Part shown: positions 1-64,000 of the stretch, piece after piece
Layout: the number at the start of each line of letters is the position of its first letter
Position numbering within the stretch: the first letter of the stretch is position 1
Assembly (NCBI GenBank): GCA_017745235.1
Contig: JAGHZU010000013.1
Coordinates: 159,977 to 223,976, forward strand
Direction: 5' to 3'
From: Caulobacter sp.
Lineage (GTDB): Bacteria > Pseudomonadota > Alphaproteobacteria > Caulobacterales > Caulobacteraceae
DNA length: 64,000 bases
Notes under the pieces: model-generated
The model's database searches: none
Seen by the model: only the letters and a program-made list of their open reading frames with translations
What the model was told of the DNA's origin: nothing
Translations under genes and position numbers: made by a program

Positions 1-2
1 CC

Positions 3-812
3 CATAACGAAGAGGCGCGCCTGCGCGAATGCCTCGAACGCCTGGCGTTCTGCGACGAGATCGTTGTCGTCGCGGACCGTTGTTCGGACCGGACCGAAAG
101 CATCGCGCGCTCCATGGGAGCCAAGGTCGTGTCAGGGATCTTCCCGGTCGAGGGCTTGCGCAAGGAAGCCGGCGTAGCGGCCTGTCGTGGCGAGTGGATC
201 ATCGAACTGGACGCCGACGAGAATATTCCGCCGGCCCTGGCCCAGGAGATTCGCGCGACCATCGGCGCCGATGGCGCGGGCGACTGGTACCAGGTGCCGG
301 TCGACAACTTCGTGGGCGAGCGCCTGGTCCGTAACGGCTGGGGCGGCTCGTTCGGCGCCTCGTCGGTGGCCCGTCTGTTCCGCAAGGGCGTGAAGAGCTG
401 GAAGAGCGAGCGCGTGCATCCAGGTACGATCTTCACCGGAACCTTCGGCGGTCGCCTGGACAACGCCATCCTGCACAAGGTGGACGACGACATCGCCGAC
501 ATGGTGCAGCGCCTGAACCGCTACACCGCGCTGCGCGGCCAGGATCTGGCCGACAGCGGCAAGATCAAGAGCCTATGGGATGACCTGTTCCGGGGCGTGC
601 GTCGGTTCTTCAAGTGCTATGTCTCGCGCAAGGGCTACAAGGAAGGCGACATGGGCTTCCTGATCGCGATCATGGCTGGCCTGTATCCGCTGCTGTCCAA
701 CCTCAAGGCGCGGGAAATCCGCTATCTGAGCAGCCAGGACATCCAAAGCGCCCCCGCTGGGCGCCCCTCCCGGATCAATCTGGAGGACGCGCGGCTGGGC
801 CGCTCGGCCTGA
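3..812 (+). CDS. Glycosyltransferase family 2, 5' end cut by window
   Basis: The frame is open from the first bases and begins inside the nucleotide-sugar binding fold: NEEARLRECLE, then EIVVVADRCSDRTESIA, then an acidic LDADE that corresponds to the metal/UDP-binding DXD element of GT-A enzymes. This is the WaaE/KdtX type of family 2 glycosyltransferase that adds a sugar to LPS core or other surface glycans at the inner face of the cytoplasmic membrane. The C-terminal part (about residues 150-225) carries a hydrophobic stretch, GFLIAIMAGLYPLL. It is followed 8 bp later by a polysaccharide-deacetylase-like gene on the same strand, which supports a polysaccharide locus. The donor and acceptor sugars cannot be told from sequence. 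Confidence 0.85.
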   Translation, partial: HNEEARLRECLERLAFCDEIVVVADRCSDRTESIARSMGAKVVSGIFPVEGLRKEAGVAACRGEWIIELDADENIPPALAQEIRATIGADGAGDWYQVPVDNFVGERLVRNGWGGSFGASSVARLFRKGVKSWKSERVHPGTIFTGTFGGRLDNAILHKVDDDIADMVQRLNRYTALRGQDLADSGKIKSLWDDLFRGVRRFFKCYVSRKGYKEGDMGFLIAIMAGLYPLLSNLKAREIRYLSSQDIQSAPAGRPSRINLEDARLGRSA

Positions 813-820
813 ATGGCGTC

Positions 821-1597
821 ATGAGTATCGAGCGTATCCTGATCGCAGCCTTGCTGGGGCCGGAACTGGCGCGCTGGAAGGCCGAGGGGCGAGCCCCGGT
901 CTACTGGTGGCGGGACGACGACGCGCGCGCGCCGTCGCCCGCGCTGGACAGGCTGCTGGAGTTGTCTCGGCGGTTCGAGGCGCCGGTGACGCTCGCCGCC
1001 GTGCCGGACATCGACCTGGGACCGCTCGCCCGTGCTTGCGAGGCTTCCGGTGGGGTAGAGCTGGCGATCCACGGCTTCAGGCATCGCAATCGCGCACCGG
1101 AGGGGCGTCCCTCCGGCGAGGTCAACGACCAGGACCACCTGACCGACATCGTCGCCGAACTGGCTACGGCCATTCGAGCGTTTCGCCGGGCCGGCGTCGA
1201 GCCACGCCTGTTCGTTCCGCCGTGGAACAACGCCCATCCGACCCTCGTGAAAGCCCTGGCCCTGCACGGACTGGAACTGTCCTGCTATGGCGGCATGCGC
1301 GAGGAAGACTCGCCTGCGCGGCTGGACGCCCATCTGGACGTCATGCGCTGGAAGCCTGTTCCGCGCTTTCGTGGCGCGCTGAAGTTCCTGCTGCGGGCGC
1401 GCCGGCAGCTAGTGGAGCGACGCCTGAAGCACCTCTGGGACGAGCCGGTGGGTCTGTTGACCCATCACCTCGACCATGACGAGCCCACCTGGCGGTTCCT
1501 GGAGGCGTTCCTGCAGGCCGCACGCCCCACTGCGCGGGCCGCGCTTGGCGAAGCCTGGCGAATGAGGCCCGCATACGCGGCGGGCGCGAAGGTCTAG
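821..1597 (+). CDS. Polysaccharide deacetylase family protein
   Basis: A 258-residue protein with the NodB-type deacetylase signature: a WRDDD metal/catalytic Asp motif at about residues 30-34 and an HGFRH metal-binding motif at 84-88, followed by FVPPWN, the equivalent of the usual RPPxG motif. Enzymes of this family remove N- or O-acetyl groups from glycans. There is no signal peptide, so it probably acts on a lipid-linked or nucleotide-linked precursor in the cytoplasm. The reading frame is open much further upstream, but ATG 821 is chosen because earlier starts would overlap the glycosyltransferase heavily. The 3' end overlaps the convergent transporter gene by 4 bp. Confidence 0.8.
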   Translation: MSIERILIAALLGPELARWKAEGRAPVYWWRDDDARAPSPALDRLLELSRRFEAPVTLAAVPDIDLGPLARACEASGGVELAIHGFRHRNRAPEGRPSGEVNDQDHLTDIVAELATAIRAFRRAGVEPRLFVPPWNNAHPTLVKALALHGLELSCYGGMREEDSPARLDAHLDVMRWKPVPRFRGALKFLLRARRQLVERRLKHLWDEPVGLLTHHLDHDEPTWRFLEAFLQAARPTARAALGEAWRMRPAYAAGAKV

Positions 1598-2646
1598 GGC
1601 GAGGGCGGAACGGCCCGCACCTCCAGCCGGTCAAATCCCTTGAGGCGGTAGATCAGGTGGGAGATCAGCCAAGCCCCCACGAAGACGCCGATGATGGCGT
1701 AGCCCATAAGTCCGAAATGCTCGGCCACGGCGGCCGCTCCGTCCCAGATCCCGCCCGTCAGGCCCAACTTGTCCGACAGCAGCGACAGCGTCTGGATCGC
1801 ACCGATGATCAGGGCGATCAGCACCGAGATCAGCGTGATCGTCAGGTTGTAGTAGAGCTTGCGGATGGGCTTGACGAAGGCCCAGTCGTAAGCGCCGAGC
1901 ATCAGCACCCCGTCCGTGGTGTCGACCAGCGACATGCCGGCTGCGAACAGAGCGGGGAAGACCAGGACCGTGGCCAGGGACATGCCCTCAGAGGCGTGGG
2001 CGGCCGCCATGCCCAGCAGGCTGACTTCCGTGGCGGTGTCGAAGCCCAGGCCGAACAGGAAGCCCAGCGGCGCCATGTGCCAGCTGCGGGTGATGATCTT
2101 GAACAGCGGCCGCACCAGCTGCGAGACCAGGCCGCGCTGGGACAGAAGCAGGTCCAGGTCTTCCTCGACATATTCGCCGGTGCGCCGGGCCTGGCGGAAA
2201 GCGCGCCAGACACCCCGCAGGATGACGATGTTGATCGCCGCGATGCCGAACAGGAAGAAAGACGAGATCGAGGTGGCGATCACACCGCCATAGACCTTGA
2301 AGGATTCCAAGGCGGAGAGGGCCGAAGCCGTGAGGGCGATGGCGACGGCGGCCACCACAACCACGGCCGAATGGCCCAGGGCGAAGAAGAAGCCGACCGC
2401 GACTGGACGCTGGCCATCCTGCATCAGCTTGCGCGTGACGTTGTCGATCGCCGCGATGTGATCGGCGTCGACCGCATGGCGCAGGCCAAAGCTGTAGGCC
2501 AGGAAAGCCGTGCCCAGCAGCACCGGCTTGTCGTGAAACAGGGCCAAGGCCCAGATCCAGGCGGCGATGTTGGCGATGATCAGCGCGGCATAGAGGGCGG
2601 TGACGCGCCGGCGCACAGGCGCAGGCGTGGTGGCGGGCTTGGGCAT
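1594..2646 (-). CDS. NiCoT-family nickel/cobalt transporter (HoxN/NixA type)
   Basis: A 350-residue integral membrane protein with about eight hydrophobic segments. Helix II carries the NiCoT signature RHAVDADHI (His57, Asp60, Asp62, His63), and LGHSAVVV and LGFDTATE match further family signature elements. These single-component permeases take up Ni2+ or Co2+ with high affinity. A cobalamin riboswitch lies directly upstream on the same strand (2819-3012), so the physiological substrate is inferred to be cobalt for B12 synthesis, with uptake shut off when cobalamin is plentiful. The N-terminal 15 residues are Pro/Arg-rich and cytoplasmic. Confidence 0.92.
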   Translation of the reverse strand: MPKPATTPAPVRRRVTALYAALIIANIAAWIWALALFHDKPVLLGTAFLAYSFGLRHAVDADHIAAIDNVTRKLMQDGQRPVAVGFFFALGHSAVVVVAAVAIALTASALSALESFKVYGGVIATSISSFFLFGIAAINIVILRGVWRAFRQARRTGEYVEEDLDLLLSQRGLVSQLVRPLFKIITRSWHMAPLGFLFGLGFDTATEVSLLGMAAAHASEGMSLATVLVFPALFAAGMSLVDTTDGVLMLGAYDWAFVKPIRKLYYNLTITLISVLIALIIGAIQTLSLLSDKLGLTGGIWDGAAAVAEHFGLMGYAIIGVFVGAWLISHLIYRLKGFDRLEVRAVPPSP

Positions 2647-2818
2647 GAAACCCCCTTCGCGCGTCCGGCGACGGGGCGGAGGCGTCCGGAAGCGAGCCCC
2701 GGTCGATCATCGGCGAAAGCGGACGCGTGGCGCGCCGCCGAGCGATCGATGCGGCCTCCGCCGCTTCTCGTCGCTCAGACGGCAGTCCGCGCCTCGACCA
2801 TCCCCTGGGTCAGGGCAA

Positions 2819-3012
2819 GAGCGACCCACGCCGACAGGTCTCCTGGCTCGCGGGTCGTCGCACGGGACGCGGCCTTCCCAGGGCGGACCCCAGTGGCTGG
2901 CGTGAGGGAAGCCCCACGCCCTGCGTCTCGCGCTCGCCGCTTACAGTTGCAGGGACAGCCGCAGACTTGAGGCCGACGGCCCCGCACTGCATTCCCAATT
3001 AAGCCCTTTCGG
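2819..3012 (-). promoter_or_regulatory. Cobalamin (AdoCbl) riboswitch
   Basis: Read on the minus strand, the region shows the ordered conserved blocks of a B12 riboswitch: aattgggaatgcagtgcggg at the 5' side, then cctgcaactgtaagcggcga, then gccagccactgggg, and finally the 3' B12 box gcgagccaggagacctgtcg (plus-strand 2835-2854). It ends about 170 bases before the NiCoT transporter start and is on the same strand. Its expected action is to sense adenosylcobalamin and lower expression of the transporter. The boundaries are approximate. Confidence 0.93.
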
Positions 3013-3109
3013 GCGCCGGCGCGGTCAATATCGGCGCGATGAAGCGCCGACATCGTCAGGTGATAGCCGAATGGCGAGGGATCGCAAGCCATGCGTTGGC
3101 GGCGAGCGC

Positions 3110-3748
3110 CTAGCGCGGCGGGTTCACCACCACGTACTCCACGGTCGTGCCTGAATAGCGAGGCTCGTACCAGGTCGCGCCGCATTGGGAGTAGCTGATC
3201 CCGTTGACGATCACGGTGGAGCAACTGGGCGGCAAGGTGCGCGTGATCGAGCCGACGACCGCGGCCGTGACGGCCACTGTCGCGCCCACGGCCGCCGCCG
3301 TGGCGACCGGGTGCCAGTGGTCGTCCCATCCGTCGTGATAGTCGTAGTGATTGTCGACGTTCACGTTGACGTTCCGGTTCACATTGACGTTCGAGTTGTA
3401 GTTTCGGTTGACGTTGGCGTTCACGTTCCGATTGCCATTGAGGTTGTGATTGACGTTGGCCGAGGCGTTGCTGCGCACGGTCCGGCCGCCCCCGCCAGGC
3501 GGGGGACTATGAGGCGCGCCGCTCGCTCGCGGGCCACCGCCGCCCGCTCGCCCTCCGCCCGGCCGCCCGCGTTGGCAGGGGACCGCGACCTCGGACTTGG
3601 GCAGAAGGCTCTGCCCTCCGGACCATTCGGGAGCGGCCTTGGGCGTGACCCTTGGGGAGGCGGCCGCAGCCGGTTGGGCCTGGAGGCAGAGGCCGGCGAT
3701 GGCGACGAGCGCGACGTGGCCCAGGGTCTTCACGGTGACTTGGCTCAT
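3110..3748 (-). CDS. Secreted Asn/Val-repeat protein with conserved Cys-pair C-terminal module
   Basis: A 212-residue exported protein. It has an N-terminal signal peptide (hydrophobic HVALVAIAGLCLQ, then AAAA), a Pro/Gly-rich linker, a stretch of about 40 residues built from N-V-N-x repeats, an acidic/His patch HDGWDDHWH, a hydrophobic Ala/Val segment, and a C-terminal module with two Cys (PPSCSTV, YSQCGATW) ending EYVVVNPPR. The C-terminal module is closely similar to that of the Pro/Gly-rich protein at 36455-37150. ATG 3748 is preferred because AGGG lies 5-6 bases upstream; ATG 3760 would give an ATGA overlap with the upstream DUF2092 gene. No function is known. The shared gene pairing suggests a role in the cell envelope with DUF2092. 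Confidence 0.75.
   Translation of the reverse strand: MSQVTVKTLGHVALVAIAGLCLQAQPAAAASPRVTPKAAPEWSGGQSLLPKSEVAVPCQRGRPGGGRAGGGGPRASGAPHSPPPGGGGRTVRSNASANVNHNLNGNRNVNANVNRNYNSNVNVNRNVNVNVDNHYDYHDGWDDHWHPVATAAAVGATVAVTAAVVGSITRTLPPSCSTVIVNGISYSQCGATWYEPRYSGTTVEYVVVNPPR
3350..3469 (-). repeat. In-frame Asn-Val coding repeats
   Basis: The minus-strand coding sequence consists of tandem, diverged short repeats of the type aac-gtc-aac, producing NVNVN, NRNVN and NANVN. It encodes the low-complexity middle of the secreted protein at 3110-3748. Repeats of this type are prone to length change. Confidence 0.85.
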
Positions 3749-3756
3749 GGCGGCCC

Positions 3757-4536
3757 TCATTTGACCGAGGCGGCCGAGACTTCGGCCACAGTGATGCGGT
3801 GGGCGTCGGCGGGCGGCTTGAAGGTGTAGTCGGCCTGGGGCGGAGCCTTGTCCGCCTCCCAGCGCATCACGGCGGTGTATTGCGGCTGGGCGGGATCATC
3901 AGTGGTGGTTATGACCATCTTGCAAGGCAGGGCAGGGCCGTCGGTGCGGATCCAGACCTGCCAGTCCACGGCTTCCTGCCGGAAGGCGTAATGCTGACAC
4001 GATAGGCCACCGACCGTGTCGGGGCCGACGTTGAAGCCGTCCTTGATGCGCGCGATCAAGGTTGGGTCGGTTCCCAATGAGAACAGGTCGGCCAGGGGGA
4101 ACTCGATGCCGTACTTGTCCCTGGTCACGTCCAGGGTGGCGGCGATCGTGGGGGGGGCGGCCACACTGGCGTAATAGCCGATCTTGGGCGCGAACACCGT
4201 GACCGACTTGCCGTCGTAGTAGAGCACGCGTTCCTGGTGTTCGGCGTTCATGTAGATCTTGAAGCCGCTGGGACGGCGGGCCTCGATCTTCAGATCGCCG
4301 GCGTACTGGAGCTTTTGCCCGTTATCGAGCACGTCCTCGGTGGTCACGTCGGCCGACACGGTGAAAGCGGTCAAGGCTCGCAACGCTTCGCCCATCTTGT
4401 TGAGCGCGGCGATGGCGTCGGCGTCGGGCTTTGGCGACGGAGGCGACGACGCGGCCTGGCCCAAGGCGGATGTCGCCAGGCCGAGCGCGAGCGACACTCC
4501 GGCGCAACCCGCTAGGATTGTTCGAGGATCTCGCAT
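3757..4536 (-). CDS. DUF2092 family exported protein
   Basis: A 259-residue protein with a signal peptide (AGVSLALGLATSALGQA). The body matches the DUF2092 family: KMGEALRALTAFTVSADV, an unusual-beta-strand core of the LolA/LolB-like kind, RVLYYDGKSVTVFAPKIGYY, PLADLFSLGTDPT, and a C-terminal VMRWEADKAPPQ. The family is predicted periplasmic or outer-membrane associated, and the LolA-like fold suggests lipid or lipoprotein binding (inference). Its stop lies beside the start of the secreted Asn-rich protein, so the two are probably cotranscribed and translationally coupled. A paralogous pair with the same order lies at 35664-37150. Confidence 0.85.
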   Translation of the reverse strand: MRDPRTILAGCAGVSLALGLATSALGQAASSPPSPKPDADAIAALNKMGEALRALTAFTVSADVTTEDVLDNGQKLQYAGDLKIEARRPSGFKIYMNAEHQERVLYYDGKSVTVFAPKIGYYASVAAPPTIAATLDVTRDKYGIEFPLADLFSLGTDPTLIARIKDGFNVGPDTVGGLSCQHYAFRQEAVDWQVWIRTDGPALPCKMVITTTDDPAQPQYTAVMRWEADKAPPQADYTFKPPADAHRITVAEVSAASVK

Positions 4537-4756
4537 GGAGTTCTGCTCCGAGGGCTGAGGAGCCGGCAGAATGGGCCCCTGGGCCGGGGCCGGATATCGG
4601 GGGATTTCTCTACTGGCTTCCCGAGAGAACCCTGACGGAGGATCGATCGGAAACCCCGCGGATTCGACCCAGGCTCATCGACAGCACGATCGAGGTGCGT
4701 AACCTTTCGTGTTCGGACTTCGTACTTCCCGTCAGGCAAGCGGCCTGGAGGTTCAC

Positions 4757-5242
4757 ATGACGACGCGACGACATCTGCTGACGGGCGGCGGGCTGACCGT
4801 CCTGGGCCTGGCTGTCGGGCTAGGCGCCTGCGGGGCCAGGGCCGCGTCCGGCGCCTTCGAGGTCACTCACACCGACGCGGAGTGGCGCAAGCTGCTGCCG
4901 CCCGACGCCTACGCCGTGCTGCGCCAGCAACGCACCGAGCGGGCAGGGACCAGCCCCCTGGACCATTTCTACAAGAAGGGCGTCTACAACTGCCGCGGCT
5001 GCGACCTGCCGCTGTTTTCTTCGGCGACCAAGTTCGATTCCGGCACCGGCTGGCCCAGCTTCTGGAAACCGCTGCCCAACGCCGTGGGCGAGCGGCTGGA
5101 CAGCAGCGACTTCATGCAGCGCACCGAGGTCCACTGCCGCCGCTGCGGCGGCCATCTGGGCCACGTCTTTCCCGATGGCCCCAAGCCCACGGGGCTGCGC
5201 TACTGCATGAACGGCGTGGCCCTGAGTTTCAAGGCGGCCTGA
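4757..5242 (+). CDS. msrB: Peptide-methionine (R)-S-oxide reductase MsrB, exported
   Basis: Reduces the R-epimer of methionine sulfoxide in oxidised proteins. The 161-residue protein begins with a twin-arginine type signal (TTRRHLLTGG followed by a hydrophobic stretch and GACGARA), so it acts outside the cytoplasm. The mature part is a full MsrB domain: YNCRGCDLPLF and HCRRCGGHLGH provide the four zinc-binding Cys, GTGWPSFW is the substrate-pocket motif, and RYCMN near the C-terminus carries the catalytic Cys. ATG 4757 is chosen because it starts the signal peptide. The gene is 6 bp upstream of dipZ, which suggests DipZ supplies its electrons. Confidence 0.93.
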   Translation: MTTRRHLLTGGGLTVLGLAVGLGACGARAASGAFEVTHTDAEWRKLLPPDAYAVLRQQRTERAGTSPLDHFYKKGVYNCRGCDLPLFSSATKFDSGTGWPSFWKPLPNAVGERLDSSDFMQRTEVHCRRCGGHLGHVFPDGPKPTGLRYCMNGVALSFKAA

Positions 5243-5248
5243 CTCAAG

Positions 5249-6994
5249 ATGCTGCTGTTTGTCCTGGCCTATCTGGGCGGCGTTCTGACCATCATCAGTC
5301 CGTGCATCCTGCCGGTGCTGCCCTTCGTCTTCGCCCGAGCCGACAAGCCCTTCGTCCGAAGCGGCCTGCCGATGCTGGCGGGCATGGCCCTGACCTTCGC
5401 CCTGGTCGCCAGCTTGGCGGCCGTGGGCGGCGGATGGGCCGTGCGGGCCAACCAGTACGGGCGCATTGTCGCCCTGGTGCTGCTGGCCGGTTTCGGCCTG
5501 ACGCTGCTGTTGCCGGGACTGGCCGACCGTCTGACGCGACCGATCGTGGCGCTGGGCGATCGGCTGACGCGCTCGATCGACGACGACAGGCAAGGTGGAC
5601 GGGCCAGCGTGCTGGCCTCGGCCGTCTTGGGCGTGGCCACGGGCCTTCTGTGGGCGCCGTGCGCGGGGCCGGTGCTCGGCTTGATCCTGACCGGCGCGGC
5701 GCTTGGCGGCGCCAGCGTCCAGACCTGGCTCCTGCTGGTGGCGTTCGCGGCCGGAGCGGCGACTTCGCTGGCGCTCGCCCTTCTGGTCGGTGGCAAGGCG
5801 TTCGCCGCCATGAAGCGCTCGCTGGGCGTCACCGAATGGATCCGGCGTGGCGTGGGCGCGATCATCCTGGTCGCCGTCGCCGCGATCGCGCTTGGCCTGG
5901 ACACTGGCGTTCTGACGCGACTGTCGCTGTCGGGCGGCTCGTCGGGTCTGGAACAGCGGCTGGTGGACCGGCTGGCGTCGCGTGAAGTTCCCCGATCGCC
6001 CGCTGCGCCAGGCGAGGGGAGTTCAGGCTTGCCGGTCGAGGCGCTGTCGCCCTCGTTGGACGGCGCGACCGCCTGGCTGAATTCGCCGCCGCTGACGCTG
6101 GAGCAATTGAAGGGCAAGGTGGTCGTCGTCGACTTCTGGACCTATTCCTGCATCAACTGCCTGCGCTCGATCCCTTACGTCCGAGCCTGGGCCGAAAAGT
6201 ACAAGGACCAGGGCCTGGTGGTGATCGGCGTGCACGCGCCGGAGTTCGCGTTCGAAAAGGACGTGGGCAACGTGCGCCGGGCCGTCTCGGATCTGGGCGT
6301 GACCTATCCCGTGGCGCTGGACAATGATCGGCGGATCTGGCGGGCGTTCGAGAACCACTACTGGCCCGCGCACTACTTCATCGACGCCCAGGGACGCGTG
6401 CGGCATCACCACTACGGCGAAGGCGACTACGCCCGGTCCGAACGGGTGATCCAGCAATTGCTGGCCGAGGCGGGCCGCGGCCAGGCCAACAAGGGCGTGG
6501 TGGACGTACGGGCCCAGGGCGCGCAGATGGCGTCGGACGGCCGCGACGTGGCCTCGCCCGAGACCTATCTGGGCTATGACCGGGCCGAGCACTTCGTTTC
6601 GCCGGGCGGGGCCTTGCCCGACAAGGCGAGGACCTATGCGGCCGCCAAGCTGGGCCTGAACGACTGGGCCTTGGCCGGACGCTGGACCGTGGGCGCCGAG
6701 GCCGCACGACTGGAGACCGCTGGCGGCGCCATCCGCTTCCGTTTTCACGCCCGGGACCTGCACCTGGTGCTGGGTCCGGGTGCGGACGGCCGGCCGGTGC
6801 GCTACCGCGTGACGATCGACGGCGCTGCGCCGGGGCAGGACCATGGCTCTGACACCAACGCGGCCGGCGAAGGCGTGGTGACCCGTCAACGCCTCTACCA
6901 ACTGGTTCGCCAGCAAGGGGCGGTGAAGGACCGGACCTTTGAGATCCAGTTCCTCGATCCCGGCGTTTCGGCCTACGCCTTCACCTTCGGCTGA
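5249..6994 (+). CDS. dipZ: DipZ: CcdA-type membrane domain fused to thioredoxin-like domain
   Basis: A 581-residue three-part protein. Residues 1 to about 235 form a CcdA/DsbD-type membrane domain with the paired redox Cys19 (SPCILPVLP) and Cys138 (WAPCAGPVLG). About residues 275-400 are a TlpA/AhpC-like thioredoxin domain with the active site Cys301-Ile-Asn-Cys304 in TYSCINCLRS. The C-terminal 160 residues match the DipZ-specific beta-rich domain. The family carries electrons from cytoplasmic thioredoxin across the membrane to periplasmic partners. Its position directly after an exported MsrB indicates a self-contained periplasmic methionine-sulfoxide repair operon (inference from context). 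Confidence 0.92.
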   Translation: MLLFVLAYLGGVLTIISPCILPVLPFVFARADKPFVRSGLPMLAGMALTFALVASLAAVGGGWAVRANQYGRIVALVLLAGFGLTLLLPGLADRLTRPIVALGDRLTRSIDDDRQGGRASVLASAVLGVATGLLWAPCAGPVLGLILTGAALGGASVQTWLLLVAFAAGAATSLALALLVGGKAFAAMKRSLGVTEWIRRGVGAIILVAVAAIALGLDTGVLTRLSLSGGSSGLEQRLVDRLASREVPRSPAAPGEGSSGLPVEALSPSLDGATAWLNSPPLTLEQLKGKVVVVDFWTYSCINCLRSIPYVRAWAEKYKDQGLVVIGVHAPEFAFEKDVGNVRRAVSDLGVTYPVALDNDRRIWRAFENHYWPAHYFIDAQGRVRHHHYGEGDYARSERVIQQLLAEAGRGQANKGVVDVRAQGAQMASDGRDVASPETYLGYDRAEHFVSPGGALPDKARTYAAAKLGLNDWALAGRWTVGAEAARLETAGGAIRFRFHARDLHLVLGPGADGRPVRYRVTIDGAAPGQDHGSDTNAAGEGVVTRQRLYQLVRQQGAVKDRTFEIQFLDPGVSAYAFTFG

Positions 6995-7159
6995 GCGGCG
7001 CGGCGAGGCTAAAATCGCCGAAAACCTTTCAGCCATCTAAGCTCACGCGTGTGCAAAGCTTGACAATTAATTTTAGCTGCTGTCGTTGAAAAACACAGTT
7101 TGTAAAAGACATGCGGCGTCGACAGACGGTCTCACCGATCGTTTGAAGGGGGAATATTT

Positions 7160-7504
7160 ATGAAGCTAGCCAAGTTGAGTGCTTTGGTGATTGGCGTTTT
7201 CGCGTGCCTCGCCATCGGAGGTGTCGCGAACGCCGCTCCCGCTGAACTTCCTCCTGGTCATCTCACGTTTCTAGGGGGAGGGTGGACCCAGCCGCTCGTG
7301 CGCGTGCAGATGGATATTCCGTTCCAGAACCCGCACAGCTGCGCCACAACAGATGGCTACATCGTTGATTCGACTCTTCCAGCCCTGCAGTTGCTTACGT
7401 CGATCCTTTTGACGGCCTACGCGTCGCATCAACAGGTTCGCTTGGTCGTCGACGGCTGCGTTCTCGGACGGCCGAACGTGATTGGAGCCTACCTCGTATC
7501 CTGA
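7160..7504 (+). CDS. Small secreted protein, unknown function
   Basis: A 114-residue protein with a clear signal peptide (LSALVIGVFACLAIGGVANA) and a mature part of about 90 residues containing two Cys (HSCATTD and VDGCVLG) that could form one disulfide. It ends in GRPNVIGAYLVS. The layout, a Cys near the start, a helix with a run of small and hydrophobic residues, then a VDGC-type strand, is shared by many tiny exported proteins of proteobacteria, but I cannot assign a family with confidence. A GGGGG-type ribosome binding site precedes ATG 7160. The gene and its upstream region, which includes TTGACA at 7060-7065, are visibly AT-richer than the neighbours, which hints at transfer. Confidence 0.65.
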   Translation: MKLAKLSALVIGVFACLAIGGVANAAPAELPPGHLTFLGGGWTQPLVRVQMDIPFQNPHSCATTDGYIVDSTLPALQLLTSILLTAYASHQQVRLVVDGCVLGRPNVIGAYLVS

Positions 7505-7577
7505 CGATTTCAGGTTGTCCGTCCGGCCGTCACCAACTCTGAATGAGGTGGCACCGACTCAAAGGGCTTCAGACCGG

Positions 7578-8040
7578 CTATCCAACTCGCGGGGGGAAGG
7601 GTGGCAGGCCTCGGAAATCCTTACGGATATCGGGCACGCCCGACGTCTCCACATACCATTCCAGCAATCGCGTCCGCATCGCCTCGCGCATCTTGGGGTG
7701 CCGCCGGCTGTGATCAAATTTCTGGTCCCAAGCGGGTCGGCCACCGGTCATAAAGTTCACTCTGGCCGCCGGGCCGCAGGACGTACGTGTATTCGGCGGT
7801 GCGGACCGCCGCGGCGCGCTGTCGGCGAAGCGGGCCTCGACCCCGTCGGCGAAGGCGACGACGGCCTTCGATCGGGCGGCGGGGGCAGGGCGGCCCAGGC
7901 CGGGAAAGCGCGTTTGGCGGCGGCGATCGCGATTTCGGCCTGAGCCTGGTCGGCGCGTGGGGACGTCGCGAACACCTTGCCGGTGGCCGGATTGATGACG
8001 TCGAGGGCGCCGTCAATGAGCAGTTCGGATTCATGGCTAG
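7578..8040 (-). pseudogene. Fossil fusing aldehyde dehydrogenase N-terminus and sulfatase C-terminus
   Basis: On the minus strand the segment starts with a recognisable aldehyde dehydrogenase N-terminus (ELLIDGALDVINPATGKVFA, then AIAAAKRAFPAWAALP) at about 8035-7890. It continues in another frame as RSKAVVAFADGVEARFADSA. It then becomes the C-terminal end of a sulfatase, VRTAEYTYVLRPGGQSELYD at about 7805-7745, and after another frame change REAMRTRLLEWYVETS at about 7690-7645. None of this forms one open frame. The simplest reading is a deletion that joined two neighbouring genes, followed by frameshifts. Not expected to be functional. Confidence 0.75.
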
Positions 8041-8082
8041 AAGCCTTTGAAGGGGTGGATGGCGATTGACCGGGCTCAGGCG

Positions 8083-8913
8083 CTAGTGGCGATCCCACCA
8101 GGCAGTGACCTGGGCCGCATAGGCGTCGGCGCCGTCTTCCCAGATGAAATGGCCCGCATCGATGAAGGCGACTTCCGAGCCCGGGATGCGGTCGGCCAGG
8201 AAGGTGGCGTTCACCGGCGGCACGACCTGGTCGTGGGCGCCGGAGATGATCTTCACCGGCGTGCGGATGGAGCCGAGCAGGTCGCGTAGGATCGGCAGCT
8301 CCCGAGGGTATTGGCGCACATAGCTCAAGGACTTGTAGAAACGCTCGCCCGCATAGCCCGACAGGTAGTCTTCGCGTGCGGTGTCGGAGGGCGTGTAGCG
8401 CTCGAGCGTGCTGACGGCGGCGGCGGCGACGTCGCGGCCGTCCATGCTGCGGTAGGGCTCGATATCGCCTTCGACCCAGCCCTTGAGCGGCTCGCCCAGG
8501 TCGAGCGGGACCGCGGCGCCGCCGGTGCCGATGACGATGCTGCGGAACCGGCCCGGATGGCGGACGGCCGCGAAGAGCGAGGCGGCCGTGCCCACGTCGG
8601 GCCCGACCACGTGCGGCGTCTCAAGGCCCAGTTCGTCCGCGATCCGCACAATGAAGTCGCCCATGGCGCTGGGCGACATCAGAGCCTCGCGGCCCTCGGA
8701 ATGGCCGAAACCGGGAAGGTCGATCGCCGTGAGGTTGGCGTGCTTGGCGAGCTTCGCCCAGGTCGGCTCGAACGCGTAGAGGCTCTCAGGCCAGGGGCTC
8801 ATCAGCAGCGCTTCGGCGCCCAGATTGAGATTGCGCTCGCCCTTGGCGATACGGATGGCAAGCCCGTCGATCGTGCGGATCTCAGGGCGGATGGTGGTGA
8901 GGTCGTTGGACAT
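8083..8913 (-). CDS. Alpha/beta hydrolase, haloalkane-dehalogenase-like (Asp nucleophile)
   Basis: A 276-residue alpha/beta-hydrolase fold protein. The nucleophile elbow reads VVGPDVGTAAS, placing Asp106 where lipases have Ser, as in haloalkane dehalogenases and epoxide hydrolases. The acid residue is in ISGAHDQVVP and the catalytic His in DAGHFIWEDG. LDLPGFGHS supplies the conserved loop before the cap. No signal peptide is visible. ATG 8913 is chosen over an upstream ATG because GGAG lies about 8 bases before it. A GlxA-type regulator lies 105 bp upstream in the same direction and may control it. The substrate is unknown. Confidence 0.85.
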   Translation of the reverse strand: MSNDLTTIRPEIRTIDGLAIRIAKGERNLNLGAEALLMSPWPESLYAFEPTWAKLAKHANLTAIDLPGFGHSEGREALMSPSAMGDFIVRIADELGLETPHVVGPDVGTAASLFAAVRHPGRFRSIVIGTGGAAVPLDLGEPLKGWVEGDIEPYRSMDGRDVAAAAVSTLERYTPSDTAREDYLSGYAGERFYKSLSYVRQYPRELPILRDLLGSIRTPVKIISGAHDQVVPPVNATFLADRIPGSEVAFIDAGHFIWEDGADAYAAQVTAWWDRH

Positions 8914-9018
8914 TTCTTGGCTCCGCCTGAATGGCTGATCAAGAAGATGGGGGATCAACGGCGCGTCTCAAATGTCATGCTAGCAGCACTTTTAGGACAT
9001 ACTGCGGGCGGCCCTTGT

Positions 9019-9987
9019 TTAGGGAGCAATAGCGCTTTCAGAGATGTCGATGGCGTCGCCGCCAGACGCGCGACGTACGACCAACGGCGGTTGGCCAAGT
9101 GTGCGCAGAAACGCTCTGCGCATGCGCTCGCGGTCGGCGAAACCGGTCTGGCGGGCGACGACTTCGATCGGATGGCGGCTCTGCTCCATCATCAGCCGGG
9201 CGGCCTCGACGCGGAGCCGCTCGATCGCCTTCGCCGGGGACTGGCCCGTCTCGGCCGTGAACGCGCGGCTGAACTGCCGTGGGCTGAGGTTCGCGGCTTT
9301 CGCAAGCTGCGGCACCGAGAGCGGGGTCTGAAGATTGCGGCGCGCATAGGTCAGGGCGCGCTGTATGCGGTCGGACTTGGGCTCGAGATCCAGCAGCGCC
9401 GAGAACTGCGACTGCCCCCCCGCCCGACGATGATAGACGACCATCTTGCGCGCCACGGCGCGGGTGGCTTCCGCGCCAAGATCCTGTTCCACGAGCGCGA
9501 GGGTCAGATCGATGACCGCGCTAGCCCCGGCGGATGTCCAGATCGGTCTGTCGGCGATGAAGATGCGGTCTTCCTCGACCTTGGCCAGCGGAAAGCGCGC
9601 GGCGAGCTCTCGAGCGTAGAACCAGTGGGTGGTCGCGCGGCGCCCGTCCAAAAGACCCGCCTCGCCCAGGAGGAAGGCGCCGATACAGGTCGCCACGATC
9701 CGGCGGCAGCGGCGGGGCGCGTCCCTCAGGATTTTCACAAGCCGGGGCGAAGCGGGCGTCACCTCGGAACCTGCCGCGACGATGAGGGTGTCATAAGGCC
9801 GTTCGTCGACGGCGATGGTTTCGACGGTGACGCCGATTGAACTGCGCACCGGTCCGCCTTTCTCGGACAGCACCTCGACCTCATAGAGCGGCGAGGCCGC
9901 ATCCCGATTGGCGAACTCCAGCACCGTCAGCGCGGCCAGGGAGAGCAGATTGAAGCCGGGGTAGATGACAAGTCCGATACGTTGCAT
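9019..9987 (-). CDS. GlxA-family AraC-type transcriptional regulator
   Basis: A 322-residue two-domain regulator. Residues 1 to about 170 form a DJ-1/PfpI-like amidotransferase fold (RIGLVIYPGFNLLSLAA, then VATCIGAFLLGEAGLLDGR with the Cys at the nucleophile position). The C-terminal 100 residues form an AraC/XylS DNA-binding domain with two helix-turn-helix motifs (LSVPQLAKAANLSPRQFSRA and IEVVARQTGFADRERMRRA). GlxA-type proteins usually regulate amino-acid, quaternary-amine or detoxification genes. The alpha/beta hydrolase gene downstream is the obvious candidate target. Ligand unknown. Confidence 0.9.
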   Translation of the reverse strand: MQRIGLVIYPGFNLLSLAALTVLEFANRDAASPLYEVEVLSEKGGPVRSSIGVTVETIAVDERPYDTLIVAAGSEVTPASPRLVKILRDAPRRCRRIVATCIGAFLLGEAGLLDGRRATTHWFYARELAARFPLAKVEEDRIFIADRPIWTSAGASAVIDLTLALVEQDLGAEATRAVARKMVVYHRRAGGQSQFSALLDLEPKSDRIQRALTYARRNLQTPLSVPQLAKAANLSPRQFSRAFTAETGQSPAKAIERLRVEAARLMMEQSRHPIEVVARQTGFADRERMRRAFLRTLGQPPLVVRRASGGDAIDISESAIAP

Positions 9988-10370
9988 GGCGGTGCTCTAG
10001 TCCTGGGACCAAAATATGGGCTTGGCGCCGCAACTCGGCAATCGGGCCAAGGGAAAGCCGTTGTCGATCTCAGAGGTGGCCAGCGCGATGCAAAGCGTGA
10101 TCCACATGGAACGAATGTCAGGCCGTAAGCAGATCTGTTCAACGGCCTCCCGGGGGCACTGTCGTTCTTCTCCACCGAGTGATGAAGTCCAGTTCCAGGG
10201 ATGGCCAGCGGTAGGTGATGGCGCGCTGCAGGCGCTCCGCCTCGGTGCTCAAAACTATTAATTCGGCGTGGGCCGCCTCCGCCGGCGACGGGCCGGAACG
10301 AAGGCATGTGCAAGCCGAGCGGGAGGGGCCGAGCTAGATTTTTTCGCGACCTATCTGACGGCCCGGCCCG
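9988..10370. other. 383-bp intergenic stretch, no gene recognised
   Basis: No reading frame here shows a family signature or a convincing start site. A short minus-strand stretch (around 10150-10260) reads smoothly as LSTEAERLQRAITYRWPSLE, but it is not bounded by a start and is interrupted, so it may be a gene remnant or chance. Confidence 0.4.
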
Positions 10371-10916
10371 TTACCGCGGCGGCCGCGCCGCCCGGCGCGC
10401 GGCCTCAACGATTTCCACCAGGATGTCGGCTCCATCGTTGAGGCGCGCCAGATTGCGCCGCGAGATCGCCTCGAGGATCTCCGCCCCTCGCGGCCGCAGA
10501 CTCAGGACGACGCGGCGGCGGTCCAGGTCGGCCTCGCGGCGGGAGACCAGGTCCCGCTCCACCAGGCGCGCGACCAGTTCGACGGCGCTGTGGTTCTTGA
10601 TCAACAAGCTTTGGGCCAGGTCGCTGATCGAAATGGGCCCAGGACCGGCGTGGGCCCTGACGACCAGGAGCGCCTGATGCTGCTGGCTGGTCAGACCGTG
10701 GGCCTTGGCGCCTTCTTCGCTGAAGGCCAGGAACTGACGAATGGCGTGACGAAACTCGCCCAGCGCCCGGTAGTCGTCCTGGGTCAGGGCCTGGGTGTCC
10801 GTCGCGGCTAGCTCGGCGGGTGATCGCAAGGGCAGGTCCAAGGCGCGTGAGCGCGCGATTGATCTTCTATCACGAACCCGAAGCACGCGAGCAACGCCCA
10901 CGCGCTCGTTGTCCAT
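10371..10916 (-). CDS. MarR-family transcriptional regulator
   Basis: A 181-residue winged-helix regulator. The MarR core is visible: HGLTSQQHQALLVVRAH, then the recognition region ISISDLAQSLLIKNHSAVELVARL, then the wing ERDLVSRREADLDRRRVVLSL with the characteristic D-x-R-x motif. The N-terminal 50 residues are basic and variable. ATG 10916 is chosen because starts further upstream would run into the divergent ClC gene and lack family similarity. It is divergent from the ClC exchanger at 11024, and the roughly 100 bp between them is the likely operator region. Its effector is unknown. Confidence 0.85.
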   Translation of the reverse strand: MDNERVGVARVLRVRDRRSIARSRALDLPLRSPAELAATDTQALTQDDYRALGEFRHAIRQFLAFSEEGAKAHGLTSQQHQALLVVRAHAGPGPISISDLAQSLLIKNHSAVELVARLVERDLVSRREADLDRRRVVLSLRPRGAEILEAISRRNLARLNDGADILVEIVEAARRAARPPR

Positions 10917-11023
10917 CGCTCGTCCATAGATCGCCTTGACCGGGCCACAGGCCGGACTTACGGAAAACATCGTGGAACGATATAAATCGCCCGTGGTCTT
11001 GGCTCTGGTTCGAAGGTCGGCGC

Positions 11024-12460
11024 GTGCCCTTGTCCTCACCGCTCGAAACGCTCGATCGTCAGCGCAAGCTCGTCAGCCTCCGCGCGCGGCGTTCGATGCG
11101 AACGGGCGCTGTGGTGGCCGCCGCCGTGGCGGCGGGCGCAGCGGCGGTTGGGTTCGCCAAGCTGTGTGACGCCGCCATGGCGGTCCACGCCCGCTTGGTG
11201 GGGATGAACGCCGCATTGGGACCCGTCTTGCTGCTGGTCGGAACGCCGCTTTGTGTCTGGCTGACGCGACGCTTGGCGCCCGCCGCCGCGGGCAGCGGCA
11301 TCCCGCAGGTGATTGCCGCCGGCGAGATCGGGCGGGGCAGGGGGCTGGACGGTGAAAAGATCCACGACGAGCGAGTCTCCATGCGCACGGCCCTGGTGAA
11401 GGTGGCGCTGGCGGCGATGTTCCTGGTCTGCGGCGGATCGATTGGTCGCGAAGGTCCGACCGTGCAAATCGTCGCCGCCGTGATGGTGTTCCTGACCGGG
11501 TGGCTTCGCGGCGGCCCCGGCCGGCGCACCTTGTTGATCGCAGGCGGGGCGGCCGGGGTCTCGGCTGCGTTCAACACGCCCATCGCAGGGATCGTCTTTG
11601 CTGTCGAGGAACTGGCTCGGGGCTTTGACAAGCGCGCCAACACCGTCGTGATCCTGGCTGTGGTGTCGGCCGGCGTGGCCGCCTACGCCCTCGGCGGCAA
11701 CTATGCCTATTTCGGCGACATGTCCGGGGCGGCCGGCTGGACAGCGTGGATTAGCGCAGCGCTGATCGGACTGGTTGCGGGTCTCTTGGGCGGATTGTTC
11801 TCGCGCGTCATGGCCGCCGTGCTGGTCGGCGACAATTCCGTGCGCCGCTGGCGCGAGGCCCGGCCAGTGGCCTTCGGGGCGATCTGCGGCGCCGTTGCGG
11901 CGGTCGCCGCCCTTCTCACGGGCGGCGCAACCTACGGCGCCGGCTATATCGAGGCGAAGTCGCTGCTGTTTGGCCATTTCACCTCGGGCGGGACCTTGGC
12001 GGCAGGCAAGTGGCTGGCGACCTTGTCGGCGGCGGCCAGCGGCGCGCCCGGCGGCGTCTTCGCGCCGTCCCTGGCGACGGGCGCGGGCCTGGGCGCGCTC
12101 TTCGCGCATCTGGCGCCCTGGGCTGGCGCGCGTGAGGCCGTGACCCTGGGCATGGCCGGCTATCTCGCCGGCGTGGTGGCCGCGCCGCTGACCAGCGCCG
12201 TCATCCTGATGGAGATGACCCGAGACCCGGGCCTGGTGGGGCCGCTGCTGCTCTGCACGCTGGTTGCCCGCCGCGCGTCGGAGGTGGTGGCGCCGACGCC
12301 GCTCTACCACGCGCTGGCCCGGGCCTGGACGCGGCCTCGGCGGCGCACCGGACGTCTGGCGCCCGCGAGCGCGCGCGTCGAAGCCGACGCACAGGAGGCG
12401 GACCCCGCACGTGCTTCATCTGGCCCGCGGCCTCTTCTTCCCGGGTCGCAGTATCACTGA
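11024..12460 (+). CDS. ClC-family chloride/proton antiporter
   Basis: A 478-residue protein with about ten or more membrane segments and the ClC anion-pathway signatures: AGSGIPQV, GGSIGREGPTVQ with the gating Glu, and GVFAPSLATGAGLG. The intact gating Glu argues for a Cl-/H+ exchanger rather than a passive channel. It starts with GTG after GAAGG. The last residues (GSQYH and the TGA stop) come from the sequence that I read as the left end of a transposon, so the original C-terminal tail may have been replaced. The core transport domain is complete. Divergent from a MarR-type regulator. Confidence 0.9.
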   Translation: MPLSSPLETLDRQRKLVSLRARRSMRTGAVVAAAVAAGAAAVGFAKLCDAAMAVHARLVGMNAALGPVLLLVGTPLCVWLTRRLAPAAAGSGIPQVIAAGEIGRGRGLDGEKIHDERVSMRTALVKVALAAMFLVCGGSIGREGPTVQIVAAVMVFLTGWLRGGPGRRTLLIAGGAAGVSAAFNTPIAGIVFAVEELARGFDKRANTVVILAVVSAGVAAYALGGNYAYFGDMSGAAGWTAWISAALIGLVAGLLGGLFSRVMAAVLVGDNSVRRWREARPVAFGAICGAVAAVAALLTGGATYGAGYIEAKSLLFGHFTSGGTLAAGKWLATLSAAASGAPGGVFAPSLATGAGLGALFAHLAPWAGAREAVTLGMAGYLAGVVAAPLTSAVILMEMTRDPGLVGPLLLCTLVARRASEVVAPTPLYHALARAWTRPRRRTGRLAPASARVEADAQEADPARASSGPRPLLPGSQYH

Positions 12461-12575
12461 CTCCAACGGTCGCGACTGGCGCGCCCAGCAATCGCGAGGC
12501 TGCGGCACACTCAAAACCCACGACCGACTCCAAACTCTGCAGAAGCTGATTCCCGATCCGCGACTGACTATTTCG
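12452..12575 (+). repeat. Left-end repeat array (transposase-binding-site-like)
   Basis: Contains tatcactgactccaa (12452-12466), cacactcaaaaccc (12506-12519), gactccaaactctgc (12526-12540) and gactgactatttcgc (12562-12576). These resemble, in inverted orientation, the repeats at 23732-23856. Multiple short repeats at each end are typical of transposons mobilised by TnsB/TniA transposases. Confidence 0.6.
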
Positions 12576-12647
12576 CCCCCTTTGGGGTTGGGGCGGCCCT
12601 ACCCGCAATCGACCGGGCGCACCTTCGCCTCCAAACCAGGCGTGTCT

Positions 12648-13478
12648 TCAGATCATCTCCAACGGTTTCCGCTCTCGCGGCCGCGGGAACGCCTGGTCGA
12701 GCGCCGCCAGGTCGGCCTCATCGAGCTGCAGATCCACGGCGGCGCGATTGTCGCGGACATGGGCGATCGAGCTAGCCTTTGGGATGGCGATCACGCCGGG
12801 ACGCCTTAATAGCCACGCGAGGGCGATTTGGGAGGCCGTGGCGCCCTTGCGTTCGGCAATCGCGCGTAGCGCCGAATGGTCGACGAGGCGGCCTCTTTCG
12901 ACCGGGCTATAGGCCATCGCGGGGATGTGGCGCTGCTCCAGCCAGGGCAGCAGGTCGATCTCCGGGCTGCGACGGGTCAGGTTGTAGAGGATCTGGTCGG
13001 TGGCGCAGCGTTCCCCGCCGGAGGCCACTAGCTCCTCCATATCGTCGGTGTCCAGGTTGCTGACGCCCCAGCGCGCGATCTTGCCGCCGTCAACGAGCCG
13101 CTCCATCGCCTCTACGGTCTCGGCGAGGGGGACATCGCCGCGCCAGTGGAGCAGATAGAGGTCAAGCCGTTCGACGCGGAGTCGACGCAGGCTAGCTTCG
13201 CAAGATCTTGCGAGCCGAGCGCGCGAGGCGTTCTGCGGATAGGCCTTGCTCACCAGGAAGACGCGATCGCGGATGCCGGCGATCGCCTCGCCGACCAAGG
13301 TCTCGGCCGCGCCTTCGCCGTACATCTCGGCCGTGTCGATCAGCGTCATGCCAAGGTCCACGCCTTCGCGCAGCGCGGCGATCTCTTCGGCGCGACGGCC
13401 GGCGCGCTCGGCCATCATCCAGGTGCCCTGGCCAAGAGCAGGAACCGTGGCGCCGTCGGGAAGGCTCACTGTCTTCAT
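12648..13478 (-). CDS. Aldo/keto reductase
   Basis: A 276-residue NADPH-dependent reductase of the (beta/alpha)8 barrel family. The catalytic tetrad is visible: Asp48 (LIDTAEMYGEG), Tyr53, Lys78 (LVSKAYP) and His111 (LYLLHWRG). The C-terminal cofactor motif VIAIPKASS with the following Asn is also present. It resembles the YeaE-type group that reduces methylglyoxal and other reactive aldehydes. ATG 13478 (MKTVSLPDG) is used since it begins the family homology. It lies just inside the proposed left end of the transposon and is transcribed toward that end. Its position suggests a cargo gene for electrophile detoxification (inference). Confidence 0.88.
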   Translation of the reverse strand: MKTVSLPDGATVPALGQGTWMMAERAGRRAEEIAALREGVDLGMTLIDTAEMYGEGAAETLVGEAIAGIRDRVFLVSKAYPQNASRARLARSCEASLRRLRVERLDLYLLHWRGDVPLAETVEAMERLVDGGKIARWGVSNLDTDDMEELVASGGERCATDQILYNLTRRSPEIDLLPWLEQRHIPAMAYSPVERGRLVDHSALRAIAERKGATASQIALAWLLRRPGVIAIPKASSIAHVRDNRAAVDLQLDEADLAALDQAFPRPRERKPLEMI

Positions 13479-13736
13479 AACCTGTCTCCACCGCGCGGCC
13501 AATTGGGCCCCTAGAACCTCGAAAGCCGGCGCTGCTCCGGCAAGGCCGCTGCTCACCTACGTACCTTGCCAGTGGGCGCCTATGTCGAGCTTGAAATTAT
13601 TTTCTAGGATAAATCTTTGAAGCGCCCGCACCTGGGTGGATGTCAATAACATTAGTGAATCGGCGCGCTTATATTTTCAGGAACATTCAGCATAGGACGG
13701 TCTTCTATTTGGCGGGGTGGCCATGGGAGAATGGGC

Positions 13737-14297
13737 ATGACCGACAGACTTGAGGGTTGCCGCGTTGCTATCCTGGTTACGGATGGTTTCGAGGAGGTGG
13801 AGCTGACGAAGCCGCGCCAGGCGCTCGACGATGCAGGCGCCCAGACGTCGATCGTCTCTCCCAAGGACGACAAGGTTCGCAGTTGGCGGTTTACCGATTG
13901 GGGAGAGGAATTCCCGGTCGACGTGCGCCTGAGGGATGCTCGGCCTGAAGCATTCGACGCGCTTCTACTGCCCGGCGGCGTGATCAACCCTGACAAGCTG
14001 CGGATGGATGAGGACGCAATGGTGTTCGCCGCCGCCTTCTTCGAGAGCGGCAAGCCCATCGCATCTATCTGCCACGGGCCGTGGACGATCATTGAGACTG
14101 GCCATGCGGCCGGGCGGCGGATCGCGTCCTGGCCATCGCTTGAGACCGATCTGCTCAATGCGGGAGCCGTGTGGGTCGATCAGCCAAGCGTTACCGACGG
14201 CAACCTGACCACGAGCCGCAATCCCGACGACATCCCCCAATTCAACGAAGCCATGGTGGGGCTGTTCGCCAGCCAGAGGTCAACAGAGCCCGCCTGA
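13737..14297 (+). CDS. DJ-1/PfpI family protein (YhbO/PfpI-like)
   Basis: A 186-residue flavodoxin-like fold protein of the PfpI group. Glu19 in DGFEEVEL and the nucleophile Cys112 followed by His113 in SICHGPW form the family triad region, and LLLPGGVINPDKLR is the conserved strand. Relatives act as glyoxalases, protein deglycases or stress proteases; the exact activity is not resolved by sequence. ATG 13737 is preferred to ATG 13731 because GGGAGA ends 6 bases before the former and touches the latter. An ABM-domain gene follows in the same direction after 48 bp, probably in one operon. Part of the proposed transposon cargo. Confidence 0.88.
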   Translation: MTDRLEGCRVAILVTDGFEEVELTKPRQALDDAGAQTSIVSPKDDKVRSWRFTDWGEEFPVDVRLRDARPEAFDALLLPGGVINPDKLRMDEDAMVFAAAFFESGKPIASICHGPWTIIETGHAAGRRIASWPSLETDLLNAGAVWVDQPSVTDGNLTTSRNPDDIPQFNEAMVGLFASQRSTEPA

Positions 14298-14345
14298 GCG
14301 GGCGCTACGCGGTGAGGTTCGCCGGCTCAACACAGGAGAAGAGAG

Positions 14346-15603
<1,258 letters not shown>

Positions 15604-17190
15604 TTAGTGGGCGTCGGGTGGCGGCCTCGACGCGAGGGGCGGGGGCTTGCAGAACGGGGCCATGACCAGGGCCAGCACGAAGAGGCCCGCCATCACCCGG
15701 AAGACGTCGTTGAAGGCCAGCGTCAAGGCCTCGCGACCGACAATCCTGGCCAACTCACCCCGTAGGACCAGCGAAGCCTGGGCGGCGTCGGGCGTGCGCT
15801 CGGCGATGCGAGCCGCCAGAGTTTCAAGCGCCGCGTTGCCCGACCGGCCGGCCTCGCCCAGCGCTTCGCCGAAGCGCGCGACGTGAATGCGAGCGTTGTC
15901 GCCTAGCCAGGTGTTTACGACCGCGATGCCGATCGCCCCGCCGAGATTGCGCATCAGGTTGAACAGGCCCGAGGCGTAACGCAGCTCGGCCATCTCGAAG
16001 CCCGACAGCGCCATGTTCACGCTGGGCACGATGCACAGCATGATCGCAAAGCCGCGCAGAGCCTGGGGCGCCAGCAGGGCCATGAAACCCCATTGGCTGG
16101 TCATATGCGAGGTCAGCCACAAGGCCGCGGCGAACAGCGACAGTCCCGCCGTCACCACAATCCGCTGATCGACTCGCGTCGAGAGCCGCGCCGCGATGAC
16201 CGTGGACAGGATCTGGGCGATACCGGTGACGAAGACCGTGGTGCCGATCTCCAGGCTGTCATAGCCGCGCACGCGTCCGAGGAAGACCGGGATCAGATAG
16301 GTCGAGGAATAAAGGCCAAAGCCGATCACCAGATTGAACACGCAGGCGAAGACGAAGGTTGGTTTGCGGAATGGCGAAAGCTTCACGACCGGCCCTCCGG
16401 ACCGGAACGAGCGCTCGACGAACAGGACGAAGGCCACCAGCGTCACCCAACCGGCGACGGCGATGGTGGTGTCCTCGAACCACTGCTGGCGCGGCCCTTC
16501 CTCCAGCACGTACTCCAGTCCGCCCAGGAACACGGCCATCGCCGCCAGGTGGGAATAGTCGATGGTCTTCAGCATCTCGGGCATGGGCCGGTCGACCTTG
16601 ATGACGCTGATGGCCAGGACGGTGACCAGGGTTCCGGGCACGATGTTGATGTAGAAGATCGAGCGCCAGCCGACCGCTTCGGTCAGCCATCCGCCGACCG
16701 TGGGGCCCAGTGTCGGGGCCAGCACCGAGACCATGCCCAGGATCGCCGGGATCATCGCTCGCTGCGGTCCGGAGAACATCGCAAAGCCTGTGGCGAAGAC
16801 GGTCGGCACCATGGCTCCGCCGGTGAAGCCTTGCAGCACCCGAAACAGGATCATCGAGTTGATGTCCCAGGCCATGCCGCACAGGGCGGAGGACAGCGTG
16901 AAGAGTCCAGCCGACAGGGCGAACAGCCATCGCGTTGACAGGCTTTGAGCCAGGAATGCGGCGAACGGGATCATCACGAGCTCCGCCATGAGGTAGCCGG
17001 TCTGCACCCAGCTGATCTCGTCGGGACCCGCCGACAGGCCCGCCTGCACGTCGTTGAGCGAGGCGGCGACGATCTGGATATCGATCAGGGCCATGAACTG
17101 GCCAAACGCCATGACCCCGAAGATCAGGAACTTGGTGGCCGTGGGCAGGGCGCCTGGGTCTATCGGTGGCTTGGCGGCGGCTGGGCTCAC
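15604..17190 (-). CDS. DHA2-family multidrug efflux permease (EmrB-like)
   Basis: A 528-residue major-facilitator protein with 14 predicted membrane helices. It shows the family marks IDIQIVAASLNDVQ in helix 1, a motif-A-like loop, the RVLQGFTGGAMVP helix 4 motif and LGPTVGGWLTEAVGWRSIFYIN (motif C, antiporter signature). It exports hydrophobic drugs by proton antiport, in partnership with an EmrA-type adaptor. The adaptor is not beside it on the same strand but lies divergently at 17845, behind a TetR regulator. Starts with GTG after AAGGGG. Member of the proposed transposon cargo. Confidence 0.9.
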   Translation of the reverse strand: MSPAAAKPPIDPGALPTATKFLIFGVMAFGQFMALIDIQIVAASLNDVQAGLSAGPDEISWVQTGYLMAELVMIPFAAFLAQSLSTRWLFALSAGLFTLSSALCGMAWDINSMILFRVLQGFTGGAMVPTVFATGFAMFSGPQRAMIPAILGMVSVLAPTLGPTVGGWLTEAVGWRSIFYINIVPGTLVTVLAISVIKVDRPMPEMLKTIDYSHLAAMAVFLGGLEYVLEEGPRQQWFEDTTIAVAGWVTLVAFVLFVERSFRSGGPVVKLSPFRKPTFVFACVFNLVIGFGLYSSTYLIPVFLGRVRGYDSLEIGTTVFVTGIAQILSTVIAARLSTRVDQRIVVTAGLSLFAAALWLTSHMTSQWGFMALLAPQALRGFAIMLCIVPSVNMALSGFEMAELRYASGLFNLMRNLGGAIGIAVVNTWLGDNARIHVARFGEALGEAGRSGNAALETLAARIAERTPDAAQASLVLRGELARIVGREALTLAFNDVFRVMAGLFVLALVMAPFCKPPPLASRPPPDAH

Positions 17191-17216
17191 GGGAGCGCCC
17201 CTTGTAGCATGATGAC

Positions 17217-17228
17217 TATAATATTATA
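17217..17228. promoter_or_regulatory. 12-bp perfect palindrome, likely TetR operator
   Basis: The sequence tataatattata sits in the only space between the divergent emrB-like and TetR genes. A perfect dyad at this position is the natural operator for the TetR protein, and it would cover both promoters. Its AT content also fits a -10 region. Confidence 0.5.
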
Positions 17229-17254
17229 TGGATCATGTAATCGAGGACGCAAGC

Positions 17255-17848
17255 ATGCGCTACGACGGCGAGCACAAGCAGAAGACCCGCCTGCGGGTTC
17301 TGGATGAGGCGGCCAGGGCCATCCGCGAGGAGGGGCCGCACCGCCTGGGCGTGGCCGCCGTGATGGCCCGCGCGGGCCTGACGCATGGCGGCTTCTATTC
17401 CCATTTCGCGTCGAAGGAGGCGTTCATCGCCGAGGCCATCGCCCACATGTTCGAGGGCGGGCCGATCACGACGCTGAAGACGGTGAGGGACCTGCCGCCG
17501 CGCGAGGCGCTGACGCAGTTCATCGATTTCTATCTTTCGCGTCGCCATCGCGACAGCCGCAACGGCGGCTGTCCGCTGCCGTACCTGGCTGGCGATGCGC
17601 CGCGCCTGGCCGAGGCCTCGCGCGAACGCTACGCCCAAGGTGCGGCAAATCTCACCAAGGTGGTCGCCGACCGCCTGGCGGAGCTGGGCCGCCCCTATGC
17701 CGAGGAGGAGGCCAGCTCGACCCTGGCGGAACTGGTCGGGGCCGTCACCCTGGCCCGGGCCGAGGCCGATCCCGACCGCTCCGACGCCATTCTCGAACGC
17801 TCGCGCGCGCACCTCAAGCGCCGCCTTGGTCTGGAGGCCGCCCAATGA
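17255..17848 (+). CDS. TetR/AcrR-family regulator
   Basis: A 197-residue repressor. The N-terminal helix-turn-helix reads RLGVAAVMARAGLTHGGFYSHFASKEAFIAEA, matching the TetR subgroup whose members start MRYDxEHKQKTR. ATG 17255 is chosen for that reason and because GAGGA lies 8 bases upstream; ATG 17228 would overlap the palindrome. The C-terminal ligand domain contains GGCPLPYLAGD, a conserved Cys-bearing stretch of this subgroup. Its stop overlaps the EmrA-like start by ATGA (17845-17848), so regulator and adaptor are one operon, divergent from the EmrB-like permease. It probably represses both. Confidence 0.9.
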   Translation: MRYDGEHKQKTRLRVLDEAARAIREEGPHRLGVAAVMARAGLTHGGFYSHFASKEAFIAEAIAHMFEGGPITTLKTVRDLPPREALTQFIDFYLSRRHRDSRNGGCPLPYLAGDAPRLAEASRERYAQGAANLTKVVADRLAELGRPYAEEEASSTLAELVGAVTLARAEADPDRSDAILERSRAHLKRRLGLEAAQ

Positions 17849-18972
17849 GCGACACCACCTTCAAGGAAGGGCTCACCGAAGCGCCCGCCGCCGCCAAGGC
17901 CAGGAAAGCTCCGTTCTCGCGCAAGACTGTGCTGGCGGTTGGCGCGGCGATCGTCGTCGCCGTCGGCGGCGCTGCCTTCATCGCCGCGCCCAAGGGCTCA
18001 GTCTCGACCGACGCGGCCTATATCCAGGCCGACAGCTCGGCCATCGCGCCAAAGGTTCGGGGCCTCGTATCTCAAGTGCTGGTCGGCCACAATCAGGCGG
18101 TCCATCGGGGGGACGCCTTGCTGCGCATCGATCCCGAGGAGTTTGACGCCCGCGTCGCTTCCGCGGAGGCTGATGTCGGCAACGCCGAGGCCGCCGCGGC
18201 GAGCGCCCGCGCCGCCCTGATCGCGCTGGACGCCGAACAACGCTTGGCGAGCTCCAACATTCGCGCCGCCCAGACGGCGATCGCCGCCGCCGACGCCGAG
18301 AACGTCCGCGCCCAGGCCGATCGCAAGCGCTACGAGGACCTCGCCAATAGCGGCGCGGTGGCCAAGCGGGACGTCGAGCGTTTTCGCGCCGCCGCCATTG
18401 GGGCCCAGTCGGACGCTGACCGCAGCCGCGCCCAGCTATCGGTGAGTCAGGACCAGGCGGCGGTCACCGCCGCCAAGCGCGCCACCCTGACCGCTAACCT
18501 CGCCCAGGCCGATGCCGCCGTGGCTCGCGCCAGGGCCGCCTTGGTGCTAGCCCGCCAGGACCAGAGCCACGCGGTCATCGTCTCGCCGATCGACGGGGTG
18601 GTGGGCGACCGCCAGGCCGAGCCCGGAGACTACGTCCAGCCCGGCACGCGGCTGATGACCATCGTGCCGATGAACGCCCTCTACGTGGTCGCCAACTTCA
18701 AGGAGACCCAGGTCGAGCGGATGCTCCCGGGTCAGGAGGCGACGATCAAGGTCGACGCCCTGGGCGGCAAGGCGTTGAGGGGGCACGTCGAAAGCTTCGC
18801 GCCGGGCTCGGGCTCGCAGTTCTCGCTGCTGCCGTTCGAGCCGGGCACGGGCAACTTCACCAAGATCGTTCAGCGCGTGCCGGTGCGCGTCCGCATCGAC
18901 CCAGGCCAAGCCGAGGTCGCCCGCCTACGGCCGGGCCTGTCGACGACGGTGAAGGTGAAGTTGAAGACTTAG
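17845..18972 (+). CDS. HlyD/EmrA-type membrane-fusion adaptor
   Basis: A 375-residue periplasmic adaptor anchored by one N-terminal membrane helix (TVLAVGAAIVVAVGGAAFIA). Next come STDAAYIQADSSAIAPKVRG and the split lipoyl half-motif, then a long Ala-rich coiled-coil hairpin (about residues 105-235), the second lipoyl half with VSPIDGVVGDRQAEPGDYVQ, and a beta-barrel domain with FKETQVERMLPGQEATIKVD. It couples the inner-membrane EmrB-type pump to an outer-membrane channel. No channel gene is present in this cluster, so a shared TolC-like protein is presumably used. Translationally coupled to the TetR gene. Confidence 0.9.
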   Translation: MSDTTFKEGLTEAPAAAKARKAPFSRKTVLAVGAAIVVAVGGAAFIAAPKGSVSTDAAYIQADSSAIAPKVRGLVSQVLVGHNQAVHRGDALLRIDPEEFDARVASAEADVGNAEAAAASARAALIALDAEQRLASSNIRAAQTAIAAADAENVRAQADRKRYEDLANSGAVAKRDVERFRAAAIGAQSDADRSRAQLSVSQDQAAVTAAKRATLTANLAQADAAVARARAALVLARQDQSHAVIVSPIDGVVGDRQAEPGDYVQPGTRLMTIVPMNALYVVANFKETQVERMLPGQEATIKVDALGGKALRGHVESFAPGSGSQFSLLPFEPGTGNFTKIVQRVPVRVRIDPGQAEVARLRPGLSTTVKVKLKT

Positions 18973-19052
18973 GAGCCCGTGTGGGTTTCTGGCGAGGAGA
19001 GGGCGCTCCACTCGGAGTCCGAGAGGCGCGCGCGCACTATTGTCGCAGCGCA

Positions 19053-19475
19053 TCAGTTGATAATTTCGCCCCGCTCGTCCGGGGGGAGCGCGGTCAGTCG
19101 CTCTCTCCACGACTGCAAGGCTTCTGGTGTCAGCCTGGTCCAGTCCTTGATCTCGCCAAGGATCTTTAGAGGCGCGCTGCTTCGATAGGAGCGGGTGGGA
19201 TTGCCGGGAAACTTCCTGTCGGTCACGTTCGGATCGTTCTCGAACGCCCCGGTCGGTTCTACGGCATAGACCCGGGGGACTGCGCCGCCCCCTCTGAGTT
19301 CCGCCGCGATTTCGGCGGCAAGCCCGGCGCCGTTCACATTCGCGGTAAAGTAGACGTGGTTCATCACGACATCGGGACGATAATTCGACCGAAACCCCGC
19401 AGTTAGAAGATCATCAACGCGCAGATCAGCGATTGTGCCGTGAAAGAAGGGTCCTGTGTCGGTGACTTCGGTCAT
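19053..19475 (-). CDS. arr: Rifampin ADP-ribosyltransferase Arr
   Basis: A protein of about 140 residues that transfers ADP-ribose from NAD+ to the ansa-chain hydroxyl of rifamycins, giving resistance. The diagnostic Arr features are all visible: GPFFHGTIADLRVDDLLTAG at the N-terminus, HVYFTANV, VYAVEPTGAFENDPNVTD and FPGNPTRSYRSSAPL. Length matches the family. GTG/ATG choice: ATG 19475 follows GAGG at a 9-base distance; an ATG at 19490 would add five residues. It lies within the proposed transposon between the efflux genes and the transposition module, a typical cargo position for a resistance gene. Confidence 0.92.
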   Translation of the reverse strand: MTEVTDTGPFFHGTIADLRVDDLLTAGFRSNYRPDVVMNHVYFTANVNGAGLAAEIAAELRGGGAVPRVYAVEPTGAFENDPNVTDRKFPGNPTRSYRSSAPLKILGEIKDWTRLTPEALQSWRERLTALPPDERGEIIN

Positions 19476-19610
19476 CGTCAAATGCCTCATTTGTCGCTGG
19501 CGAGATCAACCAGTAGCTGACGGGACAGGCGCCAAGGCCGGATTCCAGCTGAACGTGAGCATCAGCGCCGTCCAACCCGCCGATCCCAAACGCGAAAACG
19601 CCGACGTTGC

Positions 19611-19703
19611 GGATCGCTAGCTGCCCTCGACAACCAAGAGCATCTCTCGGTGGATTTAATCGAAGCTGTCGCCACGCGTCGTCGAGCGACCGAAAATGGA
19701 TAA
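19611..19703 (+). pseudogene. C-terminal remnant of a tnsC/tniB gene
   Basis: The frame reads AALDNQEHLSVDLIEAVATR then RRATENG and stops, closely matching the last residues of the intact TnsC-like protein at 21754-22650 (AALEHDEQLSASLVEAVATR, RRRNEDG). The start of the following tniQ overlaps this stop by 8 bases, the same geometry as in the intact module at 22643-22650. It is therefore the tail of a second, related transposition operon whose upstream part is gone. Confidence 0.75.
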
Positions 19704-20280
19704 CGTCCAACACGCGTCCTGCGACTTATCTGCGCTTGCTCCACCAATCGAGGCGGGCGAAGCAATCTCATCGTGGCTAGCGCGCACAGCGGATACTCAT
19801 CTGCTGACGCTTGCCGAGTTACAGAGAGAGATCGGCGGTTCGATTGCCGCCTTAGATCGCGGAGACTTCACGCTCCTGCCAAGAGTGGCTCGAATGACTG
19901 GCGTCTCCATCGAAACTCTGTTCCGAATGGTGCACAGCCAATTTATCGCCGAGCCGGCTAGGCCAGGGCCGCCGCCACCCGAGACCTGGGCTGTGTGTCC
20001 GGAGTGTCTCCGCGCCGATCAGGAGCAGGGAAGGGCGCCCCACGTACGGCGAACCTGGACACACCCCTTATATGTCTACTGCCCAGTCCACGAGACCGCT
20101 CTTATTCCTCAAGTGAACAGTCCTATCAGCGTGGTCAGTCAGCTTGCAGTTGCCGGCGAACGCGCACCGGCCAGAAATTATAGCTCAACCCCGCTAAGTC
20201 GCTTTTATTTTGACGACAGCCGTGTGTGGCGACGACGGCAACCGTTGCGCTTCAGCTCAGCGATGATTCAGAGACATTGA
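19696..20280 (+). pseudogene. TniQ-family protein, truncated copy 1
   Basis: The N-terminal 170 residues are a TniQ domain closely related to the second copy at 22643: LSALAPPIEAGEAISSWLAR, TLAELQREIGGSIAALDRGD, and the zinc-finger region CPECLRADQEQGRAPHVRRT with a later YCPVHE. TniQ proteins guide target or resolution choice for TnsB/TnsC-type transposases. The frame stops at 20280, where the second copy continues for about 190 more residues. Other frames downstream read on for a while (for example LKWAWSVMDRLASIRDDAAD from 20281), so frameshifts are likely. Not expected to be functional in full. Confidence 0.75.
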
Positions 20281-20692
20281 AGTGGGCATGGTCGGTGATG
20301 GATCGGCTGGCCTCCATTCGCGATGACGCCGCCGACGCTCGTTTCGGGAAAAATAGCTTCGATCCGCGCATCGCCTATATCATTGCGCTTACGCGTGATC
20401 TTCAAAAGCCGACGCGACGCGCAGATTCAGAAGAGCGGCTTGTGCGTCTGGCTGAGCTATCACCTCCACAGAACTGCTCCAAGCGATTTCGGCCACAGCC
20501 TCCTAAGAGCGGTCCGAGATATCGACCGGACCCTTCCGAATGTTGGAGCTAGCTTCATCAACGAGCTGGCCTCCATTCGCTATGTACCGACGGCCGATGA
20601 TGCGGCCGCATGGCAAGCGGGTTTCCAGCAACTGCTTCAGTTGCTCGCTGAACTCCTCGTTATCCGCGCGCTTTGCAACGCCGGTTGCGAGT
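20281..20692. other. Decayed junction between tniQ copy 1 and tnsB
   Basis: About 410 bases with only short, overlapping frames on both strands. Reading passes from one plus-strand frame (LASIRDDAADARFGKNSFDP) to another (SFINELASIRYVPTADDAAA). One minus-strand frame also reads smoothly (EEFSEQLKQLLETRLPCGRI). The N-terminal half of tnsB that should be here is not recognisable. I read this as a rearranged or deleted junction. Confidence 0.55.
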
Positions 20693-21757
20693 GGCCGGCC
20701 CATTGGTCGGCCTTGGCTCACGGTCGTCATCGACGTCTGCACCCGCATGGTGGTGTCGTTCTGCGTTGGGCTTGAGCCGCCTTCGGCCATCCGTGTGGCA
20801 TCGACACTAGACTTGGCTGTGTCCAACAAAGCGGCTTGGCTCGCCTCACGTGGTCTGGACTACCATTGGCCGGCCGAGGGATTCCCGCGGCTTTTGCACA
20901 GTGACCGAGCCAAGGAATTTGCGCGCCCCTCACTGCGGCGCGCTTTGTTGAACCACGGTGTCGACTGGTTTCTCAGGCCGCCCGGACGGACCCGCTATGG
21001 AGCGCATGTTGAGCGGTTGATCGGAAGCTTGATGGGAGGGTGTAAGCTTCTTCCCGGGGCGACGCACAGTAGTCCGAAAGCGCGCGGCAACTACGACAGC
21101 AAGGCAGCGGCTCGGCTACGGATCGACGAGCTGGAGATGTACTTCGCGCATCAGATCTTGGGGGTCTATAACCAAACAGAACACAGCGCGCTTGGCACGA
21201 GTCCGCTACAGGCCTGGACTGATCGAACAGTTGGCCAAGCACCTGAGTTTCCGGATGATATGGAAGCGTTCCGTATCGATCTTTTTCCCGAGATTCCACG
21301 CACTCTCGGTCGCCAGGGGATTAAGGCCTTTCATGAGGAGTATTACAGCCAGAAGCTTGGCGAAGCTTACATCTCCGGTCTTCGAAAAGTCGTCGCCAAA
21401 TTTGATCCCCGTGACCTTTCACAGCTGTACGTCAAACTTCCCGATACAGGTTACATAACTGTACCTTATCGCATCCGTCGGGATGGGCCGACGCCGACAT
21501 GGTGGTTGCTAAAAGCGGCGGCTCGTGCGGCGACGTCGAAGAGGGCGGCGCCCCGCGATCGCACCGTCGTTCGGCAAGCCGTCCGCGCCATGGAGGAGAC
21601 CATTGAGCAGGCCGCATTAAGGTCTGGCTCGGCCGCCAGGCAAGCAGAGCGGCTGCGCTCGGATCGTCGTGCCGTGTCGAGCCTGCGCGACTCCACAAGA
21701 CCGATCCAAGATTCAGATGACGATTGGGGCGGTGCCTTCGAGGGGAGGGGAGCATGA
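20540..21757 (+). CDS. TniA/TnsB-like transposase, N-terminally truncated
   Basis: Homology begins at about 20693 with GRPIGRPWLTVVIDVCTRMV, inside the catalytic core of Mu/TnsB-type DDE transposases. The second catalytic Asp is in LLHSDRAKEFARP and the Glu in HVERLIGSLMGG. The Mu-type C-terminal beta-barrel and the basic tail that contacts TnsC follow. The DNA-binding N-terminal half and the usual IDHT motif that supplies the first catalytic Asp are missing from any upstream frame, so the protein is probably inactive even if translated. The stop overlaps the tnsC-like start by ATGA (21754-21757). Part of the tnsB-tnsC-tniQ module. Confidence 0.75.
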   Translation: MLELASSTSWPPFAMYRRPMMRPHGKRVSSNCFSCSLNSSLSARFATPVASGRPIGRPWLTVVIDVCTRMVVSFCVGLEPPSAIRVASTLDLAVSNKAAWLASRGLDYHWPAEGFPRLLHSDRAKEFARPSLRRALLNHGVDWFLRPPGRTRYGAHVERLIGSLMGGCKLLPGATHSSPKARGNYDSKAAARLRIDELEMYFAHQILGVYNQTEHSALGTSPLQAWTDRTVGQAPEFPDDMEAFRIDLFPEIPRTLGRQGIKAFHEEYYSQKLGEAYISGLRKVVAKFDPRDLSQLYVKLPDTGYITVPYRIRRDGPTPTWWLLKAAARAATSKRAAPRDRTVVRQAVRAMEETIEQAALRSGSAARQAERLRSDRRAVSSLRDSTRPIQDSDDDWGGAFEGRGA

Positions 21758-22650
21758 GTCCCGCTCCATACGATCACCTGCACCCAGATGTCCGTCATCT
21801 CGCGACCGCGGACATCGTGGTCCGCAAGGCTTGTATCCAAACGGACCGTTGGATCAACTATCCTGCGGCCGACGATGCGTTGGAGCGGCTCTTCGAACTA
21901 CTCGACATGCCGCCACGGCTTCGCATGCCGTCGATCCTGTTCTGGGCAAGCCCTAACATGGGCAAAACTCACATTCAGAAGCGCTTTATCGAACTATACA
22001 TAGCTAGAGATACTGGAGATCCACCCAAACCTCTAAAGAAGCTACACTCCTATGGCGCAGTGCTATGGCTCGAGGTGAACGATGGCCTGTCTGAAAAGCG
22101 CCTATATCTGGACATGCTCAAGGCCTTTGGCACGACAGGAGGAGATGCGACAGCCTCGCGTCTACAGGCCATGGTGCTCAAGCACATCGAGGCACGCGGC
22201 ATCCGGATGATCATCCTTGATGAATTGCAGCGTGTTACCGAGCAACGAGAAAGAGATCAGCGCGCAATTCTCAATGTCTTAAAATATCTCTCAAATCAAT
22301 TGCAGCTCAGCATCGTTGGATTTGGATCGGGAGAGGCCAAGGCGCTGATCAAATCCGATCCTCATTTGGAAGAGCGGTTTGATGTCGTTGCCCTTCCTGC
22401 TTGGACAACAAAGGAAAAATGGCTCGTTAAGTTAGTCACGGAGCGGATCGAATATCTACCATTACGCAAACCTACAACGGTTGATCGCGCCTTGATGGAT
22501 GCACTCTTCTTTCACTCTCGTTCGCTGCTTGGGAGAACGTTCAACCTCATCGAGCGAACGGCGATCGCCGCCCTTGAACATGATGAGCAGCTTTCAGCCA
22601 GTCTGGTCGAGGCGGTGGCCACACGTCGCCGACGCAATGAGGATGGATAG
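21754..22650 (+). CDS. TniB/TnsC-like AAA+ transposition ATPase
   Basis: A 298-residue AAA+ ATPase that would select target DNA and activate the TnsB-type transposase. Walker A is SPNMGKTHIQKR (about residues 70-80) and Walker B is RMIILDELQRV; sensor region LSIVGFGSGEAKALIKSD and LPAWTTKEKWL match the TniB family. ATG 21754 follows a strong GAGGGGAG ribosome binding site and overlaps the tnsB stop by 4 bases. The 3' end overlaps the tniQ start by 8 bases. The gene looks intact. Codon use is visibly less GC-rich than the host genes around the element. Confidence 0.9.
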   Translation: MSPAPYDHLHPDVRHLATADIVVRKACIQTDRWINYPAADDALERLFELLDMPPRLRMPSILFWASPNMGKTHIQKRFIELYIARDTGDPPKPLKKLHSYGAVLWLEVNDGLSEKRLYLDMLKAFGTTGGDATASRLQAMVLKHIEARGIRMIILDELQRVTEQRERDQRAILNVLKYLSNQLQLSIVGFGSGEAKALIKSDPHLEERFDVVALPAWTTKEKWLVKLVTERIEYLPLRKPTTVDRALMDALFFHSRSLLGRTFNLIERTAIAALEHDEQLSASLVEAVATRRRRNEDG

Positions 22651-23710
22651 GTCATGGGACGGGGCACCGGATCTCTCTGTGCTCGCGCCGCCGGCTGAAG
22701 TCGGTGAAGCGCTTTCGTCGTGGCTGGTCCGTACGGCAGATGCCCACCTTCTGACGAGCCGCGAATTGGAAAAGGAGATGCATGGGTCAATAGCCGAACT
22801 CGATCGCGGGAATCTGGCGCCGCTTGCGCGCCTCGCCATGATGATGCGCACCGAGAGCGCGGCGTTGCGTGCAATGATCCTGGAAGACTTCATCCGTCAG
22901 CCTTGTCGAGCTGGTCCCCCGCCGCCCCATTGCTGGGCGGTTTGTCCGTATTGCCTGGCGGTTGATGTCGAACAGGGCAGGGCGCCTTATGTGCGTCGAA
23001 CCTGGACCCATCCCCTGGCGGTGTACTGCGCTCTCCACAGGGCGCCGCTCGTTCCCCACGGCAACTCCGACATCAAGATTGCCAGTGAGCTCACGTTGTT
23101 CGGCGATCTCCAACCCTATGAGCCCCGAGATAATTTGCTCGATCGTTCCCACTTTGACGCTAGAGAATTAATTCTCCACACGATCGATGTGCTCGAAGAT
23201 TCTACGAAGGTTGACGAGAGGGATAGGCTTACCGATGCGGTGAGCGATATCGTCGACGCGCTCGCCACCAATATGTACACGCCGAATTCTGGGGTGGCGA
23301 TACGACTTATAGAAGCTCCAGTAATGCGTCGGAGATCTCTGCCTGGATCGAATGAACTCCCAGAGAAGTGGTGGCTTGATGTTAACGCGCGCGAACGGTT
23401 ACTTTATGTCCGCATGGCGTTGCTTTTCTTGAGTGAACCGGCGCATCCACCACGATCTTCGGATAAGGGACCGTTTGGAGCTAATTGGTTCGCAAACCGA
23501 TATGCCAAAAACTACGTAGGCTGGGTCAGCTGCGCTATGGAAGATCCCTTGCTTCTTCTGGCCACTGAGCTGCCGAGAAGTGCGGTCTCAACGATGAACT
23601 ATCGATCGTTTGCGTGGCCAAAACGTCTGAGGCAGCGCTGGTCGTCGGCGGTGTCGGCGGCCATTCTTTGGGCAACTTCGGCGGTTCCTGCTGCGGGCGG
23701 ATCGACCTAA
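22643..23710 (+). CDS. TniQ-family targeting protein, copy 2
   Basis: A 355-residue TniQ protein. The N-terminal TniQ domain (LSVLAPPAEVGEALSSWLVR, SRELEKEMHGSIAELDRGN) is followed by a zinc finger with CPYCLAVDVEQGRAPYVRRT and YCALHRAPL, then a C-terminal part without an obvious motif. ATG 22643 is chosen because it aligns residue for residue with the start of copy 1 at 19696. It completes the tnsB-tnsC-tniQ operon, and the right-end repeats begin 21 bp after its stop. TniQ/TnsD-type proteins recognise the insertion site or help recruit TnsC. Confidence 0.88.
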   Translation: MDRSWDGAPDLSVLAPPAEVGEALSSWLVRTADAHLLTSRELEKEMHGSIAELDRGNLAPLARLAMMMRTESAALRAMILEDFIRQPCRAGPPPPHCWAVCPYCLAVDVEQGRAPYVRRTWTHPLAVYCALHRAPLVPHGNSDIKIASELTLFGDLQPYEPRDNLLDRSHFDARELILHTIDVLEDSTKVDERDRLTDAVSDIVDALATNMYTPNSGVAIRLIEAPVMRRRSLPGSNELPEKWWLDVNARERLLYVRMALLFLSEPAHPPRSSDKGPFGANWFANRYAKNYVGWVSCAMEDPLLLLATELPRSAVSTMNYRSFAWPKRLRQRWSSAVSAAILWATSAVPAAGGST

Positions 23711-23731
23711 TAAGCCGCTGCGTGGATCGCA

Positions 23732-23856
23732 TTTTTTGGAGTCAGACCAGTCGCAGGATTTTGAGTCAGAATCCGTAAAAAATCGGAACGTCGGGGCAAC
23801 CGGTGACAGCCCGGGTGCGACTCGCAGAGTTTGGAGTCAGTGACAAGTCAGTGACA
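23732..23856 (-). repeat. Right-end repeat array (transposase-binding-site-like)
   Basis: Contains ttttttggagtcagacc (23732-23748), gattttgagtcagaatcc (23757-23774) and gcagagtttggagtcagtga (from 23824), followed by a second gtcagtgaca ending at 23856. The outer tip therefore reads TGTCACTGACT inward on the minus strand, with the TGT terminus of Tn7/Tn402-type elements and an immediate direct repeat of the terminal 10-11 bases. The repeats match those at 12452-12575 in the opposite orientation. Confidence 0.65.
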
Positions 23857-24029
23857 GAGTCGCGAATTCGTGCCTCAAGTCATAATTCGCATAAGTAATA
23901 TTATCAGAAATATTTGATATGGGAGATTCTCAGGCCCTACCGCGTTCGGCCTGCGTTGTATCCCGCTTCCAGCACCCTAAACTGGCCTCACGGTCGATGT
24001 GACCGTGCGACTCCGGATATGCTCGAGTC

Positions 24030-25790
24030 ATGCAGCTTTCGCTTCCGTCATCGACGTCCGTGCGCTGGCTGGGCTGGCTGCGGCGGCGGATACGGTCCAG
24101 CGAACTCTGGCTGATCGCCGTGGCGATTCTGGTCGGCGTCGTCGCCGGTGCGCTGGCCGTCGTCCAAGCCAAGATCGCCCATGGCCTCCAGGTGCTGCTG
24201 TTCGATATTCCGCTGGATCAGCGGCTCAGCGCCCAGGCCGTCGTCGCGCCGTGGCGGACGCTGGCCATTCCTGTGGGCGGCCTGGTGCTCGGTGTTGGCA
24301 CCTGGGCCTGGCTGAAGTATCGGCCGCGTCCCGCCGTCGACCCGGTCGAGGCCAACGCGTTGCACGGCGGCAGGTTGTCGTTGAAGGACAGCGCCTTCAT
24401 CTGCTGCCAAACCATGCTGTCCAACGGCGTCGGCGCCTCGGTCGGCCTCGAGGCCGCCTACGCCCAGGCTGGTTCGGCCGTTGCGTCTTTCGCGGGCCAG
24501 CGCCTGAACCTGCGCCGCGCGGACATGCGGACTCTCGTGGGAGCCGGCGCCGGCGCGGCCATCGCCGCGGCGTTCGGCGCGCCGTTGACCGGCGCCTTCT
24601 ACGCGTTCGAGATCGTCATCGGCGCCTATACCGTCGCGAACCTGGCGCCGGTTGCCGCCGCGGCTCTGGCGGCCGTCCTGGTCGCCGAACGTATGGGCGG
24701 CTTGCCCTATCTGCTCAAGACCACCACGCCGGCGGTGCAATCCTGGTTCGACTACGGGCTATACGCCCTGCTCGGCCTGATCTGCGCCGCGACCGGCATC
24801 GCCCTGATGAGATTGGTCGCCTCAGCTGAAGGATTGGCGTCCAAATCGCTGATACCGAAGGCTTTTCGCCCCGCTGTTGGCGGACTCGCCCTGGCTGTTA
24901 TGGCCATGGTCACGCCCCAGACCCTTTCGGCGGGCCACGGCGCGCTGCACCTGAACCTGACGGCGTCGCTGGGTTTGAAGATGCTGTTCCTGCTACTGGC
25001 GATGAAGGCGTTGGCCTCGATCGTGTCGCTGAGCTCGGGTTTCCGGGGCGGCCTGTTCTTCGCCTCGCTGTTCCTGGGCACGCTGGTGGGCCAGATCTTT
25101 GCGGCGCTGTCGGTCTACGTGCCCTGGCTGCCGTCGCTGGACCCCACCGTCGCGGCCCTGGTCGGCATGGCCGCATTCGGCGTAGCCGTCGTCGGCGGAC
25201 CGTTCACGATGTCCTTCCTGGTGCTGGAGGCCACCGGCGATTTCACGGTCGCGGCCGCGGCCCTTGTGGCCTCGCTGATCGCCAGCGCCATGGTTCGGGA
25301 AACGTTCGGCTACTCGTTCTCGACCTGGCGCCTCCACCTGCGTGGTGAAACCATCCGCAGCGCCCACGACGTCAGCTGGATGCGCCCTCTCACCGCCGGC
25401 CGCATGATGCGCAAGGACGTCAAGACCGTGAACGCCGGAGCGACTCTGGCGGAGTTCCGGCGACGCTATCCGCTGGGCGCCACAAAGCGGGTCGTCGTGG
25501 TCGATGACCAGGAGCGCTATGCCGGGATCGTGCGGACCGCCCTCGCCTACGCGCATCCCGACGACAGCCAGGAAGCGGTGTCGTCGCTGGCCGCGTACGG
25601 CGAAACGGCGCTGACGCCTGAGCAGTCGATCAAGGACGTCATGAGGGCGTTCGACGCCACACAGGCCGACGAACTCGCCGTGGTCGACGGCGACCGCAAG
25701 GTGATCGGCATCCTCTCGGAAGCCTACGCCACGCGCCGCTACGCGGAAGAACTGGACAAGGCCCGGCGCGAACTGACGGGCGAAGCCTAG
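24030..25790 (+). CDS. ClC-family protein with C-terminal CBS domains, divergent filter
   Basis: A 586-residue ClC protein with about ten membrane segments followed by a cytoplasmic pair of CBS domains (from about residue 450: MRPLTAGRMMRKDVKTVNAG and IKDVMRAFDATQADELAVVD). The anion-pathway motifs differ from the usual: GSGIP is replaced by ANALHGGRLS, and GREGP by ASVGLEAAYAQ, which still keeps a Glu at the gating position. This is a recognised distinct ClC subgroup, but the ion it moves is not certain. It is not paralogous in detail to the ClC at 11024. Its stop overlaps the convergent flavin reductase gene by 4 bp. Confidence 0.88.
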   Translation: MQLSLPSSTSVRWLGWLRRRIRSSELWLIAVAILVGVVAGALAVVQAKIAHGLQVLLFDIPLDQRLSAQAVVAPWRTLAIPVGGLVLGVGTWAWLKYRPRPAVDPVEANALHGGRLSLKDSAFICCQTMLSNGVGASVGLEAAYAQAGSAVASFAGQRLNLRRADMRTLVGAGAGAAIAAAFGAPLTGAFYAFEIVIGAYTVANLAPVAAAALAAVLVAERMGGLPYLLKTTTPAVQSWFDYGLYALLGLICAATGIALMRLVASAEGLASKSLIPKAFRPAVGGLALAVMAMVTPQTLSAGHGALHLNLTASLGLKMLFLLLAMKALASIVSLSSGFRGGLFFASLFLGTLVGQIFAALSVYVPWLPSLDPTVAALVGMAAFGVAVVGGPFTMSFLVLEATGDFTVAAAALVASLIASAMVRETFGYSFSTWRLHLRGETIRSAHDVSWMRPLTAGRMMRKDVKTVNAGATLAEFRRRYPLGATKRVVVVDDQERYAGIVRTALAYAHPDDSQEAVSSLAAYGETALTPEQSIKDVMRAFDATQADELAVVDGDRKVIGILSEAYATRRYAEELDKARRELTGEA

Positions 25791-26407
25791 CCGCCGGGCC
25801 GGCGCATCTGAAACTTCTGGGCCTCGGTGATCTCGAAATAGTCGGCAGGCCCGCCGCCGCGCAGGATCGGCTGGGCCGCGACCGTGTCGTAGACGCCGTC
25901 GACCAGCAGGCGCCCGTCGATATGGACCATCACCACCTCGCCCAGGGTCAACCAGGCCTCGATGGCGCCGCCGTCGGCGTCGGCCAGCTGGACGATCTGG
26001 GTCACCCGGCATTCGAAGGCCACGGGGCTTTCGGCCACCCGCGGCGGCGCGACCTTGACCGACGGCGCGGGCGTCAGGCCAGCCAAGACGAATTCGTCGA
26101 CGTCGGGCGCCACCATGGCAGAGCTTGTGTTCATCGCCTCGGCAAGCGGCCGGGTGGCAAGATTCCAGACGAACTGACCGGTGCGCTCGATGTTGCGCAC
26201 GGAGTCCTTCCAGCTGGTGCTGGAGAACCCGATGATCGGCGGTCGGTAGTTGAAGGCGTTGAAGAAGCTGTAGGGCGCCAAGTTCAGAACGCCGTCCTCG
26301 GCCAGCGTCGAGATCCAGCCGATCGGCCGGGGCGCGACGATGGCGTTCAGCGGGTCATGGCGCAGGCCGTGGCCCTGCCTGGGGTCGTAGGAATGGATCT
26401 CGGTCAT
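25787..26407 (-). CDS. Flavin reductase-like domain protein (FMN-binding split barrel)
   Basis: A 206-residue protein of the flavin-reductase-like family: HDPLNAIVAPRPIGWISTLAEDGVLNLAPYSFFNAF is the FMN-binding split barrel start, followed by IIGFSSTSWKDSVRNIERTGQFVWN. Relatives bind FMN and either reduce it with NAD(P)H for partner monooxygenases or act on unknown substrates. No partner oxygenase is adjacent. Upstream on the same strand, 72 bp away, is the ECF sigma gene, and the two could be cotranscribed. Confidence 0.85.
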   Translation of the reverse strand: MTEIHSYDPRQGHGLRHDPLNAIVAPRPIGWISTLAEDGVLNLAPYSFFNAFNYRPPIIGFSSTSWKDSVRNIERTGQFVWNLATRPLAEAMNTSSAMVAPDVDEFVLAGLTPAPSVKVAPPRVAESPVAFECRVTQIVQLADADGGAIEAWLTLGEVVMVHIDGRLLVDGVYDTVAAQPILRGGGPADYFEITEAQKFQMRRPGG

Positions 26408-26479
26408 GGACGCCTCTCGCTGGAGCCGTCCATGAGCCCGCTTGCGCGGCGACGCAAGCCGGCTGCCCCAATAGGGCGT

Positions 26480-27211
26480 TCAGGCCTCGTCGGCGTCGCG
26501 CCCCCGGGCCAGGAGATTCAGTTCGCTCATGATCATGGCGGCGGCGTGCGAGGCGGGCGCCTCGTCGTACTCGACGTGGCCCGCGTCCAGCACCTCGGTC
26601 AGGCGGGCGCGGGCCCGGCAGACACGACTCTTCATCGTGCCTTCCGGCACGTCGCAGAGGTCGGCGGCCTGGCGATGGGTGAAGCCCCCTGCCCCGACCA
26701 GCACCGCGGCCTGGCGTTGCTCGTCGCTGAGCGTGCGCAGGGCGTTGCGCAGGTCATTCAGCATCAGCGCCGGGATCTGGTCGGCCCGCGATGACGGCAT
26801 CTGGCTGATCATGTCGTCGTCCAGTGGCGTCTCGCGCCAGGCGCGGCGACGCTGCGAGTAGAAGTGATTGCGGGCGATCTTGAGCACCCAGCCCTTGAAG
26901 TTGGTCCCCACGGTGAACTGGGCGCGGTAGAGCCAGGCCTTGAGCAGGGCTTCCTGCGCCAGATCCTCGCCGGCGGCGGCGTCGCCGCACAGACCTCGGG
27001 CGAAGGAACGGATCACCGGGGCGATGGCGACCATCTGCGCCTCGAACGCCCTGTCCTCCTCCGAGCGCGCCAAGCCGTTTCCACGCCCCAACCCGGCGGC
27101 GGGCTTGCGGGGCGCGAAGCTGCGGTCTTCCCAGATCGTCTCCGGCGCAGCGCTGCGGGAGGCGGACGAGCGGGCCTTGGAAGGTTTGGATGCGTTCGGG
27201 GTGACTTCCAT
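26480..27211 (-). CDS. ECF-type RNA polymerase sigma factor
   Basis: A 243-residue sigma-70 family protein. Region 2 is visible as IRSFARGLCGDAAAGEDLAQEALLKAW with FKGWVLKIARNHFYSQRRR. Region 4 is LSDEQRQAAVLVGAGGFTHRQAADLCDVPEGTMKSRVCRARARL. The unusual feature is an N-terminal extension of about 60 basic, Ser/Ala/Pro-rich residues before region 2. The C-terminus also extends about 40 residues past region 4. No anti-sigma factor gene is adjacent, so the mode of control is not evident. The DUF4136 lipoprotein gene lies directly upstream on the same strand. Confidence 0.9.
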   Translation of the reverse strand: MEVTPNASKPSKARSSASRSAAPETIWEDRSFAPRKPAAGLGRGNGLARSEEDRAFEAQMVAIAPVIRSFARGLCGDAAAGEDLAQEALLKAWLYRAQFTVGTNFKGWVLKIARNHFYSQRRRAWRETPLDDDMISQMPSSRADQIPALMLNDLRNALRTLSDEQRQAAVLVGAGGFTHRQAADLCDVPEGTMKSRVCRARARLTEVLDAGHVEYDEAPASHAAAMIMSELNLLARGRDADEA

Positions 27212-27297
27212 GATGATGCGGCTCCGACAGCAACGCCGTCAACTCGACGGCCAGAAGGGTGAAGGATGCTCTGATGAAGAGACGTCGCCGATGGGCC

Positions 27298-27918
27298 TCA
27301 GCCCGCCGGCGACGCGACCACCGGCAGGGTCTTGGTCATGTCGGCCACGACCGCGTTTATGGCGTCCTGGGCCGTGTCCTTGGCGTCGACACGCTTTTGC
27401 GAGGTGGCGCGCCAGGCCAGCTTGCCGCTGGCGGCGTCAACCAGGTCCAGCATCAGGGCGCCTTCGGTGTAGTTGATGGACCGCACGTCCACGTCCATCG
27501 GCGCGCCGTACATGCCCCATCCGTAGCCGCCGATGCAGCCGCGAGGACCGCAGGCGACGCCACCGCCCGGCGCGCCCATCGACGTCGCCGAGTAGTCTGT
27601 GCGGTTCTGGAGGCCGATGTGATAGGCCACCACCAGCTGGGCCTGGCGGGGATCGCTGACCTGGCGATAGCCCTTGGCGGCCAGATTGGTGTCGACGGCG
27701 ATGCGGATGCGCTCGCGGACGATGTCGTTGTCGACCCGCGGGTCACCGGAACCAGGATTTTTCACCGGGGCCCAGGCATAGGTCGAGCCGGGGGCGATGG
27801 GCGCGGAGCCCTGCAGGACCGAAACCTTGCCGCCTGGGGACTCGCAGCCGGTCATGCTCAGGCATGCGGCGATGGCGGTGGCGGCCACGAGGCTCTTGAT
27901 CAGAATGCTCTGCAGCAT
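27298..27918 (-). CDS. DUF4136 outer-membrane-type lipoprotein
   Basis: A 206-residue lipoprotein. The signal peptide ends in a lipobox LSMTGC, so the mature protein starts with an acylated Cys. The body matches DUF4136: STYAWAPV, DIVRERIRIAVDTNLAAKGYRQVSD, AQLVVAYHIGL, and ALMLDLVDAASGKLAWRATS. A Gly/Cys-rich insert (GGGVACGPRGCIGGYGWG) interrupts the domain in the middle. Function is unknown; family members are periplasmic and often stress-induced. A 13-bp dyad resembling two others in the window lies about 110 bp upstream. Confidence 0.85.
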   Translation of the reverse strand: MLQSILIKSLVAATAIAACLSMTGCESPGGKVSVLQGSAPIAPGSTYAWAPVKNPGSGDPRVDNDIVRERIRIAVDTNLAAKGYRQVSDPRQAQLVVAYHIGLQNRTDYSATSMGAPGGGVACGPRGCIGGYGWGMYGAPMDVDVRSINYTEGALMLDLVDAASGKLAWRATSQKRVDAKDTAQDAINAVVADMTKTLPVVASPAG

Positions 27919-28027
27919 GGCGAACTCCCGTTCTCAGCCGGCTCGACATGGTTCGAACCGCCTCGGAGCGACCGCTGAAGTTGCGGCCTCGGGTTTTACT
28001 GTTGCGCTCGTCAGATCGCTCGCCAAT

Positions 28028-28040
28028 CAGGTGAAACCCT
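28028..28040. promoter_or_regulatory. Dyad element caggt-gaa-accct
   Basis: This imperfect dyad lies upstream of the DUF4136 gene (start 27918, minus strand). It matches the perfect form agggt-gaa-accct at 39258-39270 and the variant at 35598-35610. The recurring intergenic placement suggests a shared regulator site; the NarL-type regulator at 37302 is a candidate. Confidence 0.35.
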
Positions 28041-28150
28041 AAGTGTGGAAGGAGATTGCGCGATTTTTAGGGTAACGATGTTCGCTTGAACGAGCGAAGC
28101 CGGCGATCATGGATCGCCGGCTCCACGCCTGATGGAGGAAGAGGTTTCGA

Positions 28151-29689
28151 TCAGCCGCCGCCGGAGGCCGCCGCCATTTTCGCCACTGCGTCGTCAATCG
28201 TGAAGCTGTTGGGCTTCTGCACGGGTGGGAAGTCCTTGAAAGTCGCCGCGAACTGGTCGGCGACGGCCCACGCGCCATAGATGATGTAGGCGTGGTAGAG
28301 GAACCACTCATAGTAGCTGTTCGAGGTGATATCGGCGAACTCGTAGGGGTCCGTCCGCAGGTTGAAGATCTTGGGCAGGCGCAATGGGGTGAAGGGCTCG
28401 GCCCAGATCTTCATGGTGCCCTGGCAGCGCTGCTCCATGAAGACGATCTTCCAGTTGTCGTAGCGGACCGCCAGGATGTCGCCGTCGTCGCTGATATAGA
28501 CGAACAGGTTGCGCGGGCTCTTGTCGACCTGGCCGGTCAGGTAGGGCAACAGGTTCACGCCGTCGATGTGGTTCTTGTAGGTGCGCCCGCAGGCGGTCAC
28601 GCCCTTCTTCACCTTCTCGACGATGTCGGGATCGCCGGCCGCGGCCAGGAAGGTCGGCAGCCAGTCGTGATGCTGGATGATCTCGTTGGAGATCTTGCCA
28701 GCCTCGATCTTGCCCGGCCAGCGGATCAGCTCGGGAATGCGGAAGGCGCCTTCCCAATTGGTGTCCTTCTCGCTGCGGAACGGGGTCATGCCGCCGTCTG
28801 GCCAACTATTGCGGTGCGGGCCGTTGTCGGTGGAATAGACGACGATGGTGTCCTCCGCCAACCCGAGTTCATCCAGAAGATCAAGCATTTGACCGACGTT
28901 CTTGTCATGATCGATCATGGTGTCGTGGTAGGGCGACTGCCAGCGGCCAGCCTGGCCCAGGCTGGACTTCTTGGTGTGGGTGAACATGTGCATGTGCGTC
29001 GTGTTCAGCCAGACGAAGAACGGCTTGTCGGCCTTGGTCTGGTCGCGGATGAACCGGCTGGCCTCGGCCACGAACTCGTCGTCGCAGGTTTCCATACGGG
29101 CCTTGGTCAGCGGACCGGCTTCTTCGATCTTCTGCTTGCCGACCCGTCCCCAGCGCGGATGGGTGGTGGGGTCATCGACGTCGGTGGCCCATGAGTGGAC
29201 GATGCCGCGGGGGCCGTTCTTGGCCTTGAAGTTCGGGAAGTCCTTGTCCGGATAGTAGTCGTACATCTCCGGCTCTTCTTCGGCGTTGAGGTGGTAGAGG
29301 TTGCCGAAGAACTCGTCGAACCCGTGATTGGTGGGCAGCATGTGGTTCAGATCGCCCAGGTGGTTCTTGCCGAACTGGCCCGTGGCGTAGCCCTGCTCCT
29401 TCAGCAACGCCGCGATCGTGACCAGCTTGTCGTTCATGCCGATCGGCGCGGCGGGCGCCCCCACCTTCGACAAACCCGTGCGCAGCACGCTCTGGCCGGT
29501 GATGAACGAGGAACGCCCGGCGGTGCACGACTGCTCGCCGTAGCTGTCGGTGAACATCATGCCTTCCTTGGCGAGGCGGTCGATGTTCGGCGTTTTGTAG
29601 CCCATCAGGCCGTGGGAATAGCAGCTGAGGTTGCTGATCCCGATGTCGTCACCCCAGATGACGAGGATGTTGGGTTTTCCTTTCGGCAT
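28151..29689 (-). CDS. Type I sulfatase (arylsulfatase-like)
   Basis: A 512-residue sulfatase. The N-terminal metal site is NILVIWGDDIG, and Cys55-Thr-Ala-Gly-Arg59 in GEQSCTAGRSSFITGQ is the CxAxR motif whose Cys is converted to formylglycine. GKNHLGD, THMHMFTH and the later YSTDNGPHRNSWPDGG supply further metal and substrate residues. There is no signal peptide, so it acts in the cytoplasm or leaves by another route. The activating enzyme is probably the formylglycine-generating enzyme encoded 2 kb away at 31761. The substrate is not predictable; large members of this subgroup act on aryl or alkyl sulfates. Confidence 0.92.
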   Translation of the reverse strand: MPKGKPNILVIWGDDIGISNLSCYSHGLMGYKTPNIDRLAKEGMMFTDSYGEQSCTAGRSSFITGQSVLRTGLSKVGAPAAPIGMNDKLVTIAALLKEQGYATGQFGKNHLGDLNHMLPTNHGFDEFFGNLYHLNAEEEPEMYDYYPDKDFPNFKAKNGPRGIVHSWATDVDDPTTHPRWGRVGKQKIEEAGPLTKARMETCDDEFVAEASRFIRDQTKADKPFFVWLNTTHMHMFTHTKKSSLGQAGRWQSPYHDTMIDHDKNVGQMLDLLDELGLAEDTIVVYSTDNGPHRNSWPDGGMTPFRSEKDTNWEGAFRIPELIRWPGKIEAGKISNEIIQHHDWLPTFLAAAGDPDIVEKVKKGVTACGRTYKNHIDGVNLLPYLTGQVDKSPRNLFVYISDDGDILAVRYDNWKIVFMEQRCQGTMKIWAEPFTPLRLPKIFNLRTDPYEFADITSNSYYEWFLYHAYIIYGAWAVADQFAATFKDFPPVQKPNSFTIDDAVAKMAAASGGG

Positions 29690-29816
29690 GGCGATCTCCT
29701 GGCGGCGCGCACCGATGCGCCGCGAAAGATCATCACGGCGCCCTGGGCGGCGACATGGGCCAGAGCACGGACTTTGAGCGGGGGTTCTCCCTAGTTCGCC
29801 GCCCGAATTCGAGGGC

Positions 29817-30824
29817 TCAAGGATGCGGCGAGAACACGACCTTCCAGTCGGCCTTCATGCTGACCACGATCCAGTTCCGGGCCTTGGCCTCGTCCAGGGC
29901 CTTGTCCAGTTTTCCCACCTTCGAGGCCCGGTCGTAGGCGTATTCACGGGCGGCGTCGTCGTGATGGACCAGGATTTGCAGGCTGGGCCGCGCGCTTGAA
30001 GCGGAATACTGGAGCATCTGCAGGTCGCCATCCGAATTGCCCACGGCCACCAGCGGCGCACGGCCGATATGCAGATCGATGTTGCTGGGCTTGCCGGGAC
30101 CGTCGTCCAGGCTCTCCAGCGCAGGCTCGTGAACCAGCACGCTCTTGCCGTCCCGCAGTTCGAACCGGGTTTTCAGGCTGGTGCCGATCACCTGTTCAGG
30201 CGGAACGCCATAGGCCTGGTCAGCGAAGGCTCGCATGAACCGCACATCGCCGCCCGAAACGATGTAGGTCTTGAAGCCGGCGCCGCGCAGATAGGCCAGC
30301 AATTCCAGCTGCGGCTGATAGACTAGGGCGGTGTAGGGAACGCCGAACCTGGGATGGCGGGCCTGATCCAGCCAGGCGCGCGCCAGGGCCTCGTACTCCG
30401 TCGTGGTCAGCCCCGCTTCCGTCGCCAGGGCCACCTCCATCAGGTCCTTCTCGTCCAGCCTGGCGATGGCCGCGTGATCCTTGTCGGCGATAGCGGCGAA
30501 GGCGGGCTTCTGGCGTAGCGACGGGTCCCTGGCCACCATCTCCCCTGCCCGCTCCATGGCGAAGGCGAACTGGAAATAGATCGGCTGCTCGGCCCACAGC
30601 GTGCCGTCGTTGTCGAAGACAGCGATCCGTTCGGAGGGCGGCACGAAATCGGGGCCTGGCGCCGTCACCCGGGACAGGTAGCCGATGATCGCGCTCTTGG
30701 CCGGACCCACGCTCCAGGACGGCAGCGGGTCGGCCGAGACCGGGGCGGCCAGGGCGGAGCTCGAGGCGGCGGCCCACAGGCCCAGAACCAGTCCCAGGGC
30801 GGCGCGACGCGTGGTGGCGTACAT
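29817..30824 (-). CDS. Exported HAD-family hydrolase
   Basis: A 335-residue haloacid-dehalogenase superfamily protein with an exported N-terminus (ATTRRAALGLVLGLWAAASS, twin-arginine-like, cleavage after ALA). Motif I is VFDNDGTLW with nucleophile Asp71 and acid Asp73; motif II is YIVSGGD; the motif III Lys is in IGTSLKTRFE or SNIDLH region; motif IV is VAVGNSDGDLQML. It resembles phosphoserine-phosphatase-like HAD enzymes. A closely similar paralogue without signal peptide lies at 32744-33673. Both conserve the end VVSMKxDWxxVF. It is downstream of the DUF4337 gene (22 bp) on the minus strand and probably in one operon with the sulfatase. Confidence 0.88.
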   Translation of the reverse strand: MYATTRRAALGLVLGLWAAASSSALAAPVSADPLPSWSVGPAKSAIIGYLSRVTAPGPDFVPPSERIAVFDNDGTLWAEQPIYFQFAFAMERAGEMVARDPSLRQKPAFAAIADKDHAAIARLDEKDLMEVALATEAGLTTTEYEALARAWLDQARHPRFGVPYTALVYQPQLELLAYLRGAGFKTYIVSGGDVRFMRAFADQAYGVPPEQVIGTSLKTRFELRDGKSVLVHEPALESLDDGPGKPSNIDLHIGRAPLVAVGNSDGDLQMLQYSASSARPSLQILVHHDDAAREYAYDRASKVGKLDKALDEAKARNWIVVSMKADWKVVFSPHP

Positions 30825-30845
30825 GTTCGGTCTCCGTGCGATCGT

Positions 30846-31499
30846 CTAGAAGAAGCCCTTCAGCGAAAGCGTTGGCAGGTGCGACACCTGCAGGGCGCTG
30901 ACCGCGCACACCACAAACGCCACCAGCACGAGCGCCGCCTTGATCTTCAGGTTCTTGAAGGTCTGGCTGATGCCGCCGAAGAACAGCGCCACGGCCAGCA
31001 GCACGGTGCCGCGCACGAAGCGATCGCTGATGTCGTTGTCGCGCTGGCCGCGTTCGAAAAGCTGATCCGCCTGCCTCTGGTGCTCGTTGGCCTCGGCCAG
31101 GCGCAGCGAATGGTATTGGGGCATGGCGAACGGAGAGCGCGGCGCATGCTCGTTCACGCGCGGATGGGTGGCGACCCAGGCGTCGAACGCCGCCGCGAAC
31201 TCTGGGCGGAAGCGCTTCCGATAGAAAGCCTGCAGCCCCTCGTCATCGCGTGCGTAGGCGTCGATCCACTGCTGGAACATCATGAGGTCGGCGGTTTCCA
31301 GTTGCCCCGCTTCGGTGGCGGCCTTGGTGGAAGCCACGCGGGCGGCGCCGGCTTGGGTGTAGTGGGCGGCCTGCTCGCCGTCCCACAGAGCGGCCTGGAA
31401 GCCGACCCAGGAGGTCATGGCCGCGGCCAGCGATATGACGACCGCCGCACAGAGCTCGACCAGGGTGGCCCACCTCTCGTCCTTCGCGGCGTCGCTCAT
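30846..31499 (-). CDS. DUF4337 family membrane protein
   Basis: A 217-residue protein with one N-terminal membrane segment (LVELCAAVVISLAAAMTSWVGFQ) and two C-terminal ones (GTVLLAVALFFGGISQTF and ALVLVAFVVCAVSALQVS). Between them is a soluble alpha-helical region containing EANEHQRQADQLFERGQRDN, typical of DUF4337. Function is unknown. ATG 31499 is chosen because GGAGA lies 7 bases upstream. It is first in a minus-strand run with the exported HAD hydrolase and the sulfatase, and is divergent from the formylglycine-generating enzyme gene. Confidence 0.82.
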   Translation of the reverse strand: MSDAAKDERWATLVELCAAVVISLAAAMTSWVGFQAALWDGEQAAHYTQAGAARVASTKAATEAGQLETADLMMFQQWIDAYARDDEGLQAFYRKRFRPEFAAAFDAWVATHPRVNEHAPRSPFAMPQYHSLRLAEANEHQRQADQLFERGQRDNDISDRFVRGTVLLAVALFFGGISQTFKNLKIKAALVLVAFVVCAVSALQVSHLPTLSLKGFF

Positions 31500-31760
31500 C
31501 GTCGGATCTCCGGTCGGGCTTGAGGCGGGATTTCCGGGACGCCGCCCGAGGTTTCGTCGAACCCAGCCAGAAAAGTCCGCTTCAAGGGGGCGCGCCATCC
31601 GGCAAAGCGCCGGTCCGACGATCGGAGAAACCTGGAGCCCAAAGCCTGCCCGTAGGGAATTTGCCGCGAGGCAACCGGGAGATCGCCTGATCGATCAAGG
31701 GCGGCGGGACATGGTCACTAAACGAAGGGAATTTCACCCGTTGCCCGAAAGGACGGCTCC

Positions 31761-32747
31761 ATGGCCCACTCCCGCGCGCCCCGTCTGAAGACCAATGCCC
31801 GGCGCCAGGCGGACGAAGCTCGGATCTGGATCCCGGGAGGTGTTTTCACCATGGGGTCGGACGATCACTATCCGGAGGAGCGTCCTGCGAGAAAGGTGTC
31901 CGTCGACGGCTTCTGGATCGACCCGACGCCGGTGACCAACCGACAGTTCGCCCGCTTCGTGCGGGACACCGGCTATGTGACCCTCGCCGAGATCGCGCCG
32001 CGCGCGGAGGACTATCCGGGCGCGGATCCGCGAATGCTGGTGGCCTCGTCCATGGTGTTCACCCCGCCGCCGGGACCGGTGGACCTTCGCCATCCGTTGT
32101 CCTGGTGGGCTTTCGTGCCTGGCGCGGATTGGCGCCACCCTCAAGGTCCAAGAAGCACTCTGGACGGGCTCGACGACCATCCGGTGGTCCATGTGGCCCT
32201 GACCGACGTCCTGGCCTATGCCGACTGGGCGGGCGCGTCCCTCCCGACGGAGGCGGAGTGGGAGCTGGCCGCTCGTGGCGGACTGGAAAGCGCCGAGTTC
32301 GCCTGGGGCGACGAGTTCCTGGTCGAGGGCCAGCACATGGCCAACACCTGGCAAGGCCCCTTCCCCCAGATCAACAGCCTGGACGACGGCTGGTCGCGCA
32401 CTTCTCCCGTGCGCCACTACCCGCCGAACGGGTACGGGGTCTACGACATGATCGGCAACACCTGGGAATGGACCGCCGACTGGTGGTCGACGCCCGCGCC
32501 CAAGATTGAAGGGTCGATGTGCTGCGCCGCCCGAAATCCGGTGGGCGGCCAGGAGCGCGACAGCTTCGGCCCGGACGGCTTAGGCATTGCACGCAAGGTG
32601 TTGAAGGGGGGCTCGCATCTTTGCGCCCCGAACTACTGCCGCCGATACCGTCCGGCCGCGCGGCACGCCCAGCCCGTCGACACCTCGACCTCGCATGTCG
32701 GGTTCCGCTGCGTGGTGCGGCAGGAGCGTGCGGGGGACGGGCGATGA
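31761..32747 (+). CDS. Formylglycine-generating enzyme (sulfatase-modifying factor)
   Basis: A 328-residue SUMF1/FGE-family oxidase that converts the active-site Cys of type I sulfatases to formylglycine. The family landmarks are WIPGGVFTMGSDDHYPEERP, PVTNRQFARFV, LPTEAEWELAARGG, GNTWEWTADWW and GGSHLCAPNYCRRYRPAARH. The last of these carries the catalytic Cys pair (Cys288 and Cys293), as in aerobic, copper-dependent FGE. The nearby sulfatase with a CTAGR motif is the likely client. Its stop overlaps the start of the cytoplasmic HAD gene by ATGA (32744-32747). Confidence 0.93.
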   Translation: MAHSRAPRLKTNARRQADEARIWIPGGVFTMGSDDHYPEERPARKVSVDGFWIDPTPVTNRQFARFVRDTGYVTLAEIAPRAEDYPGADPRMLVASSMVFTPPPGPVDLRHPLSWWAFVPGADWRHPQGPRSTLDGLDDHPVVHVALTDVLAYADWAGASLPTEAEWELAARGGLESAEFAWGDEFLVEGQHMANTWQGPFPQINSLDDGWSRTSPVRHYPPNGYGVYDMIGNTWEWTADWWSTPAPKIEGSMCCAARNPVGGQERDSFGPDGLGIARKVLKGGSHLCAPNYCRRYRPAARHAQPVDTSTSHVGFRCVVRQERAGDGR

Positions 32748-33673
32748 CCAAGGCGCCGCTGCCGAGCTGGGCGGATACGGCCGCCCGGCGCAGGATCCTC
32801 GATTTCGTGGCGCGTGTGACCCATCCGGGCGGGCGCGACTACGTGCCGCCGGCCGACCGGGTCGCGGTGTTCGACAACGACGGCACGCTTTGGGTGGAGC
32901 ATCCGCTCTATACCCAGGGCATGTTTGCGATGGATCGCGCCAAGAGCATGGCCGCCTCGCATCCGGAACTGGCGGCTACGCCGGCCTACCAGGCCATGAT
33001 GCGTCAAGACCTTCCCGCCCTGGCCGCGTGCGGCAAGCAGGCCGTGGTCGAACTGCTGCTGCAACTCCACGCCCACGCCACCGAAGAATCGTTCGCCGTC
33101 GAAGTCCGGACCTGGCTGGCCGAAGCCAGGCACCCGCGTTTCGAGAGGCTCTACACCGCCCTCGCCTACCAGCCGATGCGCGAACTTCTCGCCTATCTGT
33201 CCGCCAACGATTTTCGCAATTTCATTGTCACCGCGGGTGGGATCGATTTCGTTCGCGCCTTCTGCGAGGAGGTCTACGGCGTCCCCCGCGAGCGGGTGAT
33301 CGGCTCCAGTAACAAGACAGAGCTGAAGCTGAACGGCCGCCGGGCCGAGATCCGCAAACTGGCCGAGCTCCAGAGCTTCGACGAGTACGCCGCCAAGCCC
33401 GTCAACATCGCTCTGCATATCGGCCGCCGGCCGATCGTGGCGTTCGGCAATTCGGACGGCGACATGGCGATGCTGCAGTACGCCGACTCCGGACCGGGCA
33501 GGCGCCTGGTCATGCTGCTGCGGCACGACGACGAGGAACGGGAGTACGCCTACGACCGTGACACCCACGTGGGCCGGTTGGACGTGGCCCTGGCGACCGC
33601 CGCCGAGCGAGGCTGGACCGTGGTCAGCATGAAGGAAGACTGGCTAAAGGTGTTCAAGGAAAAGGCCCGCTGA
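32744..33673 (+). CDS. Cytoplasmic HAD-family hydrolase
   Basis: A 309-residue HAD protein paralogous to the exported one at 29817-30824 but lacking a signal peptide. Motif I is VAVFDNDGTLW (Asp44 and Asp46), motif II FIVTAGG, and motif IV VAFGNSDGDMAML. The C-terminus VVSMKEDWLKVFK matches the exported copy. ATG 32744 is used since it overlaps the FGE stop (ATGA), showing translational coupling with FGE. The coupling links this hydrolase to sulfatase maturation or use (inference). A phosphatase on a sulfate or phosphate ester pathway is plausible, but the substrate is unknown. Confidence 0.87.
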   Translation: MTKAPLPSWADTAARRRILDFVARVTHPGGRDYVPPADRVAVFDNDGTLWVEHPLYTQGMFAMDRAKSMAASHPELAATPAYQAMMRQDLPALAACGKQAVVELLLQLHAHATEESFAVEVRTWLAEARHPRFERLYTALAYQPMRELLAYLSANDFRNFIVTAGGIDFVRAFCEEVYGVPRERVIGSSNKTELKLNGRRAEIRKLAELQSFDEYAAKPVNIALHIGRRPIVAFGNSDGDMAMLQYADSGPGRRLVMLLRHDDEEREYAYDRDTHVGRLDVALATAAERGWTVVSMKEDWLKVFKEKAR

Positions 33674-33689
33674 GATTTCAGCGGGCTTT
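33665..33689 (+). terminator. Intrinsic terminator after FGE-HAD operon
   Basis: A perfect 9-bp stem, gcccgctga and tcagcgggc, around a 4-base loop, followed by ttt. It includes the stop codon of the HAD gene. The T run is short, so termination may be partial. Confidence 0.7.
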
Positions 33690-33821
33690 CGCCGCGGTCG
33701 CCTCCGAGAAATGGATAGCCGGGCATGAAGCTGGCGACCGGGACGCGGCCTCCTCTCAGGAGACCGCGCCGCGAGGTTGTGGAAGCCAGGCTCGAGGGAT
33801 CGATCCCCAAGCCGATAACCG

Positions 33822-34253
33822 TCAGGACTTCGGCTTGGCCGAGGCCATCCTGTCCAGCTGCCGAGCCTCGGCGCGGGTGATGACGCCGTCGTGGTTGAGG
33901 TCCAGCTTGGCGAACCGGGCCGCTGTTGCCGCATCGATCTCGGCGGGGGTGACGAAGCCGTCCTTGTTGGTGTCCAACGCTTCGAAGATGTTGGCCTTGC
34001 CGATCAGCGACCAGCCGTCGGTGCCGGTCTCGCGGATCTCTTCGCGCAGGATGTCGGCGCCCCTCTTCCATTCGGCGGCGCTGATCTTGCCATCCTTGTC
34101 ATGGTCGGCGCGCATCAGGAACTTGCGACGGTTGTCCTGGTATTCCGCGAGGGTGACCTTGTCGTCCTTGTTGGCGTCAGCCAGCAATTGCTGAGCGCGG
34201 GCTTCGCCGGCGACGAACAGGCCGACAGCAGCCAGCAGAGCGATCTTATGCAT
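33822..34253 (-). CDS. Exported EF-hand protein
   Basis: A 143-residue protein with a signal peptide (KIALLAAVGLFVAGEARA) and four EF-hand-type calcium loops: DANKDDKVTLAE, DHDKDGKISAAE, DTNKDGFVTPAE and DLNHDGVITRAE. All have the D-x-N/D-x-D-G-like spacing and a Glu at position 12, so calcium binding is likely. ATG 34253 is chosen because AGGAGG lies 5-6 bases before it. The gene is 72 bp downstream of the BamA/TamA-like outer-membrane protein on the same strand, which suggests the two are expressed together. Confidence 0.88.
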   Translation of the reverse strand: MHKIALLAAVGLFVAGEARAQQLLADANKDDKVTLAEYQDNRRKFLMRADHDKDGKISAAEWKRGADILREEIRETGTDGWSLIGKANIFEALDTNKDGFVTPAEIDAATAARFAKLDLNHDGVITRAEARQLDRMASAKPKS

Positions 34254-34324
34254 CTTAGCCTCCTTGTTATGGGGCCAAGGCCCCCTGGTGAAAGGTTTGG
34301 AAAGGGGGACGGGCGGCCGGCGCA

Positions 34325-35443
34325 TCAGAAGGCCTCGCCGATGTAGAAATAGAGAGCCGAGGTTCCGTCACCGACGGCGTAGTCGATGCTGAGATTGACC
34401 CGGTACTTCCTGGACGCCTCGTAGCGCAGGCCCACGCCTGCGGCGGGCAGCAGGTCCTTGGTGTTCAGCTTGCCGAACTCGGGCGCGACCTCGCCGACGC
34501 CCGCGAACCCGACCGCGCCGAAGCGCTTGTAGATGTTGCGCCGGTACTCCGCCTGGACCGCGAACATGGCGTGATCGCGATACTGGCCGCTGGAATAGCC
34601 CCGCAGGTCATTGTTCTGACCGTAGTTGCAGAGGTCGTAGAACGGCGCATTCGAGCCGGAGCGACAGATCGACCCGCGCCAGGCCAGCACCGACTTCTCA
34701 TCCAACTCGTGATAGCCGTTGATGGCGCCGGTCAGGCGGCCGTACTCGAAGTCGCTGCCCAGGGCGTCGGAGGCATAAAGCCATTGGGCGTTGGCGTAGA
34801 GGCCCTGGCGGGGATTGTATTCGCTGTCTCGGCTGTCGAACTCGCCGGCCAGGCCCAGTTGCGAGACCTTGCTCTCCAGTTCGATGGGCGGCAGCTGCAG
34901 TTCGGGCGGCAGGATGCCGAGCGTGTCGACCGTCGTATCCATGTCGATGTAGCGGTAGCGAAGGCCCACGTGGACGTGGTCCTCAACGCGCAACAGCACC
35001 TCGGCCAAGCCGCCGATCGACTTCTGTTCCAGGCTGATCGAGCGCCCCTTGGAACCCGCCGCCGAGCCGATGCCGTAGAAGTCGACGTTGAAGACGCCCG
35101 TGCCCACCCCGGCGGTGACACGATACTTGTCGCCGCCCAGATACGCCTTCTGGAAGGCCGCCACGGCCCAACTCTTGGTGTCGGTGTAGAGACCGCCGAC
35201 ACCGCTGGTCCACGGCCGGGCCGAGCCGGCGGGTTTGTAGATGGCGAGCGCGGCCACGCCCAGGCCGTTGCCGATCGCCGGGTTGGCCAGCGGAATGGGC
35301 ATGGCCACGAACGTGGCGTCCTTCTTGCGCCCGACCTCCTGAACCGGGCGGCTCAGGGAAGCGGTCGACGTGTCGATGTCCTGGGCGTGGGCCGCCCAGG
35401 GAACGACGGCTATGGCCAGCCCACACAACAGTGAGGTTCGCAT
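34325..35443 (-). CDS. BamA/TamA-family outer-membrane beta-barrel protein
   Basis: A 372-residue protein with a signal peptide (RTSLLCGLAIAVVPWAAHAQ) and a C-terminal surface-antigen barrel of about 16 strands. The family marks are EFDSRDSEYNPRQGLYANAQ, YGQNNDLRGYSSGQYRDHAM (the lid-lock-like RGY element), and a final aromatic strand ending YFYIGEAF. There are no POTRA domains, so this is a short barrel-only member, not BamA itself. ATG 35443 is chosen for its signal peptide; in-frame ATGs at 35452 and 35458 exist. It is divergent from the DUF2092 gene at 35664. What it carries is unknown. Confidence 0.85.
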   Translation of the reverse strand: MRTSLLCGLAIAVVPWAAHAQDIDTSTASLSRPVQEVGRKKDATFVAMPIPLANPAIGNGLGVAALAIYKPAGSARPWTSGVGGLYTDTKSWAVAAFQKAYLGGDKYRVTAGVGTGVFNVDFYGIGSAAGSKGRSISLEQKSIGGLAEVLLRVEDHVHVGLRYRYIDMDTTVDTLGILPPELQLPPIELESKVSQLGLAGEFDSRDSEYNPRQGLYANAQWLYASDALGSDFEYGRLTGAINGYHELDEKSVLAWRGSICRSGSNAPFYDLCNYGQNNDLRGYSSGQYRDHAMFAVQAEYRRNIYKRFGAVGFAGVGEVAPEFGKLNTKDLLPAAGVGLRYEASRKYRVNLSIDYAVGDGTSALYFYIGEAF

Positions 35444-35597
35444 GACGACCATCCACATGAGGCGTGGCGTCAGCTTTCGACGGCGGTGAAACGCGAACAA
35501 TCAGGCGAATTGCCTATCTGCGACGCATGGGCGCCGGGTGTCGGGCGAGGCGATCCGCCCCAAGCGACCGACACTAGGATTCTAGGGATGATTACTA

Positions 35598-35610
35598 AGG
35601 GTTTTACCTA
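35598..35610. promoter_or_regulatory. Dyad element agggt-ttt-accta
   Basis: Lies in the intergenic space between the divergent outer-membrane protein and DUF2092 genes. It differs at one arm base from the perfect form at 39258-39270. Flanking bases extend the symmetry (cta on the left, tag on the right). It could serve both divergent promoters. Confidence 0.4.
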
Positions 35611-35663
35611 GTAGCGGGTCGCAACAAACCGCTGCAACGCTGCCTCGGGACGGAGGATCGATC

Positions 35664-36458
35664 ATGAAATTCAGCAACATAGCCGTCGCCCTGGCCGGAG
35701 TGGCGATCTTTGGCGCTGCAGGCCTTTCCCACCCCACCCACGCCGCTGAGCAGGTTGCGACCACCAAGAAAGCCGCCGTTCCCAAGGCGCAAGCCATCGA
35801 CCCGGTCGCCTTTCAGGCGGCCAGTCGCATGGGCGCCTACCTCAGGTCCCTCCAGGCTTTCCAAGTGGTCTCGACGGCCAGTCTGGAAGAGATCGTCGAC
35901 GCCCAGGGACGCAAGGCCGTCACGCCGGTGAGCACGACCTACAGGGTCAAACGCCCGGACGGGTTCGTCATCGACATGACCACCCCGAAGAAGGCCCGCC
36001 GGTTCATCTATGACGGCAAGTCGTTCACGGTCTTCGCGCCCAAGGTTGGGTACTTCGCCACCATCTCGGCGCCGGCGACGATCGATCAAACGGTCGACCT
36101 CGTCTATGAACAGTACGGCGTGATCCTGCCTCTCGCGGATCTGTTCTACTGGGGCACGGACGTCCAGCCGACGGACATGGTGACCTCAGCCAAGCGCCTG
36201 GGCCAGGAAAAGGTGGGCGGTCGCGACACAGACCACTACGCCTTCGGCGGTCCAGGGCTGTCGTGGGAAGTCTGGATCCAGCGCGGCGACGCTCCCCTGC
36301 CCTTGCGCATGAAGATCACGACGATGGACGATCCGGCCCAGCCGACCTTCACGTCCGACCTGACCTGGACCACCAGCGTCCAGTTCGCCGCCGACACCTT
36401 CACGTTCAAGCCGGCGACCGACGCCAAGCCGATCGCCATGGCGAGGGTCGACCAATGA
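35664..36458 (+). CDS. DUF2092 family exported protein (second copy)
   Basis: A 264-residue exported protein with signal peptide (IAVALAGVAIFGAAGLSHPTHA). It is paralogous to the DUF2092 protein at 3757-4536: RMGAYLRSLQAFQVVSTASL, RRFIYDGKSFTVFAPKVGYF, LPLADLFYWGTD, and LTWTTSVQFAADTFTFKPAT align along the whole length. A strong GGAGG precedes ATG 35664. The stop overlaps the start of the Pro/Gly-rich secreted protein by ATGA (36455-36458). A LolA/LolB-like fold suggests handling of a lipid or lipoprotein in the periplasm (inference only). Confidence 0.87.
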   Translation: MKFSNIAVALAGVAIFGAAGLSHPTHAAEQVATTKKAAVPKAQAIDPVAFQAASRMGAYLRSLQAFQVVSTASLEEIVDAQGRKAVTPVSTTYRVKRPDGFVIDMTTPKKARRFIYDGKSFTVFAPKVGYFATISAPATIDQTVDLVYEQYGVILPLADLFYWGTDVQPTDMVTSAKRLGQEKVGGRDTDHYAFGGPGLSWEVWIQRGDAPLPLRMKITTMDDPAQPTFTSDLTWTTSVQFAADTFTFKPATDAKPIAMARVDQ

Positions 36459-37150
36459 GCGCTCGCAAACCCGACACCCCCTCCGCATCCCGTCTGCGCC
36501 GGCTTGGCGCCTGGGCCAGCGCCGTCGCGCTGGTTGCGGCGACGGCCTCGCCCGGCCTGGCCGCGCCTCCCCATTTCCGGGGCGGCGGTTTCCACCCGAC
36601 GGCGATGAACATCCACGCTCCGGGCGGAGCCGGCTTCCATGGCGGAGGAGAGGGCGGAGGCTTCCATCCCCAAGGTGGCGGCGCCGGACCCCGCCCACCG
36701 GGTCCTGGACCTGGTCCTGGTCCCCACCCGGAGCCGGGCCCCGGGCCGCATCCGGGTCCTGGGCCTGGTCCCCATCCGGGTCCCGGCCCGGGCCCTGGAC
36801 CAGGGCCGGGGCCACATCCAGGTCCGCCCGGCCCGGGTCCCGGACCTGGTCCGCATCCAGGCCCTCCGCCGCCGCCTCCGCCGCCGCCTGGCCCGTGGGG
36901 CTGGGGATGGGGTTGGGACGATGATCCCTTCTGGGACTATCCGCTCGCGACGGCCGCAGCTGTCGGCGTGGTGGCTGGCACGACCGCCGCGGTGACGTCG
37001 GCCGCCATTGGCGGGACGGTGACCACCCTCCCCTCCAACTGCGTGACCGTGTTCCGGGGCGACTTGACCTACTTCCAATGCGGCTCGGTGTGGTACCAGC
37101 CGCAGTATGTGGGCTCTGGCGTCACCTATGTCGTCGTGAACGCTCCATGA
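36455..37150 (+). CDS. Secreted Pro/Gly-rich protein with conserved Cys-pair C-terminal module
   Basis: A 231-residue exported protein. It has a signal peptide (LGAWASAVALVAATASPGLA), a Gly/His-rich stretch, about 65 residues of PGPGPHP-type repeats ending in a poly-Pro run, a Trp/Asp patch (WGWGWGWDDDPFWD), an Ala/Val hydrophobic segment, and a C-terminal module with two Cys (PSNCVTV, YFQCGSVW) ending TYVVVNAP. That last module aligns with the end of the protein at 3110-3748. The partner upstream is again a DUF2092 gene, coupled by ATGA. The linker chemistry differs between the copies (Asn/Val versus Pro/Gly), so only its extended nature seems to matter. Confidence 0.8.
   Translation: MSARKPDTPSASRLRRLGAWASAVALVAATASPGLAAPPHFRGGGFHPTAMNIHAPGGAGFHGGGEGGGFHPQGGGAGPRPPGPGPGPGPHPEPGPGPHPGPGPGPHPGPGPGPGPGPGPHPGPPGPGPGPGPHPGPPPPPPPPPGPWGWGWGWDDDPFWDYPLATAAAVGVVAGTTAAVTSAAIGGTVTTLPSNCVTVFRGDLTYFQCGSVWYQPQYVGSGVTYVVVNAP
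36690..36897 (+). repeat. In-frame Pro/Gly coding repeats
   Basis: Diverged tandem repeats of the ggtcctggacc / ccgggccc kind encode PGPGPHPGP units. They account for the low-complexity linker of the secreted protein and for several long spurious frames on the opposite strand. Confidence 0.85.
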
Positions 37151-37153
37151 CAC

Positions 37154-37188
37154 CGCGCGGGGCGCCCTGGAAACAGGCGCGCCCCGCG
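37154..37188 (+). terminator. Hairpin after DUF2092/secreted-protein operon
   Basis: Long GC-rich inverted repeat, cgcggggcgccctg and caggcgcgccccgcg, with a gaaa-type loop and one bulged base, starting right after the stop of the secreted protein. No T run follows, so it may act as a transcript-stabilising or Rho-assisted element rather than a classic terminator. Confidence 0.55.
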
Positions 37189-37301
37189 TCACGATCGGGA
37201 GCCGGAAATATCCACAGCCTGCTCCGGGCGAATTCACGAAATATTTCAAGTACAGTCAGATGCTCGTATACCGGGCGCACCACTTGGCCGAGAGTCTCAT
37301 T

Positions 37302-37970
37302 ATGCTACCTTCGAATGGACCCACGATCTTGTTGGCTGACGACCACTCGATCGTGCGGGCTGGTCTTCGGGAAGCGCTGGAATCTCAACCTGGATGGACC
37401 ATCTGCGGTGAAGCTTCAAATGGTCGCGACGCTGTTCGCATGGCCAAGGAACTTACCCCGGACGTCATGATCCTGGACATCAGCATGCCCGATCTCAGCG
37501 GCGTGATCGTCGCGCGAGACGTCCGCAAGCTGAAAACCCATACCGAACTGCTGATCTTCACCATGCACGACAGCGAACAGCTGGTGCGCGAGGTGCTCAG
37601 CGCCGGCGCTCGTGGCTTCGTGCTGAAGTCGGCGTCCACGGAAAACATCATCGCCGCCGTGGCGTCGCTTCTGAACCACAAGCCATACTTCTGCCCGGGA
37701 ATCACCGATGCGGTGCTTCGCGGCTATCTCTCACCGGGAGGGCACGGTCTGGGCGAAGTGATCGAGGGTTCGGAGTCGTTGACGACGCGCGAACTCCTGA
37801 TCGTCCAGCTGCTGGCCGAATCCCGAAGCAACAAGGTCATCGCCTCGATGCTCGACATCAGCGTCAAGACGGTGGAAAGCCACCGCGGCAACATCATGCG
37901 CAAGCTGGGAGCTCACTCGCTGGCCGATATCGTCCGTTACGCCATCCGCAACAAGCTGATCGAGGCCTGA
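37302..37970 (+). CDS. NarL/FixJ-family response regulator
   Basis: A 222-residue two-domain regulator. The receiver has the acidic pocket LLADDHS and phosphoacceptor Asp59 in VMILDISMP, with the Lys in FVLKSAS. The C-terminal LuxR-type helix-turn-helix reads LTTRELLIVQLLAESRSNKVIASMLDISVKTVESHRGNIMRKL. ATG 37302 is chosen since upstream residues lack similarity. It is followed 19 bp later by a HisKA_3-type sensor kinase, its obvious partner. Targets are unknown; a 13-bp dyad present at three intergenic sites nearby is a candidate binding site. Confidence 0.92.
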   Translation: MLPSNGPTILLADDHSIVRAGLREALESQPGWTICGEASNGRDAVRMAKELTPDVMILDISMPDLSGVIVARDVRKLKTHTELLIFTMHDSEQLVREVLSAGARGFVLKSASTENIIAAVASLLNHKPYFCPGITDAVLRGYLSPGGHGLGEVIEGSESLTTRELLIVQLLAESRSNKVIASMLDISVKTVESHRGNIMRKLGAHSLADIVRYAIRNKLIEA

Positions 37971-37989
37971 TGGTCCCGAGGCGTCTAAA

Positions 37990-39048
37990 ATGCACACGAT
38001 AAAGGGGATCGCGGGATGGTCGGATCCCGCCTTCTACGAAACCGCGCTTGACGCGCTGACAGCCAACATCGCCGTGCTGGACGGTTCGGGAGAAGTCCTG
38101 GCCGTCAATGACGCCTGGGTGCAGTTCGCCGAGTTGAACGACCTGCGGATCGAAGATTACGGCGTCGGCGCGAACTACCTGGAATTCTGCGACTCCCTCG
38201 GCACCGAGGAAGGCGCGACGGTCGCCGCGGGGCTACGTGGGCTGCTGTCGGGCGCGCCCGGTCCATTCCGCTTCGAGTACGTCATGCCCCTCAATGCTTC
38301 GCCGATCTGGGCGAAGATGACGGCGGTGCGGCTGGGCTTTCTGCATAAGCCTTATCTGGTGGTGGCCCACGAGGATGTCTCGATCCAGCGGCGCGCCGAG
38401 ATCGGCCTGCGCGAAGCGACCGCCAAGCTGCTCCACGCCGAGGACGACGAGCGACGGCGCATCGCCCGCGAACTTCACGACAGCACCGCCCAGCACATTG
38501 CCGGCGCCAAGCTGATGCTGCGCAGGCTGGCCTCACCCGACCCGGCTGTGGCCTCGATGGTGGTCGGAGAGGTCGAGAACCTGCTGTCCAGCGCCCTCGA
38601 CGAAATCCGCAGCTTCACCTACCTGATCCATCCGCCGGCGCTGGAGCATCTGGGCCTGGCGGCGGCGATCCGGCAGTTCGTTTCGGGCTTTTCGCGCCGC
38701 GCCAATCTGGCCATCCGCGTCGAGGTGGCCGACGACTTCCCTCGCCTGTCCCACGCGATCGAGATCGCGCTCTACCGCGTGGCCCAGGAAGCTCTGGGCA
38801 ACGTATTGCGCCATTCCGGCAGCCAACAGGCCGTCGTCGGTCTGCGACTGGCGGGCGACATGGTCCTGCTGACGGTCCGCGACTTCGGCTCGGGCCTGCC
38901 GCCCGGCCGGGAGAACGCGCCTGGCGTCGGCCTGGAGGGCATGAGGCTGCGTCTTGAGTTCCTGAACGGGCACTTGACCCTGATTGACGCCGAACCCGGC
39001 CTCATGGTCGAGGCCTGGGTTCCGTTCATCGCGGCCGCGGACGCCTGA
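37990..39048 (+). CDS. NarX/DesK-type PAS sensor histidine kinase
   Basis: A 352-residue soluble kinase. Residues 15-140 form a PAS-like sensory domain (NIAVLDGSGEVLAVNDAWVQ, then YVMPLNASPIWAKMTAVR). The HisKA_3 dimerisation domain has the phosphoacceptor His163 in RRRIARELHDSTAQHI, and the HATPase_c domain shows ALYRVAQEALGNVLRHS (N box) and VRDFGSGLPPG. No membrane segment is present, so it senses a cytoplasmic signal. It forms a two-component pair with the regulator just upstream. Confidence 0.92.
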   Translation: MHTIKGIAGWSDPAFYETALDALTANIAVLDGSGEVLAVNDAWVQFAELNDLRIEDYGVGANYLEFCDSLGTEEGATVAAGLRGLLSGAPGPFRFEYVMPLNASPIWAKMTAVRLGFLHKPYLVVAHEDVSIQRRAEIGLREATAKLLHAEDDERRRIARELHDSTAQHIAGAKLMLRRLASPDPAVASMVVGEVENLLSSALDEIRSFTYLIHPPALEHLGLAAAIRQFVSGFSRRANLAIRVEVADDFPRLSHAIEIALYRVAQEALGNVLRHSGSQQAVVGLRLAGDMVLLTVRDFGSGLPPGRENAPGVGLEGMRLRLEFLNGHLTLIDAEPGLMVEAWVPFIAAADA

Positions 39049-39089
39049 CGCTTCCCAGCGCCGGTCGCATCCATTCCAGGGAAAAAAGG

Positions 39090-39134
39090 GAGAGCCGACC
39101 GGACACGTGCGTCGGGACACGCCGGCCGGCTCTC
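39090..39134 (-). terminator. Terminator reading leftward
   Basis: A 13-bp stem with one mismatch (gagagccgaccgg and ccggccggctctc) around a 19-base loop. On the minus strand it is followed by cccttttttccc, giving the T run expected of an intrinsic terminator. It therefore serves a minus-strand transcript, most simply that of the small gene at 39334-39573, and may also block the convergent kinase operon. Confidence 0.6.
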
Positions 39135-39257
39135 GGCTCGCAACCGCGCCTCACCCTTGGGGGAAATGAGCGGGCGACGGCTTGCCAAGGGAAATCGGGG
39201 GTGACGCCTTGGCCTGCGAGCGCGTTCAGGTTGCATTGTCACGAAGAGGCTGGCCAT

Positions 39258-39270
39258 AGGGTGAAACCCT
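39258..39270. promoter_or_regulatory. Perfect dyad agggt-gaa-accct
   Basis: A perfect 5-bp inverted repeat with a 3-bp spacer, between the kinase gene and the small minus-strand gene. It is the best copy of a motif also seen at 28028-28040 and 35598-35610. Confidence 0.4.
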
Positions 39271-39333
39271 GATATGGCCCTCAAAAACGCCTCACGGCGC
39301 CGCTTGCCGGCCAGAAGGCAGTTCGGGCGTTGC

Positions 39334-39573
39334 TCAGGCCTGCCGAGCGGGATCGACGACGACTTCCGCGCTACGCTTCTGGCGCGCCCTTTCGATGGCC
39401 TCGTCGAGCAGATGCAGGAACTCGGCTTGCATCTGCATCGATTCCATATCCGAGGCGCGCACCCCCTCCAGCGTCGACTGGCGGATCTCTTCCAGCTGCG
39501 CCAGCGACAGGGCCGAGCAGAGGCGCAGGCTCAAAAATTGAAGGGCGGCGACACGGATCTCGAGGCTGGTCAT
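39334..39573 (-). CDS. Small hypothetical protein, helical
   Basis: A 79-residue acidic, Leu/Glu/Met-rich protein predicted to be wholly alpha-helical (LSLAQLEEIRQSTLEGVRAS, MQMQAEFLHLLDEAIERARQ). I do not recognise a family. The amino-acid composition and the terminator-like element downstream on the same strand support a real gene. Against this, no good ribosome binding site precedes ATG 39573. Confidence 0.45.
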   Translation of the reverse strand: MTSLEIRVAALQFLSLRLCSALSLAQLEEIRQSTLEGVRASDMESMQMQAEFLHLLDEAIERARQKRSAEVVVDPARQA

Positions 39574-39992
39574 AGGTATGCCGATGCAAAAACTGTGACG
39601 CGAGCAGGTACGGATCGATCCTGCCGACGGATGGCGGCAAGGGTGTGACCATAACTTCTAAGGCCAAGCTGCGCCACGACCCACTCCCACCACGCGAACT
39701 CGCGGGGTGAGTCCACCCCGTCGCCCTTCGTGAGCGTTACCACAGCGCAAGGCGTCCAGGGGACTCCGGGGTCACGCGACGCGTTAGCGCTCACGGCGAC
39801 GCGATCGCCCGAAGCTTTGCAATTGCATGCGATGCAGGTGGCCGTTGCCGTCACCGTCGTCCCGATCCCGGATTCACGTCCGCCCAAACCTCAGCTACGC
39901 CTTCCCGACGGGAAGGGAAATCAAGCAAACCCCTGAGACGGAGAGTAAAAGACCCCACGCCTGCAAATTTCACATTTTGACGATCTGTGAGG
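39574..39992. other. 420-bp intergenic stretch, no gene recognised
   Basis: Only a 7-bp hairpin, cggggtg-agtc-caccccg (39703-39720), stands out. No coding frame with a family signature or start site is visible. Confidence 0.5.
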
Positions 39993-40955
39993 TCAGAGTT
40001 CGGCGGCCACTTCCGAGATGACGCCCAGCAGCCAGCTGACTGGGCCGCTCTGGCTTTCGCCGCTTCGGGTGACGGCGCCGAACAGGACGGGCTCGGGATG
40101 GTGGTGCGGTTCGATCAGTATGGCGCGCTTGTTCTGGGCGGCGATTTTGGCCAGGCGCCGCGGCAGTAGCGCGGCCATGTCCGTGCGGCTCACCATCACA
40201 AGGGCCGACGAGGCGTCCGGCACAGTAACGGGTCCTTCCATGCAGCGGTTGGAGGTCAGGGCGTAGTCGGTGCTCCATCTGGCGATCCGTTTCAGGCCGA
40301 GCTCTCGGCGGGAGCCCGCCCTGGCCTCCTCTTCCTCGTGTCCGCCCGAGATGTTCAGGCAGGATAATCCGTCCAGAGCCCCGGGCGTGATCTCGCCCCG
40401 CGCGGCGGGATGGTCGGCGCGGATCACCCAGACCCCGGTCTCGGTGAACAGCGGGGTGTGTGTGAACCGAGGCGCGACATGTTCGAAGCCGCCGATCACC
40501 AGGTCCAGCTTGCCGCGGTCCAGGTCCTCGGCCAGTGGGCCTTCGACACCCCGAATGCGTAGAGCGACCCCGGGAGCCTCAGCCTGCAGCCGCTTGACGA
40601 CGCCGGGCATCAGCACGGTGCAGAGATAGGCGCTGGCGCTCACGTGGAAGGCGCGCTGGGAGGTGGCTGGATCGAAGACTGGGACGCTGACGGCCACCTC
40701 TAGCAACTTCAGGGCCTCGCGGACCGAGGCTCCGATCTCGATGGCGCGCGGGGTCGGCTGCAAGCCCGAAGGTCCGCGAACGAACAACTCGTCCCCAAGC
40801 GACAGCCGCAGTCGGCCCAGGGCGTGGCTGACCGCCGACTGGGTCAGGCCCAGCTTCGCTCCGGCCCGCGTGGCGCTCTCTTCCACGAGAAGCGCGTCCA
40901 GCACCCTGAGGAGGTTCAGATCCAGATTTCTGAAATGCGCATCATTCATATTCAT
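39993..40955 (-). CDS. LysR-family transcriptional regulator
   Basis: A 320-residue LysR regulator. The N-terminal winged helix-turn-helix is LNLLRVLDALLVEESATRAGAKLGLTQSAVSHALGRLR, and the C-terminal periplasmic-binding-like effector domain runs from about residue 95 to the end, in the NodD/LeuO-like style. It is divergent from the HlyD-MFS-NodT efflux operon, 139 bp away, and is therefore the likely regulator of that operon. An inverted repeat gcatca/tgatgc overlaps its own start codon, consistent with autoregulation. Confidence 0.92.
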   Translation of the reverse strand: MNMNDAHFRNLDLNLLRVLDALLVEESATRAGAKLGLTQSAVSHALGRLRLSLGDELFVRGPSGLQPTPRAIEIGASVREALKLLEVAVSVPVFDPATSQRAFHVSASAYLCTVLMPGVVKRLQAEAPGVALRIRGVEGPLAEDLDRGKLDLVIGGFEHVAPRFTHTPLFTETGVWVIRADHPAARGEITPGALDGLSCLNISGGHEEEEARAGSRRELGLKRIARWSTDYALTSNRCMEGPVTVPDASSALVMVSRTDMAALLPRRLAKIAAQNKRAILIEPHHHPEPVLFGAVTRSGESQSGPVSWLLGVISEVAAEL

Positions 40956-40963
40956 TGTGATGC
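40939..40963. promoter_or_regulatory. Inverted repeat at lysR start, candidate LysR site
   Basis: Arms gcatca and tgatgc are separated by 13 AT-rich bases and span the lysR start codon (40955). LysR proteins typically bind an interrupted dyad near the divergent promoter and repress their own gene. The surroundings are AT-rich compared with the flanking coding DNA. Confidence 0.4.
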
Positions 40964-41094
40964 AATATCATTTTGCTCATGGCTTGGGGACACCTATCTG
41001 CGGCGAAGGCAAGGCCCTCCCCGGCCTCTCCCGACATTCAGCGAAAGTTTGCGGCCGTCCATGACGTCGGCCGCTTCAGGACGTGGAGCAGCGC

Positions 41095-42171
41095 GTGAGC
41101 GACGCGGAAGGTTATCAGGCCATCGCCGAGGCCGAAGAAGAGGCCGCGCGTCGGCGCAAGCCGACCCTGGGCCAGCGCCTGCGCTGGCCGCTGATGATCG
41201 GCGGGCCCGTCGTCGTCATCGGTGTCGTGGCCTTCTTCGTCCTGACGAGCGGTAAGTTCGAGAGCACCGACGACGCCTACGTCCAGGCTGCGCGGGCGGC
41301 GATCAGCCCCAGCGTCGCGGGCCGCGTGATCGAGATCGACGTCACTGAGAACCAGGCCGTGAAGAAGGGCCAGGTGCTATTCCGCCTCGATCCCGCCGAC
41401 TACGAGGTGGCCGTGGCCCAGGCCGAGGCGGCCCTGGCCGCCGCACGCTTCGAGACCCAAGGCTCGCGCGCCGTCTACGATCAGCGCAACGCCGACCTCG
41501 CCGCCGCCCAGGAAGCCGTGTCCTACACCGAGCGCGAGGCCGCACGGCAGCAGTCGCTGGCCGCGGCAGGCGTCGCAACCAAGGCCCAGGCGGACGAAGC
41601 CGCCCACGCCGCCGAGCAGGCGCGGCGCCAGGTCGCCGTCGTCCGCCAGCAGATCGCCTCGGCCCTGGCCGACATCGGCGGCCGGGCGAACGTGCCGTCG
41701 GACGAACAGCCCAAGGTGATGCAGGCCAAGGCCGCCTTGGATCGCGCCAGGCTGGACCTTAGCTACGCGACGATCGTCGCCCCCGCCGACGGCGTGGTGA
41801 CCAAGGTCGAGCAGCTTCAGGTCGGCAACCGCGTAGCCGCGTCCCAGACCCTGTTCTGGCTGGTCTCGGGCCAGCCGTGGGTCGAGGCGAACTTCAAGGA
41901 GGACCAACTGGCGCACATGCGCGTAGGCCAGCCCGCCACGATCAAGGTCGACGCCTATGACCGCGAGTTGAAGGCCCACGTCGTCAGCTTCAGCCCGGGG
42001 ACCGGTTCCAGCTTCGCCCTTCTGCCGCCCGAGAACGCCACGGGCAACTGGGTCAAGGTCGTCCAGCGCCTGCCCGTTCGCCTGGCGCTGGACGAAAGCG
42101 CGCCGCATCTCAGCGCCGGCCTGTCGGCCAAGGCCAAGGTCGATGTCCGCTCGGGCCGCGAACGCAAATGA
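41095..42171 (+). CDS. HlyD/EmrA-type membrane-fusion adaptor
   Basis: A 358-residue adaptor with one N-terminal membrane helix (MIGGPVVVIGVVAFFVLTSG), then STDDAYVQAARAAISPSVAG, lipoyl halves around a coiled-coil hairpin (about residues 85-205), and a beta-barrel domain with VEANFKEDQLAHMRVGQPAT. GTG 41095 is preferred to GTG 41083 because GGAG lies 8 bases before the former. It links the inner-membrane MFS pump to the NodT-type outer-membrane channel encoded downstream. Its stop overlaps the pump gene by ATGA (42168-42171). Confidence 0.9.
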   Translation: MSDAEGYQAIAEAEEEAARRRKPTLGQRLRWPLMIGGPVVVIGVVAFFVLTSGKFESTDDAYVQAARAAISPSVAGRVIEIDVTENQAVKKGQVLFRLDPADYEVAVAQAEAALAAARFETQGSRAVYDQRNADLAAAQEAVSYTEREAARQQSLAAAGVATKAQADEAAHAAEQARRQVAVVRQQIASALADIGGRANVPSDEQPKVMQAKAALDRARLDLSYATIVAPADGVVTKVEQLQVGNRVAASQTLFWLVSGQPWVEANFKEDQLAHMRVGQPATIKVDAYDRELKAHVVSFSPGTGSSFALLPPENATGNWVKVVQRLPVRLALDESAPHLSAGLSAKAKVDVRSGRERK

Positions 42172-43697
42172 CCGGCGCCGGCAAGGGCGACGCAGCCAAC
42201 CGGGTCCCGATCACGATCGCCGTCATGCTGGCGACGATCATGAATTCTCTGGACACAACCATCGCCAACGTCGCCCTGCCCCACATCCAGGGCAGCGTGT
42301 CGGCCTCGGCCGAGCAGATCACCTGGGTGCTGACCTCCTACATCGTGGCCGCCACGATCATGACCCCGTTGACCGGCTTTCTGGCTGACCGCGTCGGCCG
42401 CAAGATGGTGTTCCTGGTGTCGATCGCCGGCTTCACGGCCGCCTCCATGTTGTGCGGCGTGGCCGGCAGCCTGGTCGAGATCGTGTTGTTCCGACTATTG
42501 CAGGGCCTGTTCGGCGCGGCCCTGATCCCGCTGTCCCAAGCCGTCCTGCTGGACATCAACCCGCCTCACCGCCACGGCCAGGCCATGGCCATCTGGGGCG
42601 CCGGCGCGGTGCTGGGGCCGATCCTGGGTCCAGCCCTGGGCGGCTGGCTGACCGACAATCTCGACTGGCGCTGGGTGTTCTTCATCAACCTGCCCATCGG
42701 CATCCTGGCCTTCCTGGGCGTTCTCTTCTTCCTGTCGGAAAAGAAATCCGCCGAAAAGAAGCGGTTCGACGTACTGGGCTTCGCCAGCCTGGCCCTCGCC
42801 ATCGGCGGGTTCCAGATGATGCTGGACCGCGGCCCCAGCCAGGACTGGTTCAGTTCGTCGGAGATCTGGGTCTACCTGATCGTCGGCATCATCGCCCTGT
42901 GGATCTTCGGGGTGCAACTGGCCACGGCCCGGAAGCCGTTCGTCGATCGCGGTCTGCTGGCCGACACCAATTTTGTGACCTGCTGCATCTTCGGCTTCTT
43001 CATCGGCATCCTGCTCTACAGCGTCCTGGCCCTGCTTCCGCCGATGATGCAGAACCTGCTGGGCTATCCGGTGGCCTTCACGGGCCTGGTCAGCATGCCG
43101 CGCGGCGTCGGCTCGTTCATCGCGATGTTCGCCGTGGGTCAACTGATCGGCCGGGTCAGCATCAAGCTGATCCTGCTCGCGGGCCTGACGATCAGCGCGG
43201 TGTCTCTGTATCAGATGACCCACTTCACCCTGGGCATGGACACCCACCTGATCATCGTCTCGGGCTTCCTGTCGGGCGTGGGCACCGGCTTGATCTTCGT
43301 GCCGCTGAGCACGATCGCCTTCGCCACCGTCAAGCCGGAGCATCGGGCCGAGGGCGCGGGCCTGTTCACCCTGATCCGCAACATCGGTTCGGCGGCGGGC
43401 ATCTCGATCATGCAGGCGCGCTTCGTCAGCGGGATCGAGACCCATCACGCCGCGCTCGTGGAGCACGCGCGTCCGGATAATCCGCTGTACCACGCCTATG
43501 CGCCGCTGGCCCTCGCCACCGCCGACGCCGCAGCCCGCTTCAACGCCCTGATCACGCGTCAGGCCTCGATGCTGTCCTACATCGACGATTTCCAGCTGAT
43601 GCTGGGCATCACCATCCTGTGCGCCCCCCTGATCCTCCTCATGCGAACCCCCAAGACGTCCAAGGGGGGAGAGACCGTCCATGTCGCCGAGCACTAA
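42168..43697 (+). CDS. DHA2-family MFS multidrug efflux permease
   Basis: A 509-residue permease with 14 predicted helices of the EmrB/QacA type: IMNSLDTTIANVALPHIQGS in helix 1, GFLADRVGRKMVFLVSIAGF (motif A), RLLQGLFGAALIPLSQAVLL and LGPILGPALGGWLTDNLDWR (motif C). It exports toxic compounds by proton antiport and forms a tripartite pump with the adjacent adaptor and outer-membrane channel. Start overlaps the adaptor stop by 4 bp, and the end overlaps the NodT gene by 17 bp, so the three are one operon under the divergent LysR regulator. Confidence 0.92.
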   Translation: MTGAGKGDAANRVPITIAVMLATIMNSLDTTIANVALPHIQGSVSASAEQITWVLTSYIVAATIMTPLTGFLADRVGRKMVFLVSIAGFTAASMLCGVAGSLVEIVLFRLLQGLFGAALIPLSQAVLLDINPPHRHGQAMAIWGAGAVLGPILGPALGGWLTDNLDWRWVFFINLPIGILAFLGVLFFLSEKKSAEKKRFDVLGFASLALAIGGFQMMLDRGPSQDWFSSSEIWVYLIVGIIALWIFGVQLATARKPFVDRGLLADTNFVTCCIFGFFIGILLYSVLALLPPMMQNLLGYPVAFTGLVSMPRGVGSFIAMFAVGQLIGRVSIKLILLAGLTISAVSLYQMTHFTLGMDTHLIIVSGFLSGVGTGLIFVPLSTIAFATVKPEHRAEGAGLFTLIRNIGSAAGISIMQARFVSGIETHHAALVEHARPDNPLYHAYAPLALATADAAARFNALITRQASMLSYIDDFQLMLGITILCAPLILLMRTPKTSKGGETVHVAEH

Positions 43698-45150
43698 GAT
43701 CCGCCCCGCCCTCACCGTCGCAACATTCGCAAGCCTGGCCGCCCTGGTCTCGGCCTGCACGACCGTGGGGCCGAACTTCCAGCGCCCCGACGCGCCCGCC
43801 ACCGCCGACTATGCGGCCAAGGGCGACGCCGCGCCGGCCGCCGCACGCCTGGACGCCGCTCCCGCCGCCGTCCAAGGCCCCTGGTGGGAGGCTCTGGGCT
43901 CGCCCAAGCTGGACGCCGTGATCCGCCAAGCCCTGGTCGACAGCCCAACCCTGGCCGAGGCCGACGCCACACTGCGCCAGTCGCAGGCCGCCCTGGCCCA
44001 GGCGCGCGGCGCGGCCGGTCCGCAGGTCGACGGGACGGCGGGCTTCAACCGCGAGCGCGCAAACCTCCAGGCGTTCGGTTTCACCAGCTTCGGCGACGTG
44101 ACGCTGAGCAACCCGACCTTCAGCCTCTACTCGGTAGGCGGAAGCGTCGGCTACGACCTCGACCTGTTCGGTGGACGGAAGCGGCGGATCGAGAGCCAGG
44201 CCGCGCGCGTCGAGGCTCAGGCCCGGCGTTCGGATGCGGCCTATCTGAGCCTGACTTCCAACGTCGCGCTCCAGGCCCTGACCATCGCCACATTGAACGC
44301 CCAGATCGACGCGGTGCGCCAGATGATCGCGGCCGACGAGGCCAATATCGGCCTGGTGCGCCGCGCCAACGCCCTGGGCGGCTCGACCGCCACGGCCAAG
44401 GTCTCCGCGCAAAGCCAACTGGAGGCCGACCGCGCCTTGCTTCCGCCGTTGGAAGGGCAGCTGGCCGCCGCCCGTCACGCCCTGGCCCTGCTGGTTGGCA
44501 AGGCCCCCGCCGACTGGACCGCGCCGGACTTCACGCTGACCGAGCTGAACCTGCAGGGATCGGCGCCGGTCGCCCTCCCCTCGACCCTCGTGCGCAAGCG
44601 GCCCGACATCCTGGCCGCTGAGGCCGACCTGCACGCGGCCACCGCCGAGATCGGCGTGGCCACGGCCGACCTCTATCCGGACATCAAGCTGACGGCGTCG
44701 CTGACCCAGGGGGCGCTGAAACCGGGCGACATCTTCTCCTATGACGCCAGCGGCTGGAATTTGGGCGCGGGCCTGACGGCGCCGATCTTCAACGGCGGAG
44801 CTCTGAAGGCCCGCCGGCAAGCAGCCCGCGAAGAGGCCACCGCCGCCTCGGCGCGTTACCAGCAGACGGTGCTGTCGGCCTTCGCCCAGGTGGCCGACGC
44901 CCTTTCGGCCCTGGCCGCGGACGAGGCTGGCCTGGCCGCCTACGATCGCTCGCGCGCTCAGGCTGACGAGAGCCTGCGCCTGGCCCGGGTCGCTTTCGAC
45001 CGTGGCGGCGGCACGATGCTGGAGGTGCTGGACGCCCAACGGCGCACGCACGAGATCCAGTCGGCTCAAGTACGGGCCCAGGGGCAGAGGTTGGTCGACG
45101 TGGTCCGGCTGTTCGCCGCCACCGGCGCGGACTGGCGCTCGACGCGCTGA
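43681..45150 (+). CDS. NodT-family outer-membrane efflux lipoprotein
   Basis: A 489-residue TolC-like outer-membrane factor. The signal peptide ends in a lipobox (ALVSAC), so it is lipid-anchored. It contains TVGPNFQRPDAP and WWEALGSPKLDAVIRQAL of the NodT/RND-OMF family, with two OEP repeats of long alpha-helical coils and short beta strands (VGYDLDLFGGRKRRIESQAA and LGAGLTAPIFNGGALKARRQ). A strong GGGGGGAGAG ribosome binding site lies inside the end of the MFS gene. It forms the exit duct of the efflux system. Confidence 0.93.
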   Translation: MSPSTKIRPALTVATFASLAALVSACTTVGPNFQRPDAPATADYAAKGDAAPAAARLDAAPAAVQGPWWEALGSPKLDAVIRQALVDSPTLAEADATLRQSQAALAQARGAAGPQVDGTAGFNRERANLQAFGFTSFGDVTLSNPTFSLYSVGGSVGYDLDLFGGRKRRIESQAARVEAQARRSDAAYLSLTSNVALQALTIATLNAQIDAVRQMIAADEANIGLVRRANALGGSTATAKVSAQSQLEADRALLPPLEGQLAAARHALALLVGKAPADWTAPDFTLTELNLQGSAPVALPSTLVRKRPDILAAEADLHAATAEIGVATADLYPDIKLTASLTQGALKPGDIFSYDASGWNLGAGLTAPIFNGGALKARRQAAREEATAASARYQQTVLSAFAQVADALSALAADEAGLAAYDRSRAQADESLRLARVAFDRGGGTMLEVLDAQRRTHEIQSAQVRAQGQRLVDVVRLFAATGADWRSTR

Positions 45151-45261
45151 CTTTTGGCTTGGCCAATTTTGAATTGGTCATACCAAAGGACTTGTCGCGG
45201 CGTGAACCATGGCTACTCTGGAACGTCCGCCAGCCAGGCGGGCGTTCCGGGGTTCGTCTTC

Positions 45262-46545
45262 ATGATCCGTTCGTCGGCCTGTATCGTGGCCCTCATCCTT
45301 GCCTTGTGCGCTCCAGTCGTTCAGGCCCGCGAGATCGCCGTGCCGGCTCTTGCGCAACCTGATGTCTGCAAGGGAAGTGACGGAACCTCGGCGGCGTTCG
45401 ATGGGCGGCGCACCTTCCGCTGGAGTCCCGACAGTCTGGCTTTCGCGAAGGCCCATCCGAGGGACCCGTCGGTGGCCCTCGCCCTGGCCGTGGTGATGAA
45501 GCGCGCCGACGAGGCCCTGGCTGGTCCGGTCTATTCGGTGATGGACAAGACCCGGGTCCCGCCCAGCGGCGACAAGCATGACTATATCAGCGTTGGCCCT
45601 TACTGGTGGCCGGATCCGAGCAGGCCGAATGGCGAGCCCTACGTTCGCCGTGACGGCGAGGTGAATCCTGAGCGGTCAGGAGAGGCCTTCGACGTCACTC
45701 GGCTGGAGGCGATGAGCGGCGCGGTCGAGGCCCTTTCCCTGGCCTACTATTTCACCGACGACGCCCGCTACGCCACCAAGGCGGCCCAGTTGCTGCGGAC
45801 CTGGTTCCTGGATCCCGCCACGCGCATGAACCCCAACGCCAAGTACGCCCAGGGCGTGCCGGGTCGAACGCCGGGCCGCGCCGAGGGCGTGCTCGACACC
45901 TTCCGCCTTCTGCGTGTCATCGAGGGCGTGGGCCTGCTGGCTCCGTCCAAGGCCATCTCGACGCAGGACCAGCGGGGCCTGGAAAAATGGTTCGCCGACT
46001 ACACGGCCTGGATGCTGAGCGATCCCAACGGCCGCGAGGAGCAGGCCGCCGCCAACAATCATGGCGCCTGGTTCGACTACCAGCTGTCCGGCTTCGCGCT
46101 GTTCTCCCGCCAGGACGCCCTGGCGCGGCGGACCGTCTCGCAGGCCGGCCCACGACGGATCAAGACTCAGATCGAGCCCAACGGAACCCTTCCGCGGGAG
46201 CTTCAGCGCACCCGCGCCCTGCACTACAGCTACTTCGCCCTGGAAGCTCTGGTCGGCGTGGCTGATTTCGGGCGATGCGTGGGCCTGGACCTGTGGCGCT
46301 ACCGCACCGGCGACGGCCGCAGCCTGAAGGCGGCATTCGATTTCCTGGCGCCCTATGTCGGCAACGAGGCGGCGTTCCCCTATCGCGAACTTCGCCCGAA
46401 GGAGGCTGGGGTCGAGGGACTGCCGTTGTTCGCCGCCGCCGCGACCGCACTGGACGACGCCGAATTCGCGAAGAAGGCCGAGAGCCTGGCCCAGCGCTAT
46501 CCGGCCAGCCAGACGCACTTGGTCAGCCGGCTGGGAACGCCCTGA
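45262..46545 (+). CDS. Alginate lyase family protein, exported
   Basis: A 427-residue protein with signal peptide (SSACIVALILALCAPVVQA). The mature part is an (alpha/alpha)-toroid alginate lyase domain (PF05426 type): SVGPYWWPDPSRPNGEPYVR, LALAYYFTDDARYATKAAQL-like helix, and the catalytic NNHGAWFDYQ motif with Asn and His, then RELQRTRALHYSYFALEAL. The family cleaves alginate or other uronic-acid polysaccharides by beta-elimination in the periplasm. ATG 45262 is chosen as the start of the signal peptide. Convergent with the receiver gene at 46550 with a 4-bp gap. The true substrate is not known. Confidence 0.88.
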   Translation: MIRSSACIVALILALCAPVVQAREIAVPALAQPDVCKGSDGTSAAFDGRRTFRWSPDSLAFAKAHPRDPSVALALAVVMKRADEALAGPVYSVMDKTRVPPSGDKHDYISVGPYWWPDPSRPNGEPYVRRDGEVNPERSGEAFDVTRLEAMSGAVEALSLAYYFTDDARYATKAAQLLRTWFLDPATRMNPNAKYAQGVPGRTPGRAEGVLDTFRLLRVIEGVGLLAPSKAISTQDQRGLEKWFADYTAWMLSDPNGREEQAAANNHGAWFDYQLSGFALFSRQDALARRTVSQAGPRRIKTQIEPNGTLPRELQRTRALHYSYFALEALVGVADFGRCVGLDLWRYRTGDGRSLKAAFDFLAPYVGNEAAFPYRELRPKEAGVEGLPLFAAAATALDDAEFAKKAESLAQRYPASQTHLVSRLGTP

Positions 46546-46549
46546 GCCG

Positions 46550-46918
46550 TCAGGCCGCCAGGGCGCGCTCCAGGCACTCTACCAGCTTGGCCCCGCTGAA
46601 CGGCTTGCTGAGAAAACATGAGACGCCGGCCCGTTCGCCGCGCGCCCGTGCGGCGTCGTCGGCATAGGCGCTCATCAGGATCACCGGAGTCGTCGCGCCG
46701 GAGGCGTTCAGCGCCTCCTTCAATTCGATGCCGGTCATTCCTGGCATCTGCACGTCGCTGATCACGCACGCCGTCGCGCGGGCGGCTTCAGAATCCAGAT
46801 AGGCGCGGGCGGAGTCGAAGCAGGCTACGGCGTGACCCAGCGAACGGATCAGCCCTTCCAGCGAGACCCGCACAGCCTCGTCGTCGTCGATGATGGCGAT
46901 CAGGGGAAGCTGGGACAC
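46550..46918 (-). CDS. Stand-alone response-regulator receiver
   Basis: A 122-residue protein consisting only of a receiver domain of the FixJ type: IAIIDDDEAVRVSLEGLIRS, phosphoacceptor Asp55 in CVISDVQMPGMTG, Ser/Thr in ILMSAYAD and Lys in CFLSKPFSG. With no output domain it probably works by protein contact or as a phosphate sink or relay for the neighbouring kinase. It lies 91 bp downstream of the FixJ-like regulator on the same strand. Confidence 0.9.
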   Translation of the reverse strand: MSQLPLIAIIDDDEAVRVSLEGLIRSLGHAVACFDSARAYLDSEAARATACVISDVQMPGMTGIELKEALNASGATTPVILMSAYADDAARARGERAGVSCFLSKPFSGAKLVECLERALAA

Positions 46919-47009
46919 TCAGGGAATCCTCGATACGCGAGGATACGACCCTCGCGAGGTTCCCCGGGTTTTGCCGCAACTGGAAGCGCGGGGATATCAT
47001 ACTCTGGTC

Positions 47010-47633
47010 TTAGGACGGAATGTCGCGGGGGCCCTTCAGCAATTCCGCCATCCGCACCAGGTCGGCCAGCGACCGAGCCTCCATCTTCCGCATGGCGTTG
47101 CCCCGATGGATCTTCACCGTGATCTCGCTCAGTCCCAGCTTGAACGCGATCTGCTTGTTCATCATCCCCGACACGACCATGTCCATGACCTCGCGTTCGC
47201 GGATGCTGAGGGTGTCGTGCAGGCGGCGAACGTCGGCGACTCCGTCATGCTGGGCGCGGGCGACGCGGTCGCGCTCCATGGCCGAGGCCACCGCGTCCAG
47301 CATGTCCTGGTCGCGGAACGGCTTGGTCAGGAAGTCCACTGCTCCCGCCTTCATGCCGCGCACCGACATGGGAATGTCGCCGTGCCCCGTCATCAGCACC
47401 ACGGGCATACGGATGTCGGCCGCCGCCAACTGGGCCTGGAAGTCCAGGCCGCTGAGGCCGGGCAGGCGCACGTCCAGCACCAGGCAGCCAGCCGCCTGGG
47501 CTTGGCCCGACTGCATGAACTCCTGCGCCGCCCCGAACAGCCGCGTCTTGTAGCCGACCGACCGAAACAGGCTGTCGAGCGCCGCGCGCAACGCGGGGTC
47601 ATCGTCCACCACATGTACGATCTGGGCGCCCAT
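47010..47633 (-). CDS. FixJ-family response regulator
   Basis: A 207-residue regulator with receiver ([20 protein letters not shown]; Asp54 in [12 protein letters not shown]; Lys in FLTKPFRD) and LuxR-type HTH ([43 protein letters not shown]). ATG 47633 is chosen; an upstream TTG would extend it into the divergent promoter. It is divergent from the PAS kinase at 47684 with only about 50 bp between, so the two form a FixL/FixJ-like pair. Nothing in the sequence shows heme binding, so oxygen sensing is not implied. Confidence 0.92.
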
Positions 47634-47683
47634 GATCCGATTGCTGGACCAGTCGCCGAGGCTCGTCAATAAAGGTGACCTCG

Positions 47684-49327
47684 ATGGAGATCGTCATGAC
47701 CCAAGGCCTGGACGTTTCGCTCGCCGTCTCGCCGCCTAACCTCTCCGATGACCTCGGAACGTCCACTCGGGCCATTCCCGCCCTGGGGCCTCTTCTCGAC
47801 GCCGACGCGATCCAAGTTCGCGACCTCGCTGACCGGATCACCTTCTGGAATCCCGGTTGCGAAGGTCTGTACGGCCTGCCGCGCGGCGCGGCTCTCGCCC
47901 AGGACGCTCACGCCCTGCTGGAGACCCGTTTTCCCACCCCGATCGAGGAGATCAAGGCTCAGCTGCTGACCGAGGGGCGCTGGGAGGGCGAAGTCACGCG
48001 GACGACCGCGGACGGAACCGAAGTGGTGGTCGCCGCTCGATGGGCCCTGCGGCGAGATGCGTCCGGCGCGCCCGTCGAGATCCTCGAAATCGGCCGCGAC
48101 ATCACCGCCGCCCGCCGCGCCGAGGAGAACATTCGCCGCAGCGAATACCGGTTCCGCAACGTCTTCCAGGCCATGGCGGTGTCGTTCTGGGAGCTGGATT
48201 TTTCGCAACTGGCCGTCACCCTGGCCGAGTTGCGGGCGCAAGGTATCAAGGATCTCAACGCCCACATCGCCCAGAACCCCGGCTTTGTCCGCGAAATGAT
48301 GCGCCAGAGCCAGGTGGTCGACGTCAACGAGAAGTCATTGCAGCTGTTTGGCGGGACCCGTGAAGATCTGCTTGGGCCGGTCGATCGCTTCTGGCCGCGC
48401 TCCAGCGAGGCGGTCTTCGCAGCCAGCGTGGTGGCGGCGGTGACCCGCCAATCGCATTACGAGGCCGAGGCCAAGTTCCGGAAGCTGGACGGCAGCGAGT
48501 TCGACGCCCTGTTCACCTGCTGCTATCCGCGCGAGCACTTGCCGCGCGGCGCGACCCTGGTCGGCATCATCGACATCACCGATCGGCTGAGGGCGCAGGA
48601 CGCCCTGCAGAAGGCCCAGGCCGAGCTGGCGCACGCCGCACGGGTCTCGACCCTGGGCGAACTCACCGCCTCAATCGCCCACGAGGTCAATCAGCCTCTG
48701 GCCGCCATCGTCACCAACGGAGAGGCCAGCCTGCGATGGCTTGGCCGAACCGAGCCCGACCTGGACGAAGCCCGTGCGGCCATCCAGCGGATGATCGACG
48801 AAGGCCAACGCGCTTCCGACATCATTTCCCGCATTCGCGCGATGTCGACCAAGTCGGCGCCGGAGATGGCGGACGTCCCGGTCGGGGCGACGATCGAGGA
48901 CGTGACCCCTCTAGTCCGCCGCGAGTTGGCCCGGCACGATGTCGTCCTGCGCCTGGCTTTGGCGCCCGACCTGCCGGTGATCCGAGGCGACCGGGTCCAA
49001 CTGCAGCAGGTGCTGATCAATCTGATGGTCAACGCCATCCAGGCCATGGAGCAACCTGGCGTCTCGCGTCGCGACCTGACGGTTCGCGCGGGCGTTCAGG
49101 ATGGCGCTGTGCTGGTCGAGGTGGTCGACACCGGGCCCGGCGTGCCCGCCGAGCGCGCCGGGCAGTTGTTCAACGCCTTCTACACGACCAAGGCCACTGG
49201 AATGGGCATGGGCCTTTCGATCTGCAAATCGATCGTCGAGGCCCACGGCGGTCGCATCTGGGTCGATCCGGCCGAAGGCGGCGGCTCGGCCTTCCGCTTC
49301 ACCCTGCCCGTCCCGACGACGGCCTGA
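47684..49327 (+). CDS. FixL/DctB-like PAS sensor histidine kinase
   Basis: A 547-residue soluble kinase with two PAS domains (about residues 25-145, [20 protein letters not shown], and about 150-300, [20 protein letters not shown]). They are followed by HisKA with [20 protein letters not shown] and HATPase_c with [23 protein letters not shown] and [15 protein letters not shown]. The HEVNQPL form is typical of FixL/DctB-type kinases. The second PAS lacks the usual heme-binding His pattern as far as I can see. Start: ATG 47684 with AAGG 8 bases before; ATG 47696 with GGAG is an alternative. It is convergent with kdpE, 3 bp apart. Confidence 0.9.
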
Positions 49328-49330
49328 TCG

Positions 49331-50023
49331 TCAATCGGCGATGAAACGATAGCCGACGCCCGGCTCCGTCAGGATCATGCGTGGGGTCGAGGGGTCAGCC
49401 TCCAGCTTCTGGCGTAGCTGACCGACGAAGACCCGCAGATATTGGGTGTCGTGCGCGTGGGCCGCCCCCCAGACGGCCGTCAGAAGATCCTTGTGGGTCA
49501 GGACCTTGCCCCTCGCCAACGCCAAGCGCGTCAACACGTCATATTCGCGCGGGGATACCTTCACCACAGTTCCGGCGCGCGTGACCAACCGCTTTTCCAG
49601 GTCGATTTCGACCTCGCCCGAGCGGATCGGCCCCAGGGTCTCACCGCCCTTGGGCCGCTGGCGCAACGCCACGCGAAGACGCGCCAGCAACTCCCCGACC
49701 CCGAAGGGTTTTTCGACATAGTCGTTAGCCCCGCGATCCAGCGCCTCGATCTTTTCGGCCTCCCGGTCTCTGGCTGACAGGATGACGATCGGACCATCGT
49801 AGAACTCGCGGGCGCGGACGAGCACGTCCTTGCCGTCCATGTCGGGCAAGCCAAGGTCCAGCACTACGGCGTCGGGCGACCAGAGGGCGACGCCGCGCAG
49901 GCCTTCCTGGCCGCTGTCGGCGCGCAGAGCCTCGTACCCCGCCGCGTCCAGGGCCGGTCCGAGAAACCGGTGGATCTGGGGCTCATCGTCAATGATCAGG
50001 ATGCGTTGGCGCAGGGCGGTCAT
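49331..50023 (-). CDS. kdpE: Response regulator KdpE
   Basis: A 230-residue OmpR-type regulator: receiver with LIIDDEPQIHRFLGPALDAA, Asp56 in AVVLDLGLPDMDG and Lys in YVEKPFGVGE, then a winged-helix domain with SPREYDVLTRLALARGKVLTHKDLLTAVWG and HDTQYLRVFVGQLRQKLE, which is characteristic of KdpE. It is 7 bp downstream of kdpD and is the last gene of the kdp locus. It activates the kdp promoter when potassium is limiting. Confidence 0.95.
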   Translation of the reverse strand: MTALRQRILIIDDEPQIHRFLGPALDAAGYEALRADSGQEGLRGVALWSPDAVVLDLGLPDMDGKDVLVRAREFYDGPIVILSARDREAEKIEALDRGANDYVEKPFGVGELLARLRVALRQRPKGGETLGPIRSGEVEIDLEKRLVTRAGTVVKVSPREYDVLTRLALARGKVLTHKDLLTAVWGAAHAHDTQYLRVFVGQLRQKLEADPSTPRMILTEPGVGYRFIAD

Positions 50024-50030
50024 GGGAGAG

Positions 50031-52709
50031 TTATAGCAGGTGATGGGGCGTGGCGATCGCCTTGGGCAGACTGATCAGGATGCGGGTTCCCCGCCCGTCG
50101 TGGATAGGGCTCGCGGCGGCGATGCGCCCCCCCATGGCCTCGACGAAGCCCTTGGAGATCGACAAACCCAGTCCCGCGCCCTGGCTGCGGTCGGAAGGCT
50201 CCTCCATCCGGCGGAACTTCTCGAAGACCTGCTCCAGTTGCGCGGTGGGTATGCCCCTGCCCTCGTCCTCAATGCTGATGACGACATTAGAGCGGTCCTC
50301 GTACGCCGCGACCTCAATGCGGGTGCCGGGGGGGCTGTAGGCGATGGCGTTCTCCAGGATATTGACGATCGCTTGCTCCAGCAGGCTGGCGTCCACCTGG
50401 ATCAGGCTCAGCTCGCGGGGAAAGTCGCGGACCAGCACGCGGTCGCCCAGCCGGCGCGAGACACGGTCGGCGGCCGCGCCCAGAACGTCGCGAGCGTCGG
50501 TCCAATCGGTGCGCAGCCGCAGGGCGCCGCCCTCCAGCCGGGTCATGTCCAGCAGGTTGCCCACATAGCGGTTCAGCCGCTCGGCCTCCTCGCGAATGCT
50601 CAGCAGCAGATCGTCGCGCACGGCCGGCGTCATGCCCTTGCCATAGTCGATCAGGGTGCTGGAGGCGCCCAGCACCGTCGACAGCGGCGTGCGCAGGTCG
50701 TGGCTGATCGAGCTCAGCAGGGCCGAGCGGAAGCGATCGGCGCGGCGCAGGGTCTCGGTCTCGACGGCCTCGGTCGCCAGCTCAGCGCGCTCCAGGGCCA
50801 CGGCGCCCTGCTCCAGCAACGCCAGCAGCAGGCGCTCGTCCTCCGACCCCGCCACCATGGCTCCAGCTTCCACCCCGGCGACGCCGGCCCGCGAGCGCAC
50901 GCCCTCCAGCGGCCAGAACGTCCAGCGGGTCTGTGGCAGGGTTCCCGTGCCGAAGCCGGCGGCCTCGCCCTTTTCCCAGGCCCAGCGGGCGGCGGCCATG
51001 GGGGCGGCGTCCAGTTCGTCCAGAACAGGCGCGCCGGCCACGGCCTCGAGCTCGCCGTTCACCGGCATCAGCACGACGGCCTTGGCGCCGGCGGCTGCGG
51101 CCGTCTGTTCGGCAAGCGCCCTGGCGGCCGCTTCCCGCCCGGCGGCGGCCGAGAAGGTGCGACTTGCGGCCAGCAGGGCCGAAACAGCCGAGGCCCGCCG
51201 CTGGGCCTCCCGTCCCTGGTCTCGCACGCGCCCGGCCAGGCCGCCCGCCGCCAAGGCCACGGCCCAAAAGACCACCAGGGTCAGAAAGTCGGTCGGCGAC
51301 CCGATCGCGAAGCTGTGGCGCGGCTCCAGGAACAGGTAGTTGTAGACAAGGAACGCCACCGTGGCCGCCGCAAGAGCCGGACGCAGGCCACGCAACACCC
51401 CGGCCGCCAGAACCGCCGCCAGGAAGATCATCCCGAGGTCGACGCGGTCGAACGCCGCATCCAACCCCCAGGCCAGGACGGTGGCGACGCCGACGCAGGC
51501 CGCGCCGACCGCATAGGCCGTCCAGCCGGGCGCCGGACGCGGCCGGGGCGGATCGGCGACGGGCTCGTGCGGCGCCTCCGTCACCACGTGAATCGCCGCG
51601 CCCTTGGCCTGGCGCAGCAGCTCGGCGGCCAGCGACCGGCCCAGAAGCTCACGCCAGCGGCTGTCGGCCGACTTGCCGATCACGATCTGGGTGACGTTGT
51701 TGCGCCGAGCGTAGGCCATGACGGTGGCCACGATGTCGGCCCCGCTCAGCACCACGGTCGAACCGCCCAATTGCTCGGCCAGCTTCAGCGCGTCGCGCAG
51801 GCGGGCTCCCGCCGTCGGCGTGCTGATCGGTCGGTCTGCGCGGTCGACGTGCGCGGCCGTCCAGGGCGCGTCCATCATCATGTCCGACAGACGCCGTCCC
51901 GCCCGGACCAGGCCGGCGGCCATGGCGTCGCCGCCCACCAGCACCAGGATCCGCTCGCCCGCCGCCCAGGGGCCCTCAACCCCCTTTTCGCGCATGGTGG
52001 CGACCAACTGGTCGTCCACGGTCTGGGCCGCGCGGCGCAGGGCCAATTCGCGCAAGGCCGTGAGGTTCTCGACCTTGAAGAAATTCTCCGAGGCCAGGCG
52101 CGCGGTCTCGGGCACGTAGACCTTGCCCGCGGTCAGCCGCTCGCGCAGTTCCTCGGGCGTGATGTCCACCACCTCGATGGCGTCGGCGCGCGACAGGGCG
52201 CTGTCCGGAACGGTCTCGCGCTGACGCACGCCGGTGATGCGCTGGACGACATCGACCAGGCTCTCCAGGTGCTGGACGTTCAGGGTGGTCCAGACGTCGA
52301 TGCCTGCGGCCAGGAGCTCCTCGACGTCCTGCCAGCGCTTGGGATGGCGCGAGCCCGGGGCGTTGGAATGAGCATATTCGTCCACCAGCAGCAGGGCCGG
52401 CTTGCGCGCCAGGGCCGTGTCGAGGTCGAACTCCATCATCACGTGGCCGCGATGATCGATCGGCCTGCGCGGCAGCACGTCCATGCCCCGCAGCAGGCTT
52501 TCAGTCTCGCGGCGTCCGTGGGTCTCGACCAGGCCGATCAGCACGTCCTGGCCGTCGGACTTCCGGCGGCGGGCGGCGCGCAGCATCTCGTAGGTCTTGC
52601 CCACGCCCGGCGCCATGCCCAGAAACACCTTGAGGCGCCCCCGGCCAGCCTTGTTGGCGGCGGCCAGGAGCGCCTCGGGATCGGGACGTTTGGGTTCCTC
52701 GACCGCCAA
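50031..52709 (-). CDS. kdpD: Osmosensitive K+ channel sensor kinase KdpD
   Basis: An 892-residue sensor kinase with the full KdpD layout. It has an N-terminal KdpD domain with Walker A GMAPGVGKTYEML (residues 31-43), a universal-stress-protein-like domain (about 245-370), four closely spaced membrane helices (about 390-490), a GAF-like domain, HisKA with LLSSISHDLRTPLSTVLGAS, and HATPase_c with AIVNILENAIAYSPPG. It senses low potassium or osmotic stress and phosphorylates KdpE. The start appears to be TTG 52709, three bases after the kdpC stop, with AAAGGCGG just before; no ATG is available nearby. Confidence 0.95.
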   Translation of the reverse strand: MAVEEPKRPDPEALLAAANKAGRGRLKVFLGMAPGVGKTYEMLRAARRRKSDGQDVLIGLVETHGRRETESLLRGMDVLPRRPIDHRGHVMMEFDLDTALARKPALLLVDEYAHSNAPGSRHPKRWQDVEELLAAGIDVWTTLNVQHLESLVDVVQRITGVRQRETVPDSALSRADAIEVVDITPEELRERLTAGKVYVPETARLASENFFKVENLTALRELALRRAAQTVDDQLVATMREKGVEGPWAAGERILVLVGGDAMAAGLVRAGRRLSDMMMDAPWTAAHVDRADRPISTPTAGARLRDALKLAEQLGGSTVVLSGADIVATVMAYARRNNVTQIVIGKSADSRWRELLGRSLAAELLRQAKGAAIHVVTEAPHEPVADPPRPRPAPGWTAYAVGAACVGVATVLAWGLDAAFDRVDLGMIFLAAVLAAGVLRGLRPALAAATVAFLVYNYLFLEPRHSFAIGSPTDFLTLVVFWAVALAAGGLAGRVRDQGREAQRRASAVSALLAASRTFSAAAGREAAARALAEQTAAAAGAKAVVLMPVNGELEAVAGAPVLDELDAAPMAAARWAWEKGEAAGFGTGTLPQTRWTFWPLEGVRSRAGVAGVEAGAMVAGSEDERLLLALLEQGAVALERAELATEAVETETLRRADRFRSALLSSISHDLRTPLSTVLGASSTLIDYGKGMTPAVRDDLLLSIREEAERLNRYVGNLLDMTRLEGGALRLRTDWTDARDVLGAAADRVSRRLGDRVLVRDFPRELSLIQVDASLLEQAIVNILENAIAYSPPGTRIEVAAYEDRSNVVISIEDEGRGIPTAQLEQVFEKFRRMEEPSDRSQGAGLGLSISKGFVEAMGGRIAAASPIHDGRGTRILISLPKAIATPHHLL

Positions 52710-52712
52710 TCG

Positions 52713-53291
52713 CTAACCGCCTTTCGGGAAGCGCGCGTCGAGCGCCCGGTTTACCGCCAGCACGTTGACGCGCGGCTGGCCGACAAAGCCCCACAGGCGT
52801 CCCTGGGTCTGGCCGGCGATCACCGCCTGGACCTGGTCGGGCGCGACGCCGCGAGCCTTGGCGATCCGCGCGGCCTGGAACCGCGCGTACTCAGGCGAAA
52901 CCTCCGGGTCCAGACCCGAGCCCGAGGTGGCCACCGCGTCGGCCGGGATGACCACGCCCGGGTTCTCGGTCCTCAGGGCCGCAGCGTCGGTCTTCTCACG
53001 CTCGATCAGCTTGTCGTTCAGCGGGCCCATGTTCGAGCCGCTGGAGGCCGAGGCGTCGTAGCCGTTGCCGGCCGCCGACGGACGCGGATGCAGGTATTCG
53101 GCCCGAGTGAAGGCCTGGGCGATCAGGGCCGAGCCCACGACCGTCCCCCTGGCGTCGCGCACCAGGCTGCCGTTGGCCTGGGCCGGAAAGGCGGCCTGCG
53201 CCACGCCGGTCACCGCCAAGGGGTATCCCAGGCCCAGCAGAGCCGTGAACAGGCCCATCGAAACCAGGGCGGGGCGAAGATGCGAAAACAT
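52713..53291 (-). CDS. kdpC: Potassium-transporting ATPase KdpC subunit
   Basis: A 192-residue KdpC. A single N-terminal membrane helix (VSMGLFTALLGLGYPLAVTG) precedes the periplasmic domain with GSALIAQAFTRAEYLHPRPS, the conserved SGSNMGPLN, and PEVSPEYARFQAARIAKARG. The C-terminal GFVGQPRVNVLAVNRALD completes the family pattern. It stabilises the KdpFABC pump. In this genome it does not follow kdpB directly: a TorF-type porin gene and a tiny ORF lie between. Confidence 0.96.
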   Translation of the reverse strand: MFSHLRPALVSMGLFTALLGLGYPLAVTGVAQAAFPAQANGSLVRDARGTVVGSALIAQAFTRAEYLHPRPSAAGNGYDASASSGSNMGPLNDKLIEREKTDAAALRTENPGVVIPADAVATSGSGLDPEVSPEYARFQAARIAKARGVAPDQVQAVIAGQTQGRLWGFVGQPRVNVLAVNRALDARFPKGG

Positions 53292-53303
53292 GTCGATCCC
53301 TCC

Positions 53304-53984
53304 TTAGAAGACGGCCTTGAGCGAGGCCACGGCGCGACCGTCGTAGGTCTTGCCGAAGCTGTGCTCGTCGGTGTCGTAGTAGCGCAAATCCAGGGCCAGC
53401 GTCTTCGTGAAGCTCCAGGCGGCCCCCACATTCCAGGTGGCGTAGTCGCCCGAGCCCTCGTAGGTCTGGCGGCCGACAGCCCCCGAGACGGTCCACCGGT
53501 CGGCCACGGGATAGCTGCCGTTGATCTCGTAATAGACGGCCTCCTTGGCCGCGCCGAAGCTGTCGGGGCTGTAGAACACCGCCGCGCCCAGCCCGCCCTT
53601 TCCGACGGGAACCGAGGCGGCGGCCTTGAACTCGACGTTGCCGTAGTCCGACCCCGAGGGCGCGCCGACATAGCCGTAATAGATTGCGCCCAGGTCCAGC
53701 GACACGGCGCCGAGGGTCGGCTTGAAGCCGGCGTAGAGGTCGATCTCGGCGTCGGTGCTGTCCTTGAAGTCGACGTTGGAGGCCCAGGTCCCGGCGTAGA
53801 AGCGGCCGGCGGTCAGGTCGACGCCGCCGAACACCTGGGGGTTCTCATTGGTCTGGCTGACGCCTCGGAACACGTAGTCGGAGGCGACGCCGAGGTTGTA
53901 GCTCAGGTGCGGGCCGTCCTGAGCCGAGGCGGCGGCCGGAACGACCAAAGCGGCGGCCAGAGCGATGGAAGCGAACTTCGTCAT
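53304..53984 (-). CDS. TorF-family putative porin
   Basis: A 226-residue exported protein with signal peptide (FASIALAAALVVPAAASAQ). The body is a series of alternating beta strands of the TorF/Gcw_chp family: LSYNLGVASDYVFRGVSQTN, QVFGGVDLTAGRFYAGTWAS, and a final aromatic-ended strand VASLKAVF. It is predicted to be an outer-membrane channel. Insertion of this gene between kdpB and kdpC, in the same direction and with 12 bp to kdpC, suggests an outer-membrane entry route for K+ coordinated with the Kdp pump (inference). ATG 53984 begins the signal peptide. Confidence 0.88.
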   Translation of the reverse strand: MTKFASIALAAALVVPAAASAQDGPHLSYNLGVASDYVFRGVSQTNENPQVFGGVDLTAGRFYAGTWASNVDFKDSTDAEIDLYAGFKPTLGAVSLDLGAIYYGYVGAPSGSDYGNVEFKAAASVPVGKGGLGAAVFYSPDSFGAAKEAVYYEINGSYPVADRWTVSGAVGRQTYEGSGDYATWNVGAAWSFTKTLALDLRYYDTDEHSFGKTYDGRAVASLKAVF

Positions 53985-53997
53985 GGAAAGAGGTCTT

Positions 53998-54093
53998 TCA
54001 GGAAGCAAGGAAGTGGGCCGACCACGCGGCCAGGAAAATCAGCCCGACCGCGCCGGCGGCCATCAAGGCGTCACGGGCGATCGGGCCGAGCAT
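53998..54093 (-). CDS. Tiny membrane-protein ORF coupled to kdpB
   Basis: A 31-codon ORF whose ATG shares its first base with the last base of the kdpB stop (TGATG), a classic reinitiation arrangement. The product starts [20 protein letters not shown] and continues as a single hydrophobic helix with Trp and His near the end. It stops 13 bp before the TorF porin start. I do not recognise a family. Its coupling and membrane character suggest a small accessory of the Kdp complex; chance is possible for such a short frame. Confidence 0.5.
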   Translation of the reverse strand: MLGPIARDALMAAGAVGLIFLAAWSAHFLAS

Positions 54094-56162
54094 CAGGCCA
54101 GCCCCAGGCCGGCGACGACCAGGTCGATCAGCTTGATGCCGATGAACGGAGCGACCAGGCCGCCCACGCCGTAGACCAGCAGATTGCGCGACAGCAGCTT
54201 GCCAGCGCCGATGGCGCGATACTTCACGCCCTTCAAGGCCAGCGGGATCAGGGCCACGATCACCAGGGCGTTGAAGATCACCGCCGACAGGATCGCGCTC
54301 TGGGGGCTGTGCAGGCGCATGATGTTCAGCGCGCCCAGGGCCGGCAGCGAGGCCACGAACATCGCCGGGATGATGGCGAAGTACTTGGCCACGTCGTTGG
54401 CGATCGAGAACGTGGTCAGGGCGCCGCGGGTGATCAGCATCTGCTTGCCGACGGCCACGATCTCGATGACCTTGGTCGGGTCGCTGTCCAGGTCGACCAT
54501 GTTGCCGGCCTCACGGGCGGCCTGGGCGCCGGTCTGCATGGCCACGCCGACGTCGGCCTGGGCCAGGGCGGGGGCGTCGTTGGCCCCGTCGCCGCACATG
54601 GCGACCAGGCGACCCTTGCCCTGCTCCTCGCGGATCAGCCGCAGCTTGTCCTCGGGGGTGGCCTCGGCCAGGAAGTCGTCGACGCCGGCTTCGGAAGCGA
54701 TGGCGGCGGCGGTCACGGGGTTGTCGCCCGTGATCATCACCGTGCGCAGGCCCATGCGGCGCAGGTCGGCGAAGCGCTCCTTCACGCCCGGCTTGACCAC
54801 GTCCTTGAGGTGGATGACCCCGACCAGGACGCCGTTCTCGCTGACCGCCAGCGGCGTGCCGCCCGAGCGGGCGATGCGATCGACCGCGCCGCTGACCTCC
54901 GCCGGAACCTGCTTGGGATCCAGCGCCAGCGAGCGATACACCGCGTCGACCGCGCCCTTGCGCCAGGACTGGCCGTCGGCGTCCAGGCCCGACTGGCGGG
55001 TGGAGGCGCTGAAGGCGATGGCCGTGGCGCCGGCCGGGATGTCCAGGACGATCCCCTGGTTGCGGCCCAGCTCGATGATCGAGCGGCCTTCCGGAGTTTC
55101 GTCCGCCAGCGAGGCGCTGATGGCCGCCCGCAAGGCCGCTTCGGGACGAACGCCCGGCGCGGGGATCACCTCGGTGGCCATGCGATTGCCGAAGGTGATG
55201 GTGCCGGTCTTGTCCAGCAGCAGGGTGTCGACGTCGCCGGCGGCTTCCACCGCTCGACCCGAGGTGGCCAGGACGTTGACCTTCAGCAGGCGGTCCATGC
55301 CCGCGATGCCGACGGCCGACAGCAGCCCGCCGATCGTGGTGGGGATCAGGGTGATGAACAGCGCGCCCAGCACGATCGGATCCAGGGTCACGCCCGAGAA
55401 CTTGCCCAGGCCCAGCAGGGTGACGACAGCGATCAGGAAGATCAGGGTCAGGCCGGCCAGCAGGACGGCCAGGGCGATCTCATTGGGCGTCTTGCGACGG
55501 TCTGCGCCCTCGACCATGGCGATCATGCGGTCAAGGAACGTCGAGCCTGGCTGGGCGGTGACGCGCACCTTGATCCAGTCGGAGACGACCGTGGTGCCGC
55601 CGGTGACGGCCGAGCGGTCGCCGCCGCTCTCGCGGATGACGGGGGCGCTCTCGCCGGTGATGGCGGCCTCGTTGACGCTGGCCATCCCTTCGATGATCTC
55701 TCCGTCGGTCGGGATTACATCGCCGGCCTCGACCAGGATCACCTCGCCCGGCGCGAGCTTGTGGGCCGGGGTCGGGATGATCGTGCCGGTTTTCTCGTCG
55801 ACGATCAGCTTGGCGTTGGTGGTCACGCGGGTGGCGCGCAGGCTGTCGGCGGCGGCCTTGCCCCGGCCCTCGGCCACGCTCTCGGCCAGATTAGCGAAGA
55901 GCACGGTGGCCCACAGCCACGCGGACACCTGGATGGCGAAGCTCGCGGGCTGGTGGGCGGCCAGGGCCGCAACGGCCGAGACCGTCGACAGCAGGGCCAC
56001 CAGCCAGGTGGCGAAGATCACCGGATTGCCCGTCAACTTGCGAGGGTCGAGCTTGACGAAGCTGTCCTTGGCCGCGCGGGCCAGGACGGCGGAGGACAGA
56101 CCGCCCGCCAGGGCGCTGGCCTTGCGCCGGCCCTCCCCGGCGTGGGTTTCGATCGTGGTCAT
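54093..56162 (-). CDS. kdpB: Potassium-transporting P-type ATPase KdpB
   Basis: The 689-residue ATP-hydrolysing subunit of the high-affinity K+ pump. P-type ATPase motifs are present: ITGESAPV (actuator), [10 protein letters not shown] with the phosphorylated Asp, and [20 protein letters not shown] (hinge and metal site). The N-terminus reads [20 protein letters not shown], a KdpB-specific helix. ATG 56162 gives the family length. It is 14 bp downstream of kdpA. The stop is fused to the start of a tiny ORF through TGATG. Confidence 0.97.
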
Positions 56163-56176
56163 GATGAAAGGTCCGA

Positions 56177-57886
56177 TCAGTGGCCGGCGACCGCGGCGAG
56201 CACCTGGAAGTGCTCGACGATCGGCCCCAGGGCCAAGGCAGGGAAGAATTGCAGGCCGCCGAGGATCAGGATCACCCCGATCAGCAGGCCCACGAACAGG
56301 CCGCCGTGCGTCGGCAGCGTTCCGGCCGAGGGGGCCAGCTTGGGTTTGGCGACCAGGGAGCCGGCGATGGCCAGCACCGCGACGATGGGGGCGAAACGGC
56401 CCACGGCCATGGCGATCGCCAGGGTGACGTCCCACCAGGGCGCGTTCGCGGTCAGGCCCGCAAAGGCCGAGCCGTTGTTGGCCGTGCCCGAGGTGTAGGC
56501 GTAGAGGATCTCCGACAGGCCGTGAGGGCCGTTGTGCATCAGCCCCTTCAACGCCTCGGGCAGAACCGCGGCGACGCCCGAGAAGCCAAGCACGCAGACC
56601 GGAATGGCCAGCACCGCCAGGATGGACAGCTGCACCTCCCGCGCCTCGATCTTCTTGCCGAGGTATTCCGGCGTGCGGCCCACCATCAGCCCAGCGACGA
56701 ACACCGCCAACACGGCCATGACCACCATGATCGCGATGCCCGAGCCGATGCCGCCGGGCAGGATCTCGCCCAGATGCATCAGGAACATCGCGATGCCGCC
56801 GCCCAGGGGCATCAGGCTGGAGTGCATGCCGTTGACGGAGCCGTTGGACGCGCCGGTGGTCATGGCGGCCCAGGCCGCCGTGGCGGGCGCGCCAAACCGG
56901 GTTTCCTTGCCTTCCATGTTGACGCTGGCGTCCACGCCCGCGGCGACCTGGGCCGGGGCCGGCTGGGTCTCGGTGGCGTAGATGCCGGCGCCGGCGGCGA
57001 ACAGCAGGATCGAGGCGGCGATCACCAGAGCCCGCACATCCTTCTTGGCCAGCACGCTGCGGCCGAAGGCGAAGAACGCCGCCCAGCCCAGCACATTGAT
57101 CGAGACCGCCGTGATCAGGTTGGTCAGCGGCGTGGGGTTCTCGAACGGATGGGCGGAGTTGGCGTTGAAGATGCCGCCGCCGTTGATGCCCAGCTGCTTG
57201 ATCGCCTCCTGGCTGGCAACGGCGTAGAGCGAGATCTTCTGATCCGCACCCTCCAGGGTATGGGCGGTGACGCCGGCGGACAGGGTCTGGGGCAGGCCCA
57301 GGGCGACCAGCACGATGGCCAGGACGAACGCGGCCGGCAGCAACACGTAAAGTGTGGTGCGGATCAGATCGGCCCAGAAGTTACCTACGCCCTCGCCCCG
57401 GTTGGCGACGAAGGCGCGCGCCAGGGCCGCGGCGATGGTCGCGCCGGTGGCGGCCGAGACGAAGTTCTGGGTGGTCAGAACCAGCATCTGGCTCAGCGTC
57501 GACATGGTCGACTCGCCGGCATAGCTCTGCCAGTTGGTGTTGGTGACGAAGCTGATGGCGGTGTTGAACGCCAAGTGCCCCGACAGGCCCGGAAAGCCCT
57601 GCGGATTCATCGGCAGCACGCCCTGCAGGCGCAGGACGCCATAGACCACCAGAAATCCGACGAGGTTGAACGCCAGAAGCGCGCCAGCATAGCTGTGCCA
57701 GCTCTGGCTCTTCTTCGGGTCGACCCCGCAGGCGGTGTAGAAAAACGCCTCGAACGGCCGCAGCACCGGGTCCAGCCAGGTGCGCTCGCCGTTCCAGACG
57801 CGCGACATGAAGACGCCCAGCGGCCAGCCGATCGCGACCGCCAGTCCAAGCGTCAGGGCGATCTCCGCCCAGCCTTGCCAATTCAT
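56177..57886 (-). CDS. kdpA: Potassium-transporting ATPase KdpA subunit
   Basis: The 569-residue K+-channel-like subunit with about ten membrane helices. Selectivity-filter type loops are visible: [45 protein letters not shown], and [12 protein letters not shown], one for each of the four repeats. [20 protein letters not shown] is a family signature. ATG 57886 is chosen for family length. kdpF lies 13 bp upstream. Confidence 0.97.
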
Positions 57887-57899
57887 GGAATGAGTTCCG

Positions 57900-57986
57900 T
57901 CAGAACTTGTCGGGCCGCAGCATCGCCGCGACCATGTAGACCGCGACGACAAGCGCCCCGGCTCCCCACAGCACGTTCACCAGCAT
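57900..57986 (-). CDS. kdpF: KdpF small subunit
   Basis: A 28-codon ORF directly upstream of kdpA, encoding one hydrophobic helix ([20 protein letters not shown]) and ending AMLRPDKF, the LxxPExF-like tail typical of KdpF. KdpF is a lipid-like stabiliser of the KdpFABC complex. It begins two bases after the stop of another small ORF. Too short for ordinary gene finding but well supported by position and sequence. Confidence 0.9.
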
Positions 57987-57988
57987 GG

Positions 57989-58072
57989 TCAAACGCGCCT
58001 CAATGCAACGGCGAAAGCGGCGAACGCTGCGAACAGCCCGCCGCCCAGCGCCAAAAAGATGAGATCAGCCAT
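57989..58072 (-). CDS. Tiny hydrophobic ORF upstream of kdpF
   Basis: A 27-codon ORF beginning MADLIFLALGGGLFAAFAAF and ending VALRRV. A strong GGAGG lies 6 bases before its ATG, and its stop is 2 bases from the kdpF start. It encodes one membrane helix with a basic C-terminal end. I do not recognise a named family. As the first gene of the kdp transcript it may be an additional small subunit, or its translation may help initiate kdpF. Confidence 0.6.
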   Translation of the reverse strand: MADLIFLALGGGLFAAFAAFAVALRRV

Positions 58073-58181
58073 CTTCGGCCTCCAGCTAACGCTGCTGAAG
58101 GACCACGAAGCCGCGTAAGGGCTCCATGCGGATGAAGCCTGGCGGCATAAGGGAAATATAAAGGCCCGAGAAACCCCTCGC

Positions 58182-58994
58182 CTAGCCTTCGATGACGAAG
58201 CTCATTCCATCATAGGCGGGCTCTACGCCAAGCGGCAGCTGGGCCGCCAGCGCGTTATAGTCCAGGTCGATGTGCAGGTTCGTTAGGATGGCCCGCTTAG
58301 GCTTGGCGCGCTCGATCCAGCCCAGCGCCTTCTCGACGTGGGCGTGGGTGGGGTGCGGCGTCCAGCGCAGGGCGTCCACGATCCAGACGTCCAGGCCCGC
58401 CAGCGCTTCCCAGCTCTCTTCGGGAAAGTCGATGGCGTCGGGCGTATAGGCCACGCCGCCGAAACGGTAGCCCACGGCGCGGATCTCGCCGTGATCGACG
58501 TCGAAGGTGCTGACCGGGATCGGGCCGCTGGGGCCGTCCAGGTCGAAGTCGATCCCGTGCTCGGGCGTGGGCCGGGCGTCACAGATCGCCGGATAGCCGC
58601 CCTGGCTCTGGAAGATGTAGCCGAACCGGCTCATCAGGCTGTCGGTCGTATAGGCGTCCATATAGGTCGGCACGCGCTTGCGGCTGTTCAGGAAGAACGG
58701 GCGCAGGTCGTCGATGCCGTGGGCCTGGTCGGCGTGGTCGTGGGTGAACAGGCAGGCGTCCACCCGCCGCACGCCCGCCCGCACCGCCTGCAGGCGGAAG
58801 TCAGGCGCGGTGTCCACCACGGCCGTGGTGTCCTGCTCGGCCCCCTGCCCTCCCAGCCGGCGCACCAGCATGGAGCAGCGGGTGCGCAGGTTCCTGGGCT
58901 CGTCCGGATCGCAGTCGCCCCAGTTGCCGTCGGCGCGGGGCACGCCGCCCGAGGAGCCGGAGCCCAGGATGGTGAACTCCAGCCGGCGGGTCAT
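58182..58994 (-). CDS. MBL-fold metallohydrolase (PhnP/ElaC-like)
   Basis: A 270-residue metallo-beta-lactamase fold protein. It starts with FTILGSGSSGGVPR (as in PhnP-like enzymes) and carries the metal motif FTHDHADQAHGIDDLR (HxHxDH). Later metal ligands lie in VDHGEIRAVGYRF and LTNLHIDLDY. Members of this group are phosphodiesterases. ATG 58994 overlaps the tatD stop by ATGA (58991-58994), which places it in an operon with tatD, holB and tmk, as in many alphaproteobacteria. Confidence 0.9.
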   Translation of the reverse strand: MTRRLEFTILGSGSSGGVPRADGNWGDCDPDEPRNLRTRCSMLVRRLGGQGAEQDTTAVVDTAPDFRLQAVRAGVRRVDACLFTHDHADQAHGIDDLRPFFLNSRKRVPTYMDAYTTDSLMSRFGYIFQSQGGYPAICDARPTPEHGIDFDLDGPSGPIPVSTFDVDHGEIRAVGYRFGGVAYTPDAIDFPEESWEALAGLDVWIVDALRWTPHPTHAHVEKALGWIERAKPKRAILTNLHIDLDYNALAAQLPLGVEPAYDGMSFVIEG

Positions 58995-59770
58995 GGGCGC
59001 GGGATCCGATCGAACAGGTTGAAGAAGGCGTCTTCGGTCCGCTGCTCGGTCTCGGCCCGGGTCCATCCCCGGATCTCGGCCAGCTTGTCCAGCACGTGAG
59101 GCAGGTAGGCGGGCTCGTTGCGGCGACCGCGCATCGGCACGGGCGCCAAGTACGGGCAGTCGGTCTCCAGGATGATCCGTTCGGCCGGCATGTCGGCGAT
59201 GATGTCGCGAACGTCCTGAGCCTGCTTGAACGTGGCGATGCCCGAGACCGAAAACCACGCACCCAGGGCCGCGGCGCGTTTCGCCAGTTCCGCGCCGCTG
59301 GTGTAGCAGTGCATCAGGATCTTGAACGGCCCCCTGGCGTGCTCCGCCTCGAGGATCTCGCCCATCACCTCGTCGGCCTCGCGGGTGTGGACCACCAACG
59401 GCAGGCCCGTCTCGCGCGCAGCGGCGACGTGGGCGCGGAAGACCTGCGCCTGGATGTCGCGCGGGCTCAGGTCGTAGTGGAAGTCCAGGCCCGTCTCGCC
59501 GATGCCGATCACCTTGGGTCGGGCGGCCAGCTCGACCAGGCGCTGGGTGGCCAGGTCGACGTGGTCCTTGGCCTCATGCGGATGGGCCCCGACGGTGCAC
59601 CAGATGTCGTCATTGGCTACGGCGAGGCCGTGGACGGTCTCGAACGACGGGATCTTGTCGCAGATGGTCACCATCAGCGCGATGCCGGCCTCGCGGGCGC
59701 GGTCCATGACCGCCTGGCGGTCCTCGTCGAACTGATGGGCGTGCAGGTTTACGTGGCTGTCGATGAGCAT
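58991..59770 (-). CDS. TatD-family metal-dependent deoxyribonuclease
   Basis: A 259-residue TIM-barrel hydrolase. Family motifs: MLIDSHVNLHAHQFDEDRQA, CTVGAHPHEAKD, VIGIGETGLDFHYD, LPLVVHTREAD, LMHCYTSG and ILETDCPYLAPVPMRGRRNEPA. The first metal motif, DSHVNLH, differs slightly from the usual DSHCHL but keeps the His residues. Acts as a 3'-5' exonuclease or in DNA repair. ATG 59770 is chosen since the frame upstream lacks similarity. holB ends 4 bp upstream. Confidence 0.93.
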   Translation of the reverse strand: MLIDSHVNLHAHQFDEDRQAVMDRAREAGIALMVTICDKIPSFETVHGLAVANDDIWCTVGAHPHEAKDHVDLATQRLVELAARPKVIGIGETGLDFHYDLSPRDIQAQVFRAHVAAARETGLPLVVHTREADEVMGEILEAEHARGPFKILMHCYTSGAELAKRAAALGAWFSVSGIATFKQAQDVRDIIADMPAERIILETDCPYLAPVPMRGRRNEPAYLPHVLDKLAEIRGWTRAETEQRTEDAFFNLFDRIPRP

Positions 59771-59774
59771 GGGG

Positions 59775-60779
59775 TCACATGGCCGCCCGCGCGGCGGCGC
59801 GCAAGTCCGAGATCGCCGACCAGAAGGCGTCTGCGCGATCGAGGTTGACCGCCTCCGCCTCTCCGGGGGTGCGCACGATCTTCTCCCAAGCCGCCACCCA
59901 GCCATCCAGGCCCGCCGGAACGCGATCGCCCGCCATGCCGGTGGCCATCGCGTGGATCTGGTCCCCCAGGCGATCGAACAGCAGCTCGAACCGCTGAACG
60001 CCCTCGGCGCCCTTGAACGTGTCGGCCAGGGCCAGCAAGGCCCCTTCGTCGATGTTGGGCAGTCCGCGCAGGATTTCGCCGGCCGTGTCGTCGGCCTGGA
60101 TTGCCCCGGCGGCGGCCAGTTGCAGCGCCCGCCCCGGCGCGCCCTTGGCCATGCGGGCCAGGCGCTCGGCGTCGCGGCTGCTGACGCCGGCGCGATGCTC
60201 GACCATGGCGGCGGTCTTGGCCACGTCGGGCGCGGGCACCGGCAGTCGGCGGCAGCGCGAGCGGATGGTCGGCAGCAGCCGCCCTGGCGAATGGCTGATC
60301 AGCAGGATCACCCCGCGCGGCGGCGGCTCCTCCAGCGTCTTCAACACCGCATTGGCGGCGTTGACGTTCAGATCGTCCGCGGCGTCGATGATCGCCACCC
60401 GATACGGAGATACGGCCGGCGAATTGGCGAAGAACTCCGGCAGGCGGCGCGCCTCGTCCACCGGGATGGACTTGCGGGCCTTGCCGTCGTCGGTTTCGCG
60501 CTCCAGCACCATCAGGTCGGGATGCGAGCGGGCCGCGACCTGGCGGCTGACGAAGTCGCTGGGCGCCGAGCCCAGTAGTCCGAACGCGGGGTCGGGCCGC
60601 GCGCCCAGCAAGCGGCGGGCCATGCGATAGGCCAGGGTCGCCTTGCCCACCCCTTCGGGGCCGGTCAGCAGCCAGGCGTGGTGCAGGCGTCCCCGATCAT
60701 AGGCGTCGATGAAGGCCGCTTCGGCTGCGTCGACGCCGTCGATCGAGAACACGTCGCGGGGATGGGGCGGTGCGTCCAC
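59775..60779 (-). CDS. holB: DNA polymerase III delta-prime subunit
   Basis: A 334-residue clamp-loader subunit. It has HHAWLLTGPEGVGKATLAYRMARRLL (P-loop variant), then YRVAIIDAADDLNVNAANAVLKTLEEPP and LISHSPGRLLPTIRSRCRRLPV, the sensor-like SRC motif of HolB/DnaX family proteins. The P-loop Thr/Ser is displaced (GKAT), in keeping with a non-hydrolysing delta-prime role. The zinc-finger Cys residues of some HolB proteins are not evident. GTG start; 3 bp from tmk, with which it forms a typical tmk-holB-tatD order. Confidence 0.93.
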   Translation of the reverse strand: MDAPPHPRDVFSIDGVDAAEAAFIDAYDRGRLHHAWLLTGPEGVGKATLAYRMARRLLGARPDPAFGLLGSAPSDFVSRQVAARSHPDLMVLERETDDGKARKSIPVDEARRLPEFFANSPAVSPYRVAIIDAADDLNVNAANAVLKTLEEPPPRGVILLISHSPGRLLPTIRSRCRRLPVPAPDVAKTAAMVEHRAGVSSRDAERLARMAKGAPGRALQLAAAGAIQADDTAGEILRGLPNIDEGALLALADTFKGAEGVQRFELLFDRLGDQIHAMATGMAGDRVPAGLDGWVAAWEKIVRTPGEAEAVNLDRADAFWSAISDLRAAARAAM

Positions 60780-60782
60780 GCG

Positions 60783-61409
60783 TCAGAGCCCCAGGCGTTC
60801 GGAGACCGCGCGCCAGACGTCGGCCCCGACGGCCTCGATCGTGTCGTCCGCCTCGATCACCACGCAGCGCTCGGGTTCGCGACGGGCGATCTCGAGGAAG
60901 GCCTCGGCCAGGCGCTTGTGAAACTCCAGGCCCTTGGACTCGAACCGCGCCTCGCCCCCACGCGCCGCGGCCCGGGCCAGGCCTGTCTCGACCGGCATGT
61001 CGAAGATCAGGGTCAGGTCGGGAGTCGTTCCGCCCAGCACATGCTCTTCCAGCGCCTTGATCAACAGGATCGGCGCCTCGCCGCCGGCGCCTTGGTAGGC
61101 CCGGGTGCTGTCGGCGAAGCGGTCGCACAGCACCACGGCCCCACGATCCAGCGCCGGACGGATCACGCGTTCGATATGGTCGCGTCGAGCGGCGTACATC
61201 AGAAGCGCCTCCGTGACGGGCGACCAGCGGTCGGCCGAGCCGTTCAGGGCCAATTCGCGGATCTGCTCGCCGCCCTGGCTGCCGCCCGGTTCGCGAGTCA
61301 GAACCACGTCGGCGCCCTCCGCCTTCAGGCGTTCGGCCAAGCGACGGATCTGAGTGGACTTTCCAGCCCCCTCGCCGCCTTCGAAACTGATGAAGGTTCC
61401 TCGCGTCAC
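60783..61409 (-). CDS. tmk: Thymidylate kinase
   Basis: A 208-residue dTMP kinase. P-loop FEGGEGAGKSTQIRRL, the LTREPGGSQGGEQIREL region, CDRFADSTRAYQGAG (DRY-like motif), and the lid-region Arg residues ARGGEARFESKGLEFH are all present. It phosphorylates dTMP to dTDP for DNA synthesis. Upstream by 55 bp is rlpA on the same strand, a normal alphaproteobacterial arrangement apart from an absent dac gene. Confidence 0.96.
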   Translation of the reverse strand: MTRGTFISFEGGEGAGKSTQIRRLAERLKAEGADVVLTREPGGSQGGEQIRELALNGSADRWSPVTEALLMYAARRDHIERVIRPALDRGAVVLCDRFADSTRAYQGAGGEAPILLIKALEEHVLGGTTPDLTLIFDMPVETGLARAAARGGEARFESKGLEFHKRLAEAFLEIARREPERCVVIEADDTIEAVGADVWRAVSERLGL

Positions 61410-61463
61410 CCGCTCGATGTCGGCCGTAACGTCCGTCTTGTCCAGAGCCGTTCAGGCCAAAAT

Positions 61464-62450
61464 CTAAGGTCGCAGCACCGTTGCGTCGGAAAAGCCGAGC
61501 GCGGCGACCCGGTCGCGCATCCCATAAGCCTCGCCCTCGTCCGCGCCGGCCTTGACCACCACGCGGTACAGCACGCCCTGGGCGCGCTCTATCGCTTCTA
61601 TCGACGCCTGGCCGGCCTGACTGAGCTGGGCCATGGCCCGTTCGGCGTTGTCGCGATTGGCGAACGAGCCGGCCTGGACGCGGAAACCTGACGGTGGCGC
61701 GGCGATCACGGGAGGATCGTCCACGACCGGCGGCGCCGACATAGGCGCGGGAGGCGGCGCGGGAGGGGGCGGAGATGGCTCAGCCGCGGCGAGAACCGTG
61801 TACGGGACGGGCTGCCGCGACGTCGGACGTGGTTCGGGTGGCGGGGCCGAGGCGATCATGCGCGGCTGATCGAAGGGCGTCTTGTCGGCTGGCCCGATGT
61901 AGCGCACTCGCACCCTGGCGATTCCAGCGCGCCGATAGCCTAGTTGATCCGCCGCGGCGCGCGAAAGATCGATGATGCGATCATCGACGAACGGGCCACG
62001 GTCATTGACCCGCACCTTCATCTTGCGACCGTTGTCCAGGTTGGTGACCTCGACAATGCTCGGCAGCGGCAACGTCTTGTGCGCCGCCGACGGCAGGTTC
62101 ATGTCGAAGATCTCGCCATTGGCCGTGCGGCGGTTATGGAACTGCTCGCCGTACCACGATCCGACTCCTCTCTCGTCGTAGTTCGGGTCGGCCTTGGGAT
62201 AGTACCATATCCCTTTGATCTGATAGGGCTTTTCTGTGCCGCGCAAACCCTTGGTCGAGCCGGGAGGCGGCGGGCCGTTGTAGGGCTTGGAGGCAGCGAC
62301 GTTCTGAGGCAAGCGGGTGGGCAGCGGCGTGGCGCAGGCGGCCAGGCCCGCGCAGCCCAGAACGATCAGGGCCAAGCGTCGCCACGTTCTCGTATCGCCC
62401 AGCACTCGGCGTCCGAAAGCCAACAGCCTGCTCCAACCACCTGAAATCAA
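61464..62450 (-). CDS. rlpA: RlpA-like septal lytic transglycosylase with SPOR domain
   Basis: A 328-residue lipoprotein: signal peptide ending in lipobox LAAC, then a double-psi beta-barrel RlpA domain (GVGSWYGEQFHNRRTANGEI, and the acidic VRVNDRGPFVDDRIIDLS with the catalytic Asp/His region). A Pro/Ala-rich linker follows, and a C-terminal SPOR domain (GFRVQAGSFANRDNAERAMA) that binds denuded peptidoglycan at the septum. It cleaves naked glycan strands during division. First gene of the rlpA-tmk-holB-tatD run. Confidence 0.94.
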   Translation of the reverse strand: MISGGWSRLLAFGRRVLGDTRTWRRLALIVLGCAGLAACATPLPTRLPQNVAASKPYNGPPPPGSTKGLRGTEKPYQIKGIWYYPKADPNYDERGVGSWYGEQFHNRRTANGEIFDMNLPSAAHKTLPLPSIVEVTNLDNGRKMKVRVNDRGPFVDDRIIDLSRAAADQLGYRRAGIARVRVRYIGPADKTPFDQPRMIASAPPPEPRPTSRQPVPYTVLAAAEPSPPPPAPPPAPMSAPPVVDDPPVIAAPPSGFRVQAGSFANRDNAERAMAQLSQAGQASIEAIERAQGVLYRVVVKAGADEGEAYGMRDRVAALGFSDATVLRP

Positions 62451-62548
62451 GTTGGATGGTCGTTCACGAGACTTGAGACCTGGTTAATGAAAGGTGCGAC
62501 CAAACAGACTGGAGCCGACGCGCGACCTCTGATACAGCCCCCTGCTCC

Positions 62549-62638
62549 GGGCAGGTGGCCGAGTGGTTTAAGGCAGCGGTCTTGAAAACCGCCGTGGGTG
62601 AAAGTCCACCGTGGGTTCGAATCCCACCCTGCCCGCCA
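62549..62638 (+). tRNA. tRNA-Ser (anticodon UGA)
   Basis: A 90-base class II tRNA with CCA encoded. The acceptor stem pairs gggcagg with cctgccc, the anticodon loop is cttgaaa with anticodon tga, and a long variable arm (gtgggtgaaagtccac) identifies serine. The T arm gtgggttcgaatcccac is intact. It precedes the RsmC-type methyltransferase gene by 20 bp. Confidence 0.97.
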
Positions 62639-62658
62639 GATCTCCCGAGACCCGCTTC

Positions 62659-63576
62659 ATGCCCGATACGCCCCGCGCCGCCGTCTATGGCTTCCCGTCC
62701 TACGATGTGACGGACGTCCCGGGCGACGCCGTCCAGGTCTCGCCCATGGTGATCGGCGCGGCCGACCTGGGCGCCCTGCCCGAGGGTTCGTTGGAAGAGA
62801 TCGTGATTCTGGCCCCGGCCGGCGCGGCCGAGCGGCGCTATGTCCTGGCGCAGGCCCTGCGGGCGCTGAAGGTCGAGGGACGGCTGACGGCCCTGGCGCT
62901 GAAGGATCGCGGCGGCCTGCGCCTGAACAAGGAGCTCACGGGCTTTGGCTGCAAGGTCGGCGAAAGCTCCAAGCGGCACCATCGAATCTGCGTGGCCCTG
63001 AAGCCCGCCAACGTGCAGGGCCTGGACGCCGCCATCGCCGAGGGCTCGCCCCGGCGACTGGATGGAGACGGCCTATGGACCCAGCCCGGCGTCTTCAGCT
63101 GGGATCGCCTGGATCAGGGCACCGCCCTTCTCTTGAAATCCCTGCCGCCCCTGGCCGGCGCCGGGGCCGACCTGGGCTGCGGCGTCGGCGTGCTGGCCCA
63201 TGCGGTGCTGGCCTCGCCCAAGGTCACGGCCCTGACCCTGGTCGACCTGGACCGCCGAGCCGTCGAGGCCGCCAAGCGCAACGTCGACGACCCTCGGGTC
63301 CAGGTGCGCCAGGCCGATGTCCGTCACGGCGACCTGCAACTGAAGGAACTGGACTTCGTGGTCTCCAACCCGCCCTTCCATGAAGGCGGCGGCGAGGACA
63401 AGAGCCTGGGTCAGGCCTTCATCCGCACGGCGGCGGGGCTGCTGCGCAAGGGCGGCTCACTGTGGGTCGTGGCCAACCGCCACCTGCCCTACGAGGCTGT
63501 CCTGGGCGAGCACTTCAAGACGGTGCGCCCCATCGCCGACGCCGGCGGCTTCAAGGTCTACGAGGCCCGCAAGTGA
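62659..63576 (+). CDS. RsmC-type 16S rRNA guanine-N2 methyltransferase
   Basis: A 305-residue class I methyltransferase. The C-terminal half has the SAM motif LPPLAGAGADLGCGVGVLAH and the N6/N2-methylase catalytic motif FVVSNPPFHEGGGEDKS. The N-terminal half is a degenerate, catalytically dead methylase domain, the same duplicated layout as RsmC, which methylates G1207 of 16S rRNA. ATG 62659 lies after the tRNA. Its stop overlaps the GTG start of the pseudouridine synthase gene (63573-63576). Confidence 0.9.
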   Translation: MPDTPRAAVYGFPSYDVTDVPGDAVQVSPMVIGAADLGALPEGSLEEIVILAPAGAAERRYVLAQALRALKVEGRLTALALKDRGGLRLNKELTGFGCKVGESSKRHHRICVALKPANVQGLDAAIAEGSPRRLDGDGLWTQPGVFSWDRLDQGTALLLKSLPPLAGAGADLGCGVGVLAHAVLASPKVTALTLVDLDRRAVEAAKRNVDDPRVQVRQADVRHGDLQLKELDFVVSNPPFHEGGGEDKSLGQAFIRTAAGLLRKGGSLWVVANRHLPYEAVLGEHFKTVRPIADAGGFKVYEARK

Positions 63577-64000
63577 GCAAGCCGCTGATGGCGCGCCTGG
63601 ACCGGCTGCTGGCCAATCTGGGCTACGGCGGACGGCGCGACGTCCAGGCCCTGATCGCCGGCGGCAAGGTCACGCTGGACGGCGTGGCCCTGAAGAACAG
63701 CGCCCAGAAGATCGCCGTCACCGCCGACCTGCCCCAGCACTTGAAGATCCGCGGCGTTCCGGTGGATCCTCCCGCCCCGCTGGTGCTGATGATGAACAAG
63801 CCGCTGGGCGTGGTCTGCTCGCATCGCGAGGACGGCGAGCGGATCTACGACCTGCTGCCGCGTCGCTGGCAGGCCCGCGACCCTGCGCTGTCCAGCGTCG
63901 GCCGCCTGGACAAGGACACCTCGGGCCTGATCCTGATCACCGATGACGGCGACTTCCTGCATCGCGTGATCTCGCCCAAGCGCCACGTGCCCAAGGTCTA
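63573..64000 (+). CDS. RsuA/RluB-family pseudouridine synthase, 3' end cut by window
   Basis: The first 142 residues of the protein are present. An S4 RNA-binding domain (ARLDRLLANLGYGGRRDVQA, then VTLDGVALKNSAQKI) precedes the catalytic domain with LVLMMNKPLGVVCSH and the active-site motif VGRLDKDTSGLILITDDGDF, where the Asp of GRLD is the nucleophile. It modifies uridine in 16S or 23S rRNA; the RsuA-like length before the catalytic motif favours a 16S U516-type enzyme. GTG 63573 overlaps the upstream stop; ATG 63588 is an alternative start. Confidence 0.92.
   Translation, partial: MSKPLMARLDRLLANLGYGGRRDVQALIAGGKVTLDGVALKNSAQKIAVTADLPQHLKIRGVPVDPPAPLVLMMNKPLGVVCSHREDGERIYDLLPRRWQARDPALSSVGRLDKDTSGLILITDDGDFLHRVISPKRHVPKV

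Follow-up and report, generated by a model that had tools for sequence, protein, structure and literature searches.

Transposons of the Tn402/Tn5053 family combine tniA, tniB, tniQ and tniR in one element, have characteristic terminal inverted repeats of some 25 bp (those of R751, for example), insert into res sites (res-hunting) and generate a 5-bp target duplication. In Benler et al. (2021; PMC8649781), Tn5053 is placed with Tn6022 and the type V-K CASTs in 'clade 3' of the Tn7-like elements, membership being recognised by a TnsB homologue encoded beside one or more further Tn7 core proteins, and the cargo of Tn7-like elements is described as very diverse, antibiotic resistance included; the gene arr is already known from transposons and integrons (PMC8492726).

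The window, i.e. the whole 64,000-nucleotide stretch of Caulobacter sp. DNA that was analysed, contains at 12452-23845 what is, with a probability of roughly three in four, a decayed Tn7-like transposon, non-autonomous and belonging to a subfamily that was found here in Caulobacteraceae and is akin to the Tn5053/Tn402 branch. The element measures 11,394 bp between its ends and lies in the chromosome of an environmental Caulobacter, available as a draft assembly (167 contigs, 4.9 Mb; 93.7% complete, 4.8% contamination). It looks like a new example of an already known kind of element: rve/Mu-transpos_C, TniB and TniQ domains are encoded in adjacent ORFs, and inverted-repeat arrays of about 20 bp, common to close relatives, are found at both ends; a functional DDE transposase is lacking in this copy. 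The finding as a whole is well supported. In this one sequence a Tn7-like element of an environmental alphaproteobacterium, with a transposase of its own that is decaying, holds ordinary genes of its genus together with one for rifampin inactivation; current knowledge of the working of Tn7-like elements is left unchanged by it. The interior is read here as a mosaic, combining the element's own tns remains with debris of a second element. The features are as follows.

12452-12580, + strand: left end; terminal repeat at 12454-12476, followed after about 40 bp by further 19-20-bp repeats in an array, putatively of TnsB-binding-site type
12648-13556, - strand: aldo/keto reductase (PF00248, E 4.6e-56; 87% DNA identity to G044:C49)
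13731-14297, + strand: DJ-1/PfpI family protein (PF01965, E 4.8e-48; TIGR01382 above cut-off)
14346-14639, + strand: ABM-type small protein (PF03992, E 4e-4, under the Pfam curated cut-off, 20.9 vs 23.1 bits)
14632-15069, - strand: gene debris, the N-terminal remnant of a flavin amine oxidase gene (145 aa; PF01593 positions 1-37 of 443)
15604-17190, - strand: EmrB-type MFS efflux permease (TIGR00711, 373 bits vs cut-off 230)
17228-17848, + strand: TetR-family regulator (PF00440, E 4.5e-11)
17845-18972, + strand: EmrA-type periplasmic adaptor (PF13437, E 5.8e-20; TIGR00998, E 3.7e-70, below cut-off)
19053-19490, - strand: arr, NAD-dependent rifampin ADP-ribosyltransferase (PF12120, E 6.7e-41; NF033144 equivalog)
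19614-20226, + strand: relic left by another element of this family (C-terminal 29 residues of TnsC and N-terminal ~177 residues of TniQ)
20227-20686, no strand: segment between relic and tnsB, with a 16-bp direct repeat at 20306-20321 and 20565-20580
20687-21757, + strand: 3' part of tnsB, DDE transposase (Mu-transpos_C and rve matches, rve below the curated cut-off)
21754-22650, + strand: tnsC, TniB-type AAA+ ATPase, apparently whole (PF05621, E 7.7e-44)
22637-23710, + strand: tniQ, apparently whole (PF06527, E 1.1e-10)
23726-23845, - strand: right end, made up of three 19-bp repeats; its terminus reads ...GGAGTCAGTGACA

Both ends of the element are genuine. The exact 13-mer TCACTGACTCCAA occurs at two sites in the whole genome, namely the two element edges, in opposite orientation; with one mismatch a single further genomic site is found, and a reversed-pattern control gave one match at up to one mismatch. 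When the 64 kb were scanned with a repeat matrix built from 24 end repeats of four relatives (no window repeats being included), the best five sites were three in the right end and two in the left end; none of 40 Markov controls (median 13.0, maximum 19.0) scored as high as those of the right end (25.3-28.6 bits), whereas those of the left end (16.0 and 15.4 bits) do not singly rise above the same controls. Aligned as a whole, the left end scores 55 over about 127 bp against the left end of the element in Root343 (G049) and 66 against the left array of that in Root655 (G051), and neither value is reached by any of 980 control segments; with scores of 31, 37, 55 and 66 against the left ends of relatives, and of 26-31 against their right ends (near the control maximum, one of them being reached by 3 of 980 controls), it is of the left-end type. 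The right end scores 119 against that of Root655 (0 of 980 controls) and matches others too. A sequence-only reading had proposed a Tn402/Tn7-like element at 12452-23856, a class borne out by the ends, the adjacent tnsB/tnsC/tniQ domains and the cargo between them; its left edge stands, and the right edge has to be moved to 23845. The repeats that it placed just past tniQ, and the matching ones in opposite orientation 11 kb to the left, were found at 23726-23845 and 12452-12580 (the inverted pair of the 13-mer), the latter abutting, as had been seen, a ClC gene (ClC1), the stop codon of which (12458-12460) falls inside the repeat.

The tns module is incomplete. The tnsB remnant encodes the C-terminal ~355 residues, aligned to residues 188/190-541/544 of the relatives; the second Asp and the Glu are retained, and the N-terminal ~189 residues, the first catalytic Asp among them, are lost. 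TnsC shares 67-69% identity with three relatives over its full length, and TniQ 52-56% with those of Root655 and G002 over residues 22-362 and 32-384. The relic DNA is 89.7% identical to the Root343 element (L059) over 604 bp, its TnsC piece corresponding to positions 264-292 of the TnsC model; in the segment that separates it from tnsB, neither of the two ORFs scanned has a Pfam match, and DNA matches in the loci compared, own-genome loci aside, are of 24 bp at most. No further tnsB piece of the subfamily was found in the Caulobacter genome, where the relic is the only other tnsC piece; the resolvases of four relatives, used as queries, found no window match at E up to 0.01. The PF11426 profile is uninformative, having no match in the genome nor in any of 14 controls. 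The three genes of the supposed tnsB-tnsC-tniQ operon are there, and a working operon is unsupported because TnsB is N-terminally truncated, no resolvase was found in the window and the interior is mosaic; that the element is broken had been overlooked. The GC content falls from 66-72% in the flanking DNA to 53-60% over the part from arr to the right end, in keeping with a foreign tns module.

Compared to the Tn402/Tn5053 family, TniB matches the window TnsC at 30% over 300 aa, Tn402 TniA matches the TnsB of a relative at 34.6% over 459 aa, TniR of Tn402 (R751) matches the relatives' left-end resolvases at 46-49%, and the similarity of TniQ is marginal (E 8e-4 over 43 aa); the window termini, too, begin with TGTCA, and none of the 14 ORFs that were scanned in the element matched a TnsA model. 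The differences are as follows: the terminal repeats (TGTCATTTTCAGAAG in Tn402, TGTCACTGACTCCAA in the window element) agree by eye in the first five bases only, so that those of the family are absent; the gene next to the right end is tniQ and not tniA; the resolvase lies, in the relatives of the window element, at the opposite end; the four tni genes are not found together (no resolvase match, TnsB incomplete), nor is a target duplication seen (left CGCAG, right AGTCA). The closest solved sequences to the TnsB of a relative are chains of 7svw/8rdu, which we take to be type V-K CAST TnsB; no Cas gene or domain is found among the ORFs scanned in the element, and Rfam gives no match at 9-28 kb. 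The lack of TnsA among the scanned ORFs, the resolvase of the relatives and the ~20-bp repeat arrays at both ends resemble 'clade 3' as outlined in PMC8649781, and the subfamily may well belong there.

Elements of like layout are found in Root655, Root343 and G002 (probably Caulobacter soli); they belong to the same subfamily, with TnsC identities of 67-70%, the same end repeats and 61-69% TnsB identity over the part retained in the window. Unlike the window copy, they encode a full-length TnsB and are 18-39 kb long, spanning 18-19 kb between ends in G002, ~39 kb in Root343 and ~20 kb in Root655, the last figure being approximate, with the left terminus not securely located. In all three, tnsB-tnsC-tniQ adjoins the right end (tniQ of Root343 being split across two frames) and a serine resolvase gene, of which no match was found in the window, lies in or beside the left end. 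The cargo scanned in these elements consists largely of defence genes: a CBASS-like set in G002 and, in Root655, genes for a methyltransferase and a TIR protein plus a weak match to a restriction enzyme. The contig scan of genomes yielded Root655 and Root343 only; its reach is small, and more relatives exist.

The left flank, the right flank and positions 1-9000 were each compared with 75 genomes of the genus (own included), and no empty site joining 12451 to 23846 appeared among the matches listed. Orthologues of ClC1, with MarR close by, and of ClC2 do occur in congeners, the two flanks never being joined among those matches, and in eight congeners (L061-L067, L021) the ClC1 region carries right-flank DNA in 0/8. 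The two ClC genes are closest in G059, ~13 kb apart, with ClC2 upstream of MarR, on the other side of ClC1 and facing away; this stretch contains MarR, and none of the five cargo and tns proteins used as queries (aldo/keto reductase, DJ-1, EmrB, Arr, TnsC) has a match in it. In the four relatives with both listed, window sequence at 3112 abuts 25797, so that the rearranged region is much larger than the element; the neighbourhood is rearranged from ~4.6 to 25.8 kb, and genes outside the element ends are displaced too. By eye, the elements of G002 and Root343 show no target duplication either; among stretches from other genera (G276, G215, G252, G289), only that of G289 has a clear right end, and none has both ends, from which the length of a duplication might be read.

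The genes named as cargo by the sequence-only reading are indeed there; its remark that such cargo would be unusual is only mildly true, given the diversity of cargo and the earlier records of arr in the sources cited at the outset. Arr scores above the curated cut-off of the NF033144 equivalog by a narrow margin (133.3 bits vs 130). Several congeners share another locus for the emr operon, both of its flanks being common to G047, G046 and G049, and one flank to G059 and G066; in the Caulobacter genome itself it is present only inside the element, and the match stops at the operon edges. The cargo is a patchwork of Caulobacter accessory genes, i.e. aldehyde/redox detoxification, the EmrAB efflux operon and arr, with close relatives in the Caulobacter gene pool. 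It would have moved with the element; the GC content of the aldo/keto reductase and emr genes is host-like, and composition is therefore no proof of arrival with the tns genes. The amine-oxidase stump (14632-15069) and the tnsC/tniQ relic had gone unmentioned in the first description.

An unlikely explanation is that the ends do not form a pair, the left one being left over from another copy, the genes from aldo/keto reductase to arr resident, and the transposon confined to ~19.6-23.85 kb. The foreign GC of the tns segment, not shared by most of the cargo, would agree with it, as would the rearranged neighbourhood, the debris of a second element certainly present here and the extra ends that subfamily elements adjoin in G002, Root343 and G090; against it, both window termini are of the TCACTG subtype, vs TCGCTG for the Root343 type to which the relic belongs (few elements being compared), the genome has no further exact end, the emr operon has its shared locus elsewhere in congeners, and in the relatives, too, cargo is carried at this position between the ends.

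It is less probable still that the tnsB junction and the relic are artefacts of the assembly, the real element being intact: the genome is indeed a contaminated, fragmented draft and the junction joins two related sequences, but the contig is continuous on both sides, the 460-bp stretch between relic and tnsB matches neither element, and no other tnsB piece, and of tnsC only the relic, was found (~6% of the genome may be missing). That the element is a currently active, autonomous resistance transposon is hardly credible; both ends, TnsC, TniQ and Arr appear whole by sequence, but TnsB has lost its N-terminal third with the first catalytic Asp, which contradicts this reading unless the assembly is in error, no resolvase was found in the window and the element is present in a single copy.

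For the decayed, non-autonomous element preferred here, the working of an intact member may be sketched as follows: TnsB would bind to the arrays of repeats at either end, the target would be chosen by TnsC and TniQ, and the element would be copied into it, the cointegrate then being resolved by the serine resolvase, a copy-and-resolve pathway that the subfamily presumably follows. In the window copy the tnsB remnant, which lacks the N-terminal part and one of the catalytic Asp residues, adjoins the debris of the Root343-like element, and mobility would be retained only if a related transposase acted on the ends from outside; replicative events inside the chromosome might account for the missing target duplication and the rearranged flanks. 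A more speculative proposal, against which the odds still lie, is that of a Caulobacteraceae-centred, replicative Tn7-like subfamily with a left-end resolvase and repeated pile-up on its own ends, of which the window copy would be a satellite: its transposase would be dead and its TnsC, TniQ and ends intact, it would carry arr beside captured host operons, and it would be moved by the transposase of a relative. No such Caulobacteraceae-centred subfamily with left-end resolvase was found described among the papers searched.

The end sequences can be used to find further members of the subfamily. A scan of viral contigs gave no relatives; on plasmids, the window TnsC (1983 records) and the TnsB of a relative (4835 records) retrieved only homologues below 60% identity, the best 20 at 32-35% and the best 10 at 35-38%, respectively. 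The nearest TnsC, at 83%, is that of Caulobacter sp. Root487D2Y.

The stretch spans positions 159977-223976 of contig 44 in a draft genome of 4.93 Mb, and the element that it carries is a real transposon with real ends and of a known superfamily, but a decayed one. Its extent is taken as 12452-23845 (11,394 bp) because of the end scores and the end alignments; the sequence-only reading had placed the transposon at 12452..23856, and both ends are supported, but the right edge falls at 23845, the next 11 bp being occupied by a repeat of the terminus. The features of the ends and of the transposition region are as follows:

12454-12466, plus strand: exact 13-mer TCACTGACTCCAA, left end
12458 and 12525, plus strand: left-end matrix sites, 15.4 and 16.0 bits
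19614-20226: relic (last 29 residues of TnsC, first ~177 of TniQ)
20306-20321 and 20565-20580: 16-bp direct repeat, within the unassigned DNA upstream of tnsB
20687-20693: start of tnsB homology
23726, 23750 and 23821, minus strand: right-end matrix sites, 25.3, 27.5 and 28.6 bits
23831-23843, minus strand: exact 13-mer TCACTGACTCCAA, right end
23846-23856: terminal 11 bp AGTCAGTGACA in tandem repeat, directly outside the right end

Matching repeats in opposite orientation at the two edges, as already proposed, are borne out by the 13-mer, whose only exact copies in the whole genome are the two listed; allowing one mismatch adds a single site, and the reversed-pattern control gave one match at up to one mismatch. 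When the window was scored with a matrix of 24 end repeats (19 bp) from four genomes carrying related elements (G002, G090 and Caulobacter sp. Root343 and Root655), the five sites listed for the two ends were its best five hits; 40 Markov windows reached at most 19.0 bits (median 13.0), so that the right end is significant alone, while the left-end sites require other support. The left end (130 bp) aligned with the left end of Root343 with a score of 55 over ~127 bp, with the left array of Root655 at 66 and with two left ends of G002 at 37 and 31, none of 980 control segments exceeding 26 in these four comparisons; against the right ends of four relatives it scored 26-31, and 3 of 980 controls scored as high as one of these four values. 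The right end scored 44-119 against the right ends of four relatives (controls, 28 or less). The tandem AGTCAGTGACA may be what is left of an older end; a pile-up of ends outside the right end is found in G090 as well, where the element's right end is immediately followed, on its outer side, by another right-end-like sequence, GACTCGCAGGGTTTGCGATCCGTGACA (locus L060, about 3871-3900).

The tnsB-tnsC-tniQ operon proposed at one edge is present in part: tnsC (297 aa) is 67-69% identical to that of three relatives over its length, and tniQ aligns with nearly all of the TniQ of Root655 and G002 (52-56%), but tnsB homology begins at residue 189-190 of the Root655 and Root343 proteins, the relatives' TnsB being 541-605 aa long. 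The remainder retains HSDRA and HVERL and lacks WQIDHT and everything N-terminal to it; WQIDHT aligns with WQCDHT in the solved TnsB chains 8rdu and 7svw, which are type V-K CAST TnsB, and the three motifs presumably carry the three catalytic residues. Upstream lie 460 bp without assignment, which hold the 16-bp direct repeat, and beyond them the relic, which is debris of a second element, since it is 89.7% identical to the Root343 element over 604 bp but its TniQ part reaches only 50-52% with Root655 and G002. Searched with the TnsB of a relative, the window's genome gave only the tnsB remainder, and with the TnsC alignment only the element's tnsC and the relic.

The window gave no hit to four resolvases taken from relatives (E cut-off 0.01). 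In G002, Root343 and Root655 one serine resolvase gene each lies in or beside the left-end repeats (46-49% identity to Tn402 TniR; the Pfam resolvase domain was tested on the Root655 one), and G002 has an additional resolvase gene upstream of tnsB. A palindrome GGAATATATTCC occurs in the left ends of Root655 (L092, about 17660) and G002 (L088, about 13920); that of Root655, ~150 bp upstream of the resolvase gene, may belong to a res site.

With an E cut-off of 1e-20 there are 46 TnsC homologues, the window's own among them, and 43 are at 46-83% identity; of the four whose organism is named, three belong to Caulobacter and one to Phenylobacterium. Of 299 genomes sampled within the family, 31 (own included) have a match when the cut-off is 0.001, the best match being weaker than 1e-60 in 21 of these. 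Likeness to Tn402 of R751 amounts to 34.6% for a relative's TnsB and 30% for the window's TnsC, and is marginal for TniQ. In a scan of 20 protein entries (two of them duplicates), covering part of the content of the relatives' elements, G002 carries a CBASS-like set of TRIP13, cyclase and SAVED-PDDEXK effector (L058, 5768-10100), Root655 a methyltransferase, a weak restriction-enzyme match and a TIR gene, and Root343 MazG and helicase genes; several of the 20 gave no match. The Root343 tniQ runs over two reading frames (L059, 16235-17349), so this element may also be damaged.

Pfam and NCBIfam confirm the cargo previously read as aldo/keto reductase, DJ-1, ABM protein, EmrB/TetR/EmrA and Arr, the ABM match being weak and below cut-off, and add an amine-oxidase stump. 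The stretch from arr through the right end has a GC content of 53-60%, DJ-1/ABM 61.5%, the other cargo 65-68% and the flanks 66-72%. Among 75 genomes of the genus the modules differ in their closest relatives: G044 for the aldo/keto reductase (87%), and G022 for DJ-1/ABM (88%), arr (84%) and emr (92-93%, followed by 73-87% in G059, G066, G047, G046, G049, G061, G054 and G052). The end core TGACTCCAA is absent, as an exact match, from all four relatives' cargo loci examined (G022 twice, G044, G059). At the nine emr loci, both flanks are common to G047, G046 and G049, one whole and the other in pieces to G059, one only to G066, and none to G061, G054, G022 and G052; since several congeners share them, some members of the genus have the operon at a native locus. 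The window's genome has it at the element only (match limits 15606 and 18969), the flanks of the other locus giving scattered matches, mostly at 66-78% identity, on separate contigs; its capture by the element would fit, without being proven. The cargo set with rifampin ADP-ribosylation, expected to be unusual, is mildly so; arr is already reported from chromosomes, plasmids, integrons and transposons (PMC8492726). In the main text of PMC8649781, 'rifamp' and 'efflux' are absent and 'ADP-ribosyl' appears once, for toxins; titles and abstract openings on Caulobacter transposons with TniQ describe no such element.

The left repeats do abut a ClC gene, ClC1, whose stop falls inside the left end: its frame runs 37 codons past a PRRR motif common to seven congeners, whose orthologues end 6-21 codons past it, the pattern that an insertion or deletion cutting the 3' end would leave. 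ClC2, on the right-flank side, is common in the genus at other locations; in the nearest case, G059, ~13 kb with MarR separate the two genes, ClC2 facing away on the opposite side of ClC1, and that stretch matches none of the five cargo and tns proteins tested. In G048, G022, G050 and G002, the relatives with both matches among those listed, the segment at 3112 adjoins that at 25797 head to head (17-25 bp between matches); the window has 22.7 kb between them. It follows from this adjacency that an inversion or larger rearrangement separates them here and that the 4.6-25.8 kb region is variable; the ancestral junction is broken at a point ~1.95 kb beyond the element's right edge. The element ends show no 5-bp target duplication (CGCAG vs AGTCA). 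A probable explanation is replicative movement: PMC8649781 describes a copying mode of transposition as likely for elements that lack TnsA, and within one chromosome such copying would leave inversions, deletions and unmatched flanks. Farther right, 29844-30115 and 33372-33643 are inverted paralogous stretches of 72% identity, with similar cross-matches in G048, G050, G022 and G002.
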